Below are positions 1 to 64,000 of a stretch of DNA of 64,000 nucleotides, piece by piece; within the stretch, counting starts at the first letter, position 1; each line of letters opens with the position of its first letter. A program made the translations under genes and the position numbers. Source of the stretch: an uncultured Lachnospiraceae bacterium (GTDB lineage: Bacteria > Bacillota > Clostridia > Lachnospirales > Lachnospiraceae); NCBI GenBank assembly GCA_902779395.1, contig CACZBK010000011.1:1-64000 (forward strand), given 5' to 3'. Below the pieces are notes generated by a model. It ran no database searches and had not been told where the DNA came from. It saw only the letters and a list, made by a program, of their open reading frames with translations.

Positions 1-880
1 CGAAGGAAAGTATTATCCTGTGACGCAGAACCGGATAGACTACTGCTGCCACATCATCGAACGATACATTATATCTGCCCTCCAGAAATGCTCTTGCCCT
101 TGCTCCTCTTACCAGAGCCTGAGCAGCACGGGGACTGGCACCTTCACGTATAAAACGGTTGCTCTTATCATGCGTTGCCATCATTATATTAAGAATATGA
201 TCCATGACTGCATCCGCAACCTGGATCTCTTTGACCATAGCAATAGCCTGCAGGAGCTCGTCTCCCGAAAGTATGGTCTGAGCCTTCTGCTGAACGGGAT
301 TTTCGGTAAGGCTCAATATCCCCGCAAGTTCATCCTTTGTAGGGAACGGCACTAAAAGCTTAAACATAAAACGGTCCAGCTGCGCCTCAGGCAGAGGATA
401 AGTACCTTCTGTCTCTATAGGGTTCTGTGTAGCCAGTACAAAAAACGGCTCCGGAACCTTATGCGATACATTACCGACTGTTACGATATGCTCCTGCATC
501 GCCTCCAGAAGAGCCGACTGCGTCTTAGGTGTTGCACGGTTGATCTCATCTGCAAGGATTATATTCGCAAATATCGGACCTGCCTCAAAACGAAATCCCG
601 TATTTTCTCCATCCTTGACCATAATATTCGTACCTGTTATATCACCGGGCATAAGGTCCGGTGTAAACTGGATACGCTTAAAGCTTAGGTTCAATACATG
701 AGAGATGGTATTCACCAGTCTGGTCTTACCAAGTCCGGGCATACCTTCCAGAAGAACATTTCCTCCCGAAAGTATCGATAGCATAACCGATCTCACCACT
801 TCTCTCTGGCCTATTATCTCCCTGCCGATCTCATACTCGCAGGCCAGTAGCTTCTGCTGCATTACCTGATAATCGTTCAT
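1..880 (-). CDS. MoxR-family AAA+ ATPase, partial
   Basis: The reading frame starts at the ATG at 880, preceded by GGAGGAGAAAG, and runs off the left edge of the window, so the C-terminal lid region is missing. Visible are a Walker A motif (GMPGLGKTRL), a Walker B motif (IILADEIN) followed by RATPKTQSALLEAMQE, and the sensor-1 stretch ATQNPIETEGTYPLPEAQLD, all typical of MoxR ATPases. The family forms hexameric chaperone-like ATPases, usually encoded beside DUF58, von Willebrand A or transglutaminase proteins and thought to help assemble cofactor or envelope complexes. Here it is the last visible gene of the glgA-to-moxR run, 54 nt after the repeat protein; partners such as DUF58 may lie left of the window. 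The family assignment is firm; the substrate is unknown. Confidence 0.93.
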   Translation of the reverse strand, partial: MNDYQVMQQKLLACEYEIGREIIGQREVVRSVMLSILSGGNVLLEGMPGLGKTRLVNTISHVLNLSFKRIQFTPDLMPGDITGTNIMVKDGENTGFRFEAGPIFANIILADEINRATPKTQSALLEAMQEHIVTVGNVSHKVPEPFFVLATQNPIETEGTYPLPEAQLDRFMFKLLVPFPTKDELAGILSLTENPVQQKAQTILSGDELLQAIAMVKEIQVADAVMDHILNIMMATHDKSNRFIREGASPRAAQALVRGARARAFLEGRYNVSFDDVAAVVYPVLRHRIILSF

Positions 881-934
881 CTTTCTCCTCCGGATATTTA
901 TTATGAAACTGCCCGCCGAAGCGGAAGGCGTTCC

Positions 935-2674
935 TTAGAATGAGCTGAAATACTGCTTGATCACATCCTCCATACCACTGGGATAACGCCCGTTCTGTAT
1001 TCCCTGATATGCTCTTTCACTGTATTCACCCATTACATTTGTGTATTCCTGACGGTTACCCTGCCATCCGATGCCGTTTTCGTAGCGGCTGTAATCCATA
1101 TTGCCCTGTCCGGTACGGTTTCCCGTAAGATTATCATCATCTCCGGTAGCATTAGGAAGGCTTACATAATCATGATGCGCACCGCCCCCCGGGCCAAAGC
1201 CCTGACCCTGACCGCCGCCACCGCCGTTCTGACCGTTCTGACCGCTCTGGCCCTGCTGACCGCTCTGGCCCTGACCACCACCATTCTGGCCCTGGCCGCC
1301 GCCGTTCTGGCCATTCTGACCGCTCTGGCCCTGACCACCACCATTCTGGCCATTCTGACCCTGCTGGCCGTTCTGACCATTCTGACCGTTCTGGCCATTC
1401 TGGCCATTCTGGCCGTTCTGACCATTCTGACCGTTCTGACCCTGCTGGCCGTTCTGGCCGTTCTGACCGTTCTGACCCTGCTGGCCGTTCTGACCGTTCT
1501 GACCATTCTGGCCGTTCTGACCATTCTGACCATTCTGACCGTTCTGGCCGTTCTGGCCGTTCTGACCGTTCTGACCATTCTGACCATTCTGACCCTGCTG
1601 GCCGTTCTGGCCCTGCTGGCCATTCTGACCATTCTGACCCTGCTGGCCGTTCTGGCCCTGCTGGCCATTCTGGCCGGCATGCTGCTGCATCTGCTGCGAT
1701 ATCTGATTCAGCTGCTGGGAAGTTGCACTGTTACCACCTCCCTGATTCTGCTGTGACTGATTCTGTGACTGGCTGCCATTCTGATTCTGCTGTGACTGGT
1801 TCTGTGACTGGCTTTGATCAGGAGGCGGTGTAGGTGTAGGCGTAGGTGCATTGGGATCCTGAGGATCACCCTGATCTTCCCTTGCCTGAACATTATTTGC
1901 CATCTGTGATAATGCTGCAGCAATATCCTCATACTTATAATCAAGACGTCCGGAAGCTCTCTGAAGCTCCTCCATATTGGAAGCCTGATCCATTTCAGTC
2001 ATAGAGGACTGAAGACTCTCCATCATATTTGAGAGCTGCTGCTTTTCATTATCTGTCAGCTGTTCCTGATCTATACTCTGTATCTCTTCGATCGCTTCTT
2101 CTATCTCTTCTTTAAGCTCTGCCGATTCCTGCTCTACTTCATGCTGCTCCTGTGCAACTTCCTTAGCCTTGCTGGGCATAAGGAACAGCCATGCCATAAG
2201 CGCGAGCAGTAACAGCGGAACCACAAGACGATACCATCCCAGTCTGAGCGGGATGATAATAGACTCTGCTATAGCCATAAGCCGCTGTGTTGCATCATCT
2301 TTCTGGATGCTGCTTATCACCGACGGAGCTTCTTTTTCCTTTTCCATATTCTCATAAGCAGTGATAACACGCTCATCAAGCCCGAAGCTGTCGATACGTT
2401 TTGCGGCATACTTCATATCCTTAGCACTCATCCTGCCTATAAAGATCCCAACGATGAGCCCAAGTAAAATAATCCCCAGAGCATAATAATGCACATAATA
2501 AAACGGCTTAAATATCGCAACAGCTTCAAGTATGCAGGCAAGCAGCAGCCCTGTTATAAGCCCGTCAAGTGAACGTCTGAGTAATATCTGTGTATTGATC
2601 TGTCCCTGAACACGCTTAATAAAAGATATAAGATAATCTTTTCCCTTTGTTTTACCTTTTTCTTCCTTTTTCAT
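935..2674 (-). CDS. Membrane protein with acidic coiled coil and long Gln-Asn-Gly repeat
   Basis: A 579-residue protein of no family I recognise. Residues about 35-85 hold two membrane segments and about 147-166 a third (LVVPLLLLALMAWLFL). A Glu/Gln-rich coiled coil follows (about 170-270), then a Pro/Thr linker, a Gln/Ser/Asn tract, and about 40 QNG/QQG triplets between roughly 335 and 500 turning into GGGQGQ repeats. The last 75 residues return to ordinary composition (DYVSLPNATGDDDN and a C-terminal IKQYFSSF). The layout resembles DUF4175-like proteins (three helices and a Gln-rich tail), but I see no clear homology. The ATG at 2674 overlaps the permease stop by 4 nt, so the two are translationally coupled. 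The context suggests a part of the envelope machinery handled by the MoxR/ABC operon. Confidence 0.85.
   Translation of the reverse strand: MKKEEKGKTKGKDYLISFIKRVQGQINTQILLRRSLDGLITGLLLACILEAVAIFKPFYYVHYYALGIILLGLIVGIFIGRMSAKDMKYAAKRIDSFGLDERVITAYENMEKEKEAPSVISSIQKDDATQRLMAIAESIIIPLRLGWYRLVVPLLLLALMAWLFLMPSKAKEVAQEQHEVEQESAELKEEIEEAIEEIQSIDQEQLTDNEKQQLSNMMESLQSSMTEMDQASNMEELQRASGRLDYKYEDIAAALSQMANNVQAREDQGDPQDPNAPTPTPTPPPDQSQSQNQSQQNQNGSQSQNQSQQNQGGGNSATSQQLNQISQQMQQHAGQNGQQGQNGQQGQNGQNGQQGQNGQQGQNGQNGQNGQNGQNGQNGQNGQNGQNGQNGQNGQNGQQGQNGQNGQNGQQGQNGQNGQNGQNGQNGQNGQNGQNGQQGQNGQNGGGQGQSGQNGQNGGGQGQNGGGQGQSGQQGQSGQNGQNGGGGGQGQGFGPGGGAHHDYVSLPNATGDDDNLTGNRTGQGNMDYSRYENGIGWQGNRQEYTNVMGEYSERAYQGIQNGRYPSGMEDVIKQYFSSF
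1199..1690. repeat. 9-bp coding tandem repeat array (QNG/QQG)
   Basis: The plus strand shows dozens of near-identical 9-bp units (ttctgaccg / ttctggcca / ctgctggcc), which read on the minus strand as CAG-AAC-GGT, that is Gln-Asn-Gly. Units differ mainly at synonymous third positions and at Asn/Gln exchanges, so the array is a low-complexity minisatellite kept in frame. The absence of stops on both strands produces long spurious antisense frames here. Arrays like this usually vary in copy number by slippage. Confidence 0.9.
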
Positions 2675-3579
2675 TTAAGCGCCACCCCCTTGGCCTTCTT
2701 CTTCCTTCTTTCAGTAATAAGATAACCATGAAGAGGATCTATCCTCCATGCGGCCATTCTCTGCAGGCCCCATGCCATAAGGAGCATGACTATTCCGGAT
2801 AAAAATACCCAGCCCCATCCGCTCCAGAATCCGATCGCATTTCCGCTGAAAATATCATCGCCGCCAAGCATGAGCACAAACATCTCTACTATAGCAGCCA
2901 CAGGGTTTATCAGCATCAATATAGATATTATACTGCCCTGTGAAAATGTCGATGAGATCACCACTATCAATGTGGGTACAATACTCATACTGCCTACTAC
3001 AAAATAAAACACATAAGTAAGTATGATAGATGTTATCGTCTTTTTGGTAAGTGTAGAAGCAAAGATCCCTATAGATCCGGTCAGGATCGCAAATATCAGG
3101 AAAGCTATCATGGTAATCAGAAGATTCAGCCAGCTGAGACCGCCAATAGTAAACGAAAGTGCCATCAACGGAACGCTTCCCACAATAAATACCATCATTC
3201 TTATAACTGCCGATTCCACCTTTCCGCGCACGATAGCCCTCGGTGTCATTACCGTAGTAAGAAGTATGTCAAAAGTCTGTTTTTCTTTTTCTCCCGATAT
3301 TGCAGATGCGGTAATTATAGGCATTATCAGAGCGATTATGCCAAACTGTACTGATGCTATTATAGGAAACAGCGCTATAAACTCCTGGTAATCCGATGTA
3401 TATCCGTAAGAAGAAAAAGCATCAAAGATTATAAAGACCGCAAAGAAGAAAATAATAGCCAGGACCGCCTCATAAGCAAATATCCCCCAGGCGATCTTCC
3501 AGCTCCTTGAGATCACCTTAAGCTCCTTCTTTACTATGGGATTTATCCTGATCTTCCCGGGCAACTTAAACTTCATCAT
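2671..3579 (-). CDS. ABC transporter permease (ABC-2 / GldF type)
   Basis: A protein of about 302 residues with six predicted membrane segments. The N-terminal IVKKELKVISRSWKIAWGIF, the first-loop motif SGEKEKQTFDILLTTVMTPRAIVRGK and the later LTKKTITSIILTYVFYFVVG are typical of ABC-2 membrane domains that pair with a cytosolic ATPase and often act in envelope processes or multidrug export. The start is set at the ATG at 3579, one codon before a second ATG, because GGAGGC lies 6 nt upstream; a longer frame back to 3600 would read through that ribosome binding site. The start lies inside the 3' end of the ATPase gene (overlap 14 nt). Together with the ATPase and the GldG-like protein it resembles the gldA-gldF-gldG arrangement. 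The transported substrate is unknown. Confidence 0.9.
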   Translation of the reverse strand: MMKFKLPGKIRINPIVKKELKVISRSWKIAWGIFAYEAVLAIIFFFAVFIIFDAFSSYGYTSDYQEFIALFPIIASVQFGIIALIMPIITASAISGEKEKQTFDILLTTVMTPRAIVRGKVESAVIRMMVFIVGSVPLMALSFTIGGLSWLNLLITMIAFLIFAILTGSIGIFASTLTKKTITSIILTYVFYFVVGSMSIVPTLIVVISSTFSQGSIISILMLINPVAAIVEMFVLMLGGDDIFSGNAIGFWSGWGWVFLSGIVMLLMAWGLQRMAAWRIDPLHGYLITERRKKKAKGVALK

Positions 3580-4858
3580 TGGTGCCTCCCATATCCACAT
3601 TCATATTATCTGCAGGTACCTGCGGCTGTTCCATAATTTCAGGCTGTATCATTGGCATCTGCGGCTGTTCCATAACTCCCGGCTGCATCATTGGCATCTG
3701 CGGCTGTTCCATAACTCCCGGCTGCATCATTGGCATCTGCGGCTGTCCCGTAATCCCCGGCTGCATCATAACGGGCTGCTGTAAAGGCATCCCCATATTC
3801 TGCTGCATATAAGGATTATTCTGCACAGGTGTCTGTCCGTTCAAAAATCCGGAAGGCACAGCCCCCGGATTCGGGATCAGTGCTTTGGGCTGATCAGGCA
3901 TTCCCGGCATCCAGGGCTGCGGTGACTGGGGCGGCTGTATCGCCCCGGATGTAAGCTGTATAAAAAGAGTCTCAAGATTACTCTCTTCACGACGGAATCC
4001 GCTTACCATCACCCCCGCAGTCATAAGTGATCCTATGATGCGGTTAAGCTCCTGATCATTACCATCGAAGTTGATAACCAGTTCATTTTCCTTCAGAGAT
4101 ACCAGACTTATTCCGGGGAGTTCTTTCATACATATCGCTGCCTGCTGCGTATCGCTGCTTACAGAAATGATAACATGGTGCTCATTTCTACCGAGTCCCA
4201 GAATATCCTCCATCTTCCCGGCTGTTACCAGTTTTCCCCTGTTCATTATACCCATACTGGTACACATTTCAGAGATATCTGCAAGTATATGGGAGCTTAT
4301 TATTATCGTCTTGCCCATGGAATTCAGGTTCATGAGCAGTTCCTTCATCTCCACTCTTGCCTTGGGATCAAGTCCGGATGATGGCTCATCGAGCACCAGC
4401 AGTTCCGGATTATGTAAAAGTGCCCTTGCCACACAAAGTCTCTGCTTCATACCACGCGAGAGTCCGTCCACATAATTCTCTTCCTGCCCCGAAAGATTCA
4501 CCAGCTCCAAAAGATCTCCGGTCATCTTTTTGACATCATAATCGCTTATTCCATAGATGGAGCCGTAAAACTCCATATATTCCTTTACCTTAAGGTTATC
4601 ATATACTCCAAAGAAATCAGGTACATAACCTATACAGCGCCTTACCGCCTCCGACTGACGTCTCAGCTCATAACCGGCGATGTATATATTTCCGAAATCA
4701 GGCTTCAAAAGCCCGCACAGCATACGTATGCTTGTAGTCTTTCCTGCACCGTTAGGTCCTATAAAACCAAAAAGGTCTCCCTTCGGAACGTGCAGTGTCA
4801 ATCCGTCCACAGCTCTGAAACTACCGTAATTTTTGACCAGCCTCTCAAGATAAAGCAT
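3566..4858 (-). CDS. ABC transporter ATPase with repetitive Met/Gln/Pro tail
   Basis: A 430-residue protein. Residues 1-230 form a standard ABC ATPase with Walker A GPNGAGKTTSI, a signature region LSRGMKQRLCVARALLHNP, Walker B LLVLDEPSSGLDP and the H-loop IISSHIL. Residues about 230-305 are the usual accessory domain of GldA/CcmA-type ATPases. Residues about 310-430 are unusual: a Pro/Gln/Met-rich tail with four tandem 13-residue units of the type MMQPGVMEQPQMP. The ATG at 4858 is preferred over the frame's upstream start at 4891 because it begins the conserved MLYLERLVKNYGSF and follows the stop of the upstream gene by one base, with GGGGTGG upstream. It powers the permease encoded next to it. 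The tail is not part of the ABC fold and may bind a partner. Confidence 0.92.
   Translation of the reverse strand: MLYLERLVKNYGSFRAVDGLTLHVPKGDLFGFIGPNGAGKTTSIRMLCGLLKPDFGNIYIAGYELRRQSEAVRRCIGYVPDFFGVYDNLKVKEYMEFYGSIYGISDYDVKKMTGDLLELVNLSGQEENYVDGLSRGMKQRLCVARALLHNPELLVLDEPSSGLDPKARVEMKELLMNLNSMGKTIIISSHILADISEMCTSMGIMNRGKLVTAGKMEDILGLGRNEHHVIISVSSDTQQAAICMKELPGISLVSLKENELVINFDGNDQELNRIIGSLMTAGVMVSGFRREESNLETLFIQLTSGAIQPPQSPQPWMPGMPDQPKALIPNPGAVPSGFLNGQTPVQNNPYMQQNMGMPLQQPVMMQPGITGQPQMPMMQPGVMEQPQMPMMQPGVMEQPQMPMIQPEIMEQPQVPADNMNVDMGGTNDEV
3632..3775. repeat. 39-bp tandem repeat in ABC ATPase tail
   Basis: Three nearly identical 39-bp units (3632-3670, 3671-3709, 3710-3748) and a degenerate fourth up to about 3775 encode successive copies of a 13-residue MMQPGVMEQPQMP-like unit. 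Units two and three differ at one base. Such identity points to recent duplication. Confidence 0.9.
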
Positions 4859-4859
4859 A

Positions 4860-6782
4860 TCAATCCACCCCGTACACGCAAAGGAAACCATCCTCTGCTA
4901 CGTTCCCCTTTATCACTTTGTCCGTGCCTTTTCTGACACCCACTACGAAACTGCCCTGATCGTTAAGCTCATGTGCTGCAAAGAAAAGCGCCATATAAAG
5001 CTTTGCTTCCTCATAATCTTCGTAGTTGTAATACTTCCTGGCCAGATCTTCAATAGTCCCCTCATCAGTATAACGTTGACGGGACTTTGAATTTATGGTT
5101 ATGTGTTCACCGCTTTTGACATTGTCCAGGATATCGTAAAAACCGTAGCAGACAACCAGCACACGGTCAAAATCATAATCCGTTCCGTTCTCAAACTCAC
5201 CCACGATCTTTGAATTATCCAGTTTTAAATCAGCCTTCATACCGCCGCCGGTGGTACTGTTATCCGTCTTAGTCTTAAAGAATGCATTTTCAAAACCGCC
5301 CTTGGGAGAATAAGCAAGCTGCATGCCTGCCGTGGTCTTTGAAGACATATAGCTGAATCTTTCCGACTTATTATATGAATAGGAATCTTCATAAAAGACA
5401 GGACCGGCAGCACTGGCGTTATCATTTAAAATAATGTTCCAGTCCTTATTGGATGACGAAAAACCAAAGATATAATCTGTTTCCTCTTCCTTACCGTCGG
5501 CATTTGCTATACGGACAGTCGTAAACTGTTTTGACCTCATATCGAAACCGCGGCTTAAGAAAAATACCAGCAGCACGAATAAAAATGACAATGCGGGAAC
5601 AGCAAGCCATATTTTTTCCCTTTTATCAGATTTTTTAAGGATAAAGTATATCCCGGGTCCGATGAGGATCACGTAAAGAATTATGACTATACGCAATACC
5701 GTCGGGCTGAATCCGCTCCTGCCCTGCATAACGCCATAATCATTCCCGACATCATACTTACTTAAACCATGAGAGATATTGCTTCCGTTCTGGCTCGAAT
5801 TCTTTATGCTTATAAGATTGGTATACAGGTCGGAACCGAAATAAGATGTATTAAGGTCCTGATCGGATAAAGAGAATGTAGACACAACAATAGCGCCTCT
5901 GCCTATCTCCTTCTTATAAAGTTCTCCATAGCAGATGGCATTATACTCAATACCGGTATCAAGATCGGCAATATTTATATACCCTGTTTCGGAATAGTAA
6001 CTGAACTTGGAATAGGTATACTTATTTCCCAGTTCCAGCGCGATAAAATCATCATCAAAAACATCAAAACACTTATCCAGGCAGCTTCCGGTACCTATTA
6101 CCAGTATACCGCCAAGCCTCGTCCATTCCTCAATGGCTTCTATCTGATCGCTCTTCAGCGAAGAAAGATCAAAATCATCAATGAAAAGATAGCTCATCTG
6201 CCTGAGCGTATAACCGTCAGTCAGTTCTGCAGGCATCATATACAGCGTTTTCCATTCATCGCTGTAGTTTCCGTAATAATACCCGCCACCATAGCCGTTA
6301 AAGGATTTTTCAATATAATCCAGACCTGATGACGAATCCGACAATATTCCTATCTGCTGGGATGAATCTATTGTGAACAGATTTTTCTGCCTGGCCGAAT
6401 ACAGCTCATTTCCTTTTGTATCCAGTATCTTTACCGTAGCCTCGTAATCCTGGAGATTAACACCTTCCGGAACAGGAATACTTATATCGACACTTTCGGT
6501 GGTTCCCGCAGCGAGAGAAACATAGGATTCATATACATAAGATGAAGAATACCTCCCGCCGTTAAGAAGAAGTCTTACGTAGCCGCCAAAATCCTTTCCG
6601 TTATTAGTTACCTGCAGATAGACGTATTGAACATCTCCTTTAGTGTTTACCCCCGAAGAGCTCTTTACATCAAAATCATCATCTTCATCATTACCGCCCG
6701 CATATGAAGCAAAACATAAAGCAAATACCATAAGGGGCAAAACCACGGTAGCAAGCAGTATCCTGCCAAGCTTAGTTTTCAT
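4860..6782 (-). CDS. Exported GldG-like membrane protein
   Basis: A 640-residue protein with an N-terminal signal peptide (MKTKLGRILLATVVLPLMVF, then a hydrophobic stretch ending FASYAGG). It has an extracytoplasmic beta-rich region (about 50-140) and a region like a class I glutamine amidotransferase fold (about 145-330, with SYLFIDDFDLSSLKSDQIEA and GGILVIGTGSCLDK). Two membrane helices follow at about 365-385 (VLRIVIILYVILIGPGIYFIL) and 393-412, then an extracytoplasmic C-terminal part. Firmicute ABC operons often carry such a protein in the position GldG holds in Bacteroidetes. The ATG at 6782 shares one base with the glgA stop codon, and the next gene starts one base after its stop, so it is coupled on both sides. 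No catalytic residues are obvious; a structural or sensory role is inferred. Confidence 0.75.
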   Translation of the reverse strand: MKTKLGRILLATVVLPLMVFALCFASYAGGNDEDDDFDVKSSSGVNTKGDVQYVYLQVTNNGKDFGGYVRLLLNGGRYSSSYVYESYVSLAAGTTESVDISIPVPEGVNLQDYEATVKILDTKGNELYSARQKNLFTIDSSQQIGILSDSSSGLDYIEKSFNGYGGGYYYGNYSDEWKTLYMMPAELTDGYTLRQMSYLFIDDFDLSSLKSDQIEAIEEWTRLGGILVIGTGSCLDKCFDVFDDDFIALELGNKYTYSKFSYYSETGYINIADLDTGIEYNAICYGELYKKEIGRGAIVVSTFSLSDQDLNTSYFGSDLYTNLISIKNSSQNGSNISHGLSKYDVGNDYGVMQGRSGFSPTVLRIVIILYVILIGPGIYFILKKSDKREKIWLAVPALSFLFVLLVFFLSRGFDMRSKQFTTVRIANADGKEEETDYIFGFSSSNKDWNIILNDNASAAGPVFYEDSYSYNKSERFSYMSSKTTAGMQLAYSPKGGFENAFFKTKTDNSTTGGGMKADLKLDNSKIVGEFENGTDYDFDRVLVVCYGFYDILDNVKSGEHITINSKSRQRYTDEGTIEDLARKYYNYEDYEEAKLYMALFFAAHELNDQGSFVVGVRKGTDKVIKGNVAEDGFLCVYGVD

Positions 6783-8236
6783 CAGACCTTTTCTCCAATC
6801 AGCCAGTCGTACATATCCTGATATTTTCCTGCGGAAACGTCCCAGGAGAAATCGACTGCCATATCTCTATCTATCATCTTATTCCACTCACGACGCTTAT
6901 CATAGTAGATCTTTTCGGCATAACGTATGGTGTAAAGCATCTCATGAGCGTTATAATTCATAAATGAAAAACCTGTTCCGGTAGAATCATATTCGTTATA
7001 AGGCTCCACCGTATCCTTTAAACCGCCGGTCTCCCGTACAATGGGTACGGTACCGTAGCGGAGTGCCATAAGCTGCGACAGCCCGCATGGCTCAAACATG
7101 GAAGGCATAAGAAAAGCATCACAGGCTGCATATATCTTATGGGAAAGTTCCTCAGAGTAATATATGTTTGCCGAAACCTTTCCGCCGTATTTCCATTCAA
7201 AATGGCGGAACATGTTCTCATAACGTTCCTCACCCGTTCCAAGTACAACTATCTGTACAGCATCCTGGCAAAGCTCGTCCATAATATAAGCTATCAGATC
7301 AAATCCCTTCTGATCGGTAAGACGTGATACTATACCTATCATCATCGTCTTTTCATCCTCATCAAGCTTAAGCTGCTTCTGAAGGGCTTTTTTATTCTTG
7401 ATCTTCTCCTTGCGGAAATTTCTGGCATTATACTTATAGTCGATATAATCGTCCTTTGACGGATCATACTCTTCGTAATCTATACCGTTGACTATACCGC
7501 GCAGGTCCCTGCTCCTTGCCTTTAACAGGCCGTCAAGCCCTTCACCGTAAAACGGAGTCTTGATCTCCTCTGCATAAGTATCGGATACCGTGGTTATGGC
7601 ATCCGCATATACCAGACCGCCCTTTAAAAGATTTGCATCTTTATAACTCTCCAGCTTATCCGGCGTAAAGAATTCTTCCGGTATGCCTGTTATATCCCTC
7701 ATCTCCTTAACATCCCACCTGCCCTGGAACTTAAGGTTATGAATGGTCATTACCGTCTTCATCTTCGTAAAGAGCGGATTATTCCTGAATCTTTCCTTAA
7801 GATATACCGGAATAAGTCCCGTCTGCCAGTCATGACAATGCAAGAGATCAGGCACAAAATCCAGAAGCGGTATCGCCGAAAGCGCAGCTTTGGAGAAAAA
7901 GGCAAACTTAACTATATCATCATAGAAATTGCCGCTGTAGGGCCTGAAGCCCCCGAACATCATCTCGTTATCTATAAAATAATACTTAACCCCGTCAACT
8001 TCTGCCTCAAGTATCCCAACATACTCATTCTTCCAGTGGAAGTCCATGTAAAAATGAGTCTTGTACTTCATTTTATCCTTCATCTCCTGCGATATACAGG
8101 TATATTTAGGAAGCATGACTCTTACATCAAAGTACTTCTTGTCTACACACTTTGGGAGTGACCCGACCACATCGGCCAGACCACCGGTCTTGATAAAAGG
8201 TACGCCCTCGGATGCAATAAAAAGAATGTTCTTCAT
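6782..8236 (-). CDS. glgA: Glycogen synthase (ADP-glucose)
   Basis: A 484-residue GT5 glycosyltransferase that adds glucose from ADP-glucose to the growing alpha-1,4-glucan. The N-terminal ADP-glucose-binding motif is intact (ASEGVPFIKTGGLADVVGSL), as are LLHCHDWQTGLIP in the catalytic half and the C-terminal PSMFEPCGLSQLMALRYGT with RETGGLKDTV. Length matches the bacterial family. The start at 8236 follows GGAGGGAAGGTA. A strong promoter-like sequence lies 68 to 96 nt upstream. It is the first gene of a coupled run that continues into an envelope ABC system rather than into other glycogen genes (no glgB, glgC or glgP here). That placement is unusual. Function of the enzyme itself is near certain. 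Confidence 0.97.
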   Translation of the reverse strand: MKNILFIASEGVPFIKTGGLADVVGSLPKCVDKKYFDVRVMLPKYTCISQEMKDKMKYKTHFYMDFHWKNEYVGILEAEVDGVKYYFIDNEMMFGGFRPYSGNFYDDIVKFAFFSKAALSAIPLLDFVPDLLHCHDWQTGLIPVYLKERFRNNPLFTKMKTVMTIHNLKFQGRWDVKEMRDITGIPEEFFTPDKLESYKDANLLKGGLVYADAITTVSDTYAEEIKTPFYGEGLDGLLKARSRDLRGIVNGIDYEEYDPSKDDYIDYKYNARNFRKEKIKNKKALQKQLKLDEDEKTMMIGIVSRLTDQKGFDLIAYIMDELCQDAVQIVVLGTGEERYENMFRHFEWKYGGKVSANIYYSEELSHKIYAACDAFLMPSMFEPCGLSQLMALRYGTVPIVRETGGLKDTVEPYNEYDSTGTGFSFMNYNAHEMLYTIRYAEKIYYDKRREWNKMIDRDMAVDFSWDVSAGKYQDMYDWLIGEKV

Positions 8237-8303
8237 TACCTTCCCTCCATTAATAATAATATTAACGGCACCTCATAACCCCCGCCGCATTTTTCCGCAT
8301 ACA

Positions 8304-8332
8304 ATTATATACTATTTCCCATTTGGATGCAA
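8304..8332 (-). promoter_or_regulatory. Predicted sigma-A promoter of glgA operon
   Basis: On the minus strand TTGCAT (8327-8332) and a perfect TATAAT (8304-8309) are separated by exactly 17 nt, about 68 nt upstream of the glgA start. Nothing else is seen in the gap 8237-8389 apart from two direct copies of TGACCGGT at 8348-8355 and 8398-8405. Confidence 0.65.
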
Positions 8333-8389
8333 TTTTTTATTTTTTCATGACCGGTCCCCTGCTGCTCACCCTGTTACTATTCACGACCC

Positions 8390-10087
8390 TCAGGTTGTGA
8401 CCGGTAACCTCTCTTTACTAGCTGCAGCGCGTTCCTTCAGCTCCCTGGCATTAGAAAGAACTGCATCGCTTATCTCATCCCCGCCAAGCATCCTTGCAAG
8501 TTCCATCTCCTCCGAATCTTTATCCAGAGAACGTATCATAGTCTCGGTCTTTCCTTCCACTTCTTCCTTTTCTATCAGGAAATGCCTGTCTGCCATTGCC
8601 GCTATCTGCGGAAGATGGGTAATGCAGATGAGCTGTCTGTCAAAACTGAGCGCTCCCATCTTCTCGGATACCTTCCATGCCGTCTTTCCGCTTATCCCGC
8701 TGTCTATCTCATCAAAGATAAGAGTTTCTATATCATCCTTTGCAGCGAATACCGTCTTTAACGCAAGCATTATACGTGAAAGTTCTCCGCCGCTGGCTAC
8801 ATCCTTAAGAGGTCTTAAGCTCTCACCGGGATTTAAGCTTATCATGAATTCCACATCATCATAACCACGGGAAGAATATTCATTGTTTTTTCTGACCTCT
8901 ACTTCAAAATCCACTTTCAGGAAATTCAGATCCTTTAAAACTGCACTTATCTCCTTTTTCAGCTTTACGGCTGCTTTCATCCGCTTATCATGGAGCTTTT
9001 TGCATAGCTGTTCCAGGATCTTTTCACGATCGGACCTGAGAGCACTAAGACGCTTTCTGCTCTCATCCAGATCATTGAGTTCTTTAAGTTCCTCCCTGCG
9101 TTTATCAAGATATTTAAGAGCTTCTTCCTCACTCCCTCCGTATCTGGAACATATACGCCGTATAGTATCAAGGCGGTCTTCCACCTCATCAAAATGTCCG
9201 GGATCAAATGCTCCGTCTTCCAGTATATCCCTGATATCACGCAGTACATCTCTTAAAGTATCCTCAGCGGTAGAAAGAGCCCGGGCATCTTCATCCATAA
9301 CATCATTTACGGATGCCGCAGCATTCAGTTCATGTACCGCACGCCCCAGGCCATCCAGGACTCCCCCGCACTCTTCATCCAGAAGCTCTCTCACCCTGCT
9401 CAGCCCCTGATAACTGTCGCGCATACCCTTTATACGCCTGAATTCATCTTCCAGCTCCTCTTCCTCTCCGGGACGCAGGGCCGCTTCTTCTATCTCATTT
9501 ATCTCATATTCAGCCAGTTCGGTCTCCCGTCTTCTGGTTTTTTCATCCATATCAAGAGCTTTGAGGCGTCCTGTCAGCTTTTTGTATTCTTCATATCCGT
9601 CAGCCACCGCTCCCAGTTCTTCACTGATCTCTTCCATACAGTACTCATCCAGAAGCTCCCTGTGCCGCCTGGGATCGAGCAGCGACTGATGCTCATGCTG
9701 CCCGTGTATATCTATAAGAAGCTGAGCCAGTTCCCTTACCTGTTTAACCGTAACACTCTCTCCGCAAACCTTTATGGAAGAACGGTTCACCCCCAGCTTA
9801 CGGCTGATTATCACCGTTCCGTCTTCCTCTATAGGAAGTTCCATATCCCTTATGGCGTTTACGGTTTTTTCATTATCAACATGAAAGACCAGCTCTACCA
9901 GTGCATACTCGGCTCCTTCCCGTATCATGGCTTTGTCCGCTTTGGCACCAAGACACAGATTCACCGATCCGATGAGTATGGATTTGCCGGCTCCCGTCTC
10001 ACCTGTCAGAATATTAAGCCCTTCGCACAGCTCTATTTCAGCCTGCTTTATCAGAGCCAGATTTTTTACCGAAATACTGTCTAACAT
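8390..10087 (-). CDS. recN: DNA repair protein RecN
   Basis: A 565-residue SMC-like ATPase that acts early in double-strand break repair and holds DNA ends together. Walker A is GETGAGKSILIGS near residue 33; the signature region is SGGELSRIMLALK; Walker B is LIFDEIDSGISGKTAWKV; the middle third is a long antiparallel coiled coil. Length fits the family. The start at 10087 follows AGAGGGAGATAA. It is the last gene of the housekeeping run, 10 nt after nadK. In many Clostridia argR lies between nadK and recN; here there is no gene between them. No clear terminator follows it. Confidence 0.97.
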   Translation of the reverse strand: MLDSISVKNLALIKQAEIELCEGLNILTGETGAGKSILIGSVNLCLGAKADKAMIREGAEYALVELVFHVDNEKTVNAIRDMELPIEEDGTVIISRKLGVNRSSIKVCGESVTVKQVRELAQLLIDIHGQHEHQSLLDPRRHRELLDEYCMEEISEELGAVADGYEEYKKLTGRLKALDMDEKTRRRETELAEYEINEIEEAALRPGEEEELEDEFRRIKGMRDSYQGLSRVRELLDEECGGVLDGLGRAVHELNAAASVNDVMDEDARALSTAEDTLRDVLRDIRDILEDGAFDPGHFDEVEDRLDTIRRICSRYGGSEEEALKYLDKRREELKELNDLDESRKRLSALRSDREKILEQLCKKLHDKRMKAAVKLKKEISAVLKDLNFLKVDFEVEVRKNNEYSSRGYDDVEFMISLNPGESLRPLKDVASGGELSRIMLALKTVFAAKDDIETLIFDEIDSGISGKTAWKVSEKMGALSFDRQLICITHLPQIAAMADRHFLIEKEEVEGKTETMIRSLDKDSEEMELARMLGGDEISDAVLSNARELKERAAASKERLPVTT

Positions 10088-10097
10088 TTATCTCCCT

Positions 10098-10931
10098 CTA
10101 ATTGACCAGTTTCTTTCGTAATACCTGAAGGAAACCGTCATTGCCAAGCTTTATAAAGCGGCATACCCTCTTGCTCTTCCTCACCTCGATGCAGTCACCG
10201 GCAGAGAGCACTCCCATGGGTACACCGTCAAAATATGTTCCTGCCTCAGCCTCTCTTGCACTTCTGCCCGGAAGAAGCTCAACCCTTATCGTATCCTCAT
10301 CAGAAAGGACAATACTGCGGGTATTGAGTGTATGCGGGCAGATCGGGGTCATGACCAGAAGGCTGGCCGAAGGCTCAACAATAGGCCCTGCTGCCGAAAG
10401 ATTATACCCTGTTGACCCTGTAGGCGTACTGATTATGATACCGTCACCGGAATATTCATACAAAAAAACATCATTGACATAGATCCTGTAAGAAGCCACC
10501 TGCAGATCCCCGTGGCGGCTTAATACTATATCGTTAAGGGCATGCTCCAGTTCACCGGCAACACCGCCGGTGACGGTATACCCTGCCAGCATCATACGCT
10601 CTTCTATAACAAAATCATCACTAAGCAGACGTTTGATAGCTCCCTCTACCTCACCTGCTTCCACTTCAGCCAGATAACCTATATGCCCAAGATTGATGCC
10701 GAGCATCGGGATATCCAGCTTTCTCAGCCGTATTGCCACGGAAAGGAGGGTACCGTCTCCCCCCAGTACCAGAAGTGCCTGGGTTCCTTCCTTTACAGCA
10801 AGCTCATCGTCACACACATCGAGAAGAGGTGCCTCTTCACCGCTTAATAAGCTGACTTTTTCACATACCGTCCGGCCTTCTTTAAGTCCCGGGTCCTTTA
10901 TACTGTTACTTATCACACAAAATCTGTTCAT
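10098..10931 (-). CDS. nadK: NAD kinase
   Basis: A 277-residue ATP- or polyphosphate-dependent NAD kinase making NADP in the cytosol. The diagnostic GGDGT motif is present (LVLGGDGTLLSVA), followed by GINLGHIGYLAEVE and the NAD-binding SGDGIIISTPTGSTGYNLSA. The start is the ATG at 10931; the upstream region has only a weak ribosome binding site, which suggests coupling to tlyA, whose stop lies 15 nt before. Gene order tlyA-nadK-recN is conserved in Firmicutes. Confidence 0.97.
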   Translation of the reverse strand: MNRFCVISNSIKDPGLKEGRTVCEKVSLLSGEEAPLLDVCDDELAVKEGTQALLVLGGDGTLLSVAIRLRKLDIPMLGINLGHIGYLAEVEAGEVEGAIKRLLSDDFVIEERMMLAGYTVTGGVAGELEHALNDIVLSRHGDLQVASYRIYVNDVFLYEYSGDGIIISTPTGSTGYNLSAAGPIVEPSASLLVMTPICPHTLNTRSIVLSDEDTIRVELLPGRSAREAEAGTYFDGVPMGVLSAGDCIEVRKSKRVCRFIKLGNDGFLQVLRKKLVN

Positions 10932-10946
10932 TTTTTTACGATCCGT

Positions 10947-11762
10947 CTATCCCTGCAGGCTGCTGTGTGCCTGCTCAACTACATCTGCCGGTGCGGGAAA
11001 TCCATCTTCTCCCGAATCTTTTTTCAGATAAAGCAGATATTCTATGTTTCCCTCCGGTCCCCTGATCGGTGAATGATCAAGTCCCTTTATCAAAAAACCG
11101 TTCTCCTTTGCCGCTGCGATCACATTCTCTATCACTTCAAGATGTACTGCAGGGTCACGTACCACGCCTTTCTTTCCAACCTTTTCACGCCCTGCTTCAA
11201 ACTGCGGTTTGATAAGGCATACCATCTCCGCTCCCTCCGACAGAAGCGGACAGGCCGCAGGCAGTATCTTTGATAATGATATAAATGATACGTCTGCTGA
11301 AGCAAAATTTATGGATTCCGGCACTTCTTTTTCCGTAACATAACGGAAATTGGTCTGCTCCATGCAGATCACACGCTCATCCGAACGCAGTTTCCAGGCC
11401 AGCTGGTTAGTCCCCGAATCTATGGCATATACTTTAGCTGCTCCGTTCTGCAGCATGCAATCCGTAAACCCGCCCGTAGATGAACCTATATCCATGCAGA
11501 TCTTACCGTTCAGATCTATCGGAAATACCTGCAGGGCTTTTTCAAGTTTAAGTCCTCCCCTGCTGACATACTTAAGCGTATCGGCCCTCAGCTCAAGCTT
11601 AAGCCCCTCAGTCGGAAAAAAACTTCCGGGCTTATCCTCCCTCTGACCGTTCACAAAAACCTCACCGGCCATGATATGCCGCCTGGCCATTTCCCTGGAA
11701 GCCACAAGTCCCTCACTCACCAGGAGCACATCAAGCCTCTCTTTTGCTGTTTTATCTTTCAT
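10947..11762 (-). CDS. tlyA: TlyA-family RNA methyltransferase
   Basis: A 271-residue protein with an N-terminal S4 RNA-binding domain (KERLDVLLVSEGLVASREMA, then GEVFVNGQREDKPG). A Rossmann-type methyltransferase domain follows, with a glycine-rich SAM site (CMDIGSSTGGFTDCMLQ) and FASADVSFISLSKILPA. Actinobacterial TlyA makes 2'-O-methylcytidines in 16S and 23S rRNA. The Firmicute homologs are often labelled hemolysin-like, but the domain content supports rRNA methylation. Its ATG at 11762 overlaps the dxs stop by 11 nt. Confidence is high for family and moderate for the exact substrate. Confidence 0.92.
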   Translation of the reverse strand: MKDKTAKERLDVLLVSEGLVASREMARRHIMAGEVFVNGQREDKPGSFFPTEGLKLELRADTLKYVSRGGLKLEKALQVFPIDLNGKICMDIGSSTGGFTDCMLQNGAAKVYAIDSGTNQLAWKLRSDERVICMEQTNFRYVTEKEVPESINFASADVSFISLSKILPAACPLLSEGAEMVCLIKPQFEAGREKVGKKGVVRDPAVHLEVIENVIAAAKENGFLIKGLDHSPIRGPEGNIEYLLYLKKDSGEDGFPAPADVVEQAHSSLQG

Positions 11763-13671
11763 TATGCTTCTCCAGTATGGCCTTCACTATACTCTCTGTA
11801 TCCAGACCAAGCTCCTTTTTCAGCAGAGCCACATTTCCATGTTCAACATAAGCATCAGGCAGGGCGATATGCATAAACTCTGGACTGTCCTTTTTTTCGT
11901 ATTTTTCATCAAAAGCCAGTCTGAAACGTTCACCGAAGCCGCCGTTTTTCACATTTTCCTCAAGAGTCACTACCAGTTTGTGCCGCGATGCCATCTCTGC
12001 CATCTTCTCATCAAGCGGTTTAACAAAACGTGCATTAATAATGCTGCATGAATATGCCTCAGCCTTAAGGGCTTCCCTTACTTCCACAGCTGTCTTTACC
12101 ATACTGCCAACAGCTATAAGACAGATATCACTCTCATCATATATGACTTCCGATCTGCCGTATTCTATGGGAGATCTGTATTCTTCAAGCCCGTCATAAG
12201 CTTCCCCTCTGGGATAACGTATCGCCATAGGCATTTCCTGTTCCACCGCAAAACGCATCATATCGGCAAGTTCCCACTTATTCTTCGGAGCCATCACCGA
12301 GATATTAGGTATCGAAGCAAGATATGAAAGATCAAATATCCCCTGATGCGTTTCTCCGTCACTGCCCACCAGTCCGGCCCTGTCTATAGCCAGGACCACA
12401 GGCAGGTTCTGTATACATACATCGTGAAGTATCTGGTCATACGCCCTCTGTAGAAACGATGAATAGATCGCCACCACCGGTTTCAGCCCGCCTGCTGCCA
12501 GTCCTGCGGCAAATGTAACCGCATGCTCTTCGGCGATCCCCACATCAAAGAAACGTTCGGGATACAGATTATGAAAACGCTTAAGCCCTGTACCGTCAGG
12601 CATGGCTGCGGTTATAGCTACCACCTTCTCATCTTTTTCACCAAGCTTACACATGACCGTAGAAAAAACATCTGTATAATTTGCCTTCTCCCGGATCTTT
12701 TTAGGCATACCGCTTTCTATCTCGAAAGGCTCTGCTCCGTGAAAACGTGCAGGATGTCTCTCTGCAGGAAGGTATCCTTTACCTTTCTGAGTACGGACAT
12801 GTACCACCACAGCATTATCCACACGCCCCGCATATTCAAAAACATGGACCATGGCCTCCACATCATGACCGTCTACAGGTCCCATATAGGTAATGCCCAT
12901 ATTTTCAAATATCATCCCGGGCACTATGAGCCGCTTTACCGTTGACTTGACTTTCTTGATGGCTCTTACGGTACCTTCATTACCGGATCTCATAAGGGAA
13001 TTATATACGCCTTCCTTTAAATCCAGATATTTTTCCGCAGAACGGATCGAATTAAGATAATTGGAAACCCCGCCCACATTCTCGGATATGGACATATTAT
13101 TGTCATTTAAGATGATAATGAAATTCTTTTTAAGCTTTGAAGCATTGTTCAATGCTTCATAAGCCATTCCTCCCGTAAGCGAACCGTCACCTATTACCGC
13201 GATAACATGATGATCCTCACCTTTAAGCTCCCGCGCCTGTACCAGTCCAAGCCCCGCCGATATGGATGTAGAAGAATGCCCTGTATCAAAGGCATCACAA
13301 TCACTCTCCCTCCGCTTCGGGAATCCGCTCATACCCTTGTACTGGCGCAGATTATCAAAGCCCTCACGCCTTCCCGTAAGCAGCTTATGTGTGTAGGACT
13401 GATGTCCCACATCCCATACTATCTTATCCTTCGGAAGATCAAAGGCAATATGCAAAGCCATCGTAAGCTCAACGCAGCCAAGATTTGAACCCAGATGTCC
13501 TCCCGTCTCACTGATATGCCTGATGAGAAAAGCTCTTATCTCGTCAGCCAGCTCAGGATAATCCGCCTTTGCAAAAGCCTTTATATCTCCGGCTTTCTGT
13601 ATACGATCCAAAAGATGCGTATCCACCTCTTTCGGTGATCTGTATTCACTCTCTGTCTTTTTCTTTGCCAT
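11752..13671 (-). CDS. dxs: 1-deoxy-D-xylulose-5-phosphate synthase
   Basis: A 639-residue thiamine-diphosphate enzyme joining pyruvate and glyceraldehyde 3-phosphate, the first step of the MEP isoprenoid pathway. The TPP-binding motif GDGSLTGGMAYEALNNAS ends in LNDNNMSI as in other DXS proteins. HLGSNLG and WDVGHQSYTHKLLTGR mark the N-terminal domain, and VVAIYSSFLQRAYDQILHDV with DRAGLVGSDGETHQGIFDLS the central pyrimidine-binding domain. A C-terminal transketolase domain completes it. The start at 13671 follows AGGCAGGTAAA. It lies 10 nt after ispA and overlaps tlyA, so isoprenoid precursor synthesis and prenyl chain building are co-expressed. Confidence 0.98.
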   Translation of the reverse strand: MAKKKTESEYRSPKEVDTHLLDRIQKAGDIKAFAKADYPELADEIRAFLIRHISETGGHLGSNLGCVELTMALHIAFDLPKDKIVWDVGHQSYTHKLLTGRREGFDNLRQYKGMSGFPKRRESDCDAFDTGHSSTSISAGLGLVQARELKGEDHHVIAVIGDGSLTGGMAYEALNNASKLKKNFIIILNDNNMSISENVGGVSNYLNSIRSAEKYLDLKEGVYNSLMRSGNEGTVRAIKKVKSTVKRLIVPGMIFENMGITYMGPVDGHDVEAMVHVFEYAGRVDNAVVVHVRTQKGKGYLPAERHPARFHGAEPFEIESGMPKKIREKANYTDVFSTVMCKLGEKDEKVVAITAAMPDGTGLKRFHNLYPERFFDVGIAEEHAVTFAAGLAAGGLKPVVAIYSSFLQRAYDQILHDVCIQNLPVVLAIDRAGLVGSDGETHQGIFDLSYLASIPNISVMAPKNKWELADMMRFAVEQEMPMAIRYPRGEAYDGLEEYRSPIEYGRSEVIYDESDICLIAVGSMVKTAVEVREALKAEAYSCSIINARFVKPLDEKMAEMASRHKLVVTLEENVKNGGFGERFRLAFDEKYEKKDSPEFMHIALPDAYVEHGNVALLKKELGLDTESIVKAILEKHNER

Positions 13672-13680
13672 TTTACCTGC

Positions 13681-14589
13681 CTATTTTTTTCTCCCGGTAA
13701 GGCTTCTGATCAGCTCCATAAGAAAACGCTTTGCATTCTCACGCTCCGCTCCGCTGACAGCGATACTTCCAATCAGTTCCACAGCCTCTCCGGACAGCCT
13801 CTCCTGCTCTTTTTTAGCGGTATCGATCCCAAGAAAAGATACATAGGTTTTTTTCCCGTTACGTTCGTCCGATCCCACGGGTTTGCCAAGTTCCTGTGTA
13901 GTGCTTTCTATATCAAGTATATCATCCTGAAGCTGGAAAGCTATGCCCAGATCATATCCGGCTTTTTCGAGCACTGCGGCAGCATCCTCATCTTTTGCCA
14001 GATAAGCCCCGCACATAAGGCTTGCCTGCAGTAATGCCGCAGTCTTGTTCTCATACACAAATCTGATCTGTTCTTCCGAAAGCTCAATACCCTTTTCTTC
14101 CGCCTCAACATCCAGGCACTGTCCGCCTACCATACCGTATATCCCTGCTTTTTCCGCAAGCAGGCTCATTGCTCTGATAAATGCGCTCTTATCCTCAGCC
14201 TTTTGTGCAGCCTTAAGCATGGTTTCGTAAGCATAATTCAAAAGGCCGTCTCCTGCAAGTACAGCCATTGCCTGTCCATACTGTACATGCGTTGTCGGCT
14301 TTCCTCTTCTGAGTTCATCGTTGTCCATTTCCGGAAGATCATCATGCACAAGAGAATATGTATGTATCATCTCCATGGCAGCCATGAACGGAGCTATATC
14401 CTCTTTGCTCCCGAACATTTCCCAGACCGCCTGCATGATCACCGGGCGCAGTCTCTTCCCGCCTGCAAGCACACTGTATTCCATAGCATCTATAACGGTA
14501 TGCTGATGCACCGCTTTCGCGGGAAGATATCCCGAAATGATCTTTTCCGCTTTCTCTACTCTTTTATCAAGCTCATTCTGAAAACACAT
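13681..14589 (-). CDS. ispA: Polyprenyl (farnesyl/geranylgeranyl) diphosphate synthase
   Basis: A protein of about 302 residues that condenses isopentenyl diphosphate with allylic diphosphates. The first aspartate-rich motif is HDDLPEMDNDELRRGKPTTH and the second is FQLQDDILDIES; GGKRLRP near the N-terminus binds diphosphate. I place the start at the ATG at 14589 (MCFQNELDKRVEK) with GGTGAG upstream; a GTG at 14598 is also possible. The start overlaps the xseB stop. Chain length of the product cannot be read from the sequence with certainty, so the symbol is by synteny and family. Confidence 0.93.
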   Translation of the reverse strand: MCFQNELDKRVEKAEKIISGYLPAKAVHQHTVIDAMEYSVLAGGKRLRPVIMQAVWEMFGSKEDIAPFMAAMEMIHTYSLVHDDLPEMDNDELRRGKPTTHVQYGQAMAVLAGDGLLNYAYETMLKAAQKAEDKSAFIRAMSLLAEKAGIYGMVGGQCLDVEAEEKGIELSEEQIRFVYENKTAALLQASLMCGAYLAKDEDAAAVLEKAGYDLGIAFQLQDDILDIESTTQELGKPVGSDERNGKKTYVSFLGIDTAKKEQERLSGEAVELIGSIAVSGAERENAKRFLMELIRSLTGRKK

Positions 14590-14803
14590 CTGTCTCACCG
14601 TTATCCCGAAGAAGCAGAACCTTCTTCTCTACCCTGTCTATCTCTTCGTTACAATCCTTTAAAAGCTTCATACTGTCCTGATACAGTTCGAAAGCTTCTT
14701 CAAGAGGAAGGGTATCATCCTCCATCTTCTTTAAGTTGCTTTCAAGCAGATCAAAGTTTTCCTCTAAAGTCATTTTCTTTTCATTTTTGTTAACTTCTGC
14801 CAT
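14573..14803 (-). CDS. xseB: Exodeoxyribonuclease VII small subunit
   Basis: A 76-residue protein with the family pattern LEENFDLLESNLKKMEDDTL and PLEEAFELYQDSMKLLKDCN, two helices that bind the coiled-coil arms of XseA. ExoVII degrades single-stranded DNA to oligonucleotides. It lies 31 nt after xseA and its 3' end overlaps the ispA start, the standard Firmicute arrangement. Start ATG at 14803 follows AAGGAAGGAAC. Confidence 0.95.
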   Translation of the reverse strand: MAEVNKNEKKMTLEENFDLLESNLKKMEDDTLPLEEAFELYQDSMKLLKDCNEEIDRVEKKVLLLRDNGETDVFSE

Positions 14804-14834
14804 GTTCCTTCCTTTCGCAGCTCATTCATAAGTA

Positions 14835-16187
14835 TTAAGCTGAAACTATGCCGCTCTGCTCCACTTTCTCTATGCGCGCATCCGCTGTCCCATCTTTAAA
14901 CCTGAGACGTACCATCTCTCCTTCGTTAAGATCTCCTGCGCTTATTAATGCTTTTCCTTTTTCATCGCTCGCATATACATAACCGCCTCCCAGACGGTCG
15001 AGGGGTGATCTGGCCTTATATCTTTCTATTAACAGCGCCATTCTGTGCTTTACATCCTTAATATGTCTGTCAAAGGATCCGTCAAGCTTAAAACGAAGTG
15101 CCTCTGCCTTCTGCCTTTTCTGTTCTATAAGACTGTCGGGTGACAGATGCCCTATCAGAAGATCATTATGACGCGAACGTATCTTCAGCTCCGCAATCTT
15201 TTTATCTATCAATGCATCCAGCTTATCTTCTATTGCCTGTGCCTTCTGTTTTTTATCATTAAGAAACATCTGCGGTGAAAGACGTTTAAGCTGCTCGGTA
15301 TATTTTTCGATCTTCAGCTTTCTGTCGCTGAGTATGGTCTTTAAACTGTGTTTAAGCCTGCTGCCGGCTTCCTCTATACGTTCTGTTATCTCATCCAGCT
15401 CTCTTACCGCCAGCTCTGCTGCCGCGGAAGGTGTGGGAGCACGCAGATCCGCCACATAATCAGCTATCGTGGTATCTGTCTCATGACCCACTGCAGAGAT
15501 CAACGGTGTCGAACAGTCAAATATAGCCTGTGCTACAGCTTCATTATTGAAGGCCCACAGATCCTCCATGGATCCTCCGCCCCGGCCTACTATCATTACA
15601 TCCACGCCTGCTGCATCCATGGCCCGTATGCCTCTTATCAGGCTTTCCGGTGCCTGTTTTCCCTGCACAACAGCCGGATATAGTATAAGCTGTACAAAAG
15701 GATCACGCCTTCGGGAGATCTGTATGATATCCCTTACCGCTGCCCCCGTAGGTGCAGTCACTATACCGACACGCTTAGCCATATATGGGATCTTCTGCTT
15801 GTATTCAGCTGCAAAAAGTCCCATTTCCTCAAGCCGGTTCTTAAGTTCCAGGAACTCGGCATAAAGATCACCCTGTCCTTCTTTCTCCATACCGGAAACA
15901 TAGAACTGGTATTTTCCGCCTTCTTTATATACGCTTACCGAACCGGTGCCTATGACCGACATACCGTCCTCAAGTTTAAACTTAAGGCCGGCAGCCTTGT
16001 CCTTAAAACATACGCATGGTATCAGCGATTTATCATCTTTCAGAGTGAAATAAATTGTCCCGTCCTTCCAATACCTGGCGTCTCTTACTTCGCCCCTGAT
16101 CGAAAGATCGCGCAGATAGAAATCCTGGGAGAACATTCCCCAGATATAAGAATTGATCTGCGTCACGGAATAGATCTTCTTATTCAT
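14835..16187 (-). CDS. xseA: Exodeoxyribonuclease VII large subunit
   Basis: A 450-residue catalytic subunit. An N-terminal OB-fold (YSVTQINSYIWGMFSQDFYL, then GTIYFTLKD) is followed by the catalytic domain with GRGGGSMEDLWAFNNEAVAQ and PLISAVGHETDTTIADYVAD. A long coiled coil (about 250-390) and a C-terminal strand with SPLDRLGGGYVYA complete it. Length is normal. The gene starts 3 nt after the nusB stop, so it is part of the same transcript. Confidence 0.97.
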   Translation of the reverse strand: MNKKIYSVTQINSYIWGMFSQDFYLRDLSIRGEVRDARYWKDGTIYFTLKDDKSLIPCVCFKDKAAGLKFKLEDGMSVIGTGSVSVYKEGGKYQFYVSGMEKEGQGDLYAEFLELKNRLEEMGLFAAEYKQKIPYMAKRVGIVTAPTGAAVRDIIQISRRRDPFVQLILYPAVVQGKQAPESLIRGIRAMDAAGVDVMIVGRGGGSMEDLWAFNNEAVAQAIFDCSTPLISAVGHETDTTIADYVADLRAPTPSAAAELAVRELDEITERIEEAGSRLKHSLKTILSDRKLKIEKYTEQLKRLSPQMFLNDKKQKAQAIEDKLDALIDKKIAELKIRSRHNDLLIGHLSPDSLIEQKRQKAEALRFKLDGSFDRHIKDVKHRMALLIERYKARSPLDRLGGGYVYASDEKGKALISAGDLNEGEMVRLRFKDGTADARIEKVEQSGIVSA

Positions 16188-16190
16188 TAT

Positions 16191-16664
16191 TTACCCCAGC
16201 GCAAACTTCGCCAAAACTCCGTTTACGAATTCGCCGGATTTTTCCTGCCCGTACTTTTTTGCCAGTTCAACAGCTTCGTTAATGGCCACGGCATCGGATA
16301 TATTATCATCATAACGCATCTCATACAGTGCCAGCCTGAGCAATGCCAGTTCTGTCTTTCCGATGCGCCCGGTATTCCATCCCTGGATCTTTTCATCCAG
16401 CATCCTGTCCAGCTCGGGGATACGTTCCATTATAGCCAGAACTTTTTCCCTGATCTGTTCCCTGCCTTCGGTGAGATAAGCAGGGATCACGATCTCATCT
16501 GCTTTCCCGCCTTCTTCTTCGATACGGAGCATCTCTTCTTCAAGGAACTCTTCCTCTTCATCCTTAAAAAAGCTGTCTATCTGAGCCTTCATACTCTCCG
16601 TATCATAAAAATCAGCTGAAAAGAGCAACATGAACGCTCTTTCACGATTGATCCGTCTGCTCAT
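16191..16664 (-). CDS. nusB: Transcription antitermination factor NusB
   Basis: A 157-residue all-helical protein that joins NusE on boxA RNA during rRNA antitermination. The N-terminal RRINRERAFMLLFSADF and the C-terminal GRIGKTELALLRLALYEMRY, INEAVELAKKYGQEKSGEFV, NGVLAKF are diagnostic. An acidic insertion (DEEEEFLEEEMLRIEEEGG) lies in the middle. It starts 2 nt after the Asp23 gene stop. Confidence 0.96.
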   Translation of the reverse strand: MSRRINRERAFMLLFSADFYDTESMKAQIDSFFKDEEEEFLEEEMLRIEEEGGKADEIVIPAYLTEGREQIREKVLAIMERIPELDRMLDEKIQGWNTGRIGKTELALLRLALYEMRYDDNISDAVAINEAVELAKKYGQEKSGEFVNGVLAKFALG

Positions 16665-16666
16665 GT

Positions 16667-17047
16667 TTATTTCCCTTTTGCCATATTTACGGCAGCGATC
16701 CTGATATTCACATCTTCTACCGTAAGGCCTGTCATATTCTCCACGGAATTCTTAACCTTTTCCTGTACCTTCTTGCAGGTCTCGGGAATGCTGTATCCGT
16801 ATTCAAGCACGATCGAAAGATTAACGGTGACCGTATTTTCCGAAAGAGCCACCCTCACACCCTTGGTAAGCTTTTTCATTGCCACTTTGCTCATAAGCTC
16901 ATTGGTGATATTACCGGTCATAGCACTGACCCCCTCCACCTCGGAAGAAGCAAGGGCCGCTATCATAGCCACCACATCATCGGCTATCTGCACGCATCCG
17001 ATATTCTCGTTATCTACCTTAAGTGTGATGTTATTATTGTTTTCCAT
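16667..17047 (-). CDS. Asp23/Gls24 family envelope stress protein
   Basis: A 126-residue protein with the family core GCVQIADDVVAMIAALASSE, VEGVSAMTG and LSENTVTVNLSIVLEYGYSI. Members associate with the membrane and are linked to alkaline shock and cell-envelope stress; in Clostridia the gene commonly precedes nusB. The start is placed at the ATG at 17047 because GAGGAGAAAGAA precedes it directly; a 15-codon longer frame would pass through that site. A perfect hairpin (17066-17082) lies in the leader just upstream. Confidence 0.92.
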   Translation of the reverse strand: MENNNNITLKVDNENIGCVQIADDVVAMIAALASSEVEGVSAMTGNITNELMSKVAMKKLTKGVRVALSENTVTVNLSIVLEYGYSIPETCKKVQEKVKNSVENMTGLTVEDVNIRIAAVNMAKGK

Positions 17048-17065
17048 TTCTTTCTCCTCTGTACT

Positions 17066-17082
17066 GGGCAGATACTCTGCCC
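17066..17082 (-). promoter_or_regulatory. Perfect 6-bp inverted repeat before asp23
   Basis: GGGCAG (17066-17071) and CTGCCC (17077-17082) flank a 5-nt loop, about 6 nt upstream of the Asp23 ribosome binding site. It could be an mRNA hairpin tuning translation or an operator; no U-tract follows, so it is not an intrinsic terminator. Confidence 0.4.
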
Positions 17083-17129
17083 GATTATCCATCGACGCCT
17101 ATAATATCACAAAGCCCTGTCTTTTTCAA

Positions 17130-18449
17130 TTAAAACCAGAAAGACAAGACCTTAAGATCATCACTCACTGTATAATCCGCAGAATTCACCCCCTCAGGCA
17201 GCACCGAAAAGATACGCCGCTCCTCCAGAAGCGAGTGCTTAAACTCCTCATAAACCGCAATATCCGCGCATTTGAAAGAAACATACTTTTCCCCTTTGAG
17301 CATTGCATCTTCAAAGAGTTTTTCAAGCTTATAAGTATCCGTACTGTCAAAGAATTTACCTTCACGTACGTAATAATTATCTTCTGTGGCAACGCATCGC
17401 GGCATAGGCATAACATTATCCGCAACATGCGATCGTGAAAGCTCGTCACTGGTCACATTAAGATAATTATAATTCACCTCACCCATATGGTTTACATCAG
17501 CGCCGGAAGCAGTCAGATAACCGCTGTCTCCCCAGGTAGCATCAACATAATAATACGCATCGTCTATGTAAATGAGATTCCAAGCGTGCCCTTCACCGCC
17601 GTTGACTTTTCCCACCACCATTGTACACGGGATACCCACATCATTAAGCAGATACTGCATGGCTTTCGCATATCCCTGGCAAACAGATTTCCCATTGAGC
17701 ATCACTGAGAGGATATTCTGATTATCCGGCGATCCCAGTACGTAATCTGTATTAACGATTATGTACTTATAAATATACTTGACCTTCTCATAATCGTCCG
17801 CGCCGATCGGCATTCCGTTCACACAATGCCTTACCCAGGAGTCAACTTTTTTCTGCTTCTGCGCACACTCGTCTTCAGTATATGAATACTTTCCGCTGAA
17901 AGTATAGCTGCTCGCTTTTCCGTTTCGCGAATAACGGCTGTATGAATATCCCTCTATCCAGAACAGTTCCGGATGATCCTGAAACACACACATAAACGCA
18001 GTCTGAAGATCATCTTCCCCTGACGCCGTTACAAGTATATCTTCTTCGTGATTTTTTATGATAAGGAGTATCTCGGCATACAGGGTGTGCAGCGTATCAT
18101 CCAGCATATCATACATATACCGGCCTTTCTGTTCGGCCATGCACCTTTTGATAGCTGCGTCCGTAAGCCCTGCCGCTTTCTTCTCTTTTAACAGATCGTC
18201 AAGCTTCGGCGCCTCTCTGTTGCCTGATTCTTCAGAGATCTTAAGCGCCTCGTAACCGGCAGCAGGCTTTAATGTAACCACCGTAGCATGCTTCAGTCCG
18301 CTCTTATTCGAAACCTGAACATCCTCTTCCTCTCTGGTCAGAATGCCGACATTGGGAAGCCCCACCGTACTCTTTTTCCCGCAGGAACAGAGAACACCGG
18401 AAATAAGACATAAAAGCAGTATAAACTTTAGACTTTTTCCCCTCTTCAA
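17130..18449 (-). CDS. Lipoprotein with transglutaminase-like domain
   Basis: A 439-residue protein with a lipoprotein signal (hydrophobic FILLLCLISGV and lipobox LCSC). The C-terminal half is a transglutaminase-like cysteine protease fold: Cys in GKSVCQGYAKA (about residue 253), His in GEGHAWNLIYID (about 287) and Asp in YYYVDATWGDSGY (about 303) give the classic triad. Such proteins act outside the membrane on peptides or wall material. The start appears to be a TTG at 18449, only 9 nt after the prfC stop codon, with GGTAGGA inside the prfC end as weak ribosome binding site. It separates prfC from asp23, and the 82-nt gap after it could hold a promoter for asp23. Confidence 0.85.
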   Translation of the reverse strand: MKRGKSLKFILLLCLISGVLCSCGKKSTVGLPNVGILTREEEDVQVSNKSGLKHATVVTLKPAAGYEALKISEESGNREAPKLDDLLKEKKAAGLTDAAIKRCMAEQKGRYMYDMLDDTLHTLYAEILLIIKNHEEDILVTASGEDDLQTAFMCVFQDHPELFWIEGYSYSRYSRNGKASSYTFSGKYSYTEDECAQKQKKVDSWVRHCVNGMPIGADDYEKVKYIYKYIIVNTDYVLGSPDNQNILSVMLNGKSVCQGYAKAMQYLLNDVGIPCTMVVGKVNGGEGHAWNLIYIDDAYYYVDATWGDSGYLTASGADVNHMGEVNYNYLNVTSDELSRSHVADNVMPMPRCVATEDNYYVREGKFFDSTDTYKLEKLFEDAMLKGEKYVSFKCADIAVYEEFKHSLLEERRIFSVLPEGVNSADYTVSDDLKVLSFWF

Positions 18450-18458
18450 ATAAAAGTC

Positions 18459-20048
18459 CTACCAGTCTTTTCCGAATTCGCTCAACTCAAGTCCCGGATT
18501 ACGCTCCAGGGTCATTCCGACACTCCATGCGTTTACGAAAAGCAGAAGCGGATTACCTTTCAGATCCTGTACCTTCTTCATATCCGAGGTTCCCGAAAGC
18601 TTTGCAACATCCACTTCATTCTTGTTAACTATCCAGCGGATGTGCTCATAAGGCAGCGGATCCAGCCGTATCTCAACGTTATATTCATTTTCCAGTCTGT
18701 ATTTGAGCACATCAAACTGCAGCACACCGACAACCCCTACTATTATCTCCTCCATACCGGAGGCTATCTCCTGGAAGATCTGGATCGCACCTTCCTGGGC
18801 TATCTGCTCCACACCTTTGACAAACTGCTTACGCTTCATGGTATCCACCTGACGCACCCTTGCAAAATGCTCCGGTGCAAACGTAGGTATACCTTCATAG
18901 CACACGTCCATCTTCGGATCACAGAGTGTATCACCGATAGAGAAAATGCCGGGATCAAAGACACCGATTATATCTCCGCCATATGCTTCACTCAGTATCT
19001 TTCTTTCATCCGCCATGATCTGCTGCGGCTGCAAAAGACGCATGCTGCGTCCGCTCTGAACATGTTTTACATTCATCTGCGCATCGAACTTGCCTGAGCA
19101 AACCCTCATAAAAGCGATCCTGTCCCTGTGCGCTTTATTCATATTAGCCTGTATCTTAAATACAAAACCGGAAAATCCTTCCTGATCCGGTACTACTACC
19201 TTCCCGTCGGAAACACGTCCGCTGGGAGCCATAGCCATATGCAGATACGATCTTAAGAAATATTCAACGCCGAAATTCGTAAGGGCCGATCCGAAGAAAA
19301 CCGGTGTCAGCTTTCCGGCACGTACCTGTTCCAGATCAAAATCTGCTCCGGCAGAAAGAAGTTCCAGCTCCTCGCTGAGTTTATCCGCAGCTTCATCCCC
19401 GACATATGAACGTATACTGTCCATATCCTTCATTTCCAGAGTACGGCCTTCTTTAGTTCCCTTTTCGGTATCCTCAAAGGCCAGGAGCTCTTTATTCTTA
19501 AGGTCGTACACGCCTTTAAAATTCTTACCCGATCCGATGGGCCAGTTAACAGGACAGGTATCTATGCCCAGTTCCTTTTCTACATTATCCATCAGATCAA
19601 ATGAATCCAGGGCATCACGGTCCATCTTGTTAATAAACGTAAATATCGGTATGCCTCTCATGGCGCATACCTTAAAAAGCTTTCTTGTCTGGGGCTCCAC
19701 ACCCTTTGACGCATCGATCACCATCACAGCGGAATCGGCTGCCATAAGCGTTCTATACGTATCCTCAGAGAAATCCTGATGTCCCGGTGTATCCAGTATG
19801 TTTATACAGTATCCGTCATATTCAAACTGCAATACAGATGATGTAACGGAAATACCACGCTCCTTCTCTATCTCCATCCAGTCCGATACAGCATGTCTTG
19901 CCGTTGCCTTACCCTTAACCGAACCTGCAAGGTTGATAGCGCCTCCGTACAGCAGAAGCTTTTCCGTAAGGGTAGTCTTACCTGCATCAGGATGCGATAT
20001 TATGGCGAAAGTCCTGCGCCTGTCGATCTCTTCCTTTAATGTTGCCAA
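18459..20048 (-). CDS. prfC: Peptide chain release factor 3
   Basis: A 529-residue translational GTPase that recycles RF1/RF2 from the ribosome. G1 is ISHPDAGKTTLTEKLLLYGG, G3 DTPGHQDFSEDTYRTL, G4 INKMDRDALDSFD. The EF-Tu-like domain and the RF3-specific C-terminal domain (GVLQFDVLKYRLENEYNVEI) are complete. The start is a TTG at 20048 with GAGGAGAGG about 9 nt upstream; no ATG fits the conserved ATLKEEIDRRRTFAII. It is the first gene of the long minus-strand run and has a promoter-like sequence at 20091-20119. Confidence 0.97.
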   Translation of the reverse strand: MATLKEEIDRRRTFAIISHPDAGKTTLTEKLLLYGGAINLAGSVKGKATARHAVSDWMEIEKERGISVTSSVLQFEYDGYCINILDTPGHQDFSEDTYRTLMAADSAVMVIDASKGVEPQTRKLFKVCAMRGIPIFTFINKMDRDALDSFDLMDNVEKELGIDTCPVNWPIGSGKNFKGVYDLKNKELLAFEDTEKGTKEGRTLEMKDMDSIRSYVGDEAADKLSEELELLSAGADFDLEQVRAGKLTPVFFGSALTNFGVEYFLRSYLHMAMAPSGRVSDGKVVVPDQEGFSGFVFKIQANMNKAHRDRIAFMRVCSGKFDAQMNVKHVQSGRSMRLLQPQQIMADERKILSEAYGGDIIGVFDPGIFSIGDTLCDPKMDVCYEGIPTFAPEHFARVRQVDTMKRKQFVKGVEQIAQEGAIQIFQEIASGMEEIIVGVVGVLQFDVLKYRLENEYNVEIRLDPLPYEHIRWIVNKNEVDVAKLSGTSDMKKVQDLKGNPLLLFVNAWSVGMTLERNPGLELSEFGKDW

Positions 20049-20090
20049 CTTACGATCCTCTCCTCTTTTCTACTAAATATACACCAAAAT

Positions 20091-20119
20091 ATAATACCAT
20101 ACACAGCATAATGGGTCAA
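20091..20119 (-). promoter_or_regulatory. Predicted sigma-A promoter of prfC operon
   Basis: TTGACC (20114-20119, minus strand) and TATTAT (20091-20096) with a 17-nt spacer, 43 nt before the prfC start. The -35 box overlaps the stop codon of the upstream membrane gene. Confidence 0.6.
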
Positions 20120-21714
20120 TCCACCCCGGGAGGCTCGTCTGTATTCTTTATCACCGCATAACTGTCGATCATGGCCACCGATCCTTTCTCCGGCCATACA
20201 GCCATATCTTTATACTGCTGTGTACTCACGATATATGTGTATTCCTCACGGCTTATCCATCCGGGATCAAAGCCCATATATTCCCTGAAAAAATGATAGC
20301 GTCCCTGTGTCATTCCATAATCATTTTCCCAAAGTATAGGTCCCGCTCCTATCCTGCCGTATCGAAACAGCAGGGGATATATCCCGCGAAGTTCCGAATA
20401 ATCTATAACGCCACCCAATACCACAGGCGTCTGGCGGTAATGATAATCATCCAGTTCATAAACCTGCCCTAGCATCAATGTTGCCTGCTGTATGCTGTGT
20501 TCGTAAATAAGCCGGTTAAGAAGCCAGGTCGACTCTGCCGACAGGGTCCAGGTACATACAAGCACAAAAAGGAGAGCACACCCTAAAGGCTCAAAGAGCA
20601 TATGAGGCTTTTTTAGAAACTGTTCCCTGATCATCTTTTTAATATCCCCATCGCCCTGAGCCGGTTTACCGATATAAGAGCAAAATATAAAAAACAGCGG
20701 AAAGAGCAGTACATAATGATACTGCATCACTCCGTTGATACCGTTAGAGGGAAAAAGCACCACACAGACATTCATTGCAAGAGGCAAAAGCAAAAAAGCA
20801 GTACCAAACAATACTGCTGTCACAGGATTCTTTTTTTCACCCGTTTTTCTTTTTATCAATAAAACAACGCAGACAGCTGCCGCAGCCAGCAAAAGTGCAA
20901 AAAACACTGCATAGATCTTCTTTCTGAAAAGTACATCAGCCTCCCGGAAAGGTGTAAAAAACCATATGTATGAATACTTAAACGTAAATCCAAGATTCTC
21001 AATGATCGAAGCCAGAGAAAATGCAGCCACTCTGTCTGCTGCATTAAGCCCGTATATCCTCATCATCACTTCCATCACCCCGAAGTTAAGAACACATGCC
21101 GCCCCTGCAGCGATCACAGCCAGAGCAAGATCCGTAAAAGATCTTCTGAGTTCCTTTTCCCATAAAAGATCCCTGATAAACAGTATAAGGCCAAGCGCTG
21201 CCACCGCCCCGATATATGCCTGATACGAACCAAGCATCAGAAGAAAACAGAGTATGCCGCCGGCAAAGCTTACTATCCTGCGTCTGCGGAGCAGCAGGTA
21301 TCCTGCTACTACTGCCAAAAAGGAAAATGAATAGCTGAGAGCCATATACAGATAAGCGAACTGATCCGTAACCACGGGAAAACTGACCAGTGCAGCTGTC
21401 ACAAGCACCTGCATGATCTTATCCGAAATATGAAGCATCTCACATAAAAAGCCCGCGCTGAGTGCTATCATGGCGCAATATCCCACCACGACCACAAACG
21501 GCAGAATGGCATTCTTCCCGAAAATCTCGTTCAGATAACGTATCATCCAGCGGCCGCACTGTGCAGCCCAGTCCGCATTACGGTAAAAATGCACACCCTC
21601 GCTGGTAGAATCAGGCCCGCCGTAACCGTCGATCATAAGATAAAAATAGCAGAAAAAGCAGCACAGTGCTGCGGTGATCCCTATATTTTTATACTTTGCT
21701 ATCCAGGCTTTCAT
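20116..21714 (-). CDS. GtrII-type polytopic membrane protein (putative glycosyltransferase)
   Basis: A 532-residue protein with about ten predicted membrane segments. The N-terminal loop (GYGGPDSTSEGVHFYRNADW, AAQCGRWMIRYL) matches the pattern of GtrII-type glucosyltransferase domain proteins, which move sugars from lipid carriers onto surface polysaccharides. The C-terminal extracytoplasmic part (about 400-530) contains ELRGIYPLLFRYGRIGAGPI and EEYTYIVSTQQYKDMAVWP. It starts 7 nt after the deoB stop, so it is probably co-transcribed with deoB although functionally unrelated. The family call is moderately secure; substrate unknown. Confidence 0.75.
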   Translation of the reverse strand: MKAWIAKYKNIGITAALCCFFCYFYLMIDGYGGPDSTSEGVHFYRNADWAAQCGRWMIRYLNEIFGKNAILPFVVVVGYCAMIALSAGFLCEMLHISDKIMQVLVTAALVSFPVVTDQFAYLYMALSYSFSFLAVVAGYLLLRRRRIVSFAGGILCFLLMLGSYQAYIGAVAALGLILFIRDLLWEKELRRSFTDLALAVIAAGAACVLNFGVMEVMMRIYGLNAADRVAAFSLASIIENLGFTFKYSYIWFFTPFREADVLFRKKIYAVFFALLLAAAAVCVVLLIKRKTGEKKNPVTAVLFGTAFLLLPLAMNVCVVLFPSNGINGVMQYHYVLLFPLFFIFCSYIGKPAQGDGDIKKMIREQFLKKPHMLFEPLGCALLFVLVCTWTLSAESTWLLNRLIYEHSIQQATLMLGQVYELDDYHYRQTPVVLGGVIDYSELRGIYPLLFRYGRIGAGPILWENDYGMTQGRYHFFREYMGFDPGWISREEYTYIVSTQQYKDMAVWPEKGSVAMIDSYAVIKNTDEPPGVD

Positions 21715-21721
21715 AACATCT

Positions 21722-22900
21722 TTATTCCTTTACCGGATCAGCTGCATTAAAAGCTGTGCCCGAAAGCGGTTTTAGTCCCAGATAACTTACTACCGTTGCA
21801 CCAAGATCTGCAAACGTTTTCCTGCTGCCGTAATTACCGGGCTTGAGAAACTCTTCAGCCCCGCAAGCTACAAAGGGTACATATTCTCTTGTGTGATCTG
21901 TCGTTTTTGTATAACCCGGATCACAGCCGTGATCTGCCGTAATGATCAGAAGATCCTCTTTCCTCATCTTTCCAAGCATCTCTCCAAGCTTTTTATCAAA
22001 ATACGACAGAGCATCACCGTAGCCCTGAATATCACGGCGATGTCCGTATATCATATCCGTATCCACAAGATTTGTAAAACACAGTCCGTGAAAATCCTTA
22101 TCCATATACTCAAGCGTACGTTCGATACCTTCGGCATTATTCTGGGTATAGACATACTCCGTTATCCCCACACCGGCAAAGATATCCTTTATCTTTCCCA
22201 CAGCCAGAACATCCATCCCGGCATCCTTTATCTGATCCAGCATAGTGGTGCCGGTAGGTTCAAGCGAAAAATCATGCCGGCGGGGTGTACGGGTATAATT
22301 ACCGTTCCCCTTTCCGATAAACGGGCGTGCTATCACCCTGCCTACCGCATAGTCTCCTTTAAGTATCTCCCGGGCTGTCCTGCAGTATTCATACAGCTGT
22401 TCACAGGGAACTATATCCTCATGTGCCGCTATCTGAAATACCGAATCCGCGGAAGTATAAACTATCAGTTTGCCTGTCTTTACATGTTCATCACCATACT
22501 CGTTTATTACAGCAGTTCCTGAATACGGTTTATTCACCAGCCACCCCCTGCCGGTCTTTTTTTCGAACTCATCCATCACTTCTTTCGGAAAACCGTCAGG
22601 AAATGTAGGCATGGGCTTTTCGGAAATTATTCCTGCCATCTCCCAGTGTCCCGTAGTCGTATCCTTACCGTTAGAGGCTTCCGCCATACGCGCGTATGCC
22701 CCCGAAGGCTTATCCACGCCCTCGCACCAGTCTATGCCGTCTATGTTAAAAAGTCCGAGCTTCTTCATATTGGGCATCTCAAAACCTTCAGCTTGGGCAG
22801 CACTCTTTAAGGTATTGCTGCCCTCATCACCAAATAAAGCCGCATCCGGCATCTCTCCTATCCCGCAGCTGTCGAGCACAATAACAAATACACGTTTCAT
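21722..22900 (-). CDS. deoB: Phosphopentomutase
   Basis: A 392-residue metalloenzyme of the alkaline-phosphatase superfamily interconverting ribose 1- and 5-phosphate (or deoxy forms) in nucleoside salvage. Metal site VLDSCGIGEMPDA at the N-terminus, the phospho-threonine site DTTTGHWEMAG, and late metal ligands in DTDMIYGHRRDIQGYG and ITADHGCDPGYTKTTDHTRE are all present. The start is the ATG at 22900, with GGAGG 9 nt upstream; an upstream in-frame start at 22984 is rejected because it precedes this site and adds an unrelated leader. Confidence 0.97.
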   Translation of the reverse strand: MKRVFVIVLDSCGIGEMPDAALFGDEGSNTLKSAAQAEGFEMPNMKKLGLFNIDGIDWCEGVDKPSGAYARMAEASNGKDTTTGHWEMAGIISEKPMPTFPDGFPKEVMDEFEKKTGRGWLVNKPYSGTAVINEYGDEHVKTGKLIVYTSADSVFQIAAHEDIVPCEQLYEYCRTAREILKGDYAVGRVIARPFIGKGNGNYTRTPRRHDFSLEPTGTTMLDQIKDAGMDVLAVGKIKDIFAGVGITEYVYTQNNAEGIERTLEYMDKDFHGLCFTNLVDTDMIYGHRRDIQGYGDALSYFDKKLGEMLGKMRKEDLLIITADHGCDPGYTKTTDHTREYVPFVACGAEEFLKPGNYGSRKTFADLGATVVSYLGLKPLSGTAFNAADPVKE

Positions 22901-23062
22901 AAGCACTTTACCTCCATTGACATATATTACCACATATCCCTTACTTTGGAAACAAAACAGGATGGTCAAAAGATGATGCTGCATGTAACAAATAATGAGA
23001 AGCGATCTCAGAATGTATACTATATCATAATCATAAAATCTTTAAAAGACAGGAGGGTTAAC

Positions 23063-24094
23063 ATGAAAGCTTTATTTATCGGAGGAACAGGTACCATCAG
23101 TATGGGAATAATCCGCAGACTTGCCGAAGATCCCCTGTGGGAAGTATATCTTCTTAACAGAGGAAACAGGAGCGCCGAAGTTCCCGATACCATTCACCAG
23201 ATCACGGCGGATATCAATGATGAGAAAACGGTTCTGGAAAAACTATCCGGAATGACTTTTGATGTCGTAAGCGATTTTATAGCTTTCGATGTTAATGCCG
23301 TTGAAAGGGATTACCGCTTATTTGCCGGAAAGACAGCACAGTATATCTTTATCAGTTCTGCTTCTGCATATAATAAACCTGCTGCCGGATATATAATATC
23401 GGAAGGTACCACTTTAGCAAATCCGTATTGGGAATACTCAAGGAACAAGATAGCCTGCGAGGAATTCCTGCTGGATAAATACAGAAACGAAGGCTTTCCT
23501 GTAACCATCGTAAGGCCTTCACATACTTATGATGAAAGAAATGTTCCTTTAGGCGTCCATGGAAAAAAAGGATTTTATCAGGTGATAAAACGTATGAAAG
23601 AAGGTAAGCCTGTTCTTATACAGGGAGACGGTTCATCCTTATGGGCCCTTACATTTAACAGTGATTTTGCAATAGGTTTTACCGGTCTTATGGGAAACAG
23701 GCATGCTATAGGCGAGGCCTTTCAGATCACCGGTGACGAAACCCTTACCTGGGATCAGATCTACAATACGATCGCAGATGCCCTGGGTGTTAAGCTGAAT
23801 GCTTATCATGTATCAACGGATATGCTCTGCAAGGCAGGCGATCCATACGGATATGACTTTACAGGCAGCCTTGCCGGAGACAAATCCGTATCGGTGGTTT
23901 TTGATAACAGCAAGCTGAAGCGGCTTGTACCGCAGATGAGCACAAATGTTCCTTTCCATAAAGGCGTGCGCATAGCTCTCGAGCACGTTCTTACACACCC
24001 TGAAGAATATGAAGAAGATCCGGAGTTTGATCTTTTCTGTGAAAAGGTCATTGCTTCCTTTGACAAAGCCGTTAGTGATATCCTGAAGAACTGA
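23063..24094 (+). CDS. NAD-dependent epimerase/dehydratase (extended SDR)
   Basis: A 343-residue Rossmann-fold protein. The dinucleotide motif is FIGGTGTISMGIIRRLAEDP; the substrate region contains ISSASAYNKPAAGY and EYSRNKIACEEFLL (YxxxK-like tyrosine and lysine), then TIVRPSHTYDERNVP. It resembles the CSP41-like, isoflavone-reductase-like group of SDRs, whose bacterial substrates are mostly unknown. The start at 23063 follows AGGAGGGTTAAC. It stands alone on the plus strand between deoB (divergent) and the polyamine operon (convergent). Confidence 0.85.
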   Translation: MKALFIGGTGTISMGIIRRLAEDPLWEVYLLNRGNRSAEVPDTIHQITADINDEKTVLEKLSGMTFDVVSDFIAFDVNAVERDYRLFAGKTAQYIFISSASAYNKPAAGYIISEGTTLANPYWEYSRNKIACEEFLLDKYRNEGFPVTIVRPSHTYDERNVPLGVHGKKGFYQVIKRMKEGKPVLIQGDGSSLWALTFNSDFAIGFTGLMGNRHAIGEAFQITGDETLTWDQIYNTIADALGVKLNAYHVSTDMLCKAGDPYGYDFTGSLAGDKSVSVVFDNSKLKRLVPQMSTNVPFHKGVRIALEHVLTHPEEYEEDPEFDLFCEKVIASFDKAVSDILKN

Positions 24095-24114
24095 ATCCCG
24101 ATATCCGATCCATT

Positions 24115-24168
24115 AAAAAAGGCTGTCTCATTAAATATACATCTCCGGTCTTCTGTCCCTGAACAGCC
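24115..24168 (-). terminator. Possible terminator of the polyamine operon
   Basis: On the minus strand GGCTGT (24163-24168), a loop of about 36 nt that includes the aguB stop, then ACAGCC (24121-24126) followed by TTTTTT (24115-24120). Stem and U-tract fit an intrinsic terminator but the loop is long. Confidence 0.4.
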
Positions 24169-24994
24169 CCCAGTCAAGACGCGCCTTATCAACAGCCTCA
24201 GGATCGGTCTGTGATATAAGGACCTCCTCCTTATCTCTTGAAGCCTGGGCAGTTACAGCTCCTGTTTCGTCAGTGATAAAAGAAGAGCCATAGAATACAA
24301 GTTCAGAACTCTGCCCGCCGTTTTCCGGGCAGGGTTCTGTTTTTTCACTTCCATAGCGGTTTGCTGCCACAACCGGCACTATATTTGCCGCAGCATGTCC
24401 CTGCATGGTCCTCTGCCAGTGAGGCATACTGTCCGTATCCAATACCGGTTCGGACCCTATCGCGGTAGGATACATGATAAGCTGAGCCCCTTTTAATGCC
24501 AGTGCCCTGGCAGTCTCGGGAAACCACTGATCCCAGCAGATACCTATCCCCAGCCTTATATACTTAGTATCAAATACCATAAACCCGGTATTCCCCGGCG
24601 TAAAATAAAATTTTTCCTGATAATAATGATCATCGGGAATATGCGTTTTGCGGTATACCCCCAGGATCTCTCCGTCCGCATCTATCACGGCACAGCTGTT
24701 ATACAGTACATTTATATCCTTTTCGTAAAAGCTTACGGGAATTACCACCTTCAGCTCCGCAGCAAGCTTTTTAAAATGTACCACCGCATCATTTTCCGAA
24801 ACAGGCCTGGCAAAATCATAATATTCATATCTGCGCTCCTGACAGAAGTACTGCCTTTCAAACAGTTCCGGAAGCAATACTACTTTTGCTCCGCCTTCGG
24901 CAGCTTCGCGAACCAGCTTATCAGCCTTATCTATATTCTCCTGTACCCCCGTACTGCAGCTCATCTGTACTGCAGCGATCTTTATCACACTCAT
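24131..24994 (-). CDS. aguB: N-carbamoylputrescine amidase
   Basis: A 287-residue nitrilase-superfamily enzyme hydrolysing N-carbamoylputrescine to putrescine, CO2 and ammonia. The Glu-Lys-Cys triad lies in VVLLPELFERQYFCQ, YRKTHIPDDHYYQEKFYFTP and GIGICWDQWFPETAR. The closeness to plant and Pseudomonas AguB (DHYYQEKFYFTPG) separates it from other nitrilases. The ATG at 24994 is preferred over a GTG at 25003 because GAGGTGA sits 5 nt before it. It is the last gene of the polyamine operon, 29 nt after aguA, whose product makes its substrate. Confidence 0.95.
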   Translation of the reverse strand: MSVIKIAAVQMSCSTGVQENIDKADKLVREAAEGGAKVVLLPELFERQYFCQERRYEYYDFARPVSENDAVVHFKKLAAELKVVIPVSFYEKDINVLYNSCAVIDADGEILGVYRKTHIPDDHYYQEKFYFTPGNTGFMVFDTKYIRLGIGICWDQWFPETARALALKGAQLIMYPTAIGSEPVLDTDSMPHWQRTMQGHAAANIVPVVAANRYGSEKTEPCPENGGQSSELVFYGSSFITDETGAVTAQASRDKEEVLISQTDPEAVDKARLDWGLFRDRRPEMYI

Positions 24995-25023
24995 TTCCGT
25001 CACCTCAAGCTCAGTTTTTTTAC

Positions 25024-26097
25024 TCAGGAAAGGATCCTGTCTGCCGGTATCTGCTGGGTAATACAGTGTATATTACCGCCTCCGACTATTATATCCCTTG
25101 CCATTACCGGAACTATCCTCCTGTCCGGGCACAGTTCTCTCATTACCGATACAGCCCTTTTATCGCTTTCCTCATTCTCTCCGCCAAATTGCGGCAGGAT
25201 AACGGATCTGTCAGTAAAATAGAAATTCACGTAGCTGGCTGCCAGTCTCTCACCGGCCTCGCGAACATCTTCACCTTCCTCAAAAACATACCCGCCCAGA
25301 TCATCTTCAGTTACACATACCGGCACATCAGGTATGGGCAGCTTATGAACTTTGATACCGTAACTCTTTAGTATCTCAAGATCCTTCAGTGAAAGCTCAT
25401 ACTGAGGGTCGTTCTTATCATCTGTCCAGGCCAGCACCACTTCCCCGGGCGCTGTGAATGCGCAGATATTATCAACATGTCCGTTAGTCTCGTCATTGTA
25501 TATGCCTTCGGGGAGCCAGATAAGCCTCTCACCGCCCAGATTTTCAAGCAGCGTTTTTTCTATCTCCTGCTTTGTCATCTGCGGGTTTCTTCCGGGGCTT
25601 AACAGACAGCATTCCGTAGTAAGCAGGTTTCCGGCCCCGTCGGAGTGTATAGATCCGCCTTCCAGTACAAAGCTCTGCATATCAATGCTTTCATAACCCA
25701 GCTTTTTACACAGTACCGATGCCAGAGCATTATCTTTATCCCACCCGGCATACAGGCCGTCATACTCCCCGCCCCAGGCATTGAACGCCCAGTCTATACC
25801 CTTAAGCTTATCTCCCTCATAAACGAAGGTAGGAGCTGTATCCCTCGCCCAGGCATCATCCGTTTCGATAACATAAAAAAACACATTGTCCGTTCCCGCC
25901 AGTAGCGCTTTGGCAGCACCCTCCGTACGGGGACTTACCACAACGTGCACTTCCTCATCCGTCGCGATTTCTTTTATTATACCGGCAAAAACTCTCTGTG
26001 CCTTTTTTGCTTTATACGGCCATGAACCTTCCCTTTCCGGAAAGATCATTATCGTTCCCCTGTGAGGTTCATACTCCGCAGGCATCCGGCGCATCAT
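25024..26097 (-). CDS. aguA: Agmatine deiminase
   Basis: A 357-residue guanidino-modifying enzyme that turns agmatine into N-carbamoylputrescine. Diagnostic residues are visible: MPAEYEPHRGTIMIFPER at the N-terminus, VIETDDAWARDTAPTFV, FNAWGGEYDGLYAGWDKDN, LEGGSIHSDGAGNLLTTECC, the His motif NDETNGHVDNICAF, and the catalytic Cys in GGGNIHCITQQIPA at the end. Start ATG at 26097 (a second ATG follows at once) overlaps the nspC stop by 4 nt and has GGGAGG upstream. Complete and of normal length. Confidence 0.97.
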   Translation of the reverse strand: MMRRMPAEYEPHRGTIMIFPEREGSWPYKAKKAQRVFAGIIKEIATDEEVHVVVSPRTEGAAKALLAGTDNVFFYVIETDDAWARDTAPTFVYEGDKLKGIDWAFNAWGGEYDGLYAGWDKDNALASVLCKKLGYESIDMQSFVLEGGSIHSDGAGNLLTTECCLLSPGRNPQMTKQEIEKTLLENLGGERLIWLPEGIYNDETNGHVDNICAFTAPGEVVLAWTDDKNDPQYELSLKDLEILKSYGIKVHKLPIPDVPVCVTEDDLGGYVFEEGEDVREAGERLAASYVNFYFTDRSVILPQFGGENEESDKRAVSVMRELCPDRRIVPVMARDIIVGGGNIHCITQQIPADRILS

Positions 26098-27218
26098 GAA
26101 AGCCTCCCTTTAAAATCATCATAGCCGAAGCGCTTTATCAGCTCATAAGCCCCGTCTGCATGCAAAAGGCCTATGTCCGGCAGCGGCATGCCGTTAAAGG
26201 TATTATTCTTGACCATTGAATATATGGCCATATCTTCAAATACCAGACGGTCTCCGGTATTTAACGCTTCATCGAAGCTGTAATCTCCTATTACATCTCC
26301 GGCCAGGCAGGTGCGCGACGCCAGACGGTATGTATGTGCTTTTTCCCCGCTCTTTCCCGCTCCCATAAGCGGCGGGCGGTAAGGCATCTCCAGCACATCC
26401 GGCATATGGCAGGCTGCCGATGCATCAAGTATCGCTATGTCCATACCGTTATGAACGATATCCATCACCTCGCAGACAAGATACCCGGAATTTAAAGCCA
26501 CGGCTTCGCCCGGCTCAAGATACACTTCCGTACCATATTTGGCCTTAAAATCCTTTATCAGCTTTATCAGCAGTTCCCTGTCATAATCATCCCTTGTGAT
26601 ATGATGACCGCCTCCGAAGTTGACCCACTTAAGAGACGCTAAATATCTGCCGAACTTTTCTTCAAAAGCTTTAAGCGTAAGCTCTAACGCATCCGCATTC
26701 TGCTCACAGAGAGTATGAAAATGCAGCCCGTCGATCACCTCAAGCACAGACTCATCAAAATCCTCTATGCGCACCCCCAGCCTTGAAAACGCGGCGCAGG
26801 GATCGTAGATCGCAGTATCCTGAGTCGAGCACTCGGGATTGACTCTTAATCCTATGCTTAAGTCCCTGCATTTATCTGCGTGCTTTTTAAGCTGGGCAAC
26901 GGAATTAAAAACTATATGATCGGCTATGTGTGCGATCTCAGCTATTTCTTCATCCTTAAATGCAGGCGCATATACATGCACTTCTTTCCCGAAGCATTCC
27001 CGCCCCAGCTTTGCTTCATACAGCCCGCTTGCAGTACTGCCGTCAAGCGTCTTTGACAGCAGCGGATATACGCAAAACATGGAGAAAGCTTTCTGGGCCA
27101 GCAGTATCCTGCAGCCGGCCCTTTCTTTCACTTCCTCCAATATCTTAAGATTCTTTATGAGTGCCGCCTCATCCACCACATAGGCCGGCGTTTTTATATT
27201 CTTAAATACTTCTGACAT
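26094..27218 (-). CDS. nspC: Carboxynorspermidine/carboxyspermidine decarboxylase
   Basis: A 374-residue PLP enzyme of the alanine-racemase/DapDC fold that removes the carboxyl group of carboxyspermidine to give spermidine (or carboxynorspermidine to norspermidine). The PLP lysine is in ILLAQKAFSMFCVYPLL; LDGSTASGLYEAKLGRE, LRVNPECSTQ, WVNFGGGHHITRDDYD and YLEPGEAVALNSGYLVCEVM are family marks. Its first base overlaps the last base of the CASDH gene, so it is coupled to the enzyme that makes its substrate. Symbol by homology; putrescine supply in this operon suggests spermidine as product. Confidence 0.95.
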   Translation of the reverse strand: MSEVFKNIKTPAYVVDEAALIKNLKILEEVKERAGCRILLAQKAFSMFCVYPLLSKTLDGSTASGLYEAKLGRECFGKEVHVYAPAFKDEEIAEIAHIADHIVFNSVAQLKKHADKCRDLSIGLRVNPECSTQDTAIYDPCAAFSRLGVRIEDFDESVLEVIDGLHFHTLCEQNADALELTLKAFEEKFGRYLASLKWVNFGGGHHITRDDYDRELLIKLIKDFKAKYGTEVYLEPGEAVALNSGYLVCEVMDIVHNGMDIAILDASAACHMPDVLEMPYRPPLMGAGKSGEKAHTYRLASRTCLAGDVIGDYSFDEALNTGDRLVFEDMAIYSMVKNNTFNGMPLPDIGLLHADGAYELIKRFGYDDFKGRLS

Positions 27219-28471
27219 CAGTCTACCGGTACGGGGTTTTCATCCACCACCCAGGGAAGGCCGTATCTGTTAAGAGCTTCCATATAAGGATCCGGATCAA
27301 ACTCTTCCACGTTGAATACGCCGGGGCCTTTCCAGGTCCCGCCCGCGATCATAGCAGTTCCTATCATTGCAGGCACGCCTGTGGTGTAGCTTACCGCCTG
27401 GGCACCTGTCTCCTTATAACTCTCCTGATGATCACATACATTATAGATATAGATTGTCTTTTCCTTTCCATCCTTTATTCCCTTAAAGATACAGCCTATG
27501 TTGGTCTTGCCGACTGTACGCGGACCTAAGGATGCAGGATCGGGAAGCAGGGCTTTAAGGAACTTGATAGGTACTATCTCATGCCCTTCAAATTCAACGG
27601 GGGTAGTTCCCAGCATTCCCACATTCTGCAGGCAGTTCATATGCATCAGATAGCTCTGTCCGAAGGTCATAAAGAAACGTATCCTCTTTATTCCCGGTAT
27701 ATTCTTAGCCAGTGACTCTATCTCTTCATGATGCAGCAGATACATATCCTTCTTTCCCACCTGGGCAAAGTCATACTCTCTCTTTATCTCCATGGGCTTA
27801 GTTTCTACCCAGTGGCCGTCTTCCCAGTACGATCCGTTAGCCGACACCTCACGCAGGTTTATCTCGGGATTAAAGTTGGTCGCAAACGGATAACCGTGGT
27901 CACCGCCGTTGCAGTCCAGGATATCTATATAGTTTATCTCATCAAAATAATGCTTAAGCGCATATGCGGAATAAACCTGGGTAACGCCCGGATCAAAGCC
28001 TGTTCCCAGTAGCGCGGTAAGCCCTGCTTTCTTAAACTTCTCATCATAAGCCCACTGCCAGCTGTAATCAAAGTATGCCGTAAACCCTTTCTCTTTGCAG
28101 CGCTTTTCGTATACAGCCCTCCACTGAGGATCATCGGTATCCTCGGCTTCATAGTTTGCGGTATCGACATAATTGGCACCGCATTCAAGGCAGGCATCCA
28201 TGATCACCAGATCCTGGTAAGGCAGCGCCACGTTAAGTACCGTATGGGGCTTAAACTCTTTCATTAGCGCACACAGGGATTCAAAACTGTCTGCATCCAC
28301 CGTAGCCGTGCTGAGCTTCGCATTTGTCTTATCTTTAAGCTTTGCCACCAGCGCATCACATTTCGACACAGTCCTGCTGGCTATGCATATCTCCGTAAAC
28401 ACGGGATTCTCGCAGCATTTATGGATCGCTACGGTAGCCACTCCTCCGCAGCCTATTACCAAAAGTTTCAT
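27218..28471 (-). CDS. Carboxyspermidine dehydrogenase (saccharopine dehydrogenase family)
   Basis: A 417-residue protein with an N-terminal Rossmann motif (LLVIGCGGVATVAIHKCCE) and the body of the saccharopine dehydrogenase/carboxynorspermidine synthase family (YVDTANYEAEDTDDPQW, TALLGTGFDPGVTQVYSAYA, DCNGGDHGYPFATNFNPEIN). Family members in this position condense putrescine with aspartate beta-semialdehyde, using NADPH, to give carboxyspermidine. Start ATG at 28471 follows GGAGGAAATAAGAT and overlaps the speE stop by 4 nt. Placement directly before nspC supports the role over lysine metabolism. Confidence 0.94.
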   Translation of the reverse strand: MKLLVIGCGGVATVAIHKCCENPVFTEICIASRTVSKCDALVAKLKDKTNAKLSTATVDADSFESLCALMKEFKPHTVLNVALPYQDLVIMDACLECGANYVDTANYEAEDTDDPQWRAVYEKRCKEKGFTAYFDYSWQWAYDEKFKKAGLTALLGTGFDPGVTQVYSAYALKHYFDEINYIDILDCNGGDHGYPFATNFNPEINLREVSANGSYWEDGHWVETKPMEIKREYDFAQVGKKDMYLLHHEEIESLAKNIPGIKRIRFFMTFGQSYLMHMNCLQNVGMLGTTPVEFEGHEIVPIKFLKALLPDPASLGPRTVGKTNIGCIFKGIKDGKEKTIYIYNVCDHQESYKETGAQAVSYTTGVPAMIGTAMIAGGTWKGPGVFNVEEFDPDPYMEALNRYGLPWVVDENPVPVD

Positions 28472-29346
28472 ATCTTATTTCCTCCTTTCATTCTGCCCTC
28501 TTCCTCCTCTAAAAGATCCTCAACATATTTGGGGAGCATGAAGGCGCCGGTATGAAGATTCGTTGTATAATACCAGGTTTCTATATTTCTGGCCTTCCAT
28601 CTTGCCGCATTCAGATCCTTAACCGGATGGTATTTCTTGCTGGCAAAGCCAAAAAGCCAGTAACCCGATGTGCTGGTAGGTATATGTGCCTGATACACGC
28701 GGCATATCGGGAAACTTCTGTATGCCTTTCTGTGCATGGCCCTGCAGGCTTCCTCGTCCTCATCGTAAAAAGGACTTCCGTGCTGGTATACCAGGATGCC
28801 GTCATCCTTAAGAGCCTTAAAGCAGGAGCCATAGAATTCCTTGGTAAACAGTCCCGCGGTATGCCCCAGCGGGTCCGTGGAATCACTGATTATCAGATCA
28901 TATTCGTTGCATTTCCCGCGCAGAAAACGCAGGCCGTCCCTGTAATGAAGCTGCACCCTTTTATCGTCAAAGCCGCAGGCCTGATCGGGAAAGTAATCAC
29001 GGCAGGTCTTTACAAACAGCTCATCCGCTTCCACCACATCTATCGATTCTATCTCATCATAATGCCCCAGCTCTCTGGCCACACCGCCGTCGCCGCCGCC
29101 TATGACCAGTACATTTTTTACATTGGGATGCACGGCCATTGGCACATGTACTATCATCTCATCATAGATAAACTCATCTTTATCGGAAAAGATAACGTTT
29201 CCGTCGGAAGTGAGGAAACGTCCGAATTCGATAGAGTCAAACACATCGATCCTCTGAAAATCACTGACAGCGGAAAACAGCTGCTTTTCCACCCTGATCG
29301 ACAGCTTGACATTATCCGTATGCATTTCGGAAAACCAGAAATTCAT
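28468..29346 (-). CDS. speE: Spermidine synthase-type aminopropyltransferase
   Basis: A 292-residue aminopropyltransferase with an N-terminal beta domain (NFWFSEMHTDNVKLSIRVEK) and a Rossmann catalytic domain. Motifs DEFIYDEMIVHVPM, VLVIGGGDGGVARELGHY, VDVVEADELF and ISDSTDPLGHTAGLFTKEFY are present; GPAE of many homologs reads GHTA here. SpeE moves an aminopropyl group from decarboxylated SAM to putrescine. No speD (SAM decarboxylase) occurs in this window, and the next two genes provide a different, SAM-independent way to spermidine. Start at 29346 has AGGAG upstream, 3 nt after the speA stop. Confidence 0.93.
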   Translation of the reverse strand: MNFWFSEMHTDNVKLSIRVEKQLFSAVSDFQRIDVFDSIEFGRFLTSDGNVIFSDKDEFIYDEMIVHVPMAVHPNVKNVLVIGGGDGGVARELGHYDEIESIDVVEADELFVKTCRDYFPDQACGFDDKRVQLHYRDGLRFLRGKCNEYDLIISDSTDPLGHTAGLFTKEFYGSCFKALKDDGILVYQHGSPFYDEDEEACRAMHRKAYRSFPICRVYQAHIPTSTSGYWLFGFASKKYHPVKDLNAARWKARNIETWYYTTNLHTGAFMLPKYVEDLLEEEEGRMKGGNKI

Positions 29347-29349
29347 TTC

Positions 29350-30801
29350 CTACTCCTTTATCACATTAAGCTTCTCAAGCTCACCGTCTTCGGGTCCCTG
29401 CATCGAGCAGCCTTTTTCCTTGGAATACAAAGTATAATCGATTATCTCTTTGGTGATCATCTCACCCGGCGCTAAGATCGGTATCCCGGGAGGATAACAC
29501 ATGACAAATTCCCCGCAGATGCGTCCCACAGTCTCCCTTATGGGTATCTGTTCCTTTTCCGCATAAAACGCACGCTGGGGTGTAGTGGCCACGATAGGCG
29601 TGATGTATTCGGCGTTATGCATGGTGGAAACCGGCTTTGACCAAAGCCTCTTTATATCCTCCAGCGCTCCCACCAGCCTTTCTATCTCCTGTATCCTGTC
29701 ACCGATGGAGATATAGGCCAGGATATTTCCTATATCGCCGAATTCTATCTGTATATCATATTCGTCACGCAGAAGGTCATACACCTCTATACCGGTCAGT
29801 CCGATATCACGCGTGTATACCGAAAGCTTAGTGACGTCGTAATCATAGATACTGCTGTTATTTACCAGTTCCTTACCGTAAGCATAATAGCCTCCGATGG
29901 AATTGATCTCGCTTCTTGCATATTCTGCAAGATTCTTCACCTTCTCAAAAGATTCATTGCCGCGCAGTGCCAGATTCCTTCGGGATATATCAAGGCTCGA
30001 AAGCAGCAGATAGCTTGCGGAAGTAGTCTGCGTAAGATTGATTATCTGCTCTACATAGCGGCTGTTCACATTGGGCCCCAGCAACAGAATGGAGCTCTGC
30101 GTCAGGCTTCCTCCGGATTTATGCATGGAAACGGCAGCCATATCCGCTCCGGTCTCCATTGCCGATACCGGGAGCGAATCATTAAAATATAGATGAGTAC
30201 CGTGCGCCTCATCCACAAGTGCGAGCATATTATGTTCATGCGCCAGCTTTACTATTGAACGCAGATCCGAGCAGATGCCGTAATAGGTAGGATTGTTTAC
30301 AAATACCGCTGTAGCATCTGGATGCTCTTTGATCGCACGTTCAACCTGTTCGAGCTCCATGCCCAGAGCTATACCTATATGATTATCCACCTCGGGATTA
30401 ACATACACCGGTTCTGCTCCGCAGAGTACCAGCGCATTAATAACGCTTTTATGCACATTACGCGGAAGGATGATCTTATCCCCGGCCTTGCAGGCGCTCA
30501 GCACCATACTCTGCACCGCGGAAGTGGTCCCGCCCACCATAAAATAAGCCTGCGCCGCGCCAAAAGCTTCTGCCGCCAGCTTCTCAGCCTCATATATTAC
30601 CGATACAGGATGACACAGGTTATCAAGGGGTTTCATTGAATTGACATCCAGACTGACACACTTCTCACCTAAAAGTGTTACCAGCTCCGGATTACCTCTT
30701 CCTCTCTTATGTCCCGGCACATCAAAGGGTACCACCCTCTGTTTCCTGAACCGTTCCAGCGCCTCATAAAGCGGCGCCGATCTCTGCTTTTCCATATCCA
30801 T
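29350..30801 (-). CDS. speA: Arginine (Orn/Lys/Arg) decarboxylase
   Basis: A 483-residue fold-type I PLP decarboxylase, of the short form found in Bacillus SpeA. Key stretches are VPFDVPGHKRGRGNPE, the substrate-binding MVGGTTSAVQSMVLSACKAG, LVDEAHGTHLYF and the PLP lysine in VSMHKSGGSLTQSS. Presence of aguA and aguB in the same operon argues that it makes agmatine from arginine rather than cadaverine from lysine. Start at 30801, with a second ATG at 30795; GAGG lies about 10 nt upstream of the first. It leads the operon and has a TATAAT box (30846-30851) about 45 nt upstream. Confidence 0.93.
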   Translation of the reverse strand: MDMEKQRSAPLYEALERFRKQRVVPFDVPGHKRGRGNPELVTLLGEKCVSLDVNSMKPLDNLCHPVSVIYEAEKLAAEAFGAAQAYFMVGGTTSAVQSMVLSACKAGDKIILPRNVHKSVINALVLCGAEPVYVNPEVDNHIGIALGMELEQVERAIKEHPDATAVFVNNPTYYGICSDLRSIVKLAHEHNMLALVDEAHGTHLYFNDSLPVSAMETGADMAAVSMHKSGGSLTQSSILLLGPNVNSRYVEQIINLTQTTSASYLLLSSLDISRRNLALRGNESFEKVKNLAEYARSEINSIGGYYAYGKELVNNSSIYDYDVTKLSVYTRDIGLTGIEVYDLLRDEYDIQIEFGDIGNILAYISIGDRIQEIERLVGALEDIKRLWSKPVSTMHNAEYITPIVATTPQRAFYAEKEQIPIRETVGRICGEFVMCYPPGIPILAPGEMITKEIIDYTLYSKEKGCSMQGPEDGELEKLNVIKE

Positions 30802-30845
30802 ATCTTCAAGACCTCAATAGGCTATAAAATACCATAATCCCTGCG

Positions 30846-30851
30846 ATTATA
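30846..30851 (-). promoter_or_regulatory. Candidate -10 box of the polyamine operon
   Basis: A TGTATAAT sequence (extended -10, minus strand) 45 nt before speA. No convincing -35 box is seen at 16-18 nt. The rest of the gap 30802-30945 holds a perfect 10-bp palindrome TCCTGCAGGA but no gene. Confidence 0.45.
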
Positions 30852-30945
30852 CAAGAAGATTTCACGGTGTACGGGGCAGCTGCACATTTAGTGCCGGCAA
30901 TGCTCCTGCAGGATAATCGCGAGGCCGCAGTATGCCAGTCTCCTG

Positions 30946-31950
30946 TCATGCTTTACCTGTAAGCATCATTTCAGCCAGTTTCCTTGTTTTCGCCGTCTTC
31001 ATACGTATCACAACCTTTGTTTCAGACGGGTAATTATTTATTGCAAGCGCAGCCGACTTCTTCATCATCTTTACCAGATTAGGCTCGGGCTCCTGAGCAC
31101 AGTCAAAAAGATATTCGGGCCAGAGACTGCCATCCTCGTCCTTATGGATCAGGAATAATCCGCTCACCTCACCGTCCGTGATCACGCAGGAAGATATCTG
31201 CAGATCATACCACCCCGGTCCCAGCTTAAGAGGATCCCCTTCATAGGCATCATAGCCGTGTTTCTCAAGGCACCTTCTGACAGCCTGTTCAAAATCCTGC
31301 AGAGTAAGATCACCTAATGCAGTAACTGCTCTGTCCTTCTTTCCATTCCAGGCCGCACAGACATCTGCGATAACCGCCATAGTGACCACCATATCTCCTT
31401 TTTCTGCCTTTCTCTTCGATCTGTTATCTCCATTAATAACCGAAAGAAACTCTTCTTCATCTTCATCATTTACGTAAAGCAGCTTATCGATTATGCCGTA
31501 AGGCAATTCCTTCTCTGCTTCATTACTTTCATATACCTCTGACCTGAACAGTTTTTTGCATCTGCCGGATGCGTTTTCATCGCGATAAAAGCCGTTAAAC
31601 CTTAAGAACTCCTCTCCACCCTTGCAGACAAGATCAATACCATATTCATCGGGCAGGCATGCACATACATAATTTTTGCCGCTTTCGCGCGCCAGATCAA
31701 ATACTGTCTCCAGCAGTTCATCGCCTATTTCCAGTCCCCTGTATCGATGTTCCACATATATCCAGTTTATCAGCAGTTCATTTTCATTCAAAGTAAATAC
31801 CAAAAGTCCGGCGGGCATTTCTACGTTTTTTTCTCTCATTACCGCCCCCAGACAGACTGCACCATTTTTGCACTCCCTGCCCATGATATTAAACGGATCC
31901 AGCGCTGAAAAATACTCTCTGTTTTCCTCTTTTAATCCGACTATTTTCAT
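30946..31950 (-). CDS. GNAT-domain protein, 334 residues
   Basis: The N-terminal part (about 1-110) looks like a GNAT N-acetyltransferase: NELLINWIYVEHRYRGLEIG gives the beta4 strand and the acetyl-CoA loop (YRGLEIGDELLETVFDLA). The remaining 220 residues are unassigned and contain a central charged linker (DEDEEEFLSVINGDNRSKRK) and a C-terminal globular region (HGYDAYEGDPLKLGPGWYDL). The gene starts 3 nt after the stop of the giant ADCK-like gene, with GAGGATTGATCA as its ribosome binding site, so the two are co-expressed. Whether it acetylates a protein, perhaps its neighbour, is unknown. Confidence 0.75.
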   Translation of the reverse strand: MKIVGLKEENREYFSALDPFNIMGRECKNGAVCLGAVMREKNVEMPAGLLVFTLNENELLINWIYVEHRYRGLEIGDELLETVFDLARESGKNYVCACLPDEYGIDLVCKGGEEFLRFNGFYRDENASGRCKKLFRSEVYESNEAEKELPYGIIDKLLYVNDEDEEEFLSVINGDNRSKRKAEKGDMVVTMAVIADVCAAWNGKKDRAVTALGDLTLQDFEQAVRRCLEKHGYDAYEGDPLKLGPGWYDLQISSCVITDGEVSGLFLIHKDEDGSLWPEYLFDCAQEPEPNLVKMMKKSAALAINNYPSETKVVIRMKTAKTRKLAEMMLTGKA

Positions 31951-31953
31951 TGA

Positions 31954-34900
31954 TCAATCCTCTTTTTCCTTATACATCTTCCACAACAGCTTAACCGAAG
32001 TGGTCGGATCAAGCCTTAGCAGCATATCTTTCCTCTTCTTTTTCAGGACACCGCCCATTATACAAAGAAAGCTATCAGGCTCCTCATCGCTTACTTCGAT
32101 CTTTTCTTTATTATCGGCATTTTCATCTATACCGGCCTCAATTTCCTTGAAAGTCTGTATCTGTCCCAGCCACAGAAGATCCAGCACCTTTTCATACTGC
32201 TTCGTAAGGGCCTCCATATTGTTATTCAGGCTTTCTTCATTTTTGGTTGCTTCCTGCCAGAGCTTTTTAAGCTCTGCCCCTTCTTTTTTAAGTTCCTCAC
32301 CGTTGAGTTTATTATCCGCACAGCTCAGGATCATATTCTCAATTATATCAAGCTGATTCGCCCTGCTCATAAGAAGCTGTTGCTGCGCATCCCTCCTGTC
32401 ATCTTTCTTGATCTCCGGAAGGAATGACAGCAGATCCTGCTTCCACTCATCCTTATCCTTTTCAAACTCCTTCTGTTTTTGCGGCACGATATCTTTCAGA
32501 TACTGTTGATAAAGCGCATCCTCCATGGTTTGCAGGTCATCAGGTAAAACTGTTCCTCCATCAACAGCATCATAATACTCTCTCAGTTTCCGGTCCGCTT
32601 CCTTCGATTCTGCAACAAGTTCAGCGTTTTCGCATTCCGGATGGGCTTTCTTTATTCTCTCCTTCAACTCATTCAGGGATTTGGGAACTCCTCCTTTAAG
32701 GACCGGGTCCGTGGCTAAGGTAAGATTCCTACTAGCATCGTCATAATCAGGTAAATTTACGAAGATTGTTTCCAACGCATCTAAAATATATTTTACAAGG
32801 TCACTCCTCGCCGCGTTATCTTTATTTGCTTCCTTGATGGCATCAAGCTCATTAAATGCATCATCAGGGAAACCCTCCAGTTCGGCTTTTTCAAGATTAC
32901 GCTTACCACTCAGCAGATCATCGATCTTCTTAAGTTCTTCCTCAAGCAAATCCTCTTGTGCTACAGGTCTGAAGCCAAGATTGTCCGTTACAAAAGCGCG
33001 GTATCTTTTATCTCTGATCAGTTCCTTAAAAAATTCCTCGGACGGACATTCCCTTTCGACAAGATACCTTCGCGCCTCCTGTTTTCTGTAATAGGCGGAT
33101 CTTTTCCTGTACTCAGTCTTGTATTTTGCCACCGGATCTTTTTTAACATATTTCTCTGTGCAGGCAAACTCTCCGCTAAGCTGGCTCACATTATTGCGAA
33201 GCGCCAATAATGTGTTATTCATATTGTCTAATGTATTCTGCATACGCATCTGGCATGAGGAAAAGTTTGCTATGGTAGGCGGCAGCTCAAGTCCCAGCTC
33301 CTGCGCCCTTATAAGTGCAGCCGCAATACGTTCGGCAGGTTTCTTTTCATCACCCATGCTCATTATTTCCTTGAAAAGAAGGGTCAGCTCCTCCCTTTTT
33401 TCCTGATAAACCTCTTCCGGTGTATTCTCCAAAAGCTGATGAAAGCCGTGTCTGAACCTCTCTACATCCCCCATGGTAGCCGCTATCATCATCTTAGTGA
33501 TATGCTTCTGCTGCTGCGAAGTAAGCATGGTAGCATTACCGAAGTCGATCACGGTAACTCCCTTATTGCTGATCATGATATTTCCGGCATGCAGATCTCC
33601 ATGATAATATCCCTTTTCAAACACTCCCTGGGTCACCCATTTTTCCGCCAGTTGTGCTAAAGCGCGGGTACGTAATTCTGCATCCTTAAGCATTTCTCCC
33701 AGTTCTTTTTGAACCTGTTCCAGCTTCTCAAGCTGATCAGGTTTTAGATTCGTTTTTAAAACATAGGATCCATCCTTATTCTTTTTAGGGATCTTTTTTC
33801 CGGTTTCATTCCCGTTCTTATCCTTTTCATTTTCCTGTATGCAGAACTCCCCCAAAAGTTCCTGCATTTTTTCTTCTATCCCGTTCATGTATCTCTTTAC
33901 AGTCTGCTTTCCGGCTATTTCCATCATGCAGGTATCCGTGGTAGGCGACACTATATCGGAAAGTTTCATTGAATCACAAAGATTTTCCTTTCCCTCAAGC
34001 GCTTTGTCATATATCTGTCCTTCCTTGCAGTTTTGCGCCTCTATGGTCAGATCCAGTTCTTCTTCGATCCTCTGGAGATTACCGAGATAAGTGGCTTCCA
34101 TACCGCCTTTCTGGCCTTTTCTTCGCATTTCCTCCACTTCGTTTCTGGTCTTGCCTTCCGCATCCGTCATTCTGGCGGCCTCGAGCATCACGTCTTTTTC
34201 ACGCATCATGCGGTTACGGACATCGGGACGCAGCAGCTTTATAACCACATCCTTCTTGCCTTCTTTCATTTTGGGCCCGTAGATAGTACACAAAAAAGCC
34301 TGTCCCACAGATGCCGCACCCAGGGATTTCTTTACCTCAATTTTAGTTATCTGTTTATTACTGCGTTTTTTGATAGCATCCAGATGCGCCATCACCACTT
34401 CATCGGGTATTGATGCTAACGAATCCTGCGTATCTTCAACGGCTTTTTTCAATCCGTCGGGAAGACCGGACTTGGGAAGTCCCTGGAGCATTTTCTGAAA
34501 CAGCGGCCCGGCTCCTTTGAACATTCCGCCAAGGAACCCGCTCATTGCGGAAAGCTTTTGCTCTTTTGACAGATTTTCCCTCTCCTCTTCGGTCATAGAC
34601 GGCACAGGATCTGAATTTCTGAAGGCACTGGCCAGCATCGATCTTTTATCAAGAACAGGCACGCTCTTAAAATAAGTTTTAAACACATTTTTCATAAACA
34701 GGGACTGACCCTTTTCTCCGCCCTTAGCCGCATTTTCAATGATCTTATCCAGTTCCTTTGCTGAATCTTTGGGCATCGCATTCTCAAAATCTTTTAAACT
34801 TCGTTCATTCGTTCGGATTTCGTTCCTATACCTTCCTATCAGGACTCGTAAGTCACCTATTTCATTATCGTATGCAGCGATTTCTCCGTCAGACATAACT

Positions 34901-37881
34901 CTGCCTCTGTCATTTGCCGATTTTATCTCTTCGTTTTTCTCCTTTTCGAGCTTCTTTATTTTTTCCTCTGCTTTTTCTATATCACATTCGTTTTTCATTA
35001 TCTCTTCGCGTAATATTTCTTCACCCTCTTTACGCTTGTACATACGCCTGTTGATCTCTCTGATATTGATCCTTTTACTGTATGCATTTATCGTTTTGGT
35101 TACTTCATCAAAATTCCCGGCAAGATTCCTGTTAAGCTCATCCACAGCCTCCTGCAGATTATTGATCTCATCGTTATATTTCCTGATAAGAAGCCGGTTC
35201 TCCTCTGTCTGACCCTCTTTGTTTTTAGCGCTCTCCTCTAAGAGCTCATCTACGGCTTTCTTGCGTTGGTCTATTTCCCTATGCATGGCTGCTATAGTTT
35301 CCTGCATCGCTTTCGCTTCGCTTCTCTTTTCATCAAGTATCTTACGGTCAGCTTTATCCGCTAAAGCTGCATCCCGCTTACTCTGAAGCCTCTTTTTTCT
35401 GGCCCTCTCGAACCTATTAAGTTTAAGGTTCTCCTCATTCTCCTCATTATCCTTATTTTCGTCCTCTTCTACAGCCCCTTTCCGTTTATTCTCAAGCCTC
35501 TTGTTTCTGGCCGCCTCAAATTTATTCTCCTTTTCGACCAGCTCTTCATACTGTTCATTTTCTAATTCATCAAGTCCGTCTGTCAGTTCCGGTTCATATA
35601 CCGCACCGGCGTCATCCTTACTGAACATTTCGTCAACACAGTCATCAAAAGTATTCTGGACCTCCTGCATATTCTGCTCAACAGCCTCGTCTATAGCGCT
35701 GTCAATACCCTTCATCTTCTTCAACAGCTCTTTATCCGGGTTTTCAAGCAGCTTCTTTATGTGAGGAAGCAGTCCAAACTTTGTAAGTATGCCTTTTTTA
35801 ACAATATTCTTCATGCCCCCCAGTTTTTTACTTTCCAGTTCCTCCTCTACCTTCTCATTGACCATATCCCGGACTTTACCCAGCGCATCTTTCACACTGT
35901 TTTTCAGCTCCCGGAGCTGCTCGGCCCCCATCTCGGCCAAAGGCAATTTATCGATCATCCTTTCGATGATCCCGTCCGGCTGTGCTATCCTGTCCCTGAA
36001 CTGATCGGCTACTATCAATGCAACTGCTTCTACGTTCTCAAGCAGCAGATGCCTGATACGTTCTTCCGGCTTCTTGACCAATCCGTCTGCTACCCAGGTA
36101 TCCCTTGAAAAGATCAGATCAGCAGCCAGGTCACGTACTTTTCTCTCATTCTCGTCCCAAAGGCTCTTATCCTGCTGTTTTTCCAAATTAAGGATAATGC
36201 CTTCGGCCTGTTTAAAGCCGACTCTCTGCAATTCCAGATTAACGACCGTATTTATCTGATCTTCTTTCTTTTCCGTATTTTTATTTTCAGCCTGCTTTTG
36301 GATCTTCTGCTCAAAGCGCTTAAATTCATTATTATCATCTTTTAGCGCTAATGCCTCAAGCGCCAGATCTTTCAGTTCACCGCAGGTGAAATTATTAAGC
36401 AATGTCTTTGGTATACCGGTCAGCTGAAACAACACGGTTACGGCATACTCTCTGGTATTCTGAAGATCTCCCCTGGTCATCTTCGAAAGATCTGTCTTTG
36501 TGACCTCTATGATATTCCTTACAGCTTCATCACCGTATATCTTCCAGTTTGTGATAACATCAGAAGCTATAACATCCCTGACTTCGGATGCGGTATTTCT
36601 AAAAGAGATAGACTCTCCATTATGTTTCAGGCTTAAGTTTCCGTATCTGTCCTGGCTAAAGCAGACAAACTCACCACCTACCCTTATGGTCTTAGCTTCT
36701 TCCGAACCTGTTTTAAACCTTTTAAGCGCATCAAAGATCTTTAACATTTCGGACAGCATTTTCTTTTCTGCTGTTTTCAGCTTATTTTTATTGACAATTA
36801 ACGATGTGGGTTCAACCCCTTCAGCCACAGATCTTATAAGCCGCTCAAGATCCGGGGGTAAATTATTTATCTTTTTGTCCGAATCCACAAGACTTTCATT
36901 AAAGGCCTTATCTGCTTCTGTCTTCTTCTTCGTCTCCGCTGCTGTTTTTATCTCCTGATCTGTTGTGAGCTGTTTTATTTTTTTATCCAGTTCATCGATC
37001 TCTGCCTTCTTTTCAGACAGCTTAAGCTGTGCTTTCAGATCCTTTAGCTGCTCATCTTCATCTTCATTAAAAGACCATTTAGCCGCAAAGCTCAGTTTTT
37101 TTGTCTTCTTTTCGAGGAGTGAATCATATTCCGCTTTGCTCTTATCATATTGTGGTTTAAGGAGCTCATAGCTGGCTGTCAGCTCCTTTTTTTCATCAAC
37201 AACCCTTTTATCCTCCATCCGATCGGCAAGCCGCTGCGCCGCTGCCAGTGTCAGAAGATCCATGCCTTTCTTAACCTCTTTAGCTTCGCTGCCTTTTTCA
37301 GCAAGTATCCTGCGTCCCAGTTCTATGCCATCAACTTCTATCATAAGACGTTTAAGCGTAGCCTGAACCATTTTCTTTCTTTCCTTTCCCGTCTCACTTT
37401 TGGGATGCTTGGCATTGATATATTTCTGACATTCATCCATAGCCTTATGATATAAATCGATAATGTACTTTGCATCCTTTGAGTTATAGCCATCTATTTC
37501 AAGCATCATCCGGGCCTCAAGATTTGACAATGCATCCTTTACACGTGTCATCTCCTCACTGTCACCGGTAAATTTATGCGCGTTGAGCATAATATGAGAC
37601 AAATTACGCCCGTTAATAGCCTCCAGTTTTGCCTTTTCTTTTTCGCTTACCTTAAAATCACCGGCATTTATTGCACTAAGCAGACCATCGATCCTTAATC
37701 TATCCTCCTGGGTTTGTCTCACACTGTATAATCGCGCGTCATAATTCTGCTTGAACTTTTTCATATCTACAGCGGTCCTGACCTGGCCTGCAAATATCTC
37801 CTTCATATTCATCTCATCGATCTTCTGATTCAGAGATTGGATAGTCACTTTATTCTTTTCAAAAATCTCCATATTATCCAT
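31954..37881 (-). CDS. Giant coiled-coil protein with embedded ADCK/UbiB-type kinase core
   Basis: A 1975-residue protein without signal peptide or membrane segments. A kinase-like core near residues 1120-1500 shows the ADCK/UbiB order: GAGPLFQKMLQG (in place of KxGQ), the Ala-rich loop LGAASVGQAF (about 1190), the lysine VVIKLLRPDV (about 1212), IEEELDLTIEAQN, the catalytic HGDLHAGNIMI (about 1427) and metal-binding VIDFGNATML (about 1445). UbiB family proteins of about 550 residues act as atypical ATPases/kinases in quinone or lipid biology. Here the core is flanked by 1100 residues of charged helical sequence before it and 475 after it, with an internal duplication at about 785-840 (KFEAARNKRLENKR / RFERARKKRLQSKR). 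ATG at 37881 follows GGAGGGTAAAATA. No close relative is known to me; function not assigned. Confidence 0.85.
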   Translation of the reverse strand: MDNMEIFEKNKVTIQSLNQKIDEMNMKEIFAGQVRTAVDMKKFKQNYDARLYSVRQTQEDRLRIDGLLSAINAGDFKVSEKEKAKLEAINGRNLSHIMLNAHKFTGDSEEMTRVKDALSNLEARMMLEIDGYNSKDAKYIIDLYHKAMDECQKYINAKHPKSETGKERKKMVQATLKRLMIEVDGIELGRRILAEKGSEAKEVKKGMDLLTLAAAQRLADRMEDKRVVDEKKELTASYELLKPQYDKSKAEYDSLLEKKTKKLSFAAKWSFNEDEDEQLKDLKAQLKLSEKKAEIDELDKKIKQLTTDQEIKTAAETKKKTEADKAFNESLVDSDKKINNLPPDLERLIRSVAEGVEPTSLIVNKNKLKTAEKKMLSEMLKIFDALKRFKTGSEEAKTIRVGGEFVCFSQDRYGNLSLKHNGESISFRNTASEVRDVIASDVITNWKIYGDEAVRNIIEVTKTDLSKMTRGDLQNTREYAVTVLFQLTGIPKTLLNNFTCGELKDLALEALALKDDNNEFKRFEQKIQKQAENKNTEKKEDQINTVVNLELQRVGFKQAEGIILNLEKQQDKSLWDENERKVRDLAADLIFSRDTWVADGLVKKPEERIRHLLLENVEAVALIVADQFRDRIAQPDGIIERMIDKLPLAEMGAEQLRELKNSVKDALGKVRDMVNEKVEEELESKKLGGMKNIVKKGILTKFGLLPHIKKLLENPDKELLKKMKGIDSAIDEAVEQNMQEVQNTFDDCVDEMFSKDDAGAVYEPELTDGLDELENEQYEELVEKENKFEAARNKRLENKRKGAVEEDENKDNEENEENLKLNRFERARKKRLQSKRDAALADKADRKILDEKRSEAKAMQETIAAMHREIDQRKKAVDELLEESAKNKEGQTEENRLLIRKYNDEINNLQEAVDELNRNLAGNFDEVTKTINAYSKRINIREINRRMYKRKEGEEILREEIMKNECDIEKAEEKIKKLEKEKNEEIKSANDRGRVMSDGEIAAYDNEIGDLRVLIGRYRNEIRTNERSLKDFENAMPKDSAKELDKIIENAAKGGEKGQSLFMKNVFKTYFKSVPVLDKRSMLASAFRNSDPVPSMTEEERENLSKEQKLSAMSGFLGGMFKGAGPLFQKMLQGLPKSGLPDGLKKAVEDTQDSLASIPDEVVMAHLDAIKKRSNKQITKIEVKKSLGAASVGQAFLCTIYGPKMKEGKKDVVIKLLRPDVRNRMMREKDVMLEAARMTDAEGKTRNEVEEMRRKGQKGGMEATYLGNLQRIEEELDLTIEAQNCKEGQIYDKALEGKENLCDSMKLSDIVSPTTDTCMMEIAGKQTVKRYMNGIEEKMQELLGEFCIQENEKDKNGNETGKKIPKKNKDGSYVLKTNLKPDQLEKLEQVQKELGEMLKDAELRTRALAQLAEKWVTQGVFEKGYYHGDLHAGNIMISNKGVTVIDFGNATMLTSQQQKHITKMMIAATMGDVERFRHGFHQLLENTPEEVYQEKREELTLLFKEIMSMGDEKKPAERIAAALIRAQELGLELPPTIANFSSCQMRMQNTLDNMNNTLLALRNNVSQLSGEFACTEKYVKKDPVAKYKTEYRKRSAYYRKQEARRYLVERECPSEEFFKELIRDKRYRAFVTDNLGFRPVAQEDLLEEELKKIDDLLSGKRNLEKAELEGFPDDAFNELDAIKEANKDNAARSDLVKYILDALETIFVNLPDYDDASRNLTLATDPVLKGGVPKSLNELKERIKKAHPECENAELVAESKEADRKLREYYDAVDGGTVLPDDLQTMEDALYQQYLKDIVPQKQKEFEKDKDEWKQDLLSFLPEIKKDDRRDAQQQLLMSRANQLDIIENMILSCADNKLNGEELKKEGAELKKLWQEATKNEESLNNNMEALTKQYEKVLDLLWLGQIQTFKEIEAGIDENADNKEKIEVSDEEPDSFLCIMGGVLKKKRKDMLLRLDPTTSVKLLWKMYKEKED

Positions 37882-37916
37882 TATTTTACCCTCCGGGATG
37901 TTTCAGAATCCAGATA

Positions 37917-37945
37917 ATTATACATTATCTCACTATTCCACACAA
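37917..37945 (-). promoter_or_regulatory. Predicted sigma-A promoter of the giant ADCK-like gene
   Basis: TTGTGT (37940-37945, minus strand) and a perfect TATAAT (37917-37922) with a 17-nt spacer, 35 nt before the start codon. Confidence 0.65.
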
Positions 37946-38097
37946 TAAAAAATACGATAGTCGCTTATTACGCGGTATCACTTCTTATGATGCACGGTTT
38001 TACGCCATGTTGCCACTCCACGCTGCCTTTGGGGCCATTCACTGCAAAGCTCTGTAAAACATGACCGCAGTCACTGTTCAGATAAAACCGGGTGCGA

Positions 38098-38103
38098 TAT
38101 AAT
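38098..38103 (+). promoter_or_regulatory. Candidate -10 box of lipoprotein gene
   Basis: TATAAT 26 nt upstream of the plus-strand lipoprotein start; AAAAGGAGG lies between. The -35 region is weak. The gap 37882-38129 holds this divergent promoter pair and no other gene that I can see. Confidence 0.45.
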
Positions 38104-38129
38104 CCTTTCAAAAGGAGGTAAGGATCAAA

Positions 38130-38528
38130 ATGAAAAAGAAATCTCTCTTATTGGTATCAGCCGTTATGCTCGCCTTAAGCCTCGGTGCCTGCAACGGCTA
38201 TATTTCAAGCTATGCAGCCACCATGATGGTAACATCAGAGCATTCCGATACAGCTTCACTGAGTTTCTGGACCTTCGATGGGAAAAAAGTTTTTACGCTC
38301 AAAAACTCCGCAAAAACAACAGGCGAAGTAAGCTACACTGCAGAACTTAAAAGCGGAAACGCCACTGTTTACTACGACGACAACGGAACAAAAACCGAAT
38401 GGTTCACGATCGGTGCCGGTGATAAACTTAGCGGAAGCACCGAACTTGATAACAGTGGCAAGATCTATATCATCATCGAAACCGACGGAAAATGTGAAAG
38501 CGGTAGTTTTGACTTTAATCTAAATTGA
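38130..38528 (+). CDS. Small secreted lipoprotein, unknown function
   Basis: A 132-residue protein with a lipoprotein signal peptide (KKKSLLLVSAVMLALSLGAC, lipobox LGAC). The mature part is about 110 residues of predicted beta strands with alternating polar and hydrophobic residues (SGNATVYYDDNGTKTEWFTI, GKIYIIIETDGKCESGSFDF), suggesting a small beta-sandwich. Two cysteines occur in all, the lipidated one and one near the C-terminus. Strong ribosome binding site (AAAAGGAGG). I do not recognise the family. It is monocistronic and convergent with the DUF2974 gene. Confidence 0.8.
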   Translation: MKKKSLLLVSAVMLALSLGACNGYISSYAATMMVTSEHSDTASLSFWTFDGKKVFTLKNSAKTTGEVSYTAELKSGNATVYYDDNGTKTEWFTIGAGDKLSGSTELDNSGKIYIIIETDGKCESGSFDFNLN

Positions 38529-38541
38529 TGCAGGCCTGCAT
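38528..38541. repeat. 14-bp perfect palindrome between convergent genes
   Basis: ATGCAGGCCTGCAT starts at the last base of the lipoprotein stop codon and fills most of the 16-nt gap to the convergent DUF2974 gene. It may serve as a short bidirectional terminator stem, though no long U-tract follows. Confidence 0.35.
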
Positions 38542-38544
38542 ACA

Positions 38545-39636
38545 TCAGTTCTTCTTATTATTTCCGGGAAACAGACTTTCAAAGAATGCCTGCTTCGTAA
38601 ATTCATGAAGTACACGTTTAGTCACTTCACTCGCATTTTTCAATCTGTTCTGTATCCTTACAAAGCCATCGATCCCTTCTCCCACAAGGTCTGCCAGCGT
38701 CTTTGCTCCGCCCTCGCTCACAGCTGCAAACACCTCGTCAAAGAATATCCTGCGCTCCTCGACATTGGTGCATGCTATCCACCTTGCAAAGAAATCATTG
38801 AACCAAACACTGAAGGGATTATGTTTCTCTGCCACGGCGATCTTGCCGTGATCCACGCCCCAGGAAATGGGAGCATGCTGAAACGCCCCTTTGGCAAAGG
38901 ATCTGATTATCTTTGTATCCGGGATATCCATATCAAACACCCTGCCTACCACAGAAAACTCCGGAAGGATGCGCGTCGTCTTTTCCAATACATATTTCTT
39001 AGGCGCTTCACCCATAACTTCCGCGGAAAGCCCCGGCCCGTCCAGATCATATATCCGCTCAACATGATCAAACAGTTCTTTATCCATGGTACAGCCCGCA
39101 TATAGCGCCAGATTGCCGCCCTTCGAATGGCCGCCCATCAGCCAGCGCCGATCCGGCTCCTTTGATATCACGCGCGTGGCATACTCCCTCGCCATCTCCT
39201 GAGCCTCTGTTTTTGAAAAGCTGGCTATAAAATCCTCATACCATCCTGCCAGTGAATCATCCGTTCCCCTGAAGGCGATAAATGCCAGATCCTCTTCATC
39301 ATAAAAAGTTACAACGGCGTACTGAACCGGCGGCTCCTGACTTATCACGTCGATATAGTCTCTCATTAGCAGATCCCCAAACCTCTTAGATCCCACTGCC
39401 GCCTGCAAAAGTTGCGTATATTTATCATCGCTTATGGCTATCTTAAGCTCTGCCTTTCCTGAATCTAAGATCTTACGGCAATCCCGCACATGTACGGGTG
39501 CGGTATCATCTTCAAACACCTTTCCCATAACGATATAGCTTAAATTGCTTAAGACCATTGCATCAACATCTCCGAAAGGCAGCGCTGAAAAAGGGATGTC
39601 GCTCATCCATAATACATAATCTACCAGGTTGTCCAT
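38545..39636 (-). CDS. DUF2974 (Mbeg1-like) alpha/beta hydrolase
   Basis: A 363-residue protein of the lipase-like DUF2974 family. The N-terminal MDNLVDYVLWMSDIPFSALP is typical; AFRGTDDSLAGWYEDFIASF gives the oxyanion region; the nucleophile elbow is WLMGGHSKGGNLALYAG (Ser in GHSKG). A conserved SWGVDHGKIAVAEKHNP region follows near residue 260. Substrates of the family are not settled. The start at the ATG at 39636 is set by GGAGAG 6 nt upstream; a longer frame to 39669 has no such signal. No signal peptide, so it is probably cytosolic. Confidence 0.9.
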   Translation of the reverse strand: MDNLVDYVLWMSDIPFSALPFGDVDAMVLSNLSYIVMGKVFEDDTAPVHVRDCRKILDSGKAELKIAISDDKYTQLLQAAVGSKRFGDLLMRDYIDVISQEPPVQYAVVTFYDEEDLAFIAFRGTDDSLAGWYEDFIASFSKTEAQEMAREYATRVISKEPDRRWLMGGHSKGGNLALYAGCTMDKELFDHVERIYDLDGPGLSAEVMGEAPKKYVLEKTTRILPEFSVVGRVFDMDIPDTKIIRSFAKGAFQHAPISWGVDHGKIAVAEKHNPFSVWFNDFFARWIACTNVEERRIFFDEVFAAVSEGGAKTLADLVGEGIDGFVRIQNRLKNASEVTKRVLHEFTKQAFFESLFPGNNKKN

Positions 39637-39705
39637 TTTATTCTCTCCATTCATATTTCTACGGCACAATTAAGGGTAATATATCCCGGAACGCATATAA
39701 ACATA

Positions 39706-42132
39706 TCAACGCGTCTCTATGTAGTCTATCACTTTCTCCAGTTCCACATCCGCTCCGTCTTCTTTAAAGAGCTCTATAACTTCTTCCCTGCTGAAGCTAA
39801 GCTTTAGGTCCGGCAGGAATCTGGCTTTACGGTCGGCGCGTCCGTCAACGAGCGGCAGGCCGTCAAGATCAGCCGCAAGAATTGAAGGATAACCCAGTCT
39901 GAAATCTCCATCCGTCAGATAGATCGTACCCCCTACGGCCTGCGCACTGCCCCAGCTTGATGCCATTCCCGTAAGTACAGCGCCACACTCCCTTTGCAGG
40001 CCATGGGCTGCTATATCACCGCAGCTGGCCGTCTCTCCGTTGATCATACATACCAGTGGAAGATCCTTCCAGTCGCCGCGGCCGTATACCGCCGGTTCAT
40101 AGTAGCTATGATATTCCCCGTCCTTATATTTTCCACATCCTCCGGGCTGCTCTTTATCCGTAAAGAGACCTATCACAGAGCGGGTAAACACCTGCAGCCC
40201 ACCGTCATTTCCGCGAAGATCTATGATCAGACAGTCCATTCCCTGACTCCTAAGATCCTCCAGTTTATGATCCAGTTCATTATACAGTCTTTCCGAATAT
40301 CCGTCGACAGTGTCCGCGACCATTGCCGCAGTCGAATCTCTTTCATATTGGGATTTTGTGAACCTCATATATCCGATGTGTTCATTTAACATACGCGTCC
40401 CGTAATTTTCTGCTTCCTGTGTTTCTTTTTCACTGTATATACGATCGATCGCTTCATCCAGCCTTACGCGGTAGCTGCCCATCTTATCCAATGATACCGT
40501 ATGTTCCGCACCATTATCATCCAGGAACGAAACCTGCACAGTATCACCGCCCCTGCCTGCTAAAAATACAGGCTTAAAAAGTTCTTCGCTTTCTAAATAT
40601 GCAAACGATCTGTTGTATATGCATTTGATCCCTGCCGCTGCCTCCGAAACCGCGATCCCATCCCATTTGGTGATAACGGTACCGTCTGTGATACCGTCTC
40701 CGTATGCTTCACTTTCTTCATCAACCATTACTGCAAGAAAGCGCCCCTCTTCATCCTTAAACATGGCAAAGCCGTAATCATTTCCTGCCAGACGATCCAG
40801 AGCTTCCGTATAGACTTCGTAATCCTTTGCCTCGGCCCAGACATGTCCGTCTGCAAGCTCATATTTCAGTTCAAAGAGCGCAACGAGCATATCTGCCTTA
40901 TCACCATTTTGCTGTGCCATCTGCACTTTAGGCAGATATCTTACCTTCAGTTCTTCAAAATCGATCTCTTTCCAGTCTCTTGATACATAGTTTTCCGAAA
41001 GATCATCAAGCATTTTAACAAAGCTGACCTCCCAGTCATTATGAGTATAATTACCGATATAGATCTTATAGTAATTTGTATAGAGATATATGCCGTTTAG
41101 TGTAAGCGCAACTAATACGCTCCCCAACAGATACACCGTAGTTAATTTTAAATGCCCGCTGAGCCCGGCAACGATCCCCCATATGATGATCAATAAAGCG
41201 ATGACTCCAAACACTATATGACGCTGATTCGTGCAATCATCGTTTCCGATCACATAGTTTCCGCAGATATATACAGCCGAAACGATCATCGGAAGCAAAC
41301 ATAATAGCATCCATAATTTCATATGCTTCTTTTTTAGCAGATGATGCAGGATCATCAATGCCACTATAGATAACAGTAAAAAGAGCAGCATAAAACGATA
41401 CGGCTTTTCCGTAAAAGAATAATCTATTATCAGTAATCGCACTGCCTCATATAATCTGGCAAAGGTAAATTTCCCCAGATCATCCTCATATCTGATCCAC
41501 AGACCTGCTATCGCGATCGGAATGAGCGCCGTTATCATCAGCGCAGATGTCGATGCACTGAACTTAAGCCTTAGCAGCATGAAGAGCAGTATCACCCCGC
41601 TGGCGCCAAGTAAAACTGCGCCGGCGATCATAAACGGCTTTGCAGCATTTTGCGGATAGATCCGGATGCCGTGTTTTAATGATGCCTTAAGTTCATCCTC
41701 TACGGCGATTGAAGCTCCCGGATTATGTTCCAAAAGAATACTGCTGTACTTATTTGCTATAGGAAAGATTATCTCCTTTTCTTCTTCCGAAAGATCATAG
41801 ATACGCGCGGAAAACTCATAATACTCCACTCCCTCATCATTATAGAGTTTTTTCTCGGCGCCTACAGAAAAATTCTTGACTGCAAAGCATTCATAGGTAT
41901 TATGATCTTCATCCATGAGTACACCGAAATGAAGCCCCTTATCCAGCTCTTTACTGCCTGCGATGAAATCATACCCCAGTGTTACTTTATCCCCGGATCT
42001 AAAAGAAGAATAATTATTATGATCCATAAGCGGCCCATCAGTCATTGCATTCTTTCCTGCCACAAAGCCGATGATAAGACAGATGATCCCCAGAATGATA
42101 ACGATCGAAACACACAAGAATCTCTTTTTCAT
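39706..42132 (-). CDS. Polytopic membrane protein with C-terminal S41 peptidase domain
   Basis: An 808-residue protein. A membrane anchor (about 7-27) is followed by an extracytoplasmic domain of about 130 residues, then six or so helices between about 165 and 355. The C-terminal half has the S41 (C-terminal processing peptidase) pattern: a PDZ-like middle part (VITKWDGIAVSEAAAGI), LIIDLRGNDGGLQVFTR (about 636) and the nucleophile region MINGETASCGDIAAHGL (Ser about 707), then GTIYLTDGDFRLGYPS. S41 enzymes usually have a single anchor; a seven-helix N-terminal module is unusual. Start ATG at 42132 has GGGGGG upstream. It is divergent from the LytTR gene, with a 183-nt gap that probably holds both promoters. 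Confidence 0.85.
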   Translation of the reverse strand: MKKRFLCVSIVIILGIICLIIGFVAGKNAMTDGPLMDHNNYSSFRSGDKVTLGYDFIAGSKELDKGLHFGVLMDEDHNTYECFAVKNFSVGAEKKLYNDEGVEYYEFSARIYDLSEEEKEIIFPIANKYSSILLEHNPGASIAVEDELKASLKHGIRIYPQNAAKPFMIAGAVLLGASGVILLFMLLRLKFSASTSALMITALIPIAIAGLWIRYEDDLGKFTFARLYEAVRLLIIDYSFTEKPYRFMLLFLLLSIVALMILHHLLKKKHMKLWMLLCLLPMIVSAVYICGNYVIGNDDCTNQRHIVFGVIALLIIIWGIVAGLSGHLKLTTVYLLGSVLVALTLNGIYLYTNYYKIYIGNYTHNDWEVSFVKMLDDLSENYVSRDWKEIDFEELKVRYLPKVQMAQQNGDKADMLVALFELKYELADGHVWAEAKDYEVYTEALDRLAGNDYGFAMFKDEEGRFLAVMVDEESEAYGDGITDGTVITKWDGIAVSEAAAGIKCIYNRSFAYLESEELFKPVFLAGRGGDTVQVSFLDDNGAEHTVSLDKMGSYRVRLDEAIDRIYSEKETQEAENYGTRMLNEHIGYMRFTKSQYERDSTAAMVADTVDGYSERLYNELDHKLEDLRSQGMDCLIIDLRGNDGGLQVFTRSVIGLFTDKEQPGGCGKYKDGEYHSYYEPAVYGRGDWKDLPLVCMINGETASCGDIAAHGLQRECGAVLTGMASSWGSAQAVGGTIYLTDGDFRLGYPSILAADLDGLPLVDGRADRKARFLPDLKLSFSREEVIELFKEDGADVELEKVIDYIETR

Positions 42133-42315
42133 ACGATCCCCCCCTGATTATTAAACATTACAGATAATAACATACCATGTATCTGATGTCGAATCTTTAA
42201 AGAATCCTTAAAATATCCGCAATGCAACTTGTACCTGCTTTTGGTGCATTTTATTTCCAAAGTATTGCCTGAAAATGGTTTTTGATATAAGGTACATAAC
42301 GAAAGGAGGTTGACG

Positions 42316-42765
42316 ATGAAAATACGTATTTCAGTTTCAGAAGAAAATCGCCGCTCTGTCACAAGCTTTATGCATGAGCACGGGATCGAGACCGGCGATG
42401 ATGCCGATTATATCCTGACCGAATCCGATCGTTTCCCCGCATTTTTGTCAGTGCGCAATGACAAGAAAGAACATGTACGGCTGTCGATCGGTGAAGTGAC
42501 ATTTATAGAGGCCTTTGGCAAGGATATAGAGATACATACCGACGAAGGTGTTTTCTTTTCACAGGATCGTATGTATCAGCTGGAAGAGCTGCTGGATCCG
42601 CAGGCTTTTCTGAGAGTAAGCAGATCAGTGATCGTCGCAAAAAGGCATATCAAAAAGATACGCCCCTCCCTGTCCATGAAATTCATACTCACCTTAACAG
42701 ACGGGACCTTAGTCGACGTTACCAGAAGTTACTACAGTGATTTCAAAAGATTCTTTAATATTTAA
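42316..42765 (+). CDS. LytTR-domain transcription regulator
   Basis: A 149-residue protein. Residues about 50-149 are a LytTR DNA-binding domain (VTFIEAFGKDIEIHTDEGVF, LEELLDPQAFLRVSRSVIVA, then SYYSDFKRFF). The first 45 residues are a short N-terminal piece, not a receiver domain, so this is a stand-alone LytTR regulator of the kind often co-encoded with a membrane protein that controls it. The ATG at 42316 is preferred over a TTG at 42310 because AAAGGAGG ends 6 nt before it. The neighbour 14 nt downstream is a membrane protein of unknown family. Confidence 0.92.
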   Translation: MKIRISVSEENRRSVTSFMHEHGIETGDDADYILTESDRFPAFLSVRNDKKEHVRLSIGEVTFIEAFGKDIEIHTDEGVFFSQDRMYQLEELLDPQAFLRVSRSVIVAKRHIKKIRPSLSMKFILTLTDGTLVDVTRSYYSDFKRFFNI

Positions 42766-42779
42766 CAGGAGGTTTAAAT

Positions 42780-43811
42780 ATGAGCAGTTTTTCAGGAATA
42801 CTTATACTGATGATAGTTATTGCGATACTTATCATCGTAATAAGCATCATAGTTTACAACAGAAGACTTGATAAGATAACTAAGGGCGAGATACACGATA
42901 CCCACAATCCCGTACCTGAGCCAAAGACCACGGCAAATGTACTTTACAAGACTATATTGATAGTGATCACCGCTGTTTCGTTCATATCCATAAGTACCAT
43001 GTCCGGAATGCTCATGTCCCTTAGCAATTCCGTGAACAATCTGGAGAATACACAGAACAGCCTTAATTATGAGCTCAGTTCATTACGAACAATGCTTGAA
43101 GAACAGTCTAGCATTATCGCATCTTCCGACTGGACACTTGAAAATACGGATTACGATGCCATGACTGCTGATATCGCTTATACTGTAAGTTTAAAAACCT
43201 ACTCAGATGACACCGAAGTAACCCTGTATGTTAATGGAAACACTGTTCCCCTTCAAAAGAACGCACAGACTCCGGACACATACAGCGGGACGTTCAAAGC
43301 AGGCTTTTTTGACAGCTTAATGAATGCAAAGCTTGTCATTAAGACCGCAGGGATCTTTTCTACAGAGAATACCGACCTGGCTGAATCGCTTGCCTGGGAT
43401 TTCTTCCCCTTCCCCGCGATGTCCAGCCACTTTAATTCGAATCGTCAGGCTGACGGCAGCATAAAATATGACGGCGGTTATACGCTTATATTTGAGGATA
43501 AAAATGCATATATGAATACACAGATGCCCGGGATAGATAAGGTAACGGTTACCTATCTCACCTCCGGCCGCGAGTTAAAAACAATGGATATCACCAAAGA
43601 GGCAGTCTCCGGTGAAGAGATCACCTTAGAACAGGGACTTGATGTAGATGATTATCTGGCCGGCCGCTTTGAGATAACTCTGGATAACGGCTATAGACTG
43701 ATCGACACTACTGTAATGGTGTTTGAATCGGGCATAGATACACAAAGCCTGAGTGAAACTTATATCATCGATCCTGAAGGGAATAAAGTCTGGGAAAACC
43801 CCAAATACTGA
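42780..43811 (+). CDS. Membrane protein paired with LytTR regulator
   Basis: A 343-residue protein with two N-terminal membrane helices (ILILMIVIAILIIVISIIVY at about 6-25 and ILIVITAVSFISISTMSGML at about 60-80). A short coiled coil (SNSVNNLENTQNSLNYELSS) and a beta-rich C-terminal part of about 230 residues follow, probably extracytoplasmic. I do not recognise the family. It follows the LytTR gene by 14 nt with AGGAGG, so the two form an operon; by analogy with other LytTR/membrane-protein pairs it may sense a signal and restrain the regulator. An intrinsic terminator follows at once. Confidence 0.75.
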   Translation: MSSFSGILILMIVIAILIIVISIIVYNRRLDKITKGEIHDTHNPVPEPKTTANVLYKTILIVITAVSFISISTMSGMLMSLSNSVNNLENTQNSLNYELSSLRTMLEEQSSIIASSDWTLENTDYDAMTADIAYTVSLKTYSDDTEVTLYVNGNTVPLQKNAQTPDTYSGTFKAGFFDSLMNAKLVIKTAGIFSTENTDLAESLAWDFFPFPAMSSHFNSNRQADGSIKYDGGYTLIFEDKNAYMNTQMPGIDKVTVTYLTSGRELKTMDITKEAVSGEEITLEQGLDVDDYLAGRFEITLDNGYRLIDTTVMVFESGIDTQSLSETYIIDPEGNKVWENPKY

Positions 43812-43819
43812 AAACTTAA

Positions 43820-43849
43820 ACAGCCGGTCAAAAGATCGGCTGTTTTTTT
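43820..43849 (+). terminator. Intrinsic terminator of LytTR operon
   Basis: A 10-bp stem (43820-43829 with 43834-43843, one G-T wobble), AAAA loop and a run of T to 43849, 9 nt after the stop codon. Confidence 0.9.
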
Positions 43850-43889
43850 ATTCGGAAACAGGACTTTCATCCGAATATAAACGCATTTC

Positions 43890-44768
43890 TCAGTTTCCGG
43901 TAAAATCCGTTATCGGACAGGGATCAAAACTTCCCGGATAAGTTACGCAGCTGTCTGCACCGTGTTTTCTGGCAATTTCAACAACCTCTTCCTTGCTTGA
44001 TACCGTACCGGTCTTTTCGACTTCATGATCCCACTGCGGGGATCCCCAGGAGACCGTAGTAGATGTAACATTAATATATTTATAGCCTTTATCTGTCTCA
44101 TATACGTAGGTTTCTGAAGTTTTTTCTCCCACGCCGCCACGGATAACGGCAATATAACCATCCGGTACATCCCCGCCGGCCTGATTCATATATGCGACCT
44201 CCTGCATCATCACGCACATATCGGAAAGCATGGCAGTATTGCCCAGTTCAAATACCACATCATCTGTATGTATCCATATGCGTCCGTCCATCGCTATATT
44301 AAACTGCCTGCCGTCCTCCATCTCAAATACTATATCTTCACCACCGTCTGCTACATACATATGTGACTCCGGGTTATGATCGGTGCTTTTTATAGTTACT
44401 TCCCTGAATGCTTCGATAAAGCCGTTTATGACTTCCGCATCATCCGAGACAGCGCTTACATATCCCGATTCGCCTCCCAGTCCGTAACCCACGAATATGG
44501 GCATTTCGTCTCCCTCTATTATCTTCATAAAAAGATCGTTTGGGTATATCCTTTCAATATCATAGACACCGCTCTCATTATCTTCATCTACTCCTTCATA
44601 TTCTGTCAGGACAGTATCGCCATCACCATCAGGCGCATCCTGATCATCATCCTGCGAAGATTCGATTCGGCCCCTCCCGGTGCTTTCATTGCCGGTATCG
44701 TTTTTTCCGGTGCAGGCGCTCATCATCAATCCTGTCAGTATACTTAAAACGATCACTGTTTTTTTCAT
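43890..44768 (-). CDS. Secreted lipoprotein, unknown function
   Basis: A 292-residue protein with lipoprotein signal (KKTVIVLSILTGLMMSACTG, lipobox MSAC) and an Asp/Gly-rich linker (SQDDDQDAPDGDGDTV). The mature domain has SDDAEVINGFIEAFREVTIK and DGRQFNIAMDGRIWIHTDDV, in the style of other extracytoplasmic sensors of Lachnospiraceae; no catalytic motif is visible. The start at 44768 is set by GAGGTGAAAAG; a frame reaching 44801 is not needed. It is similar in layout to the lipoprotein at 52070-52981 (signal, acidic linker, alpha/beta domain) but the mature parts do not align clearly by eye. Confidence 0.85.
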   Translation of the reverse strand: MKKTVIVLSILTGLMMSACTGKNDTGNESTGRGRIESSQDDDQDAPDGDGDTVLTEYEGVDEDNESGVYDIERIYPNDLFMKIIEGDEMPIFVGYGLGGESGYVSAVSDDAEVINGFIEAFREVTIKSTDHNPESHMYVADGGEDIVFEMEDGRQFNIAMDGRIWIHTDDVVFELGNTAMLSDMCVMMQEVAYMNQAGGDVPDGYIAVIRGGVGEKTSETYVYETDKGYKYINVTSTTVSWGSPQWDHEVEKTGTVSSKEEVVEIARKHGADSCVTYPGSFDPCPITDFTGN

Positions 44769-44891
44769 TCTTTTCACCTCAATCCATATCATGATACGCA
44801 CATCGTATCTTCATGCTGCTTTTGTAAAATCATTATTAACAGGCATGATATTTCTGCCGCATATAAAATATACGAATGTATATCATCATTT

Positions 44892-45290
44892 TTATGGCCT
44901 GAAGTGCAAAAAAAACAATAACCCTCCGCTTGTTATATATTCCGAAACATAACACGGCACTATTCCAACAGCATAACACAGAAGGTCTGCAAGCGAAAAG
45001 CCGGTACCGATGATGATACGCAGCAGTCTGTTTGTTATTCCAAATCGGTCACAAAACCCCCATAGCTGCAAAAACTCCACCGCAAAAGCAAAAAGCAGGA
45101 TCGCTGTGGGTAATACATACCACTTTCCCCGCCATTCCGGTAACACCATTCTAAAGAACGTATACAACAGAATTACCACCAATACATCGCCAAGATAGCT
45201 GCGGATCCACCCATGAGCATACAGACCGATCAAGATCTCGATGCTCAAAAGCATTACTGATGCGATTGTATAAATAAGCCTTTTTCTCAT
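44892..45290 (-). CDS. DUF2809 family membrane protein
   Basis: A protein of about 132 residues with four membrane segments. GLYAHGWIRSYLGDVLVVIL, FAFAVEFLQLWGF and GFSLADLLCYAVGIV are the conserved core of DUF2809. Family function is unknown. The start is uncertain: ATG at 45290 (MRKRLIYT), 45299 or 45314; none has a strong ribosome binding site. It is 35 nt downstream of the flavin-binding protein gene. Confidence 0.88.
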   Translation of the reverse strand: MRKRLIYTIASVMLLSIEILIGLYAHGWIRSYLGDVLVVILLYTFFRMVLPEWRGKWYVLPTAILLFAFAVEFLQLWGFCDRFGITNRLLRIIIGTGFSLADLLCYAVGIVPCYVSEYITSGGLLFFLHFRP

Positions 45291-45324
45291 TCCACTCATT
45301 TCATAGGGAGTCACTCTGCTAATC

Positions 45325-45801
45325 TTACGCTTCCTTCACCAGTTTACCCGTCATATGCTCCGGCACCAGCGCAAACATAAAAGTCCTCGGACCGGCGTTT
45401 TTGATCTCGTGTTCGATATACTCCTCATCATTCGTGAACTTATAACTCAGCAGGCGTGATATCTCAAAGATCTTTTCCGTATCCTCAATGATCTCGATCC
45501 TTCCAAAAACGATCACGCTTCGGATATTCAGGGCCCATTCTCCTTCCTTTCGAAAGCCGCCGTCACAGACACAGAAAGATACCTTGTCATGCCGTTTGAT
45601 GGCGTCAACCCTGTGGCCGGTTACTCCGCCGTGAAAATACAGCTTCCCATCCTTTTCACAATAAAAATGGTTCAGGGGCATCCCATAGGGATAATCATCA
45701 TCTCCCAGTACCGACAGCACGCCCCTCGGTTCGTTCTTTAATATTTCGATACACTCTTCTTCCGGTATCATCTGCTTTTTTCTTGTCAGTTCACGAAACA
45801 T
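45325..45801 (-). CDS. Pyridoxamine 5'-phosphate oxidase-like flavoprotein (NimA-type)
   Basis: A 158-residue split-barrel protein. PRGVLSVLGDDDYPYGMPLN, YFHGGVTGHRVDAIKRHDKV and SFCVCDGG match the PNPOx-like group to which nitroimidazole-resistance NimA proteins belong; they bind FMN or a related cofactor and reduce unknown substrates. The start is the ATG at 45801, directly behind GAGAGGAGGTAACT; an upstream frame to 45828 is not supported. Complete gene at the edge of a stretch of gene remnants. Confidence 0.92.
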   Translation of the reverse strand: MFRELTRKKQMIPEEECIEILKNEPRGVLSVLGDDDYPYGMPLNHFYCEKDGKLYFHGGVTGHRVDAIKRHDKVSFCVCDGGFRKEGEWALNIRSVIVFGRIEIIEDTEKIFEISRLLSYKFTNDEEYIEHEIKNAGPRTFMFALVPEHMTGKLVKEA

Positions 45802-45829
45802 AGTTACCTCCTCTCGTTTCTGCGCCACT

Positions 45830-46021
45830 TTAAAACCTGTATTCCCTTATCTCACAGTTTCTGATACCAAAGGATGCGTACTCATCATTGGTCATCTCGT
45901 AAAAATACGACTGCACCACCCTTGCTATCCCATTATGTGCCACAAGTATATAGTCACCGCCGTCAGCCTTAAGCTCATCAAGAGCAGTCTTCTCCGTCAT
46001 CTCCTGATCCGATAATAACAA
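45830..46021 (-). pseudogene. C-terminal remnant of a histidine phosphatase family protein
   Basis: 63 codons whose centre, GDYILVAHNGIARVVQSYFY, matches the second catalytic histidine region of phosphoglycerate mutase-like phosphatases. The N-terminal RHG motif and about two thirds of the protein are missing, and no ribosome binding site precedes it. It abuts the SGNH remnant (3 nt gap), which suggests a deletion that joined two genes. Confidence 0.7.
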
Positions 46022-46024
46022 CGG

Positions 46025-46345
46025 CTATCTTCTCTTTATGCACTCTGCTATAACCGCCCCCAGTTTTCTCTGCTCCTCTGCATCCAGGTGAACTCCGTCT
46101 GCTTTGCTCGCTTTAACATACTCTGCCGCATCAAGATATTCACAATCATACATATCCGCTAAAGACTTATACCAGTCTGCCAGCTCGTTCGATACTTTTA
46201 CTGCATTTTCATAACCAAAGCTGTCCCCCAGCCACGAATCACTGATCGCCTCAGATACCGGTGGCGGAGAAACCAGCAATACCTTAAAAGCATCTTTACA
46301 ACGGAAGCGATTATACGCCTGCACTTTTTCAATAAGTATCTGCAT
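46025..46345 (-). pseudogene. C-terminal remnant of an SGNH/GDSL hydrolase
   Basis: 106 codons. KVLLVSPPPVSEAISDSWLG, YDCEYLDAAEYVKASKADGV, HLDAEEQRKLGAVI are the middle and last block (Asp-x-x-His) of SGNH arylesterases. The first block with the GDS serine is absent, so the protein cannot be active. There is no clear ribosome binding site. Confidence 0.75.
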
Positions 46346-46471
46346 TTCGCCGGCATATTCTCACTCATCTATAAACCTACATTCCTTTCTTCAATGCTAC
46401 CGGCATATGGTTGCTTAGCTGATCCGCTATTATTTCTTCGGGAGTGGCAAAAAACTCTGTTAACTAAAAAG

Positions 46472-46671
46472 CTATTGATAATACACATCCGATACAGGAC
46501 ATCTGTTCGTATAAAACGATTTGATATCGTGTATAATAACCGTATTGGCATCTTCTATAAATATAGCCTCGTCATATTGATTTTCTCTGGCGTATTCAAC
46601 ATCATCCTGCTCTTCTTCAGAAATGAGATCGACTTCTCCCTGATCACTCCACAGTCATAATATCTCACCAT
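46472..46671 (-). pseudogene. Frameshifted short gene remnant, unknown
   Basis: An ATG at 46671 opens MVRYYDCGVIREK; after a shift of frame the reading continues as DLISEEEQDDVEYARENQYD, EAIFIEDANTVIIHDIKS up to a TAG at 46472. The two parts look like one coherent acidic protein of about 65 residues broken by an indel. I do not know the family. The remainder of the gap 46346-46707 shows nothing else. Confidence 0.35.
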
Positions 46672-46707
46672 TGTATACTTTCGGAATAGTTTTGACATAT
46701 GCAACTA

Positions 46708-47253
46708 TCACCGGATCTTTAGAACATAAACATCAGATTCAAAAGTAGCACTCCCGTCATTTTTGGAATATGATGAACTATGATCGTATACCATTCCAAG
46801 TTTTTGCAGGACTTTAGCACTTCCCACATTTTCCTTAGCGCATTCACCTTCAAAGGAATGCGCTCCATATACCTTAACCGCATGGTCTATAAATGCTTTC
46901 ATTCCTTCTGTCGAATATCCCTTTCCCCAATCATCATATCGATTCACATAGGATACGGTCCACACATCCCGTTCGACATCATGATTTAATGCATATGTGC
47001 CAACTGCATGACCATCCTCTTTATCGATCACAAGCATCAGGATATTGATCTTTGAAGTTGGGTTTTTCTTTGGAAGCCAGGCAAGTGGTTCTTCGGGAGT
47101 TTTACACACAGAGCTCATTAAATACTTGTACACTCTTTCATCCATATCCCAGGCTGCCATCGCTAAATAATCTTCCGGTCTTAATCGCCTCATTATAAGT
47201 CTGTTAGTTTCTATTATTTCCTCACCGGGATTATAAAACTGCTCTTTGTTCAT
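46708..47253 (-). CDS. GNAT family N-acetyltransferase
   Basis: A 181-residue GNAT protein: IIETNRLIMRRLRPEDYLAM opens the fold, SYVNRYDDWGKGYSTEGMKA carries the acetyl-CoA loop (WGKGYST) and CAKENVGSAKVLQKLGM is the usual C-terminal helix. It resembles the RimJ/RimL type that modifies protein N-termini or small amines. The ATG at 47253 follows GGAGAATAGA and is preferred to the far upstream frame start at 47316. It is one of the few intact genes in a decayed stretch. Confidence 0.9.
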   Translation of the reverse strand: MNKEQFYNPGEEIIETNRLIMRRLRPEDYLAMAAWDMDERVYKYLMSSVCKTPEEPLAWLPKKNPTSKINILMLVIDKEDGHAVGTYALNHDVERDVWTVSYVNRYDDWGKGYSTEGMKAFIDHAVKVYGAHSFEGECAKENVGSAKVLQKLGMVYDHSSSYSKNDGSATFESDVYVLKIR

Positions 47254-47312
47254 TCTATTCTCCATACTATCAGTCCTCAGCCAAAACTCAAATATATATA
47301 CCGAAATCGGTG

Positions 47313-47621
47313 TCACTCCAAGTTGTTCAGGAAATTCTCAATAATCCCTTCACATTTTTCGGGTTCTGTTTTGTATATAAAATGGCTGCCCGGAAGGTAA
47401 GCTATTTCATAGTTTCCCATTTTTTCAAGATAGGGGATCAGCTCTTTTTCATTCGCTTCTTTACTCTCATCATCCGTCAGATCACCGTCTCTCGATGATA
47501 TGTAAAGCTTTGGAACATCCGTTTGCCTTAGGTCCATCTTCCAGTTCAATCTCTTTTCTGTCCTTCCACCATGCGATACAGTCATCAAAATGCTTAAGCT
47601 CTCACCTCCATATGGTATCAA
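47313..47621 (-). pseudogene. C-terminal remnant of an alpha/beta hydrolase
   Basis: 102 codons. TDVPKLYISSRDGDLTDDES and YEIAYLPGSHFIYKTEPEKC, with the late catalytic histidine, are the end of an alpha/beta hydrolase. The nucleophile elbow and core sheet are missing; the start is unsupported. A good promoter (47638-47666) and GGAGGTGA still stand upstream, so an internal deletion fused the 5' leader to the 3' end. Confidence 0.7.
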
Positions 47622-47637
47622 ACAAGCGCACTGTTAA

Positions 47638-47666
47638 ATTGTACCACAGAAAAGGGCTCGCTTCAA
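47638..47666 (-). promoter_or_regulatory. Promoter-like sequence before hydrolase remnant
   Basis: TTGAAG (47661-47666) and TGGTACAAT (-10 at 47638-47643) with a 17-nt spacer on the minus strand. The -35 overlaps the stop of the 46-residue micro-ORF and one arm of the palindrome CAACGA-A-TCGTTG (47664-47676). Confidence 0.5.
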
Positions 47667-47803
47667 CGAATCGTTGGCAAACTTGCACAATCAGTGCCGT
47701 CCTCTCTGCAACGCCGGAAATACGGACAGGCCGGGCAGAAACACTTACATCTCCGGCGCTTATGATCTAAAGATTTCCATATCCAAAAGACTATTCGGTT
47801 CAT
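47663..47803 (-). CDS. 46-residue Cys-rich micro-ORF
   Basis: ATG at 47803 with AAAAAGGAG 5 nt upstream; ends in TGA at 47663. The peptide begins MNRIVFWIWKSLDHKRRR and continues with six cysteines (residues 19, 21, 23, 26, 32, 39) in CKCFCPACPYFRRCREDGTD. It is basic and has no signal peptide beyond a short hydrophobic FWIW. The cysteines could bind zinc or iron-sulfur. It is the last member of a compact minus-strand array of four tiny genes, 22 nt after the 65-residue gene. I recognise no family. Confidence 0.6.
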   Translation of the reverse strand: MNRIVFWIWKSLDHKRRRCKCFCPACPYFRRCREDGTDCASLPTIR

Positions 47804-47825
47804 CGTTTCTCCTTTTTCCCCCTTT

Positions 47826-48023
47826 TCAAGCGCTCTTTCTTATTCTTCCGCAGAATCCCCAGCTCTCTTTTATAACAGTACCATCCGACAACATCTCCCG
47901 TATCCGCACCCTGGAAGCCTCTTCAGGCTCCACCATTTGGTCAGAGTCATCGTAGTAAGTGATCTCCGTATAATCACCACGGTTATGGTTCCCGTTAAAC
48001 AGCTTAACGCATCCTATCATCAT
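47826..48023 (-). CDS. 65-residue micro-ORF, unknown function
   Basis: The frame could start at 48032, but the ATG at 48023 sits 9 nt after AGGAAAGG and is the better start. The peptide has YTEITYYDDSDQMVEPEEAS, RVRIREMLSDGTVIKESWGF in a strand-turn-strand style; two cysteines (CVKLF and GFCG). It lies 15 nt after the 59-residue gene and 22 nt before the Cys-rich one. Unknown family, apparently intact. Confidence 0.55.
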   Translation of the reverse strand: MMIGCVKLFNGNHNRGDYTEITYYDDSDQMVEPEEASRVRIREMLSDGTVIKESWGFCGRIRKSA

Positions 48024-48038
48024 AATTACCATCCTTTC

Positions 48039-48218
48039 CTATGAGCAGTTACAGTTGACTTTTACAGGCACTCTCTCCGGCTCTGTATCGCCTTTAACGC
48101 TCTCATACACTCTCTTTATCGCCTCCTCATCAAAGCCCGGGAAAACAGCGCAGAGAGCCTCTACATCAAGCCCGCTGAGCACCATAGTCTCGACAGCCCG
48201 CCAATCCTGTTCGTTCAT
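48039..48218 (-). CDS. 59-residue micro-ORF ending in CNCS
   Basis: ATG at 48218 preceded by AAGGGGGGAACACC, one of the strongest ribosome binding sites in the window; ends at TAG 48039. The peptide MNEQDWRAVETMVLSGLDVE then ALCAVFPGFDEEAIKRVYES reads as two amphipathic helices around a Pro-Gly turn, followed by a charged linker and the C-terminus VPVKVNCNCS. The layout (helical leader, Cys-rich end) is compatible with a modified-peptide precursor, a zinc ligand or a small regulator; no modifying enzyme is adjacent. It starts 15 nt after the 35-residue gene. Unknown. Confidence 0.7.
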   Translation of the reverse strand: MNEQDWRAVETMVLSGLDVEALCAVFPGFDEEAIKRVYESVKGDTEPERVPVKVNCNCS

Positions 48219-48233
48219 GGTGTTCCCCCCTTA

Positions 48234-48341
48234 TTAGTTGTCCTCGTCGTAAGGATCAAGATCCAAAGTGCTCAGATCGATCGTTTCATCTGTGATCATG
48301 TCGTCATCATCCTCCTCAGTTATGATTTCAGGTTCATTCAT
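48234..48341 (-). CDS. 35-residue acidic micro-ORF with LDPYD tail
   Basis: ATG at 48341 with GAGGTGA 5 nt upstream, TAA at 48234. The peptide starts MNEPEIITEEDDDDMITDE and ends TIDLSTLDLDPYDEDN. The tail aligns with that of the micro-ORF at 53747-53812 (TINLTDIELDPFDDAN), with eight identities in the last 17 residues and conservative changes at most others. It heads the four-gene micro-ORF array. Strongly acidic, no membrane segment. Short peptides of this type may be leader cistrons, antitoxin-like or signal precursors; none is shown. Confidence 0.65.
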   Translation of the reverse strand: MNEPEIITEEDDDDMITDETIDLSTLDLDPYDEDN

Positions 48342-48427
48342 TGGATTCACCTCATCTTTAAGGCTATTATGACAGCTAAAAAGTTTCAATGAGGGCGATA
48401 TTATGGACTTATAAAAGAAAAAACAAG

Positions 48428-48456
48428 GTTAGTTGTACCTAATCTTTTTTTCATTC
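48428..48456. terminator. Possible weak bidirectional terminator
   Basis: GGTTAG and CTAATC with a 6-nt loop, flanked by T-runs in both directions, around the end of the small YopX-like frame. Stem of only 6 bp with one wobble. The remaining gap 48342-48427 shows no gene. Confidence 0.35.
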
Positions 48457-48599
48457 ACCTGGTAAAAAAAAGAGATGCTATACTCATTGCTGATGAAGTA
48501 ATATGTGATCGCCGGTATGGGGTGGCCAAGCACCCACCCGCCATACACAAAGCGGGACGATTCTTCGGATGCATCCGGGAGCCGTTTCGCTTTGAACAT
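48429..48599 (-). CDS. 56-residue small protein, faintly YopX-like
   Basis: ATG at 48599 with AAGGA 5 nt upstream, TAA at 48429. The order FKAKRLPDASEESSRFVYGG, then a strand with YYFISNEYSISFFYQVNE, recalls phage YopX-type proteins (FKAKR, WVYG, YYI, EV) but only loosely and it lacks their C-terminal half. It could be a phage remnant or a genuine small gene. A GC-rich imperfect hairpin lies within it (about 48513-48548). The longer frame up to 48860 overlaps the next gene and is not credible. Confidence 0.4.
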   Translation of the reverse strand: MFKAKRLPDASEESSRFVYGGWVLGHPIPAITYYFISNEYSISFFYQVNEKKIRYN

Positions 48600-48764
48600 C
48601 AGTTCCTTAATTGACGGAATTGAGGACTGCAACCAACAGTAGCGCAAGTGTAAAGAAGTGGTTATGGATATTCTGACTGTATTTGATATGATCAAGATAT
48701 ATGATGTCCTTATCATGAAACACTTCGTTACGAATATGCGTAAGCTGAACAGGGGGATATGGCC

Positions 48765-50033
48765 ATGGGATATAATTTCTTTAAGATCACCGAGCTGAAA
48801 GAATCTTTCAGAAGAAAACTTAATACCTTTGTCTATACGCTGGGAAACGCGATAACGCACGGCGAAAAGATATCTTTCGCAGATAATGATATAAGCTATT
48901 TTTTGCAGCTTCAGAACGAAAGATTGAAAAACAAGCAGCTTACCATGGAGTACGAACTCTACGACAGGGATGACTCACGAAATCCCACAGTAGGCTCCGA
49001 ATGGAGAGATGCACATTACGAAAGCTTTGTTTGCAGCGAGCAGATAGGCGTAAAGAGAAAGATCTTAAAAGGCGGATCAAAGATCTATTCGGACAATAAA
49101 AAGAATATCCTTTACACCACGATAACGGATGTTACAACGGGTATACATCCTGATAATGAAAGCGTATGCTGCCCCAACTGCGGCAATGTAACCACGATAG
49201 CCGGGCTTCAGGGCGGGTGCGAATACTGCGGCACGATGTATAAGATGGATGACCTCTTCCCTAAAGTAAGCGGATATTATTTCCTGAACGATGTGGCGCT
49301 GGCCGGCAAAGAGGGTATACAGGGAGTTATCCCGTTTATGGCCGCAGCTTTCATAATAAATGCATTTATAGCGGTTATCGCCATGATAGTCAGAGGCGAG
49401 TTTAAGATCACCAGCCTGTTTTTACTTATCCCGGTGATACCTCTTTCCATGTTCCTGGGTTATGTGCTTTTTTCTATTTATATGATGATAAGACTGATCG
49501 CGATAGGTTCAAGCCAGTCCGCCGGTAAATACGGAACGATCGGTTCCAGGAAGAAATTCGAACAGAGAATGAGGATGATCACTCCGGAGTTTTCTTTTGA
49601 ATACTTTACGAGCAAGGTGATATCTCTCATAAAGACTGTGGTTTATTCCGAAAACCCGCAAGACCTTTTATTCTATAAAGGCGGAGCAACGTCACCGGAA
49701 TTTAAGGATATCATCGACCTCAATTACGGGGGCGCACTGGGGCTTGCCGGTTTCCAGGAAGAAAGAGGCATCGTTACTGTTTTTACGGATGCTTTCTTTG
49801 ATGTGCTGTATGCAAAGGATTCAAAAATAATATTTAAAAGAGAGACATTAAGAGCGGTATTTCAGAGAAGAACGGATATCCCGATCAATCTGCAGTTTTC
49901 AATGACTAAGATACAGTGCCCTACCTGCACCGGCAGTTTTAACGCCATACGCAATAAAAAATGCCCCTACTGCGGAAATGTCTATGATATCATCTCCGAT
50001 GACTGGGTACTCGTGGATCTTAAGTATGAATAA
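48765..50033 (+). CDS. TIM44-like membrane protein with two zinc ribbons
   Basis: A 422-residue protein. A first zinc ribbon (CPNCG at about 135 and CEYCG about 17 residues on) precedes two membrane helices at about 185-250. The part from about 265 to 370 (RKKFEQRMRMITPEFSFEYF, SKVISLIKTVVYSENPQDLL) has the look of a Tim44-like (NTF2-fold) domain. A second zinc ribbon CPTC...CPYCGNVYDI closes the protein at about 384-406. Start ATG at 48765 chosen over 48759 because AGGGGG is 8 nt before it. Bacterial proteins of this layout are uncharacterised. Its 3' end overlaps the convergent small gene by 14 nt. Confidence 0.8.
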   Translation: MGYNFFKITELKESFRRKLNTFVYTLGNAITHGEKISFADNDISYFLQLQNERLKNKQLTMEYELYDRDDSRNPTVGSEWRDAHYESFVCSEQIGVKRKILKGGSKIYSDNKKNILYTTITDVTTGIHPDNESVCCPNCGNVTTIAGLQGGCEYCGTMYKMDDLFPKVSGYYFLNDVALAGKEGIQGVIPFMAAAFIINAFIAVIAMIVRGEFKITSLFLLIPVIPLSMFLGYVLFSIYMMIRLIAIGSSQSAGKYGTIGSRKKFEQRMRMITPEFSFEYFTSKVISLIKTVVYSENPQDLLFYKGGATSPEFKDIIDLNYGGALGLAGFQEERGIVTVFTDAFFDVLYAKDSKIIFKRETLRAVFQRRTDIPINLQFSMTKIQCPTCTGSFNAIRNKKCPYCGNVYDIISDDWVLVDLKYE

Positions 50034-50373
50034 TACAGCTGCTCGTACAATACCCAAGACTGGTACCGCCGCAGATGGTATTTTGTCCGCCATAGAAGCG
50101 TAAATGAAAGAGCTGGCTCGACAGCAGATAGAACTCGCCTTTAAGGCAGCTCAGACAGAAATAGATCTCCTTCATCAGCGCACATCTGATGGCGTACGGT
50201 GAGCCCAGGACTCCGGCAAACGCATTGGTATAGAGAAAGGCAGAAAGCTTGTCACCAAGAAGAGTATCAAGGCTATTGTAATACTCTTCTTTTTGCTCTT
50301 CAGAATGTCCTCTGCTGTCTTTTGATGGCACATTTTCAACGATTTCTTCAAGTCTTTCAATGATTTTGTTCAT
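50020..50373 (-). CDS. Small hypothetical protein downstream of phosphoesterase
   Basis: 117 residues. The first 85 (IIERLEEIVENVPSKDSRGH, KLSAFLYTNAFAGVLGSPYA, IRCALMKEIYFCL) are helical and globular. The last 25 are Gly/Cys-rich (FYGGQNTICGGTSLGYCTSS) and run into the 3' end of the convergent gene, so a frameshift or changed stop is possible. Its ATG abuts the phosphoesterase stop (TAAATG), pointing to coupled translation. Family unknown. Confidence 0.6.
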   Translation of the reverse strand: MNKIIERLEEIVENVPSKDSRGHSEEQKEEYYNSLDTLLGDKLSAFLYTNAFAGVLGSPYAIRCALMKEIYFCLSCLKGEFYLLSSQLFHLRFYGGQNTICGGTSLGYCTSSCIIHT

Positions 50374-51330
50374 TTACTTTTCCGTCGCTTCTATTTTCCT
50401 ATCCCAGATCCTAAAAGCATTCTCCCAGGTATCAAGGGCATAAGGCCTTCTTTCGTCTCCCAATTCCTTTGCAAACTGCTCAACAAACTTCAAAAAGAAG
50501 TACATATGCTCCAGAGCCGTGGCCTGTTCCTTCAATATCACCCTGCTCCAGACATTGGCTTCACTGTACTGTGTGGTCTGCATAACATCTCTGATATATT
50601 TATCCTTATCAAACGGGATCCGCTTTTCTTCGATAATAACATCTCCCGCGTCTGTGATCTCCATAAGCGTATAGGGCACACTGTCTTGTATCCCGTCCAG
50701 TGGCAGACCGCAGGATCCGGGATTGATCAGATAGACATCTCTGTTCTTATCAGCATAACTACATTGTATATGCGAATGACCGAATATGTATACTCCTCTC
50801 TCCAGTTTGGCCACTGCCTCCTGAAATGAAGGATCCTTATCACGTTCATCGATCATGTCCGACAGTATCTGCTCCGGGGTACGATTCCCCTGCCTGCTTC
50901 TGTTTGCAACTGTAACCGAATTCCATGTATAAAAAGGATAAGTTCCAAGAAAATCCACCGAAGAGTGTGCAATATGGATCTTCATCCCATTGCATTCAAA
51001 GTCAACTCTGTGCGGCAGATCCAAAAGATAATCAAGATTATTCCTGCTCACATTTTTATAACACCAGTACGAAACCTGCATCTGTCCGTCTGTCCAGTGG
51101 GATTGATCTTTATCAATAAGATTTTCCAGATACTTTTCTTCATTGCCTCTGATAACATACTTTTCAGGAACCGCCCTGATCGCATCAATGCACTTATCCG
51201 GCCACGGACCGCTGATACAGTAGTCGCCCACAAATATACATCCCGAGATGCACTGCTCTTTCATATCTTCCATCACTGCCTGCAGGGCCGGATAGTTCCC
51301 ATGTATATCAGAAATTATCGCGTATTTCAT
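50374..51330 (-). CDS. Metallophosphoesterase (YfcE/MJ0936 type)
   Basis: A 318-residue calcineurin-like phosphoesterase: ISDIHGNYPALQAVM (metal site 1), GCIFVGDYCISGPWPDKCID (site 2), VIRGNEEKY in place of GNHE, IHIAHSSVDF and YIFGHSHIQCSYADKNRDVY with LINPGSCGLPLDG. It probably cleaves a phosphodiester or nucleotide; relatives act on cAMP or NADP analogs or are uncharacterised. About 70 extra C-terminal helical residues lie beyond the usual core. ATG at 51330 behind AAGGAGAGGAGAT. Confidence 0.92.
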   Translation of the reverse strand: MKYAIISDIHGNYPALQAVMEDMKEQCISGCIFVGDYCISGPWPDKCIDAIRAVPEKYVIRGNEEKYLENLIDKDQSHWTDGQMQVSYWCYKNVSRNNLDYLLDLPHRVDFECNGMKIHIAHSSVDFLGTYPFYTWNSVTVANRSRQGNRTPEQILSDMIDERDKDPSFQEAVAKLERGVYIFGHSHIQCSYADKNRDVYLINPGSCGLPLDGIQDSVPYTLMEITDAGDVIIEEKRIPFDKDKYIRDVMQTTQYSEANVWSRVILKEQATALEHMYFFLKFVEQFAKELGDERRPYALDTWENAFRIWDRKIEATEK

Positions 51331-51356
51331 ATCTCCTCTCCTTAAGGTGCCTGCAT

Positions 51357-51842
51357 TTAAAACATATCGAAGTCTTCAAGGCACTCCAAAACTGCTGCCC
51401 TAACCCCCTGTTCCGAGTATCTCCGAGCCGCAAGTTCAGCCTTTTCAATACCGGAAAATCCACGGGGATGAAGCGGATCTTTTTCAGATCTTACAAAATG
51501 TGACCACATAGTCCGTCCCCAACCAGGTACCATATATTCCTTCTTTTGGTCCAGTACTATCACAAAGCGCGGTGGTTTATACCTGGAATCTTTTTCAGCT
51601 TCATTCAAACGATCCTTGTTCTTCCAGATTGCTTTCCCTGCTATATATACAGAGCATCTTTGAAATACTGATATTACATATCTTCCGGCAGGATGAGTCC
51701 ATGCCCATTCATAGTTGAATTCCTTTCTGTCCTTATATTCTGTAAAGTCATCTCCCACTGCAGCTATAAAATCACCCGAATGTGATCCGGCTTCGAATAA
51801 CAATTCAATATTATCAGGCCGGATTTCTTTATCAAAAGTCAT
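51357..51842 (-). CDS. Hypothetical protein, 161 residues
   Basis: Start ATG at 51842 behind GAAGGTGGTAAT (a frame from 51860 is less likely). The sequence FDKEIRPDNIELLFEAGSHS, GDFIAAVGDDFTEYKDRKEF, YEWAWTHPAGRYVISVFQRC has no recognisable motif; one stretch (RFVIVLDQKKEYMVPGWGRT) is strand-rich. No signal peptide or membrane segment. 26 nt upstream of the phosphoesterase in the same direction, so perhaps co-transcribed. I do not recognise it. Confidence 0.75.
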   Translation of the reverse strand: MTFDKEIRPDNIELLFEAGSHSGDFIAAVGDDFTEYKDRKEFNYEWAWTHPAGRYVISVFQRCSVYIAGKAIWKNKDRLNEAEKDSRYKPPRFVIVLDQKKEYMVPGWGRTMWSHFVRSEKDPLHPRGFSGIEKAELAARRYSEQGVRAAVLECLEDFDMF

Positions 51843-51895
51843 ATTACCACCTTCACTCATCTATATAACCCTGATACATTTTATCCTTTCATACC

Positions 51896-52062
51896 TCATG
51901 ACATCCCAAACTCTTCACAGAGCTTTTCATATCTTTTCTGCTCTTTTTCTTTTACAGCTTTTGGCAAGTTCAGCTCCCTTATGTGCATGGTCATCATACG
52001 ACCCTGTCTTATATGCATACAGATCATGAAGCATTGCCGCCATTGACAACAGTTCAGGATCT
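51896..52062 (-). pseudogene. Remnant of an HD-domain hydrolase
   Basis: The minus strand reads ELLSMAAMLHDLYAYKTGSY, DDHAHKGAELAK with the HD motif (LHD) and the following histidine, then an in-frame stop and a shifted continuation KRYEKLCEEFGMS up to 51896. Upstream in frame is a stop. This is a 3' fragment broken by an indel, wedged between two intact genes. Confidence 0.6.
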
Positions 52063-52069
52063 TCTTACT

Positions 52070-52981
52070 TTAGGGAAAAACCTCATCCAGATAGTCTTCC
52101 AAATCACCTATGAATACATAGTCGTATGAACCGTCCGCGTGGCAAAGCCTTCCGAGTACGCTGGCAAAATGCACCTCCAGCCTTTCTCCGTTATGAAGAT
52201 CAACAGCATATGCAACCCGTTCACCCCCAAAATCATTATCATCAAGATAGACAACATAATAATGCTGCGAGCATATATGATCCAGCACTTCGTCGTCCTT
52301 GACATCCCATACATGGCCATTCTGATCGGTCACGCTGATCTTTTTTCCACCCAGGGTCTCGTACACATTCTGCTCATTGTTCTCCTGTATGAGCCGCTCC
52401 ACGGTCTCGCAGATCTCCGCCGGCACCTCAAAGATTTCATAACCCTCCGTCGTATTTCCATATTCATCCCCGATCACGATCACGAAATCGCCGTTGATCG
52501 TTAATTCGTAATAATCCCTCATATGGTCATAGATTATATGCTGATCTTTTTCCGAATTGAGATCCAGGTTCAGTTTTGTCAATTCACCGATCCCTTCCGC
52601 CAGCGTATCCAGATCTTCACCGGTCACTTCGATCTCAAAACAGGGAATGGAATCGCTGATCGCATCCCCCGATGTGATGTTGTATCCGATGTAATAACGG
52701 ATTGAAACCGACTCTACCTTTTCCGTAAAGACCTTCCCTTCATCCGGAGTCTGCACTCCTACGGCAGCCGGCGACGGCTCTTCTTCCATAGGCGCTGTCG
52801 CCGCTTCGGTGGGCTCTATCTCCATAGGCACAGCCACAGCTTCGGTAGGCTCTTCCTCAAAGCGGCCCCGCTCCCACGCTTCCGGAGTCTTCCCCGCCCG
52901 CTCACTCTCGCCGCAGGCACACAAGATGCCGGCCGCAAACAAAACAACCAGCGCACTTTTCAGACCAAGCTTTTTATTCAT
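52070..52981 (-). CDS. Secreted lipoprotein with PTEA-type linker
   Basis: 303 residues. Signal ALVVLFAAGILCAC with lipobox LCAC, then a linker with two imperfect repeats (EEEPTEAVAVPMEIEPTEAA, TAPMEEEPSPAAVGVQTP) and a mature domain of about 200 residues (YYIGYNITSGDAISDSIPCF, ITVTGEDLDTLAE-like strands, GDEYGNTTEGYEIFEVPAEI). No enzymatic motif seen. ATG at 52981 behind AAGGAAGGGAGC. Function unknown; probably surface anchored. Confidence 0.85.
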   Translation of the reverse strand: MNKKLGLKSALVVLFAAGILCACGESERAGKTPEAWERGRFEEEPTEAVAVPMEIEPTEAATAPMEEEPSPAAVGVQTPDEGKVFTEKVESVSIRYYIGYNITSGDAISDSIPCFEIEVTGEDLDTLAEGIGELTKLNLDLNSEKDQHIIYDHMRDYYELTINGDFVIVIGDEYGNTTEGYEIFEVPAEICETVERLIQENNEQNVYETLGGKKISVTDQNGHVWDVKDDEVLDHICSQHYYVVYLDDNDFGGERVAYAVDLHNGERLEVHFASVLGRLCHADGSYDYVFIGDLEDYLDEVFP

Positions 52982-53040
52982 AATGCTCCCTTCCTTTTAG
53001 GTGCCACACTTTCTCTACAGGCTTGAACCTTATTTCCTGT

Positions 53041-53718
53041 TTATACAAATTCCTTCATCCTGATGATGGTTAATATCCTCTCTGTTGTCGTCATCACAAA
53101 TGAATCAGCCTGTTCGGGCTTAAGAAATGTATACTCTCTGTGCAAGTCTCCGTGATGATCGCTTCGATAGAAACCGCAGATATAACAACGTCTGTTCTCA
53201 AAAGCATCTTTGCTGAATATGTCCATGAATTCATTATCAAAGTTTACAGCATTCTCATATAATGAAAATGCATGAAAATCCGGATGTTGTTCCAGATACA
53301 GGAAATCAAGATCATACCAATCTCCCTTTGCAGTCCAGATCAGTTTGTTCTTATCTGCGGCGCATTCTTCAGGATACGCCTTTAAAAGAGCCATATACAC
53401 ATCGTTTGTCCAATGTATATCTGTCAGCAGATGAATATAATACCCCAGAAAAAACGAATACTCTTTCAGCGAATAAGCTTTTATAAGCCTTTCATTAAAC
53501 CATCTGTCACAAAAAGCCTCTATATCGAAAAAGGTTTCATCTCCGGCCCTGGTCTTAAAATGCGATACCGTTTTGGGCGGATGAAACTCGGACCAGTCTT
53601 CATTGGGGACTCCGCTGTCGGGAGCAATATTACCCATAACAAATGCTGTCTCATCTATACTATCTATATGCTTTAATATCTCATCTGCTATCCTCAGATG
53701 AACCATCCATGATGCCAT
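53041..53718 (-). CDS. Zinc-dependent phospholipase C-like protein
   Basis: 225 residues. MASWMVHLRIADEILKHIDS, VMGNIAPDSGVPNEDWSEFH, SHFKT and LGYYIHLLTDIHWTND have the His/Asp spacing of the zinc phospholipase C/S1-P1 nuclease-like group (several metal-binding His and Asp). Family members of this size in Clostridia lack a signal peptide and are uncharacterised. It is a paralog of the protein at 58712-59356. A 21-residue micro-ORF ends 28 nt upstream in the same direction. Confidence 0.85.
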   Translation of the reverse strand: MASWMVHLRIADEILKHIDSIDETAFVMGNIAPDSGVPNEDWSEFHPPKTVSHFKTRAGDETFFDIEAFCDRWFNERLIKAYSLKEYSFFLGYYIHLLTDIHWTNDVYMALLKAYPEECAADKNKLIWTAKGDWYDLDFLYLEQHPDFHAFSLYENAVNFDNEFMDIFSKDAFENRRCYICGFYRSDHHGDLHREYTFLKPEQADSFVMTTTERILTIIRMKEFV

Positions 53719-53746
53719 GCTTTATCACCATTATATCTCAGACATG

Positions 53747-53812
53747 TCAGTTGGCATCGTCAAAGGGATCAAGCTCGATATCAGTCAGATTAATGGTACT
53801 TGTGCTGTTCAT
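53747..53812 (-). CDS. 21-residue micro-ORF with LDPFD tail (longer form from 53941)
   Basis: ATG at 53812 with GGAGGAGGATAA about 9 nt upstream; TGA at 53747. The peptide starts MNSTSTINL and ends TDIELDPFDDAN, matching the tail of the 35-residue micro-ORF at 48234-48341. The same frame is open further back to an ATG at 53941 with GGAGGTCAAA, which would add a membrane helix (GKVFLFSYTAIYFMLMHYLY) and give 64 residues; both starts are plausible. It sits directly upstream of a phospholipase C-like gene. Function unknown. Confidence 0.5.
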   Translation of the reverse strand: MNSTSTINLTDIELDPFDDAN

Positions 53813-54135
53813 GCAGATTATCCTCCTCCATATCATATCCGCTCGTTTCTTTCTATACAGATAATGCATAAGCATAAAATATATTGCAGTATAGGAAAAT
53901 AAAAAAACTTTACCACAAAGGTCTCTGTTATTATCCTGCATTTTGACCTCCATAATTACAAACGGCGTATACGGGGCTGTACGGGGCTTATATGGCTTTC
54001 GCTGACGACCGGACACATATATTGAAACATTGCACGTTTTTTTAGATAGAAAAATCGAACAAATGCATTCAGTTGCATCTGGCACCGTATTACATATATA
54101 ATAAGCAGAAATAATACTATCTTTAGGGGTTATTT

Positions 54136-54368
54136 ATGAAGAAAAAGATCCTGACCATATCGATCGATCCCTGATCACCAACAGCAAATGTGAATTTATG
54201 CTTATGGATAAAGCGGATCATAACGAACACTATTCTTATTTTCTGACCGATGATGCTATCAAATATCAGAAAAGCAATCCTGCGGAAAATATAGATAAAG
54301 AGTTATACATGCAACATGATAAAGAGATACTCAACATGATCGTTTCATTTTACGAAGAAACACCATAA
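54136..54368 (+). pseudogene. Frameshifted short gene, unknown family
   Basis: ATG at 54136 with AGGGG 7 nt upstream opens MKKKILTISIDP then stops; in a shifted frame the reading goes on as RSLITNSKCEFMLMDKADHN, EHYSYFLTDDAIKYQKSNPA, ENIDKELYMQHDKEILNMIV and ends at TAA 54366-54368. Together this is one coherent protein of about 77 residues with a single indel near 54168. The gap 53942-54135 shows no further gene. Confidence 0.55.
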
Positions 54369-54411
54369 AATTCACGATACTGAATATACAACCTGCAAAA
54401 GAGGAGTAATC

Positions 54412-55089
54412 ATGCTTGGCAAAACCAAAGGAAAAGAGTTAATAGAACACCTCTCAGATTATGTAATATTTGACCTTGAGACCACAGGTATATCCTGCTA
54501 CAGGGATAAAGTTGTTGAAATCTCCGGTGTAAAGGTCATAAAAGGAAGTATAACGGATGAGTTTTCATCCCTTGTAAACCCGGAATGCCATATACCCTTC
54601 CCGGCCTCACAGGTTAACGGGATCACCGATGACATGGTGGCTGATGCCCCGCTATTTAATACCATTCTTAAAGATTTCCTGGATTTTGCAGGCGAACTGC
54701 CACTTGTCGGACACAACATCACATCTTTCGATATGAAGTTCATATACAGGGACTCAGAAAAGTACTATGGCATGATTCCGGGAAATGACTATATAGATAC
54801 TCTGAGACTATCCCGGATATGTCTTCCTGAGCTTAAGCATCACACCCTCACTGACCTTGCCGCATATTACGGCATTTCCACAGAAGGCGCTCACAGAGCC
54901 CTTAATGACTGCCATATGAACCGGGCCGTATTTGAAAAGCTTGGAAAAATACTTTCAGAAAGGTTAAAGAATACTGACAAATGTCCAAGATGCGGAAACA
55001 TACTTATAAAAAGAAACGGGCGATTTGGCGTCTTTATGGGATGCACCGGATATCCGAAATGTACCTATACAGAGAATATCAAAAAATGA
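54412..55089 (+). CDS. DnaQ-type 3'-5' exonuclease fused to topoisomerase zinc ribbon
   Basis: 225 residues. Residues 10-180 are a DEDDh exonuclease: YVIFDLETTGISCYRDKVVE (ExoI), LPLVGHNITSFDMKFIY (ExoII), and EGAHRALNDCHMNRAVFEKL (ExoIII with His). The last 40 residues, KCPRCGNILIKRNGRFGVFM, GCTGYPKCTYTENI, form a C4 zinc ribbon of the topoisomerase I type that binds single-stranded DNA. It probably trims DNA ends in repair or proofreading. Start behind GAGGAGTAATC. Intact single gene. Confidence 0.93.
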   Translation: MLGKTKGKELIEHLSDYVIFDLETTGISCYRDKVVEISGVKVIKGSITDEFSSLVNPECHIPFPASQVNGITDDMVADAPLFNTILKDFLDFAGELPLVGHNITSFDMKFIYRDSEKYYGMIPGNDYIDTLRLSRICLPELKHHTLTDLAAYYGISTEGAHRALNDCHMNRAVFEKLGKILSERLKNTDKCPRCGNILIKRNGRFGVFMGCTGYPKCTYTENIKK

Positions 55090-55176
55090 TCAATATTGTC
55101 TCATAACACTCTCGAAATCTATCTCTCTTGTCCTCTTCCGAAAACCGGTAATATGCTGAAGCGATTTTCAGCGCTG

Positions 55177-56271
55177 TCAAGCATTTGTTCCGGCACTGTT
55201 CGCCGATACCGTAGTGCTGACCGCCCCATCGTCGCTGCCGGCTGATGCAGAAGCACTGTCCGAACCGTCACTGCTGTTAACAACGGCCCCAAGGACAGAG
55301 GGCAGCATCTGTATCATTGCGGAGATCACAGCTGCGGTTACCTGGTCTTTCAGTATCCCCAGCACGGAACTGATAAAAGTATTATCATCTGCTGCCGAAG
55401 CATCCCGGTAACAGTCTGCCACCAGTGTGGTGGCAGACATAAGCCTGCGGCCTTTATCAGCCGAAGAACTCCCAAAGGCATTATCTTCCTTAAGGATATC
55501 GGCTGCTTCCATTATCTGATCCACAAGAGTTTCTGCATCGGCATCAATATCTGCCAAGGCTCCAAGTGAAACAAATTCCCTGCCCCCGGAAAAGCCTGCT
55601 TTTTTTTCTTTAAACAAAGCAAAGAGCTTATCTACACGGTCACACTTCGCCTTTATATCGCCGCCTGCAAGCGCAAGTACTTCTCCCATTCCCTGGATGG
55701 CATCGGCCCCCGCCTCAGACTTACAGCTTTTAAAATATCCGATGCATTCCTCCATATCACTGACAATGGTATCGATATCACGCTCAGAAAGAGCCAATAA
55801 CATTACATATGAACTGTCGGTTTCATCTGTAAGGAAAGGATGCTCCTTCTTCATGCGCTTCATTATCTCTGTATAACGCGTCATTACTTCATCGGTATTA
55901 TCCGTCTTTCCAAGATCACAGATGAGCATAGCTGCGATAATGGTAAAGTCATTTTCCTTCATCTTTGACTTGCGCAGCTTATTACAGGTATCAACCAGAT
56001 CCCCGATATATTTTTCGGGATCTTCAGAAAGTGCCATCCTGCTCTCAAGCACAAGATCAACATTCTTCCTGAATTTCGAAAACAGACCTGTATGCTTAGC
56101 AAGGATCTTTTGGCATTCCTTAAGCTTTTCCACATCTGCTTCCCTGCCGATACCCGTATACATCATGGCAGCCGTAATACTCATAAGCTCTTTTTCAAAG
56201 GAAAATCCTTTGACGATGGCCTTACGGTTTTTAACCAGAAGCTCGCATCTTTCCCTGATCTTATCTTTCAT
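55177..56271 (-). CDS. DUF4003 family protein
   Basis: 364 residues, mostly helical. IRERCELLVKNRKAIVKGFS, LMSITAAMMYTGIGREADVE, LKECQKILAKHTGLFSKFRK and ITAAMLICDLGK-type stretches match DUF4003, a family of unknown function in Firmicutes. The last 60 residues hold a hydrophobic helix (TAAVISAMIQMLPSVLGAVV) and a Ser/Ala/Gly/Asp-rich tail. Start ATG 56271 behind GGGGGGTTAAAAG. The 124-nt gap upstream shows no gene; an A/T-rich promoter region is likely there. Confidence 0.85.
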   Translation of the reverse strand: MKDKIRERCELLVKNRKAIVKGFSFEKELMSITAAMMYTGIGREADVEKLKECQKILAKHTGLFSKFRKNVDLVLESRMALSEDPEKYIGDLVDTCNKLRKSKMKENDFTIIAAMLICDLGKTDNTDEVMTRYTEIMKRMKKEHPFLTDETDSSYVMLLALSERDIDTIVSDMEECIGYFKSCKSEAGADAIQGMGEVLALAGGDIKAKCDRVDKLFALFKEKKAGFSGGREFVSLGALADIDADAETLVDQIMEAADILKEDNAFGSSSADKGRRLMSATTLVADCYRDASAADDNTFISSVLGILKDQVTAAVISAMIQMLPSVLGAVVNSSDGSDSASASAGSDDGAVSTTVSANSAGTNA

Positions 56272-56395
56272 CTTTTAACCCCCCATATAAAAAAAAACAA
56301 CATCCGGCAGTTGCCCTTACAGGCTTACATGGCTCATAATAATATATTTTATCAATTTTCTGTAGCAATTCAACACAAATTACACAGACTGCATA

Positions 56396-56788
56396 TTAAA
56401 CGATGAATACGGCTATATCTGTGTAAAAAAAGGAGGCTTTTTCTCGTCTAAAGCGTCCAATCTTGTCCTTCGATTCCCAGGAATTTCTTATCCCTGAATC
56501 CAATGCAGATACCATGCTCCTCATCGCATTTGCAATCACCGTAAAAAGAAATCTCCGGATAAACAAAACCATCATTTGATCTCCATTTTCGTCATACCGA
56601 TTATCTCCCGTACTGAAAACTTTCACTTTTTTAGGCTTGCCAAACATGATGATCGAAATAACATCATCGTTTTTTAAGGCATGGATCTTTGCACGATCCT
56701 CTCCGGACTCAAACCGCTCTCCGCATTCTGTGCAAAAGTTTGCTTCCCCCATTCTCTTCGCGCCGCAATTCCGGCAGAACTTATCCAT
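56396..56788 (-). CDS. Small zinc-ribbon protein
   Basis: 130 residues. MDKFCRNCGAKRMGEANFCT, ECGERFESG is a canonical double-CxxC zinc ribbon. The remainder (DDVISIIMFGKPKKVKVFST, MVLFIRRFLFTVIANAMRSM) has one moderately hydrophobic stretch and an unusual C-terminus (ASFFYTDIAVFIV) that may result from a frameshift. The start at 56788 is fixed by GGAGGAAGGAAA. Function unknown. Confidence 0.75.
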   Translation of the reverse strand: MDKFCRNCGAKRMGEANFCTECGERFESGEDRAKIHALKNDDVISIIMFGKPKKVKVFSTGDNRYDENGDQMMVLFIRRFLFTVIANAMRSMVSALDSGIRNSWESKDKIGRFRREKASFFYTDIAVFIV

Positions 56789-56818
56789 TTTCCTTCCTCC
56801 AAACATCATCTCATGATC

Positions 56819-56917
56819 TCAGGATTCTATCGTACTCATCCGTAACAATAATATCCATTCTCTTGTTTTTTCTGCTATTATCTTAATTCTATCATCGATC
56901 GTATCTTCTGTTATCAT
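56819..56917 (-). other. Possible 32-residue micro-ORF, perhaps frameshifted
   Basis: ATG at 56917 with AGGGAGG upstream reads MITEDTIDDRIKIIAEKTRE and ends at TGA 56819. A second frame beginning at 56858 reads MDIIVTDEYDRILRS. The two may be halves of one short gene broken by an indel. TTGTGG and TATATT, 17 nt apart, lie upstream on the minus strand. The rest of the gap 56918-57074 holds the promoter of the next gene. Confidence 0.3.
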
Positions 56918-56989
56918 TGGTATTCGCCTCCCTATTTCGGAATTTATATTATCAATATAACATGTATGCTGATTTTCCACAAAAACATC

Positions 56990-57017
56990 TTGAAAAAACC
57001 ATAAAAATGCATATAAT
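56990..57017 (+). promoter_or_regulatory. Predicted sigma-A promoter of lipoprotein gene
   Basis: TTGAAA (56990-56995) and TATAAT (57012-57017), 16-nt spacer, 57 nt before the start codon. The expected start of transcription falls at about 57024, the first bases of the inverted repeat at 57023-57049. Confidence 0.75.
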
Positions 57018-57022
57018 ACGAC

Positions 57023-57049
57023 GTGTGTTTATTGGAACTGTAAACACAC
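57023..57049 (+). promoter_or_regulatory. 9-bp perfect inverted repeat at the transcription start
   Basis: GTGTGTTTA (57023-57031), a 9-nt spacer, and TAAACACAC (57041-57049). It overlaps the predicted +1 of the lipoprotein gene, so it is either an operator or a 5' mRNA hairpin. Confidence 0.6.
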
Positions 57050-57074
57050 CATCAACAGGAGGAGGAACAAGATT

Positions 57075-58448
57075 ATGAAAAAGGCAAGACTGTTGGCATT
57101 GGCAATGGGCGTAGGTCTTACCCTGGCAGCATGCGAAGGTAAGGAACCCGATACCAAGCCGGAAACTAATGTTGAGGAAGAGGAAGAAGTTGAAGAGGCA
57201 GAAGAAGAGGTTGTTGACCCTGTGGTTAAGTATCCTGCGAACATCGATCCTTCAATGATCCATCCCGGATCATTAAACAGCGATGAGGACACTTCAGACC
57301 GCTGGTATCCCAATGGAGATACTTCTTCGGAGCTGACCTTCACCCTTACCCAGACATCCAAGCGCGATGACTGTGTTGGCCTGGCATTCTGCCAGTATAA
57401 GGTTCTGGATGGAAAAGATGATGACCTGATCGATATGCCTCTGCGTGACGGCGGCAACGGACATGCCATCACCGGTGAGTTCACCTTCATGAAGGATAAG
57501 AGCGTAACTTATGATTATGACTTTACTTTCCAGGATAACTTCACCTGCTACGATTTCAAGACCGGTACCGTATGGAAGAGATGCCATCCGGATTTCGGCT
57601 GCAAGGATCAGCAGTGGTATAACGATGCATTTGCAGGCCTGGTTGCATACCGTGACCTTTCAAGCAGCAAGTATCAGCAGATCGTTCTGAATGAGGATGG
57701 AACCTTCGTGGAATCCGTGACCGGTATGGATGATATGATGGGACGCTGGGAAGTGCAGGCAGCCAATGTGCTGATGCTTATATATGATAATGCCGAGGAT
57801 GCAGGCATCCAGGTAGTGGATGCAGGCTCACTCCTTGAGGACGGCGGTGAGAGCGGAAGTGAGACTACCTACAGCAACAGCTGGCAGCAGGAGTTCACCA
57901 TCACTGCAGACGGAAAGGTTACCGAATTCGGTCTTTTCCCCGTATATGACGATGATATGAACCTTACAGGTTATAAGCCTGCATTTGAGCTTACCACAAA
58001 GGCAAACCTGGAAGCACTCCAGAAGGAAAAGGAAGAGGCTATAGCAGCATCCCTTGCAGCAGGAAGCCCTTATCCGAATCCTGAGGTAGATAACATCATG
58101 GATATAACTCTTGATGGTGTTAATCTTGACCAGGAACCGGACTACGTGATAGAGAATATCGAGTGGGATGATAAAGAGGCTGATAATTACAGGGATAAAG
58201 TTTCGAAGCTTCTGAAGAGCGAAGATGCGAAAGGCTGCGTATTTGAGCTTCACGGACAATTTGTGAGCGGCGGTTTCAAGTTCTTTACTGCTGACGGCGC
58301 ACATTCCATGATGGGTATGACCTGGATAGCAGGCGGTGGAGACAAGCCTGAAAATGACAGGGATCTTATCATTAAGGGTGTTCTCTGGCAGTACGGTACC
58401 AACTGGTATGTATTCTATGATCTGGATCATGTGACATATGTAGACTAA
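57075..58448 (+). CDS. Large secreted lipoprotein, unknown function
   Basis: 457 residues. Signal ARLLALAMGVGLTLAAC with lipobox LAAC, an acidic linker of Glu and Val (VEEEEEVEEAEEEVVDP), then a mature region of about 400 residues containing two similar-looking beta domains (LTFTLTQTSKRDDCVGLAFC, QYKVLDGKDDDL and a later GCVFELHGQFVSGGFKFFTA). Third-position G/C and use of preferred codons such as GTT, AAG and CTG are noticeably higher than in neighbours, as in a highly expressed gene. Strong promoter, strong AGGAGGAGG site and a good terminator agree. I do not recognise the family. Confidence 0.85.
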   Translation: MKKARLLALAMGVGLTLAACEGKEPDTKPETNVEEEEEVEEAEEEVVDPVVKYPANIDPSMIHPGSLNSDEDTSDRWYPNGDTSSELTFTLTQTSKRDDCVGLAFCQYKVLDGKDDDLIDMPLRDGGNGHAITGEFTFMKDKSVTYDYDFTFQDNFTCYDFKTGTVWKRCHPDFGCKDQQWYNDAFAGLVAYRDLSSSKYQQIVLNEDGTFVESVTGMDDMMGRWEVQAANVLMLIYDNAEDAGIQVVDAGSLLEDGGESGSETTYSNSWQQEFTITADGKVTEFGLFPVYDDDMNLTGYKPAFELTTKANLEALQKEKEEAIAASLAAGSPYPNPEVDNIMDITLDGVNLDQEPDYVIENIEWDDKEADNYRDKVSKLLKSEDAKGCVFELHGQFVSGGFKFFTADGAHSMMGMTWIAGGGDKPENDRDLIIKGVLWQYGTNWYVFYDLDHVTYVD

Positions 58449-58460
58449 GGTTCGGAATCT

Positions 58461-58496
58461 AAAAGATCCTTCGGCGTAAGCCGGGGGATCTTTTTT
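58461..58496 (+). terminator. Intrinsic terminator of lipoprotein gene
   Basis: AAAAGATCC (58461-58469) pairs with GGATC and the first T bases (58486-58494) around an inner GGC-GTAA-GCC hairpin; six T follow from 58491. It stands 13 nt after the stop. Confidence 0.9.
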
Positions 58497-58526
58497 GTTG
58501 CAGTAACGATTGTTAAATTGAACGTC

Positions 58527-58711
58527 TTACTCTGAAACGAATTCGAATACCATATCCTGATGGGAAGAATCTTCATGATCAGCCCAAACGATACCGCTCG
58601 ATTTTTATGATCCTATGAGCCGTTAACGCTCACACCTTCCATCTCATCTTCTGAATCAGCCTCTGTTGCCCTGCTAAACACCTTATCGATCTCATCCCTG
58701 GGAAAGTTACC
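58527..58711 (-). pseudogene. Decayed coding remnant
   Basis: Directly after the stop of the phospholipase-like gene the minus strand is open as GNFPRDEIDKVFSRATEADS, EDEMEGVSVNGS, then stops; another frame continues with SGIVWADHEDSSHQDMVFEF, VSE and a TAA at 58527. The pieces look like the end of an acidic protein broken by indels. Family unknown. Confidence 0.35.
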
Positions 58712-59356
58712 CTATTGTGCATTACCCATTCCTCTTTCCCATGCATATTCTATCATGTCGATACCCGGAAGCCCGTTTCGTATTTTTTCTACTTCTTTCA
58801 GGCAAAAATCAATAGCTTCTTTTATATATTCATCCGACATTTCTTTAGTGAAAAAGAAGATATTTTCTTCCTCCACAGGCCTGAAATACGAACTCATATC
58901 CATCATAAATTTCTCAATATCAAATGTGTCAAGCTGATTGATATCCTCATTTTCAAATCCTTTCGGAACGACCAGATCATTCTTCAGCCGATACTTTGAA
59001 ACAACATAGTGATTTACTATAGAATAATCCTTATGCAAAAGCTCCACATTACCCGGGATCAGCGGATCCCAATGATACCTGTCATATACATAATGCCTGT
59101 ATAGAGCATCCTGCACCAGATGAAGATAATACCCCAGATACAGATCATCAGATAATATCCGCCCACCAAACATCAGCCTGTATCTGTCAAAATCATAGCT
59201 CTTCTTTCCGTCCGATACATTTATTTTGAGATGTGATTTTCCATAAGTACCTGCATCTGCAACGACTGCTCCAAACTTGAGCCTGTTGATATCATTAAAA
59301 TCAATCTTCTTGGTAAGTTCATTTATTATCGCCAGATGGACAACACTCGATGCCAT
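58712..59356 (-). CDS. Zinc-dependent phospholipase C-like protein, paralog 2
   Basis: 214 residues. MASSVVHLAIINELTKKIDF, RLKFGAVVADAGTYGKSHLK, ILSDDLYLGYYLHLVQDALY and RHYVYDRY keep the His/Asp pattern seen in the protein at 53041-53718 (MAS.xVHL start and YY.HL.xD core). The start at 59356 is fixed by GGGGAGAATAAT; the frame extending to 59479 overlaps the peroxiredoxin gene and is rejected. No signal peptide. Function uncharacterised. Confidence 0.85.
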   Translation of the reverse strand: MASSVVHLAIINELTKKIDFNDINRLKFGAVVADAGTYGKSHLKINVSDGKKSYDFDRYRLMFGGRILSDDLYLGYYLHLVQDALYRHYVYDRYHWDPLIPGNVELLHKDYSIVNHYVVSKYRLKNDLVVPKGFENEDINQLDTFDIEKFMMDMSSYFRPVEEENIFFFTKEMSDEYIKEAIDFCLKEVEKIRNGLPGIDMIEYAWERGMGNAQ

Positions 59357-59393
59357 ATTATTCTCCCCAAAAATACTAAGATTATTTCCATAC

Positions 59394-59852
59394 TCATTCA
59401 TCCAGCGCATCAAGCATTTCCTGCGGATTATCGACGGCTTTAACCTTGTCCATGGCTTTAATGATAATGCCGTCCTCATCTATCAGATATGTAGTCCTCA
59501 CGATGCCCATACTGACTTTTCCGTAATTCTTCTTCTCTTTCCAGACATCATATGCTTTTATGACAGTAAGCTCCGTATCCGAAAGCAGTGTAAACGGCAG
59601 GCCGTATTTCTCCTCAAACTTTTTATGAGACGCTACCGAATCCTTGCTTATGCCAAGTACAACCGCACCTTTCTCCCTTATCTGCGGATATCTGTCGCCA
59701 AAGCCACATGCCTGCTTCGTGCATCCCGAAGTATTATCCTTCGGATAAAAATACAGGATCACTTTCTTTCCCCTGTAATCCGTCAGCTTATGTATTTTCC
59801 CATTCTGATCCGGAAGTTCAAAATCCGGAGCCTTTATCCCTATTTTAAGCAT
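59394..59852 (-). CDS. bcp: Thioredoxin-dependent peroxiredoxin (Bcp/PrxQ)
   Basis: 152 residues. The peroxidatic cysteine lies in VILYFYPKDNTSGCTKQACG, with a second cysteine five residues on (SGCTKQAC) as in PrxQ enzymes; APDFELPDQNGKIHKLTDYR opens the fold. It reduces hydrogen and organic peroxides with thioredoxin. Start behind GGAAAGGAGTAGATCATA. The region 59853-60106 upstream shows a TATAAT (60014-60019, minus strand) and no other gene. Confidence 0.96.
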   Translation of the reverse strand: MLKIGIKAPDFELPDQNGKIHKLTDYRGKKVILYFYPKDNTSGCTKQACGFGDRYPQIREKGAVVLGISKDSVASHKKFEEKYGLPFTLLSDTELTVIKAYDVWKEKKNYGKVSMGIVRTTYLIDEDGIIIKAMDKVKAVDNPQEMLDALDE

Positions 59853-60106
59853 TATGATCTACTCCTTTCCTCACATGGAACCTGTCATCCTATATGAAAT
59901 CCACATCCGTCACACCCCATTCAGCACCTCAAGATGATATCCTTCCCCATAGATCAGTTACAGTTTTTCGATTTATATGCCATTTATCCTTTATTCATCC
60001 GTTTTCGCCGTATATTATATCATAGATATAAGCACCTTGGAAACGCACCCGCCGGCAGTTCCATCTATTAACCAGATCGCCGTACTGGAAGTATGCACGG
60101 TAATAG

Positions 60107-60255
60107 CCCAGCCATGCGGACGGGTTTATCAAGTCAGAGGATACTGAAGACATTTACGCCGGACTTAAATGGCACACCAAAAGCAGCGGGAATGAGGGAA
60201 ATCGTGTGGTTCCCATGAGCGAGCGTGCTGAAAGAGTCCTGAAAACCTGCCCTTA
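60107..60255 (+). pseudogene. Remnant of a tyrosine recombinase (integrase)
   Basis: A short plus-strand frame reads EDTEDIYAGLKWHTKSSGNE, GNRVVPMSERAERVLK, which resembles the segment KTKSSxRxIPMSxxAxxxLK of phage-type integrases. No start, no catalytic residues; it runs into the 3' end of the convergent ABC ATPase gene. If real, it marks an old insertion at the end of the accessory stretch. Confidence 0.35.
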
Positions 60256-60984
60256 CCATCCCATCGCACTCAGCCATTTCATGGTTCTCTGTTCTCTTTC
60301 TCTTCCCTCAGCTTCTTTGTATTTCCCAAGGGCAAGTTCTCCCCGTATCTCACCGTCCAGAAGATAAAGGATCCTCTCACACATGCCTGCCACCCCTGCA
60401 TCATGAGTTACCATCATTATTGTTGTACCGTCACGGTTTATCTCCATGAATGCATCCATGACCTCTGCCGCCGCTGCCCGGTTAAGTGCCCCCGTAGGTT
60501 CATCCGCAAAAATGATCTCAGGCTTCAATATCATGCTTCTGCATATGCATGCTCTCTGAAGCTGTCCCCCGGACACTTCCTTAATACTCCTTTGGGCCAG
60601 ATCTCCGATATTCATTTTATCCATAAGCAGCTTTGCGCGCTCATAGTATGCTTTTTGATTCTTTTTATCCGAATGAACTGCCGGAAACGCAATATTATCT
60701 ATTATGTTCAGATCCGACAGCATATTCATCATCTGAAATACAAAGCCCATCCGCCTGAGTCTGATATGCGCTTTATCATCTTCACCAAGTCCCGCTATTT
60801 CCGTAGCACCAAGATACACCTCTCCGGATGATGCCTGATCCATCCCGGACACATTGTAGAGGAGAGTCGATTTCCCCGAACCAGAAGGACCCATTATCGC
60901 GATCATTTCTCCCTCCTTTATCTCAAAACTGACTCCCTTTAATATACTGTCTTTTTTGAGGTCCTTAACTTTAAGTATGCTCAT
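60253..60984 (-). CDS. ABC transporter ATPase (MacB/LolD type)
   Basis: 243 residues. Walker A IAIMGPSGSGKSTLLYNVSG, Q-loop FVFQMMNMLSDL, signature VSGGQLQRACICRSMILKPE, Walker B IIFADEPTGALN and H-loop MVTHDAGVAG place it with ATPases that drive FtsX-type permeases. The ATG at 60984 follows GGAGGAAAAAT; the upstream extension to 61026 is rejected. The C-terminal 20 residues (REQRTMKWLSAMGW) extend into the integrase remnant and may be an acquired tail. Works with the permease 60 nt upstream. Confidence 0.94.
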   Translation of the reverse strand: MSILKVKDLKKDSILKGVSFEIKEGEMIAIMGPSGSGKSTLLYNVSGMDQASSGEVYLGATEIAGLGEDDKAHIRLRRMGFVFQMMNMLSDLNIIDNIAFPAVHSDKKNQKAYYERAKLLMDKMNIGDLAQRSIKEVSGGQLQRACICRSMILKPEIIFADEPTGALNRAAAAEVMDAFMEINRDGTTIMMVTHDAGVAGMCERILYLLDGEIRGELALGKYKEAEGREREQRTMKWLSAMGW

Positions 60985-61044
60985 ATTTTTCCTCCGATCT
61001 GTTACCAGTACCCCTGCCGTTTCCACTCAGATACTGATCCTGAA

Positions 61045-63309
61045 TCATTCCCTTGTTGTAAGACATTCATATGCCTTAATGTTTGCGATCTCTCTCAGAC
61101 TTATAAAAGCCGCAATAAATGATGTAAGTATCATCAGTACAGGCACCACAACAAATACCGATACCGCATCTGTCGTGAACTTAATTCCCCGGGCTCCCAT
61201 AAATCCAAGCAGGATCCCGGCCAGCCGCTGAGCTGATACCATTCCCGAAACGATCCCCAAGGCAAGCCCCGTAAGCAGATAAAATGTCAGTTTTTTCATA
61301 TAATCCATGCGTATATCCGAAGCCGTAAATCCCAATGCTTTCTTAAGAGAGCTTTCTCTTCTTTCTCTCCAGATCACAAGACGCATCAGCAGAAGGATCA
61401 CAACCATGATCACCACACAGGCAACAGATTTTGTCATAAGCGATGCTTTTCCTATATTTCTGATGGTCTGACCATACATTCCTTTCATATATTCCGCTAT
61501 CTCAGCTATTTTGATGCTTTGATCCGTTCCCGACACTCCTCCGCTGTATTCCGACATCCACTCATCCGGCAGCACTTCATCTTTGAGTGTAACATACATA
61601 ACACTCCACATGACCGGAGTTTCATCGTTTATACATCCTTTAGCCGTCTTTCCTCCATTTGTAATATCCGAATAAATGCCGCATATAACACATGTGCTTT
61701 TTTCCGCTTCTCCGTCTTTTGTATTCTTACAGATCGTGATGCTGTCTCCGACTTCAAGTCCGGTCTCCTCTGCATTTAATATGGATACGGCGATCTCATC
61801 TTCACTCTGCGGATACGTTCCTTCGGTATAATTTACAGGGAAAATGCTATGGTCACCATTTTCCAGAATCAGATCATAAGCTCTGCCGTCAGACAGGAAT
61901 GATCTGTAGGCTCCGGTTTCCATTACCGAATATCTGTCAACTCTGTCATCCTCTGCCAGGCGTGCTGCCAGCTCACCGGCCGAATCATCTGTGTCCTGTG
62001 ACCGGCGGACATCGATACGGATCTGACTGTTTCCTATCCCCATATAACGGACAAACTCCGGATCCGACATTGTTTTCTTCATGCTGTCGGGAACTATCAT
62101 CATAAACACCGCAGCCATGATGATAACTGAAACAGGTATCCAATAGTTTTTACTCCGTCGGCTCTCACTGCGTCCGTTCAATGCAGTAACGGCAGAGATC
62201 TTTTCAGTGCTGACAAGCGTTCGTTTCACGGATAAAAGTATCATGGCTTCGGCAAGGATCGCACCGATGATCATGAGCGCATATACAAGAACAGGATCAT
62301 CTGCTTCTCCGTAAAGCTCTCTCATGCCTTTTCCCAAAGGGACCGCTATAACACAAGCCGAAACTGATCCCACAAGACAGCCTATCGCGGAAAGCAGCAG
62401 ATATTTGGATAAATAAAGCTTTCTTATATCCATCCTTGAGATCCCGACAGCTTTAAGCATTCCTATCTCGCGCCTGTCTTTTTCAAGCCGGGTAAGAACG
62501 ATATATCTTATGCACATGATGGAAATACATAGGACTACAACAGATACAAGCAGTATGATGATCACCATGATCCCGTCCGAAAGAGCATTCATCAGTTTTA
62601 TCAGTGGATAGGTGATGGCCGGTCCGTTGCAGGGAAGGTCCGCATCCTTATATGCAGTGGCGAAAGCAGCTGTATCGCTTCCTTCTTTAAGCCTGTATTC
62701 TATCAGATATTCTTCATTTCCCAGATATTTCAGTCTTTCGTAATCAGATCCGTTCACAAGAAATCTCTTAGAGGATGCCATCATGGAATTCATCTGCGAA
62801 TCACGCATAAATCCCGCAACGCTCAGCTCCTCAGTACCTATATACATCGTATCCCCGACATTGATATCATATTCGTTCCTGTATGCAACGGGAACATAAA
62901 CAGTTCCGGGAGAAACGCGGATCACGCTGTTGTCTGCATCTAAAAGGAAATCGAAAGCATCACTCTGGCAAAAGAGTCCGTTATCCTGCATATTGTTATC
63001 AAAACTGTTATCACCTATCCTTAGCTGTCCGTTCTCCAGATTGAGAAATCCGCATATCTGCATTTTCTCAACCTCAGGTCTTTTCTCGGTAAATGCCTTT
63101 ATCTCCTCTTCGGACAGTTCACCCGTATGCATTTGCAGAAAGTGCGGTGTTTCAGCCTTTATCATAAGAGACGAGATCGATGAATACAGCGTTGCAAAAA
63201 GGAATACAGTCAGTCCCAGCATCATAGCCGCTGCTGCCATAAATACAGCTGTCGATATCGTTATCAGCCTGTTCGACTTAAAATCATTTATTATCAATCG
63301 TCTTATCAT
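61045..63309 (-). CDS. ABC transporter permease (FtsX/MacB type)
   Basis: 754 residues with about eight to ten membrane helices and two FtsX domains: an N-terminal helix (about 18-42), a large extracytoplasmic domain (about 45-240), helices at about 245-390 with RLEKDRREIGMLKAVGISRM, a second extracytoplasmic domain (about 420-610) and a last helical block with WRERRESSLKKALGFTASDI. Such permeases use mechanotransmission to move lipids, lipoproteins or peptides, or to sense antimicrobial peptides. The start overlaps the MFS gene stop by 26 nt. No two-component system is next to it in the window. Confidence 0.92.
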   Translation of the reverse strand: MIRRLIINDFKSNRLITISTAVFMAAAAMMLGLTVFLFATLYSSISSLMIKAETPHFLQMHTGELSEEEIKAFTEKRPEVEKMQICGFLNLENGQLRIGDNSFDNNMQDNGLFCQSDAFDFLLDADNSVIRVSPGTVYVPVAYRNEYDINVGDTMYIGTEELSVAGFMRDSQMNSMMASSKRFLVNGSDYERLKYLGNEEYLIEYRLKEGSDTAAFATAYKDADLPCNGPAITYPLIKLMNALSDGIMVIIILLVSVVVLCISIMCIRYIVLTRLEKDRREIGMLKAVGISRMDIRKLYLSKYLLLSAIGCLVGSVSACVIAVPLGKGMRELYGEADDPVLVYALMIIGAILAEAMILLSVKRTLVSTEKISAVTALNGRSESRRSKNYWIPVSVIIMAAVFMMIVPDSMKKTMSDPEFVRYMGIGNSQIRIDVRRSQDTDDSAGELAARLAEDDRVDRYSVMETGAYRSFLSDGRAYDLILENGDHSIFPVNYTEGTYPQSEDEIAVSILNAEETGLEVGDSITICKNTKDGEAEKSTCVICGIYSDITNGGKTAKGCINDETPVMWSVMYVTLKDEVLPDEWMSEYSGGVSGTDQSIKIAEIAEYMKGMYGQTIRNIGKASLMTKSVACVVIMVVILLLMRLVIWRERRESSLKKALGFTASDIRMDYMKKLTFYLLTGLALGIVSGMVSAQRLAGILLGFMGARGIKFTTDAVSVFVVVPVLMILTSFIAAFISLREIANIKAYECLTTRE

Positions 63310-64000
63310 TTACCGTACCCCCTTCAAGTTCTTTGACCGATCTGAAAAACGGTATTGAAACAGCCATCACCGCCAGTAACAGTCCCGATACCATAATGAC
63401 ACATGCCGCACCGCGTCCGACTCCGATATGCCTTGCTTCCGCGATCTTATCTGCCAGAACTCCCGCTCCTGCATAAGCAAAAACATAACCGATCTGCGAA
63501 AGAAAACTTATGAGCCCCCATGCCCTGCCCTGCTTATCCGCATCAATATTGATCCTTGTCATATAATCAAGGCAATTGTTCGCAAAAGGGAGCATAAAGA
63601 AAAACAGGAATCCGAAACAGCATATCAGTATCATGTTCTCTTTAAGCCCGAATCCCACCATGGCCAGTCCACATACCGCCAGCGAGATACTGAGTATCCG
63701 GGTATGATCTTTCCTTATCCCGGCTATCCCTATAATTATGCTCGATACCAGCATTCCGCTCGCACATACCGTTTCCGCTATTCCAAGGACTCTGCTGCTT
63801 TCAAAATCCAGTATCAAAGGCTCAACCAGTATCTGTATCGCACCCATAAAACATGTGATCACGGAAGATATGATTATCAGGATCATTATCCCTCTCTTCT
63901 CTGTTATGGCCATCCAGCCCAGCTTAAAGCTTTCACCAAAAGACTCCTTTATAATGCTGCGCTTTGAAAGTCTGTTTTTTCTTACGATCGCAGTGCAGAT
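63284..64000 (-). CDS. MFS transporter, N-terminal part beyond window
   Basis: The frame is open through the right edge; inside the window about 239 residues with six helices are visible (MILIIISSVITCFMGAIQIL, SGMLVSSIIIGIAGIRKDHT, MILICCFGFLFFFMLPFANN, and MTRINIDADKQGRAWGLISF with a typical MFS loop). The internal ATG at 63913 is not the start, because conserved coding sequence (ESFGESFKLGWMAITEKRGI) continues upstream. MacB-like permease and ATPase genes follow, so the three may be co-expressed; cargo unknown. Confidence 0.88.
   Translation of the reverse strand: MCTAIVRKNRLSKRSIIKESFGESFKLGWMAITEKRGIMILIIISSVITCFMGAIQILVEPLILDFESSRVLGIAETVCASGMLVSSIIIGIAGIRKDHTRILSISLAVCGLAMVGFGLKENMILICCFGFLFFFMLPFANNCLDYMTRINIDADKQGRAWGLISFLSQIGYVFAYAGAGVLADKIAEARHIGVGRGAACVIMVSGLLLAVMAVSIPFFRSVKELEGGTVNDKTIDNK

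What the first reader, a model, noticed from the sequence alone, without database searches (positions are those of the whole stretch)
31954..37881. 1975-residue coiled-coil protein carrying an ADCK/UbiB kinase core
The core has the catalytic HGDLHAGN, the DFG, the lysine and the Ala-rich loop (LGAASVGQ) in the right order. ADCK proteins are normally about 500-600 residues with membrane helices. Here the core sits in the middle of a soluble, mostly helical protein three to four times longer, and the KxGQ motif reads KMLQ. Such architecture is not one I know; it may act as a scaffolded atypical kinase or ATPase.
Basis: partly seen in the sequence, partly recalled or inferred. Interest (0 to 1): 0.78.

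Follow-up and report, generated by a model that had tools for sequence, protein, structure and literature searches.

The report
Giant atypical-kinase cargo of bacterial syringes
A gut bacterium carries a giant protein built around an ancient COQ8-type kinase fold, and its relatives suggest that it is cargo for a phage-tail-like molecular syringe rather than a quinone-biosynthesis enzyme.

Summary
In detail: one intact 1975-codon frame on the minus strand (37881..31954) with a genuine ABC1/UbiB core (Pfam 61.4 bits, cut-off 22.9; best solved-structure matches of the model are COQ8A and mycobacterial ABC1 proteins). It is not an assembly fusion: 91 distinct members (this one included), nearly all recorded as Lachnospiraceae or kin, keep the order A - C - core - F tail. 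Catalytic residues are invariant; KxGQ is always Kx[L/M/I/V/F]QG.

The surroundings change the interpretation. Module A also heads proteins with other catalytic ends (ADP-ribosyltransferase, calpain-type protease). A GNAT-fold partner gene adjoins 59 of 90 testable giants (here 3 bases downstream). Both track an extracellular contractile injection system (eCIS): in 35 same-genus genomes the tube gene is in 7/7 with giants versus 5/28 without; module A is in 12/12 tube-bearing genomes versus 3/23 others. In one contig the giant and its partner head an eCIS operon. The window's genome has an eCIS locus, on another contig.

Best explanation: eCIS cargo with a COQ8-like, probably nucleotide-binding core. 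Delivery and activity are inferred. Two nearly complete giant-bearing genomes lack tube and sheath.

The parts
31954..37881 (-). giant ABC1-core protein, 1975 aa
   Evidence: ORF and translation; Pfam ABC1 PF03109 9.7e-17
37237..37791 (-). module A, residues 31-215: helical N-terminal module shared with other eCIS-linked proteins
   Evidence: iterated profile, 68 of 91 members plus 20 ORFs without the kinase core; genome searches
35785..36789 (-). module C, residues 365-699, helical with a small four-stranded sheet; no PDB match of the N-terminal half at E<=0.001
   Evidence: 81 of 91 members; model; Foldseek
33103..34785 (-). ABC1/UbiB kinase-like core, residues 1033-1593
   Evidence: core profile, 91 of 91 by construction; COQ8A is the top fold match
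34480..34497 (-). KxGQ-equivalent motif QKMLQG (residues 1129-1134)
   Evidence: alignment of the members' cores; aligned by hhalign to KIGQ of an ordinary clostridial UbiB
34300..34323 (-). Ala-rich loop LGAASVGQ (1187-1194)
34237..34239 (-). beta3 lysine K1215
   Evidence: invariant
34036..34062 (-). ExD and alphaC glutamate, EELDLTIEA (1274-1282)
   Evidence: E1275 and E1281 invariant
33580..33603 (-). catalytic loop HGDLHAGN (1427-1434)
   Evidence: H, D, H, G and N invariant in 89 of 89 rows with letters
33535..33549 (-). metal-binding IDFGN (1445-1449)
   Evidence: D, G and N invariant in 89 of 89 rows with letters
31990..32325 (-). conserved C-terminal tail F, residues 1853-1964
   Evidence: 80 of 91 members
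30946..31950 (-). partner gene, 334 aa: GNAT domain plus a second region that looks GNAT-like by eye; starts 3 bases after the giant's stop
   Evidence: Pfam Acetyltransf_1 7.8e-05, 23.4 bits against 20.7; adjacency statistics; junction

Best explanation
[quoted passage not shown] Proposed working: the N-terminal end with module A marks it for loading, helped by the GNAT-fold partner encoded next to it; the assembled phage-tail-like particle carries it into a target cell; there the COQ8-like core binds Mg-adenine nucleotide and acts as an ATPase, or as a kinase-fold phosphotransferase, held in check by its Kx[L/M]QG helix, while modules C and F position it. Shown here: the core's family and predicted fold, invariant catalytic residues, conserved A-C-core-F layout, partner linkage, co-occurrence with eCIS, and direct operon-like linkage in one relative. 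Inferred: loading, delivery, the partner's role, the chemical activity and the target cell.
For: (1) Module A also heads proteins whose catalytic ends differ: ADP-ribosyltransferase exoenzyme PF03496 5.6e-32 and calpain PF00648 5.7e-13. (2) Same genus, 35 genomes: tube gene PF06841 in 12; 7 of 7 with giants, 5 of 28 without (Fisher 1.2e-4). (3) Family sample of 397 genomes: tube in 8 of 10 with giants and 34 of 387 without (Fisher 3.2e-7). (4) Module A in 12 of 12 tube-bearing genomes and 3 of 23 others, including 5 of 5 that have the tube but no giants. (5) On one contig of the genome of L054: partner gene, an unassigned gene, giant, partner gene, then homologues of the window genome's eCIS locus including Pvc16, DUF4280, sheath (70%), tube (84%) and gp25, all on one strand. 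(6) In G028 four core-bearing giant ORFs, a module A protein, two eCIS_core PF13699 genes and homologues of tube, sheath, DUF4280, Pvc16 and gp25 share one contig. (7) Partner gene next to 59 of 90 members with a readable neighbour; within four ORFs always on the same strand; +1 position 49 of 85, median gap 16 b; at distances 5-8, 7 of 232. (8) The window's genome has an eCIS locus on contig 17. (9) Core conservation; COQ8A fold match.
Against: Two giant-bearing genomes, G599 (99% complete) and G761 (97%), have neither tube (E<=1e-10) nor sheath (E<=1e-5) matches; the genome of L115 has no sheath match. The window's locus is not next to its eCIS operon; of the giant loci compared with that operon's proteins, only L054 showed a clear join within the DNA held. 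Three tube-less genomes have module A matches, one of them good (3.9e-8). Known Photorhabdus signal peptides are disordered N-termini of 50-70 residues (PMC11495950, passages); here module A is a confidently folded bundle, and the window's first 35 residues are only moderately hydrophilic (-0.64; family median -1.05, control median -0.06). No DUF4157/eCIS_core in the protein. Signalling genes (SpoIIE, STAS, GGDEF) also neighbour some giants. Fisher tests treat related genomes as independent.
Confidence: 0.62

Rival explanations
1. It belongs to the eCIS but is not cargo: a large ATP-using loading, unfolding or assembly factor that stays in the producing cell and works with the GNAT-fold partner.
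For: Position at the head of the eCIS genes in the genome of L054; conserved core and tail; a folded rather than disordered N-terminus.
Against: Module A is shared with effector-type enzymes; one to seven divergent copies per giant-bearing genome of the genus, some in tandem; absent from 5 of 12 tube-bearing genomes of the genus, so the machine does not need it.
Confidence: 0.15
2. It is a cytosolic regulatory hub of the bacterium itself, using the atypical kinase fold inside a partner-switching or c-di-GMP signalling circuit.
For: SpoIIE in 9, STAS in 4, GGDEF in 5 and HATPase_c_2 in 2 of 129 putative-operon neighbours scanned, out of 202 of at most 1000 aa; in G007 four of seven SpoIIE genes lie on giant-bearing contigs within about 8 kb of the giant.
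Against: None of the three SpoIIE genes of the window's genome lies on a giant-bearing contig; presence follows eCIS; effector-type enzymes carry the same module A. Such circuits may simply control the eCIS.
Confidence: 0.13
3. It is an ordinary UbiB-type housekeeping protein with extra domains, acting on quinones or isoprenoid lipids.
For: True ABC1 fold and motifs.
Against: No membrane segment; far under the UbiB equivalog cut-off; patchy and multi-copy, 7 of 35 genomes of the genus; no full-length ordinary ABC1 match in the window's genome or the 23 genus-mates searched with PF03109, so it has not replaced a gene common to the genus.
Confidence: 0.05
4. Defence or abortive-infection protein built on a kinase fold.
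For: Weak PADLOC matches to PD-T4-6 confined to the kinase motifs (0.001 and 0.0037).
Against: Those matches look generic for kinase folds. The neighbours were not scanned with PADLOC; Pfam on five of them shows nothing defence-like.
Confidence: 0.04

Closest known systems
ABC1/ADCK/UbiB atypical kinases (COQ8A/ADCK3; mycobacterial Rv3197 and MSMEG_1954)
   Same: Fold (top eight Foldseek matches), beta3 Lys, ExD, alphaC Glu, HxDLHxGN, DFG, and the K and Q of KxGQ
eCIS-associated toxins (EATs) and payloads of PVC/Afp-type eCIS
   Same: Co-occurrence with eCIS; operon-like linkage in one relative; a shared N-terminal part carrying varied enzymes; several copies per genome
   Different: No DUF4157 in cis; a folded N-terminal module; a GNAT-fold partner; an ABC1 payload ('ABC1' occurs 0 times in the main text of two EAT papers, PMC11297309 and PMC8213781)
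T6SS effector adaptors and chaperones (Tap/DUF4123 recalled; Eag from a search listing)
   Same: A small partner gene beside effectors with varied catalytic ends
   Different: The partner here is a GNAT fold; no adaptor function has been tested

Membership tests
ABC1/UbiB (PF03109) | Pfam gathering score | tested here: met
   61.4 bits against 22.9
ABC1/UbiB (PF03109) | UbiB equivalog cut-off TIGR01982 | tested here: not met
   76.1 bits against 487.55: ABC1 superfamily, not UbiB proper
ABC1/UbiB (PF03109) | KxGQ motif in the N-terminal extension | tested here: not met
   K and Q invariant, but G is L 61, M 26, I 2, V 1, F 1 in the 91 rows with letters; position equivalent to KIGQ of a clostridial UbiB by hhalign, probability 98.8
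ABC1/UbiB (PF03109) | Ala-rich loop in place of the Gly-rich loop | tested here: met
   GAAS in nearly all; the third position is A in 91 of 91 rows with letters, the first is G in 91 of 91. That the third corresponds to Ala339 of ADCK3 (role from PMC4718504, passages) rests on my reading of the motif
ABC1/UbiB (PF03109) | catalytic Lys, ExD, alphaC Glu, HxD, DFG | tested here: met
   invariant or nearly so (ExD Asp is N in 4 rows, DFG is DYG in 11)
ABC1/UbiB (PF03109) | ABC1 three-dimensional fold | tested here: met
   7udp E 6.8e-08, TM normalised to target 0.58; 5i35 0.61; rmsd over the whole alignments is high, 8.6-9.8 for COQ8A entries; from a predicted model
   maximum KD19 0.95
eCIS-associated effector | genome carries an eCIS | tested here: met
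   tube, sheath, Pvc16_N, gp25 and DUF4280 on contig 17 of the window's genome
eCIS-associated effector | encoded within about ten genes of the eCIS operon (true of 88% of the EATs in PMC11297309, passage) | tested here: not met
   window gene is on contig 11, the only tube match on contig 17; met in the genome of L054
eCIS-associated effector | DUF4157 (eCIS_core) in the protein or next to it | tested here: not met
   none in the giant or the five neighbouring ORFs scanned; two on the giant-bearing contig of G028
eCIS-associated effector | hydrophilic, disordered N-terminal signal peptide | tested here: inconclusive
   median first-35 hydropathy of 75 closed members -1.05 against -0.06 for 372 control ORFs, but the whole proteins are also more hydrophilic (-0.64 against -0.21) and the window's value is -0.64; module A is folded
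eCIS-associated effector | found loaded in particles and delivered | not testable with these tools
   needs the bench
GNAT acetyltransferase (partner gene) | Pfam GNAT score | tested here: met
   PF00583 23.4 bits against 20.7

The most novel reading that the evidence does not exclude
A branch of the ABC1/UbiB atypical kinases, otherwise known from quinone and isoprenoid metabolism, has been recruited as the payload of contractile injection particles in gut and rumen Lachnospiraceae, loaded by a so far unrecognised header module (A) and a GNAT-fold adaptor that together define a modular cargo-loading system carrying several unrelated enzymes.
Probability: 0.5. Interest if true: 0.85.

Novelty: new variant of a known kind. 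Interest (0 to 1): 0.76.

Why it matters
If right, it takes ABC1/UbiB proteins out of lipid and quinone biology into cell-to-cell delivery, and gives a natural set of soluble ABC1 proteins with intact catalytic motifs in which the regulatory KxGQ motif is rebuilt the same way every time: a direct test of whether that helix controls ATPase or kinase output. It also gives a sequence handle (module A plus GNAT partner) for listing the cargo of eCIS particles in gut and rumen Lachnospiraceae, whose targets (ciliates, fungi, other bacteria or the animal) are unknown. One EAT paper reported eCIS as depleted from human-associated sites (PMC8213781, passage).

Tried and rejected
Assembly fusion: rejected; 91 distinct members, 60 of them with all four modules and none out of order. 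Phage or plasmid gene: no tblastn match in 50,697 phage or 72,556 plasmid records; viral contigs gave three weak partial matches. Pfam, NCBIfam, PHROGs, PADLOC and a PDB sequence search of the giant added nothing beyond the kinase core. The N-terminal half had no Foldseek match at E<=0.001 in PDB or in viral models; several of the weak viral matches are helical tail and tape-measure proteins, to which I give no weight. Partner switching as main function: weighed and kept as a rival. Immunity role for the partner: considered; the same partner type sits beside some module A proteins with other payloads, so a payload-specific immunity protein is unlikely. Of the module A proteins fetched, several (L155, L156, L158, L159, L162) show no partner-type gene in the stretch held. 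Rfam and tRNA scans of the window: empty. Of papers I saw passages only: PMC4718504, PMC7877690, PMC8213781, PMC11297309, PMC12210884, PMC10598620, PMC11152714, PMC10097599, PMC11495950; all others as listings.
Full report
OBSERVATION. The frame is on the minus strand, 37881 to 31954, 1975 aa. Pfam ABC1 matches at 9.7e-17, 61.4 bits against a cut-off of 22.9; NCBIfam UbiB matches at 2e-21 but far below its equivalog cut-off. There is no membrane-helix-like stretch.

A FAMILY, NOT A FUSION. The window's genome (G000, 3.58 Mb, 56 contigs) holds two more such genes, of 2111 and 2653 aa. A scan of 84,980 species genomes with 18 aligned cores found 268 pattern stretches, of which 207 encode a relative; the best 80 were kept as 76 loci. 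By my count of their titles, 60 are Lachnospiraceae, 7 Butyrivibrio, 3 Eubacterium, 2 Clostridiales, 3 just 'bacterium', and one (L115) a MAG named Candidatus Anaerobiospirillum; many titles name ruminant gut samples. Iterated profiles from segments of the window protein find module A in 68, module C in 81 and tail F in 80 of 91, while segments 236-380, 700-1030 and 1590-1800 are found in only 9, 31 and 6. Sixty members show A, C, core and F, and no member breaks that order. Members lacking a module include ORFs cut by contig ends. Wider afield the family is rare: 2 of 391 genomes sampled from the class, the window's own included, have a match at E<=1e-30.

THE CORE. In the alignment of the members' cores (92 rows) the K and Q of KxGQ, the beta3 Lys, the ExD Glu and the alphaC Glu are invariant in the 91 rows with letters there; H, D and N of the catalytic loop and D and G of DFG are invariant in 89 of 89. 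The G of KxGQ is L 61, M 26, I 2, V 1, F 1. hhalign sets this helix against KIGQ of an ordinary clostridial UbiB from G041 (probability 98.8). The model of residues 1030-1975 has mean pLDDT 91.0, and its eight best PDB matches are all ABC1 proteins, COQ8A and mycobacterial MSMEG_1954 and Rv3197, though with high rmsd over the full alignments (8.6-12.4). By sequence profile the PDB relatives are weak: Rv3197 8.9e-05, MSMEG_1954 0.0016, and COQ8A is not listed at E<=0.01. In ADCK3 the KxGQ and ExD elements fold into the active site, and a single Ala-to-Gly change in the Ala-rich loop enables autophosphorylation (PMC4718504, passages). Here the third Ala of the loop, which I read as the equivalent of Ala339, is kept in 91 of 91, so I expect COQ8-like behaviour, ATPase before protein kinase; that is inference. 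A PF03109 search of 40 genomes (24 of the genus, 16 of the order) gave one full-length ordinary match (positions 1-241 of 244, 247 bits), in G041 of another family; in the window's genome the matches outside the giants are three partial ones in frames of 776, 357 and 641 aa, which by length and coverage I read as other kinase folds.

THE PARTNER GENE. The window's giant stops 3 bases before the start of a 334-aa protein with a GNAT domain. Cluster 0, to which it belongs by single-linkage BLAST, occurs within four ORFs of 67 of 91 members, always on the same strand. It is directly adjacent to 59 of the 90 with a readable neighbour; the +1 position has it in 49 of 85 and the -1 position in 22 of 75; at distances of 5 to 8 ORFs the sum is 7 of 232 (my addition). 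The median gap at +1 is 16 bases. A profile built from the window's partner finds 131 ORFs in these loci.

MODULE A LEADS TO A CONTRACTILE INJECTION SYSTEM. A profile of 47 module A copies, run on six genomes, found it in four, in other large proteins as well as giants; the two without a match (G002, G027) lack giants too. One such protein ends in an ADP-ribosyltransferase exoenzyme domain (PF03496, 5.6e-32) and one in a calpain-type protease (PF00648, 5.7e-13); six others in the same scan had no Pfam match below 0.01, nor had two more of the window's own genome on contig 9. By eye only, one of those two (558 aa) has a lipase-like GHSRGG, and three others share a kinase-like 'DRxxxN ... GIDND' signature, with a looser form in a fourth. 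Two genes from one of them in G028 lies a gene with the eCIS core domain DUF4157 (PF13699, 3.4e-17), a known marker that adjoins or heads many eCIS toxins (PMC8213781 and PMC11297309, passages). This made a prediction that could be tested.

TESTS OF THE PREDICTION. (a) The eCIS tube gene PF06841 is in 12 of 35 same-genus genomes and in 0 of 14 control genomes. All 7 genomes with giants have it, against 5 of 28 without: Fisher 1.2e-4; for genomes at least 90% complete and at most 5% contaminated, 7 of 7 against 3 of 16, 4.9e-4. (b) In a family sample of 397 genomes, giants are in 10 and the tube in 42; 8 of the 10 have it, against 34 of 387: 3.2e-7. The exceptions G599 and G761 also lack the sheath. 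(c) Module A at E<=0.001 is in 15 of 35 genus genomes: all 12 with the tube and 3 of 23 without (3.9e-8, 2.4e-4 and 3.2e-4). Among giant-free genomes it is 5 of 5 with the tube against 3 of 23, p 5.7e-4. In four of those five (G031, G026, G003, G009) a partner-type gene adjoins the module A gene; the fifth (G001) was not fetched, and the tube-less G014 showed none in the short stretch held. (d) On contig 17 of the window's own genome Pfam confirms sheath, tube, Pvc16_N, gp25 and DUF4280; three further proteins of that stretch had no Pfam match. The other six giant-bearing genus genomes have homologues of its tube and Pvc16 in one stretch; a sheath ORF was called in five of those six, the sixth (G030) having an overlapping opposite-strand ORF chosen by my ORF filter. 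(e) In the genome of L054, one contig carries, on one strand, a partner gene, an unassigned gene, the giant (9132-15149), a partner gene (15130-16155), and then homologues of the window genome's eCIS locus up to gp25 at 41861, with sheath at 70% and tube at 84% identity. L077 and L099 hold homologues of genes from the far end of the contig-17 stretch, which I have not shown to be eCIS genes; the other giant loci compared gave no match within the DNA held. (f) In G028 four core-bearing giant ORFs (55.8-74.6 kb), gp25, tube, sheath, DUF4280 and Pvc16 homologues (30.3-43.9 kb), a module A protein (18.4-21.2 kb) and DUF4157 genes (8.8-15.9 kb) lie on one contig. In G145 and G741 a giant and the tube lie on one contig about 50 kb apart. 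Of six genomes behind named loci, five have a sheath match, among them Butyrivibrio sp. FCS014 and Lachnospiraceae bacterium XBB2008, whose eCIS loci I read; that of L115 has none. Fisher tests ignore relatedness between genomes, a real weakness for the genus test and less so for the family sample, whose 10 giant-bearing genomes come from 9 genera.

HOW IT MOST LIKELY WORKS. Payloads of the Photorhabdus eCIS are loaded through N-terminal packaging regions with the help of the Pvc15 ATPase (PMC10097599 and PMC11495950, passages). I propose that module A, with the residues before it, and the GNAT-fold partner play that part here, whatever enzyme follows. Against a simple copy of the known mechanism: module A is folded, not disordered, and the hydrophilic N-terminus is a family trend that is weak in the window protein. 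Some loci add SpoIIE, STAS, HATPase_c_2 or GGDEF genes, which may regulate production.

VERDICT. A real, conserved architecture that I did not find described in the ten literature searches made. Core identity is firm; association with eCIS is strong but correlative apart from one operon-like join and three looser contig linkages (G028, G145, G741); cargo status and activity are inferences.

Noticed in passing
window 24131-30801 (minus strand): A run of polyamine-type genes: an Orn/Lys/Arg decarboxylase (PF01276 1e-69) followed, by eye only, by spermidine synthase-, carboxynorspermidine dehydrogenase-, PLP decarboxylase-, agmatine deiminase- and N-carbamoylputrescine amidase-like genes.
   Followed up: no
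window 38545-39669 and 39706-42132: An Mbeg1-like hydrolase (PF11187 5.5e-55) and an S41 peptidase with a Tricorn C1 domain behind a region that looks membrane-spanning by eye, on the same strand upstream of the giant.
   Followed up: no
L037:5810-10437 (G028 contig 50): One of the tandem giants is split into two frames (612 and 930 aa); others beside it are intact. Described only.
   Followed up: no
L115 (MAG named Candidatus Anaerobiospirillum merdipullorum): A short giant (1143 aa) recorded outside Lachnospiraceae, in a genome without a sheath match: a misbinned contig or a transfer.
   Followed up: partly
L031, L046, L057, L060, L065, L075, L076, L096, L097, L100, L101: STAS-type genes in loci of giants (within four ORFs of 7 of 91 members) and SpoIIE genes near the giant of L031: partner switching may control some of these cassettes.
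   Followed up: partly
G014 contig 24, G010 contig 117, G022 contig 8: Module A matches in genomes without the eCIS tube (3.9e-8, 2.4e-4, 3.2e-4): decayed systems, other carriers or chance.
   Followed up: no
G020 contigs 91 and 75: The closest relative (54% identity over residues 1-1806) ends near its contig edge, and a match to residues 1816-1969 of the window protein lies on another contig.
   Followed up: no
L156, L158, L162 (and more loosely L157): Module A proteins with a shared, unannotated kinase-like signature (DRxxxN ... GIDND) and no Pfam match: possibly a second kinase-fold payload family.
   Followed up: no
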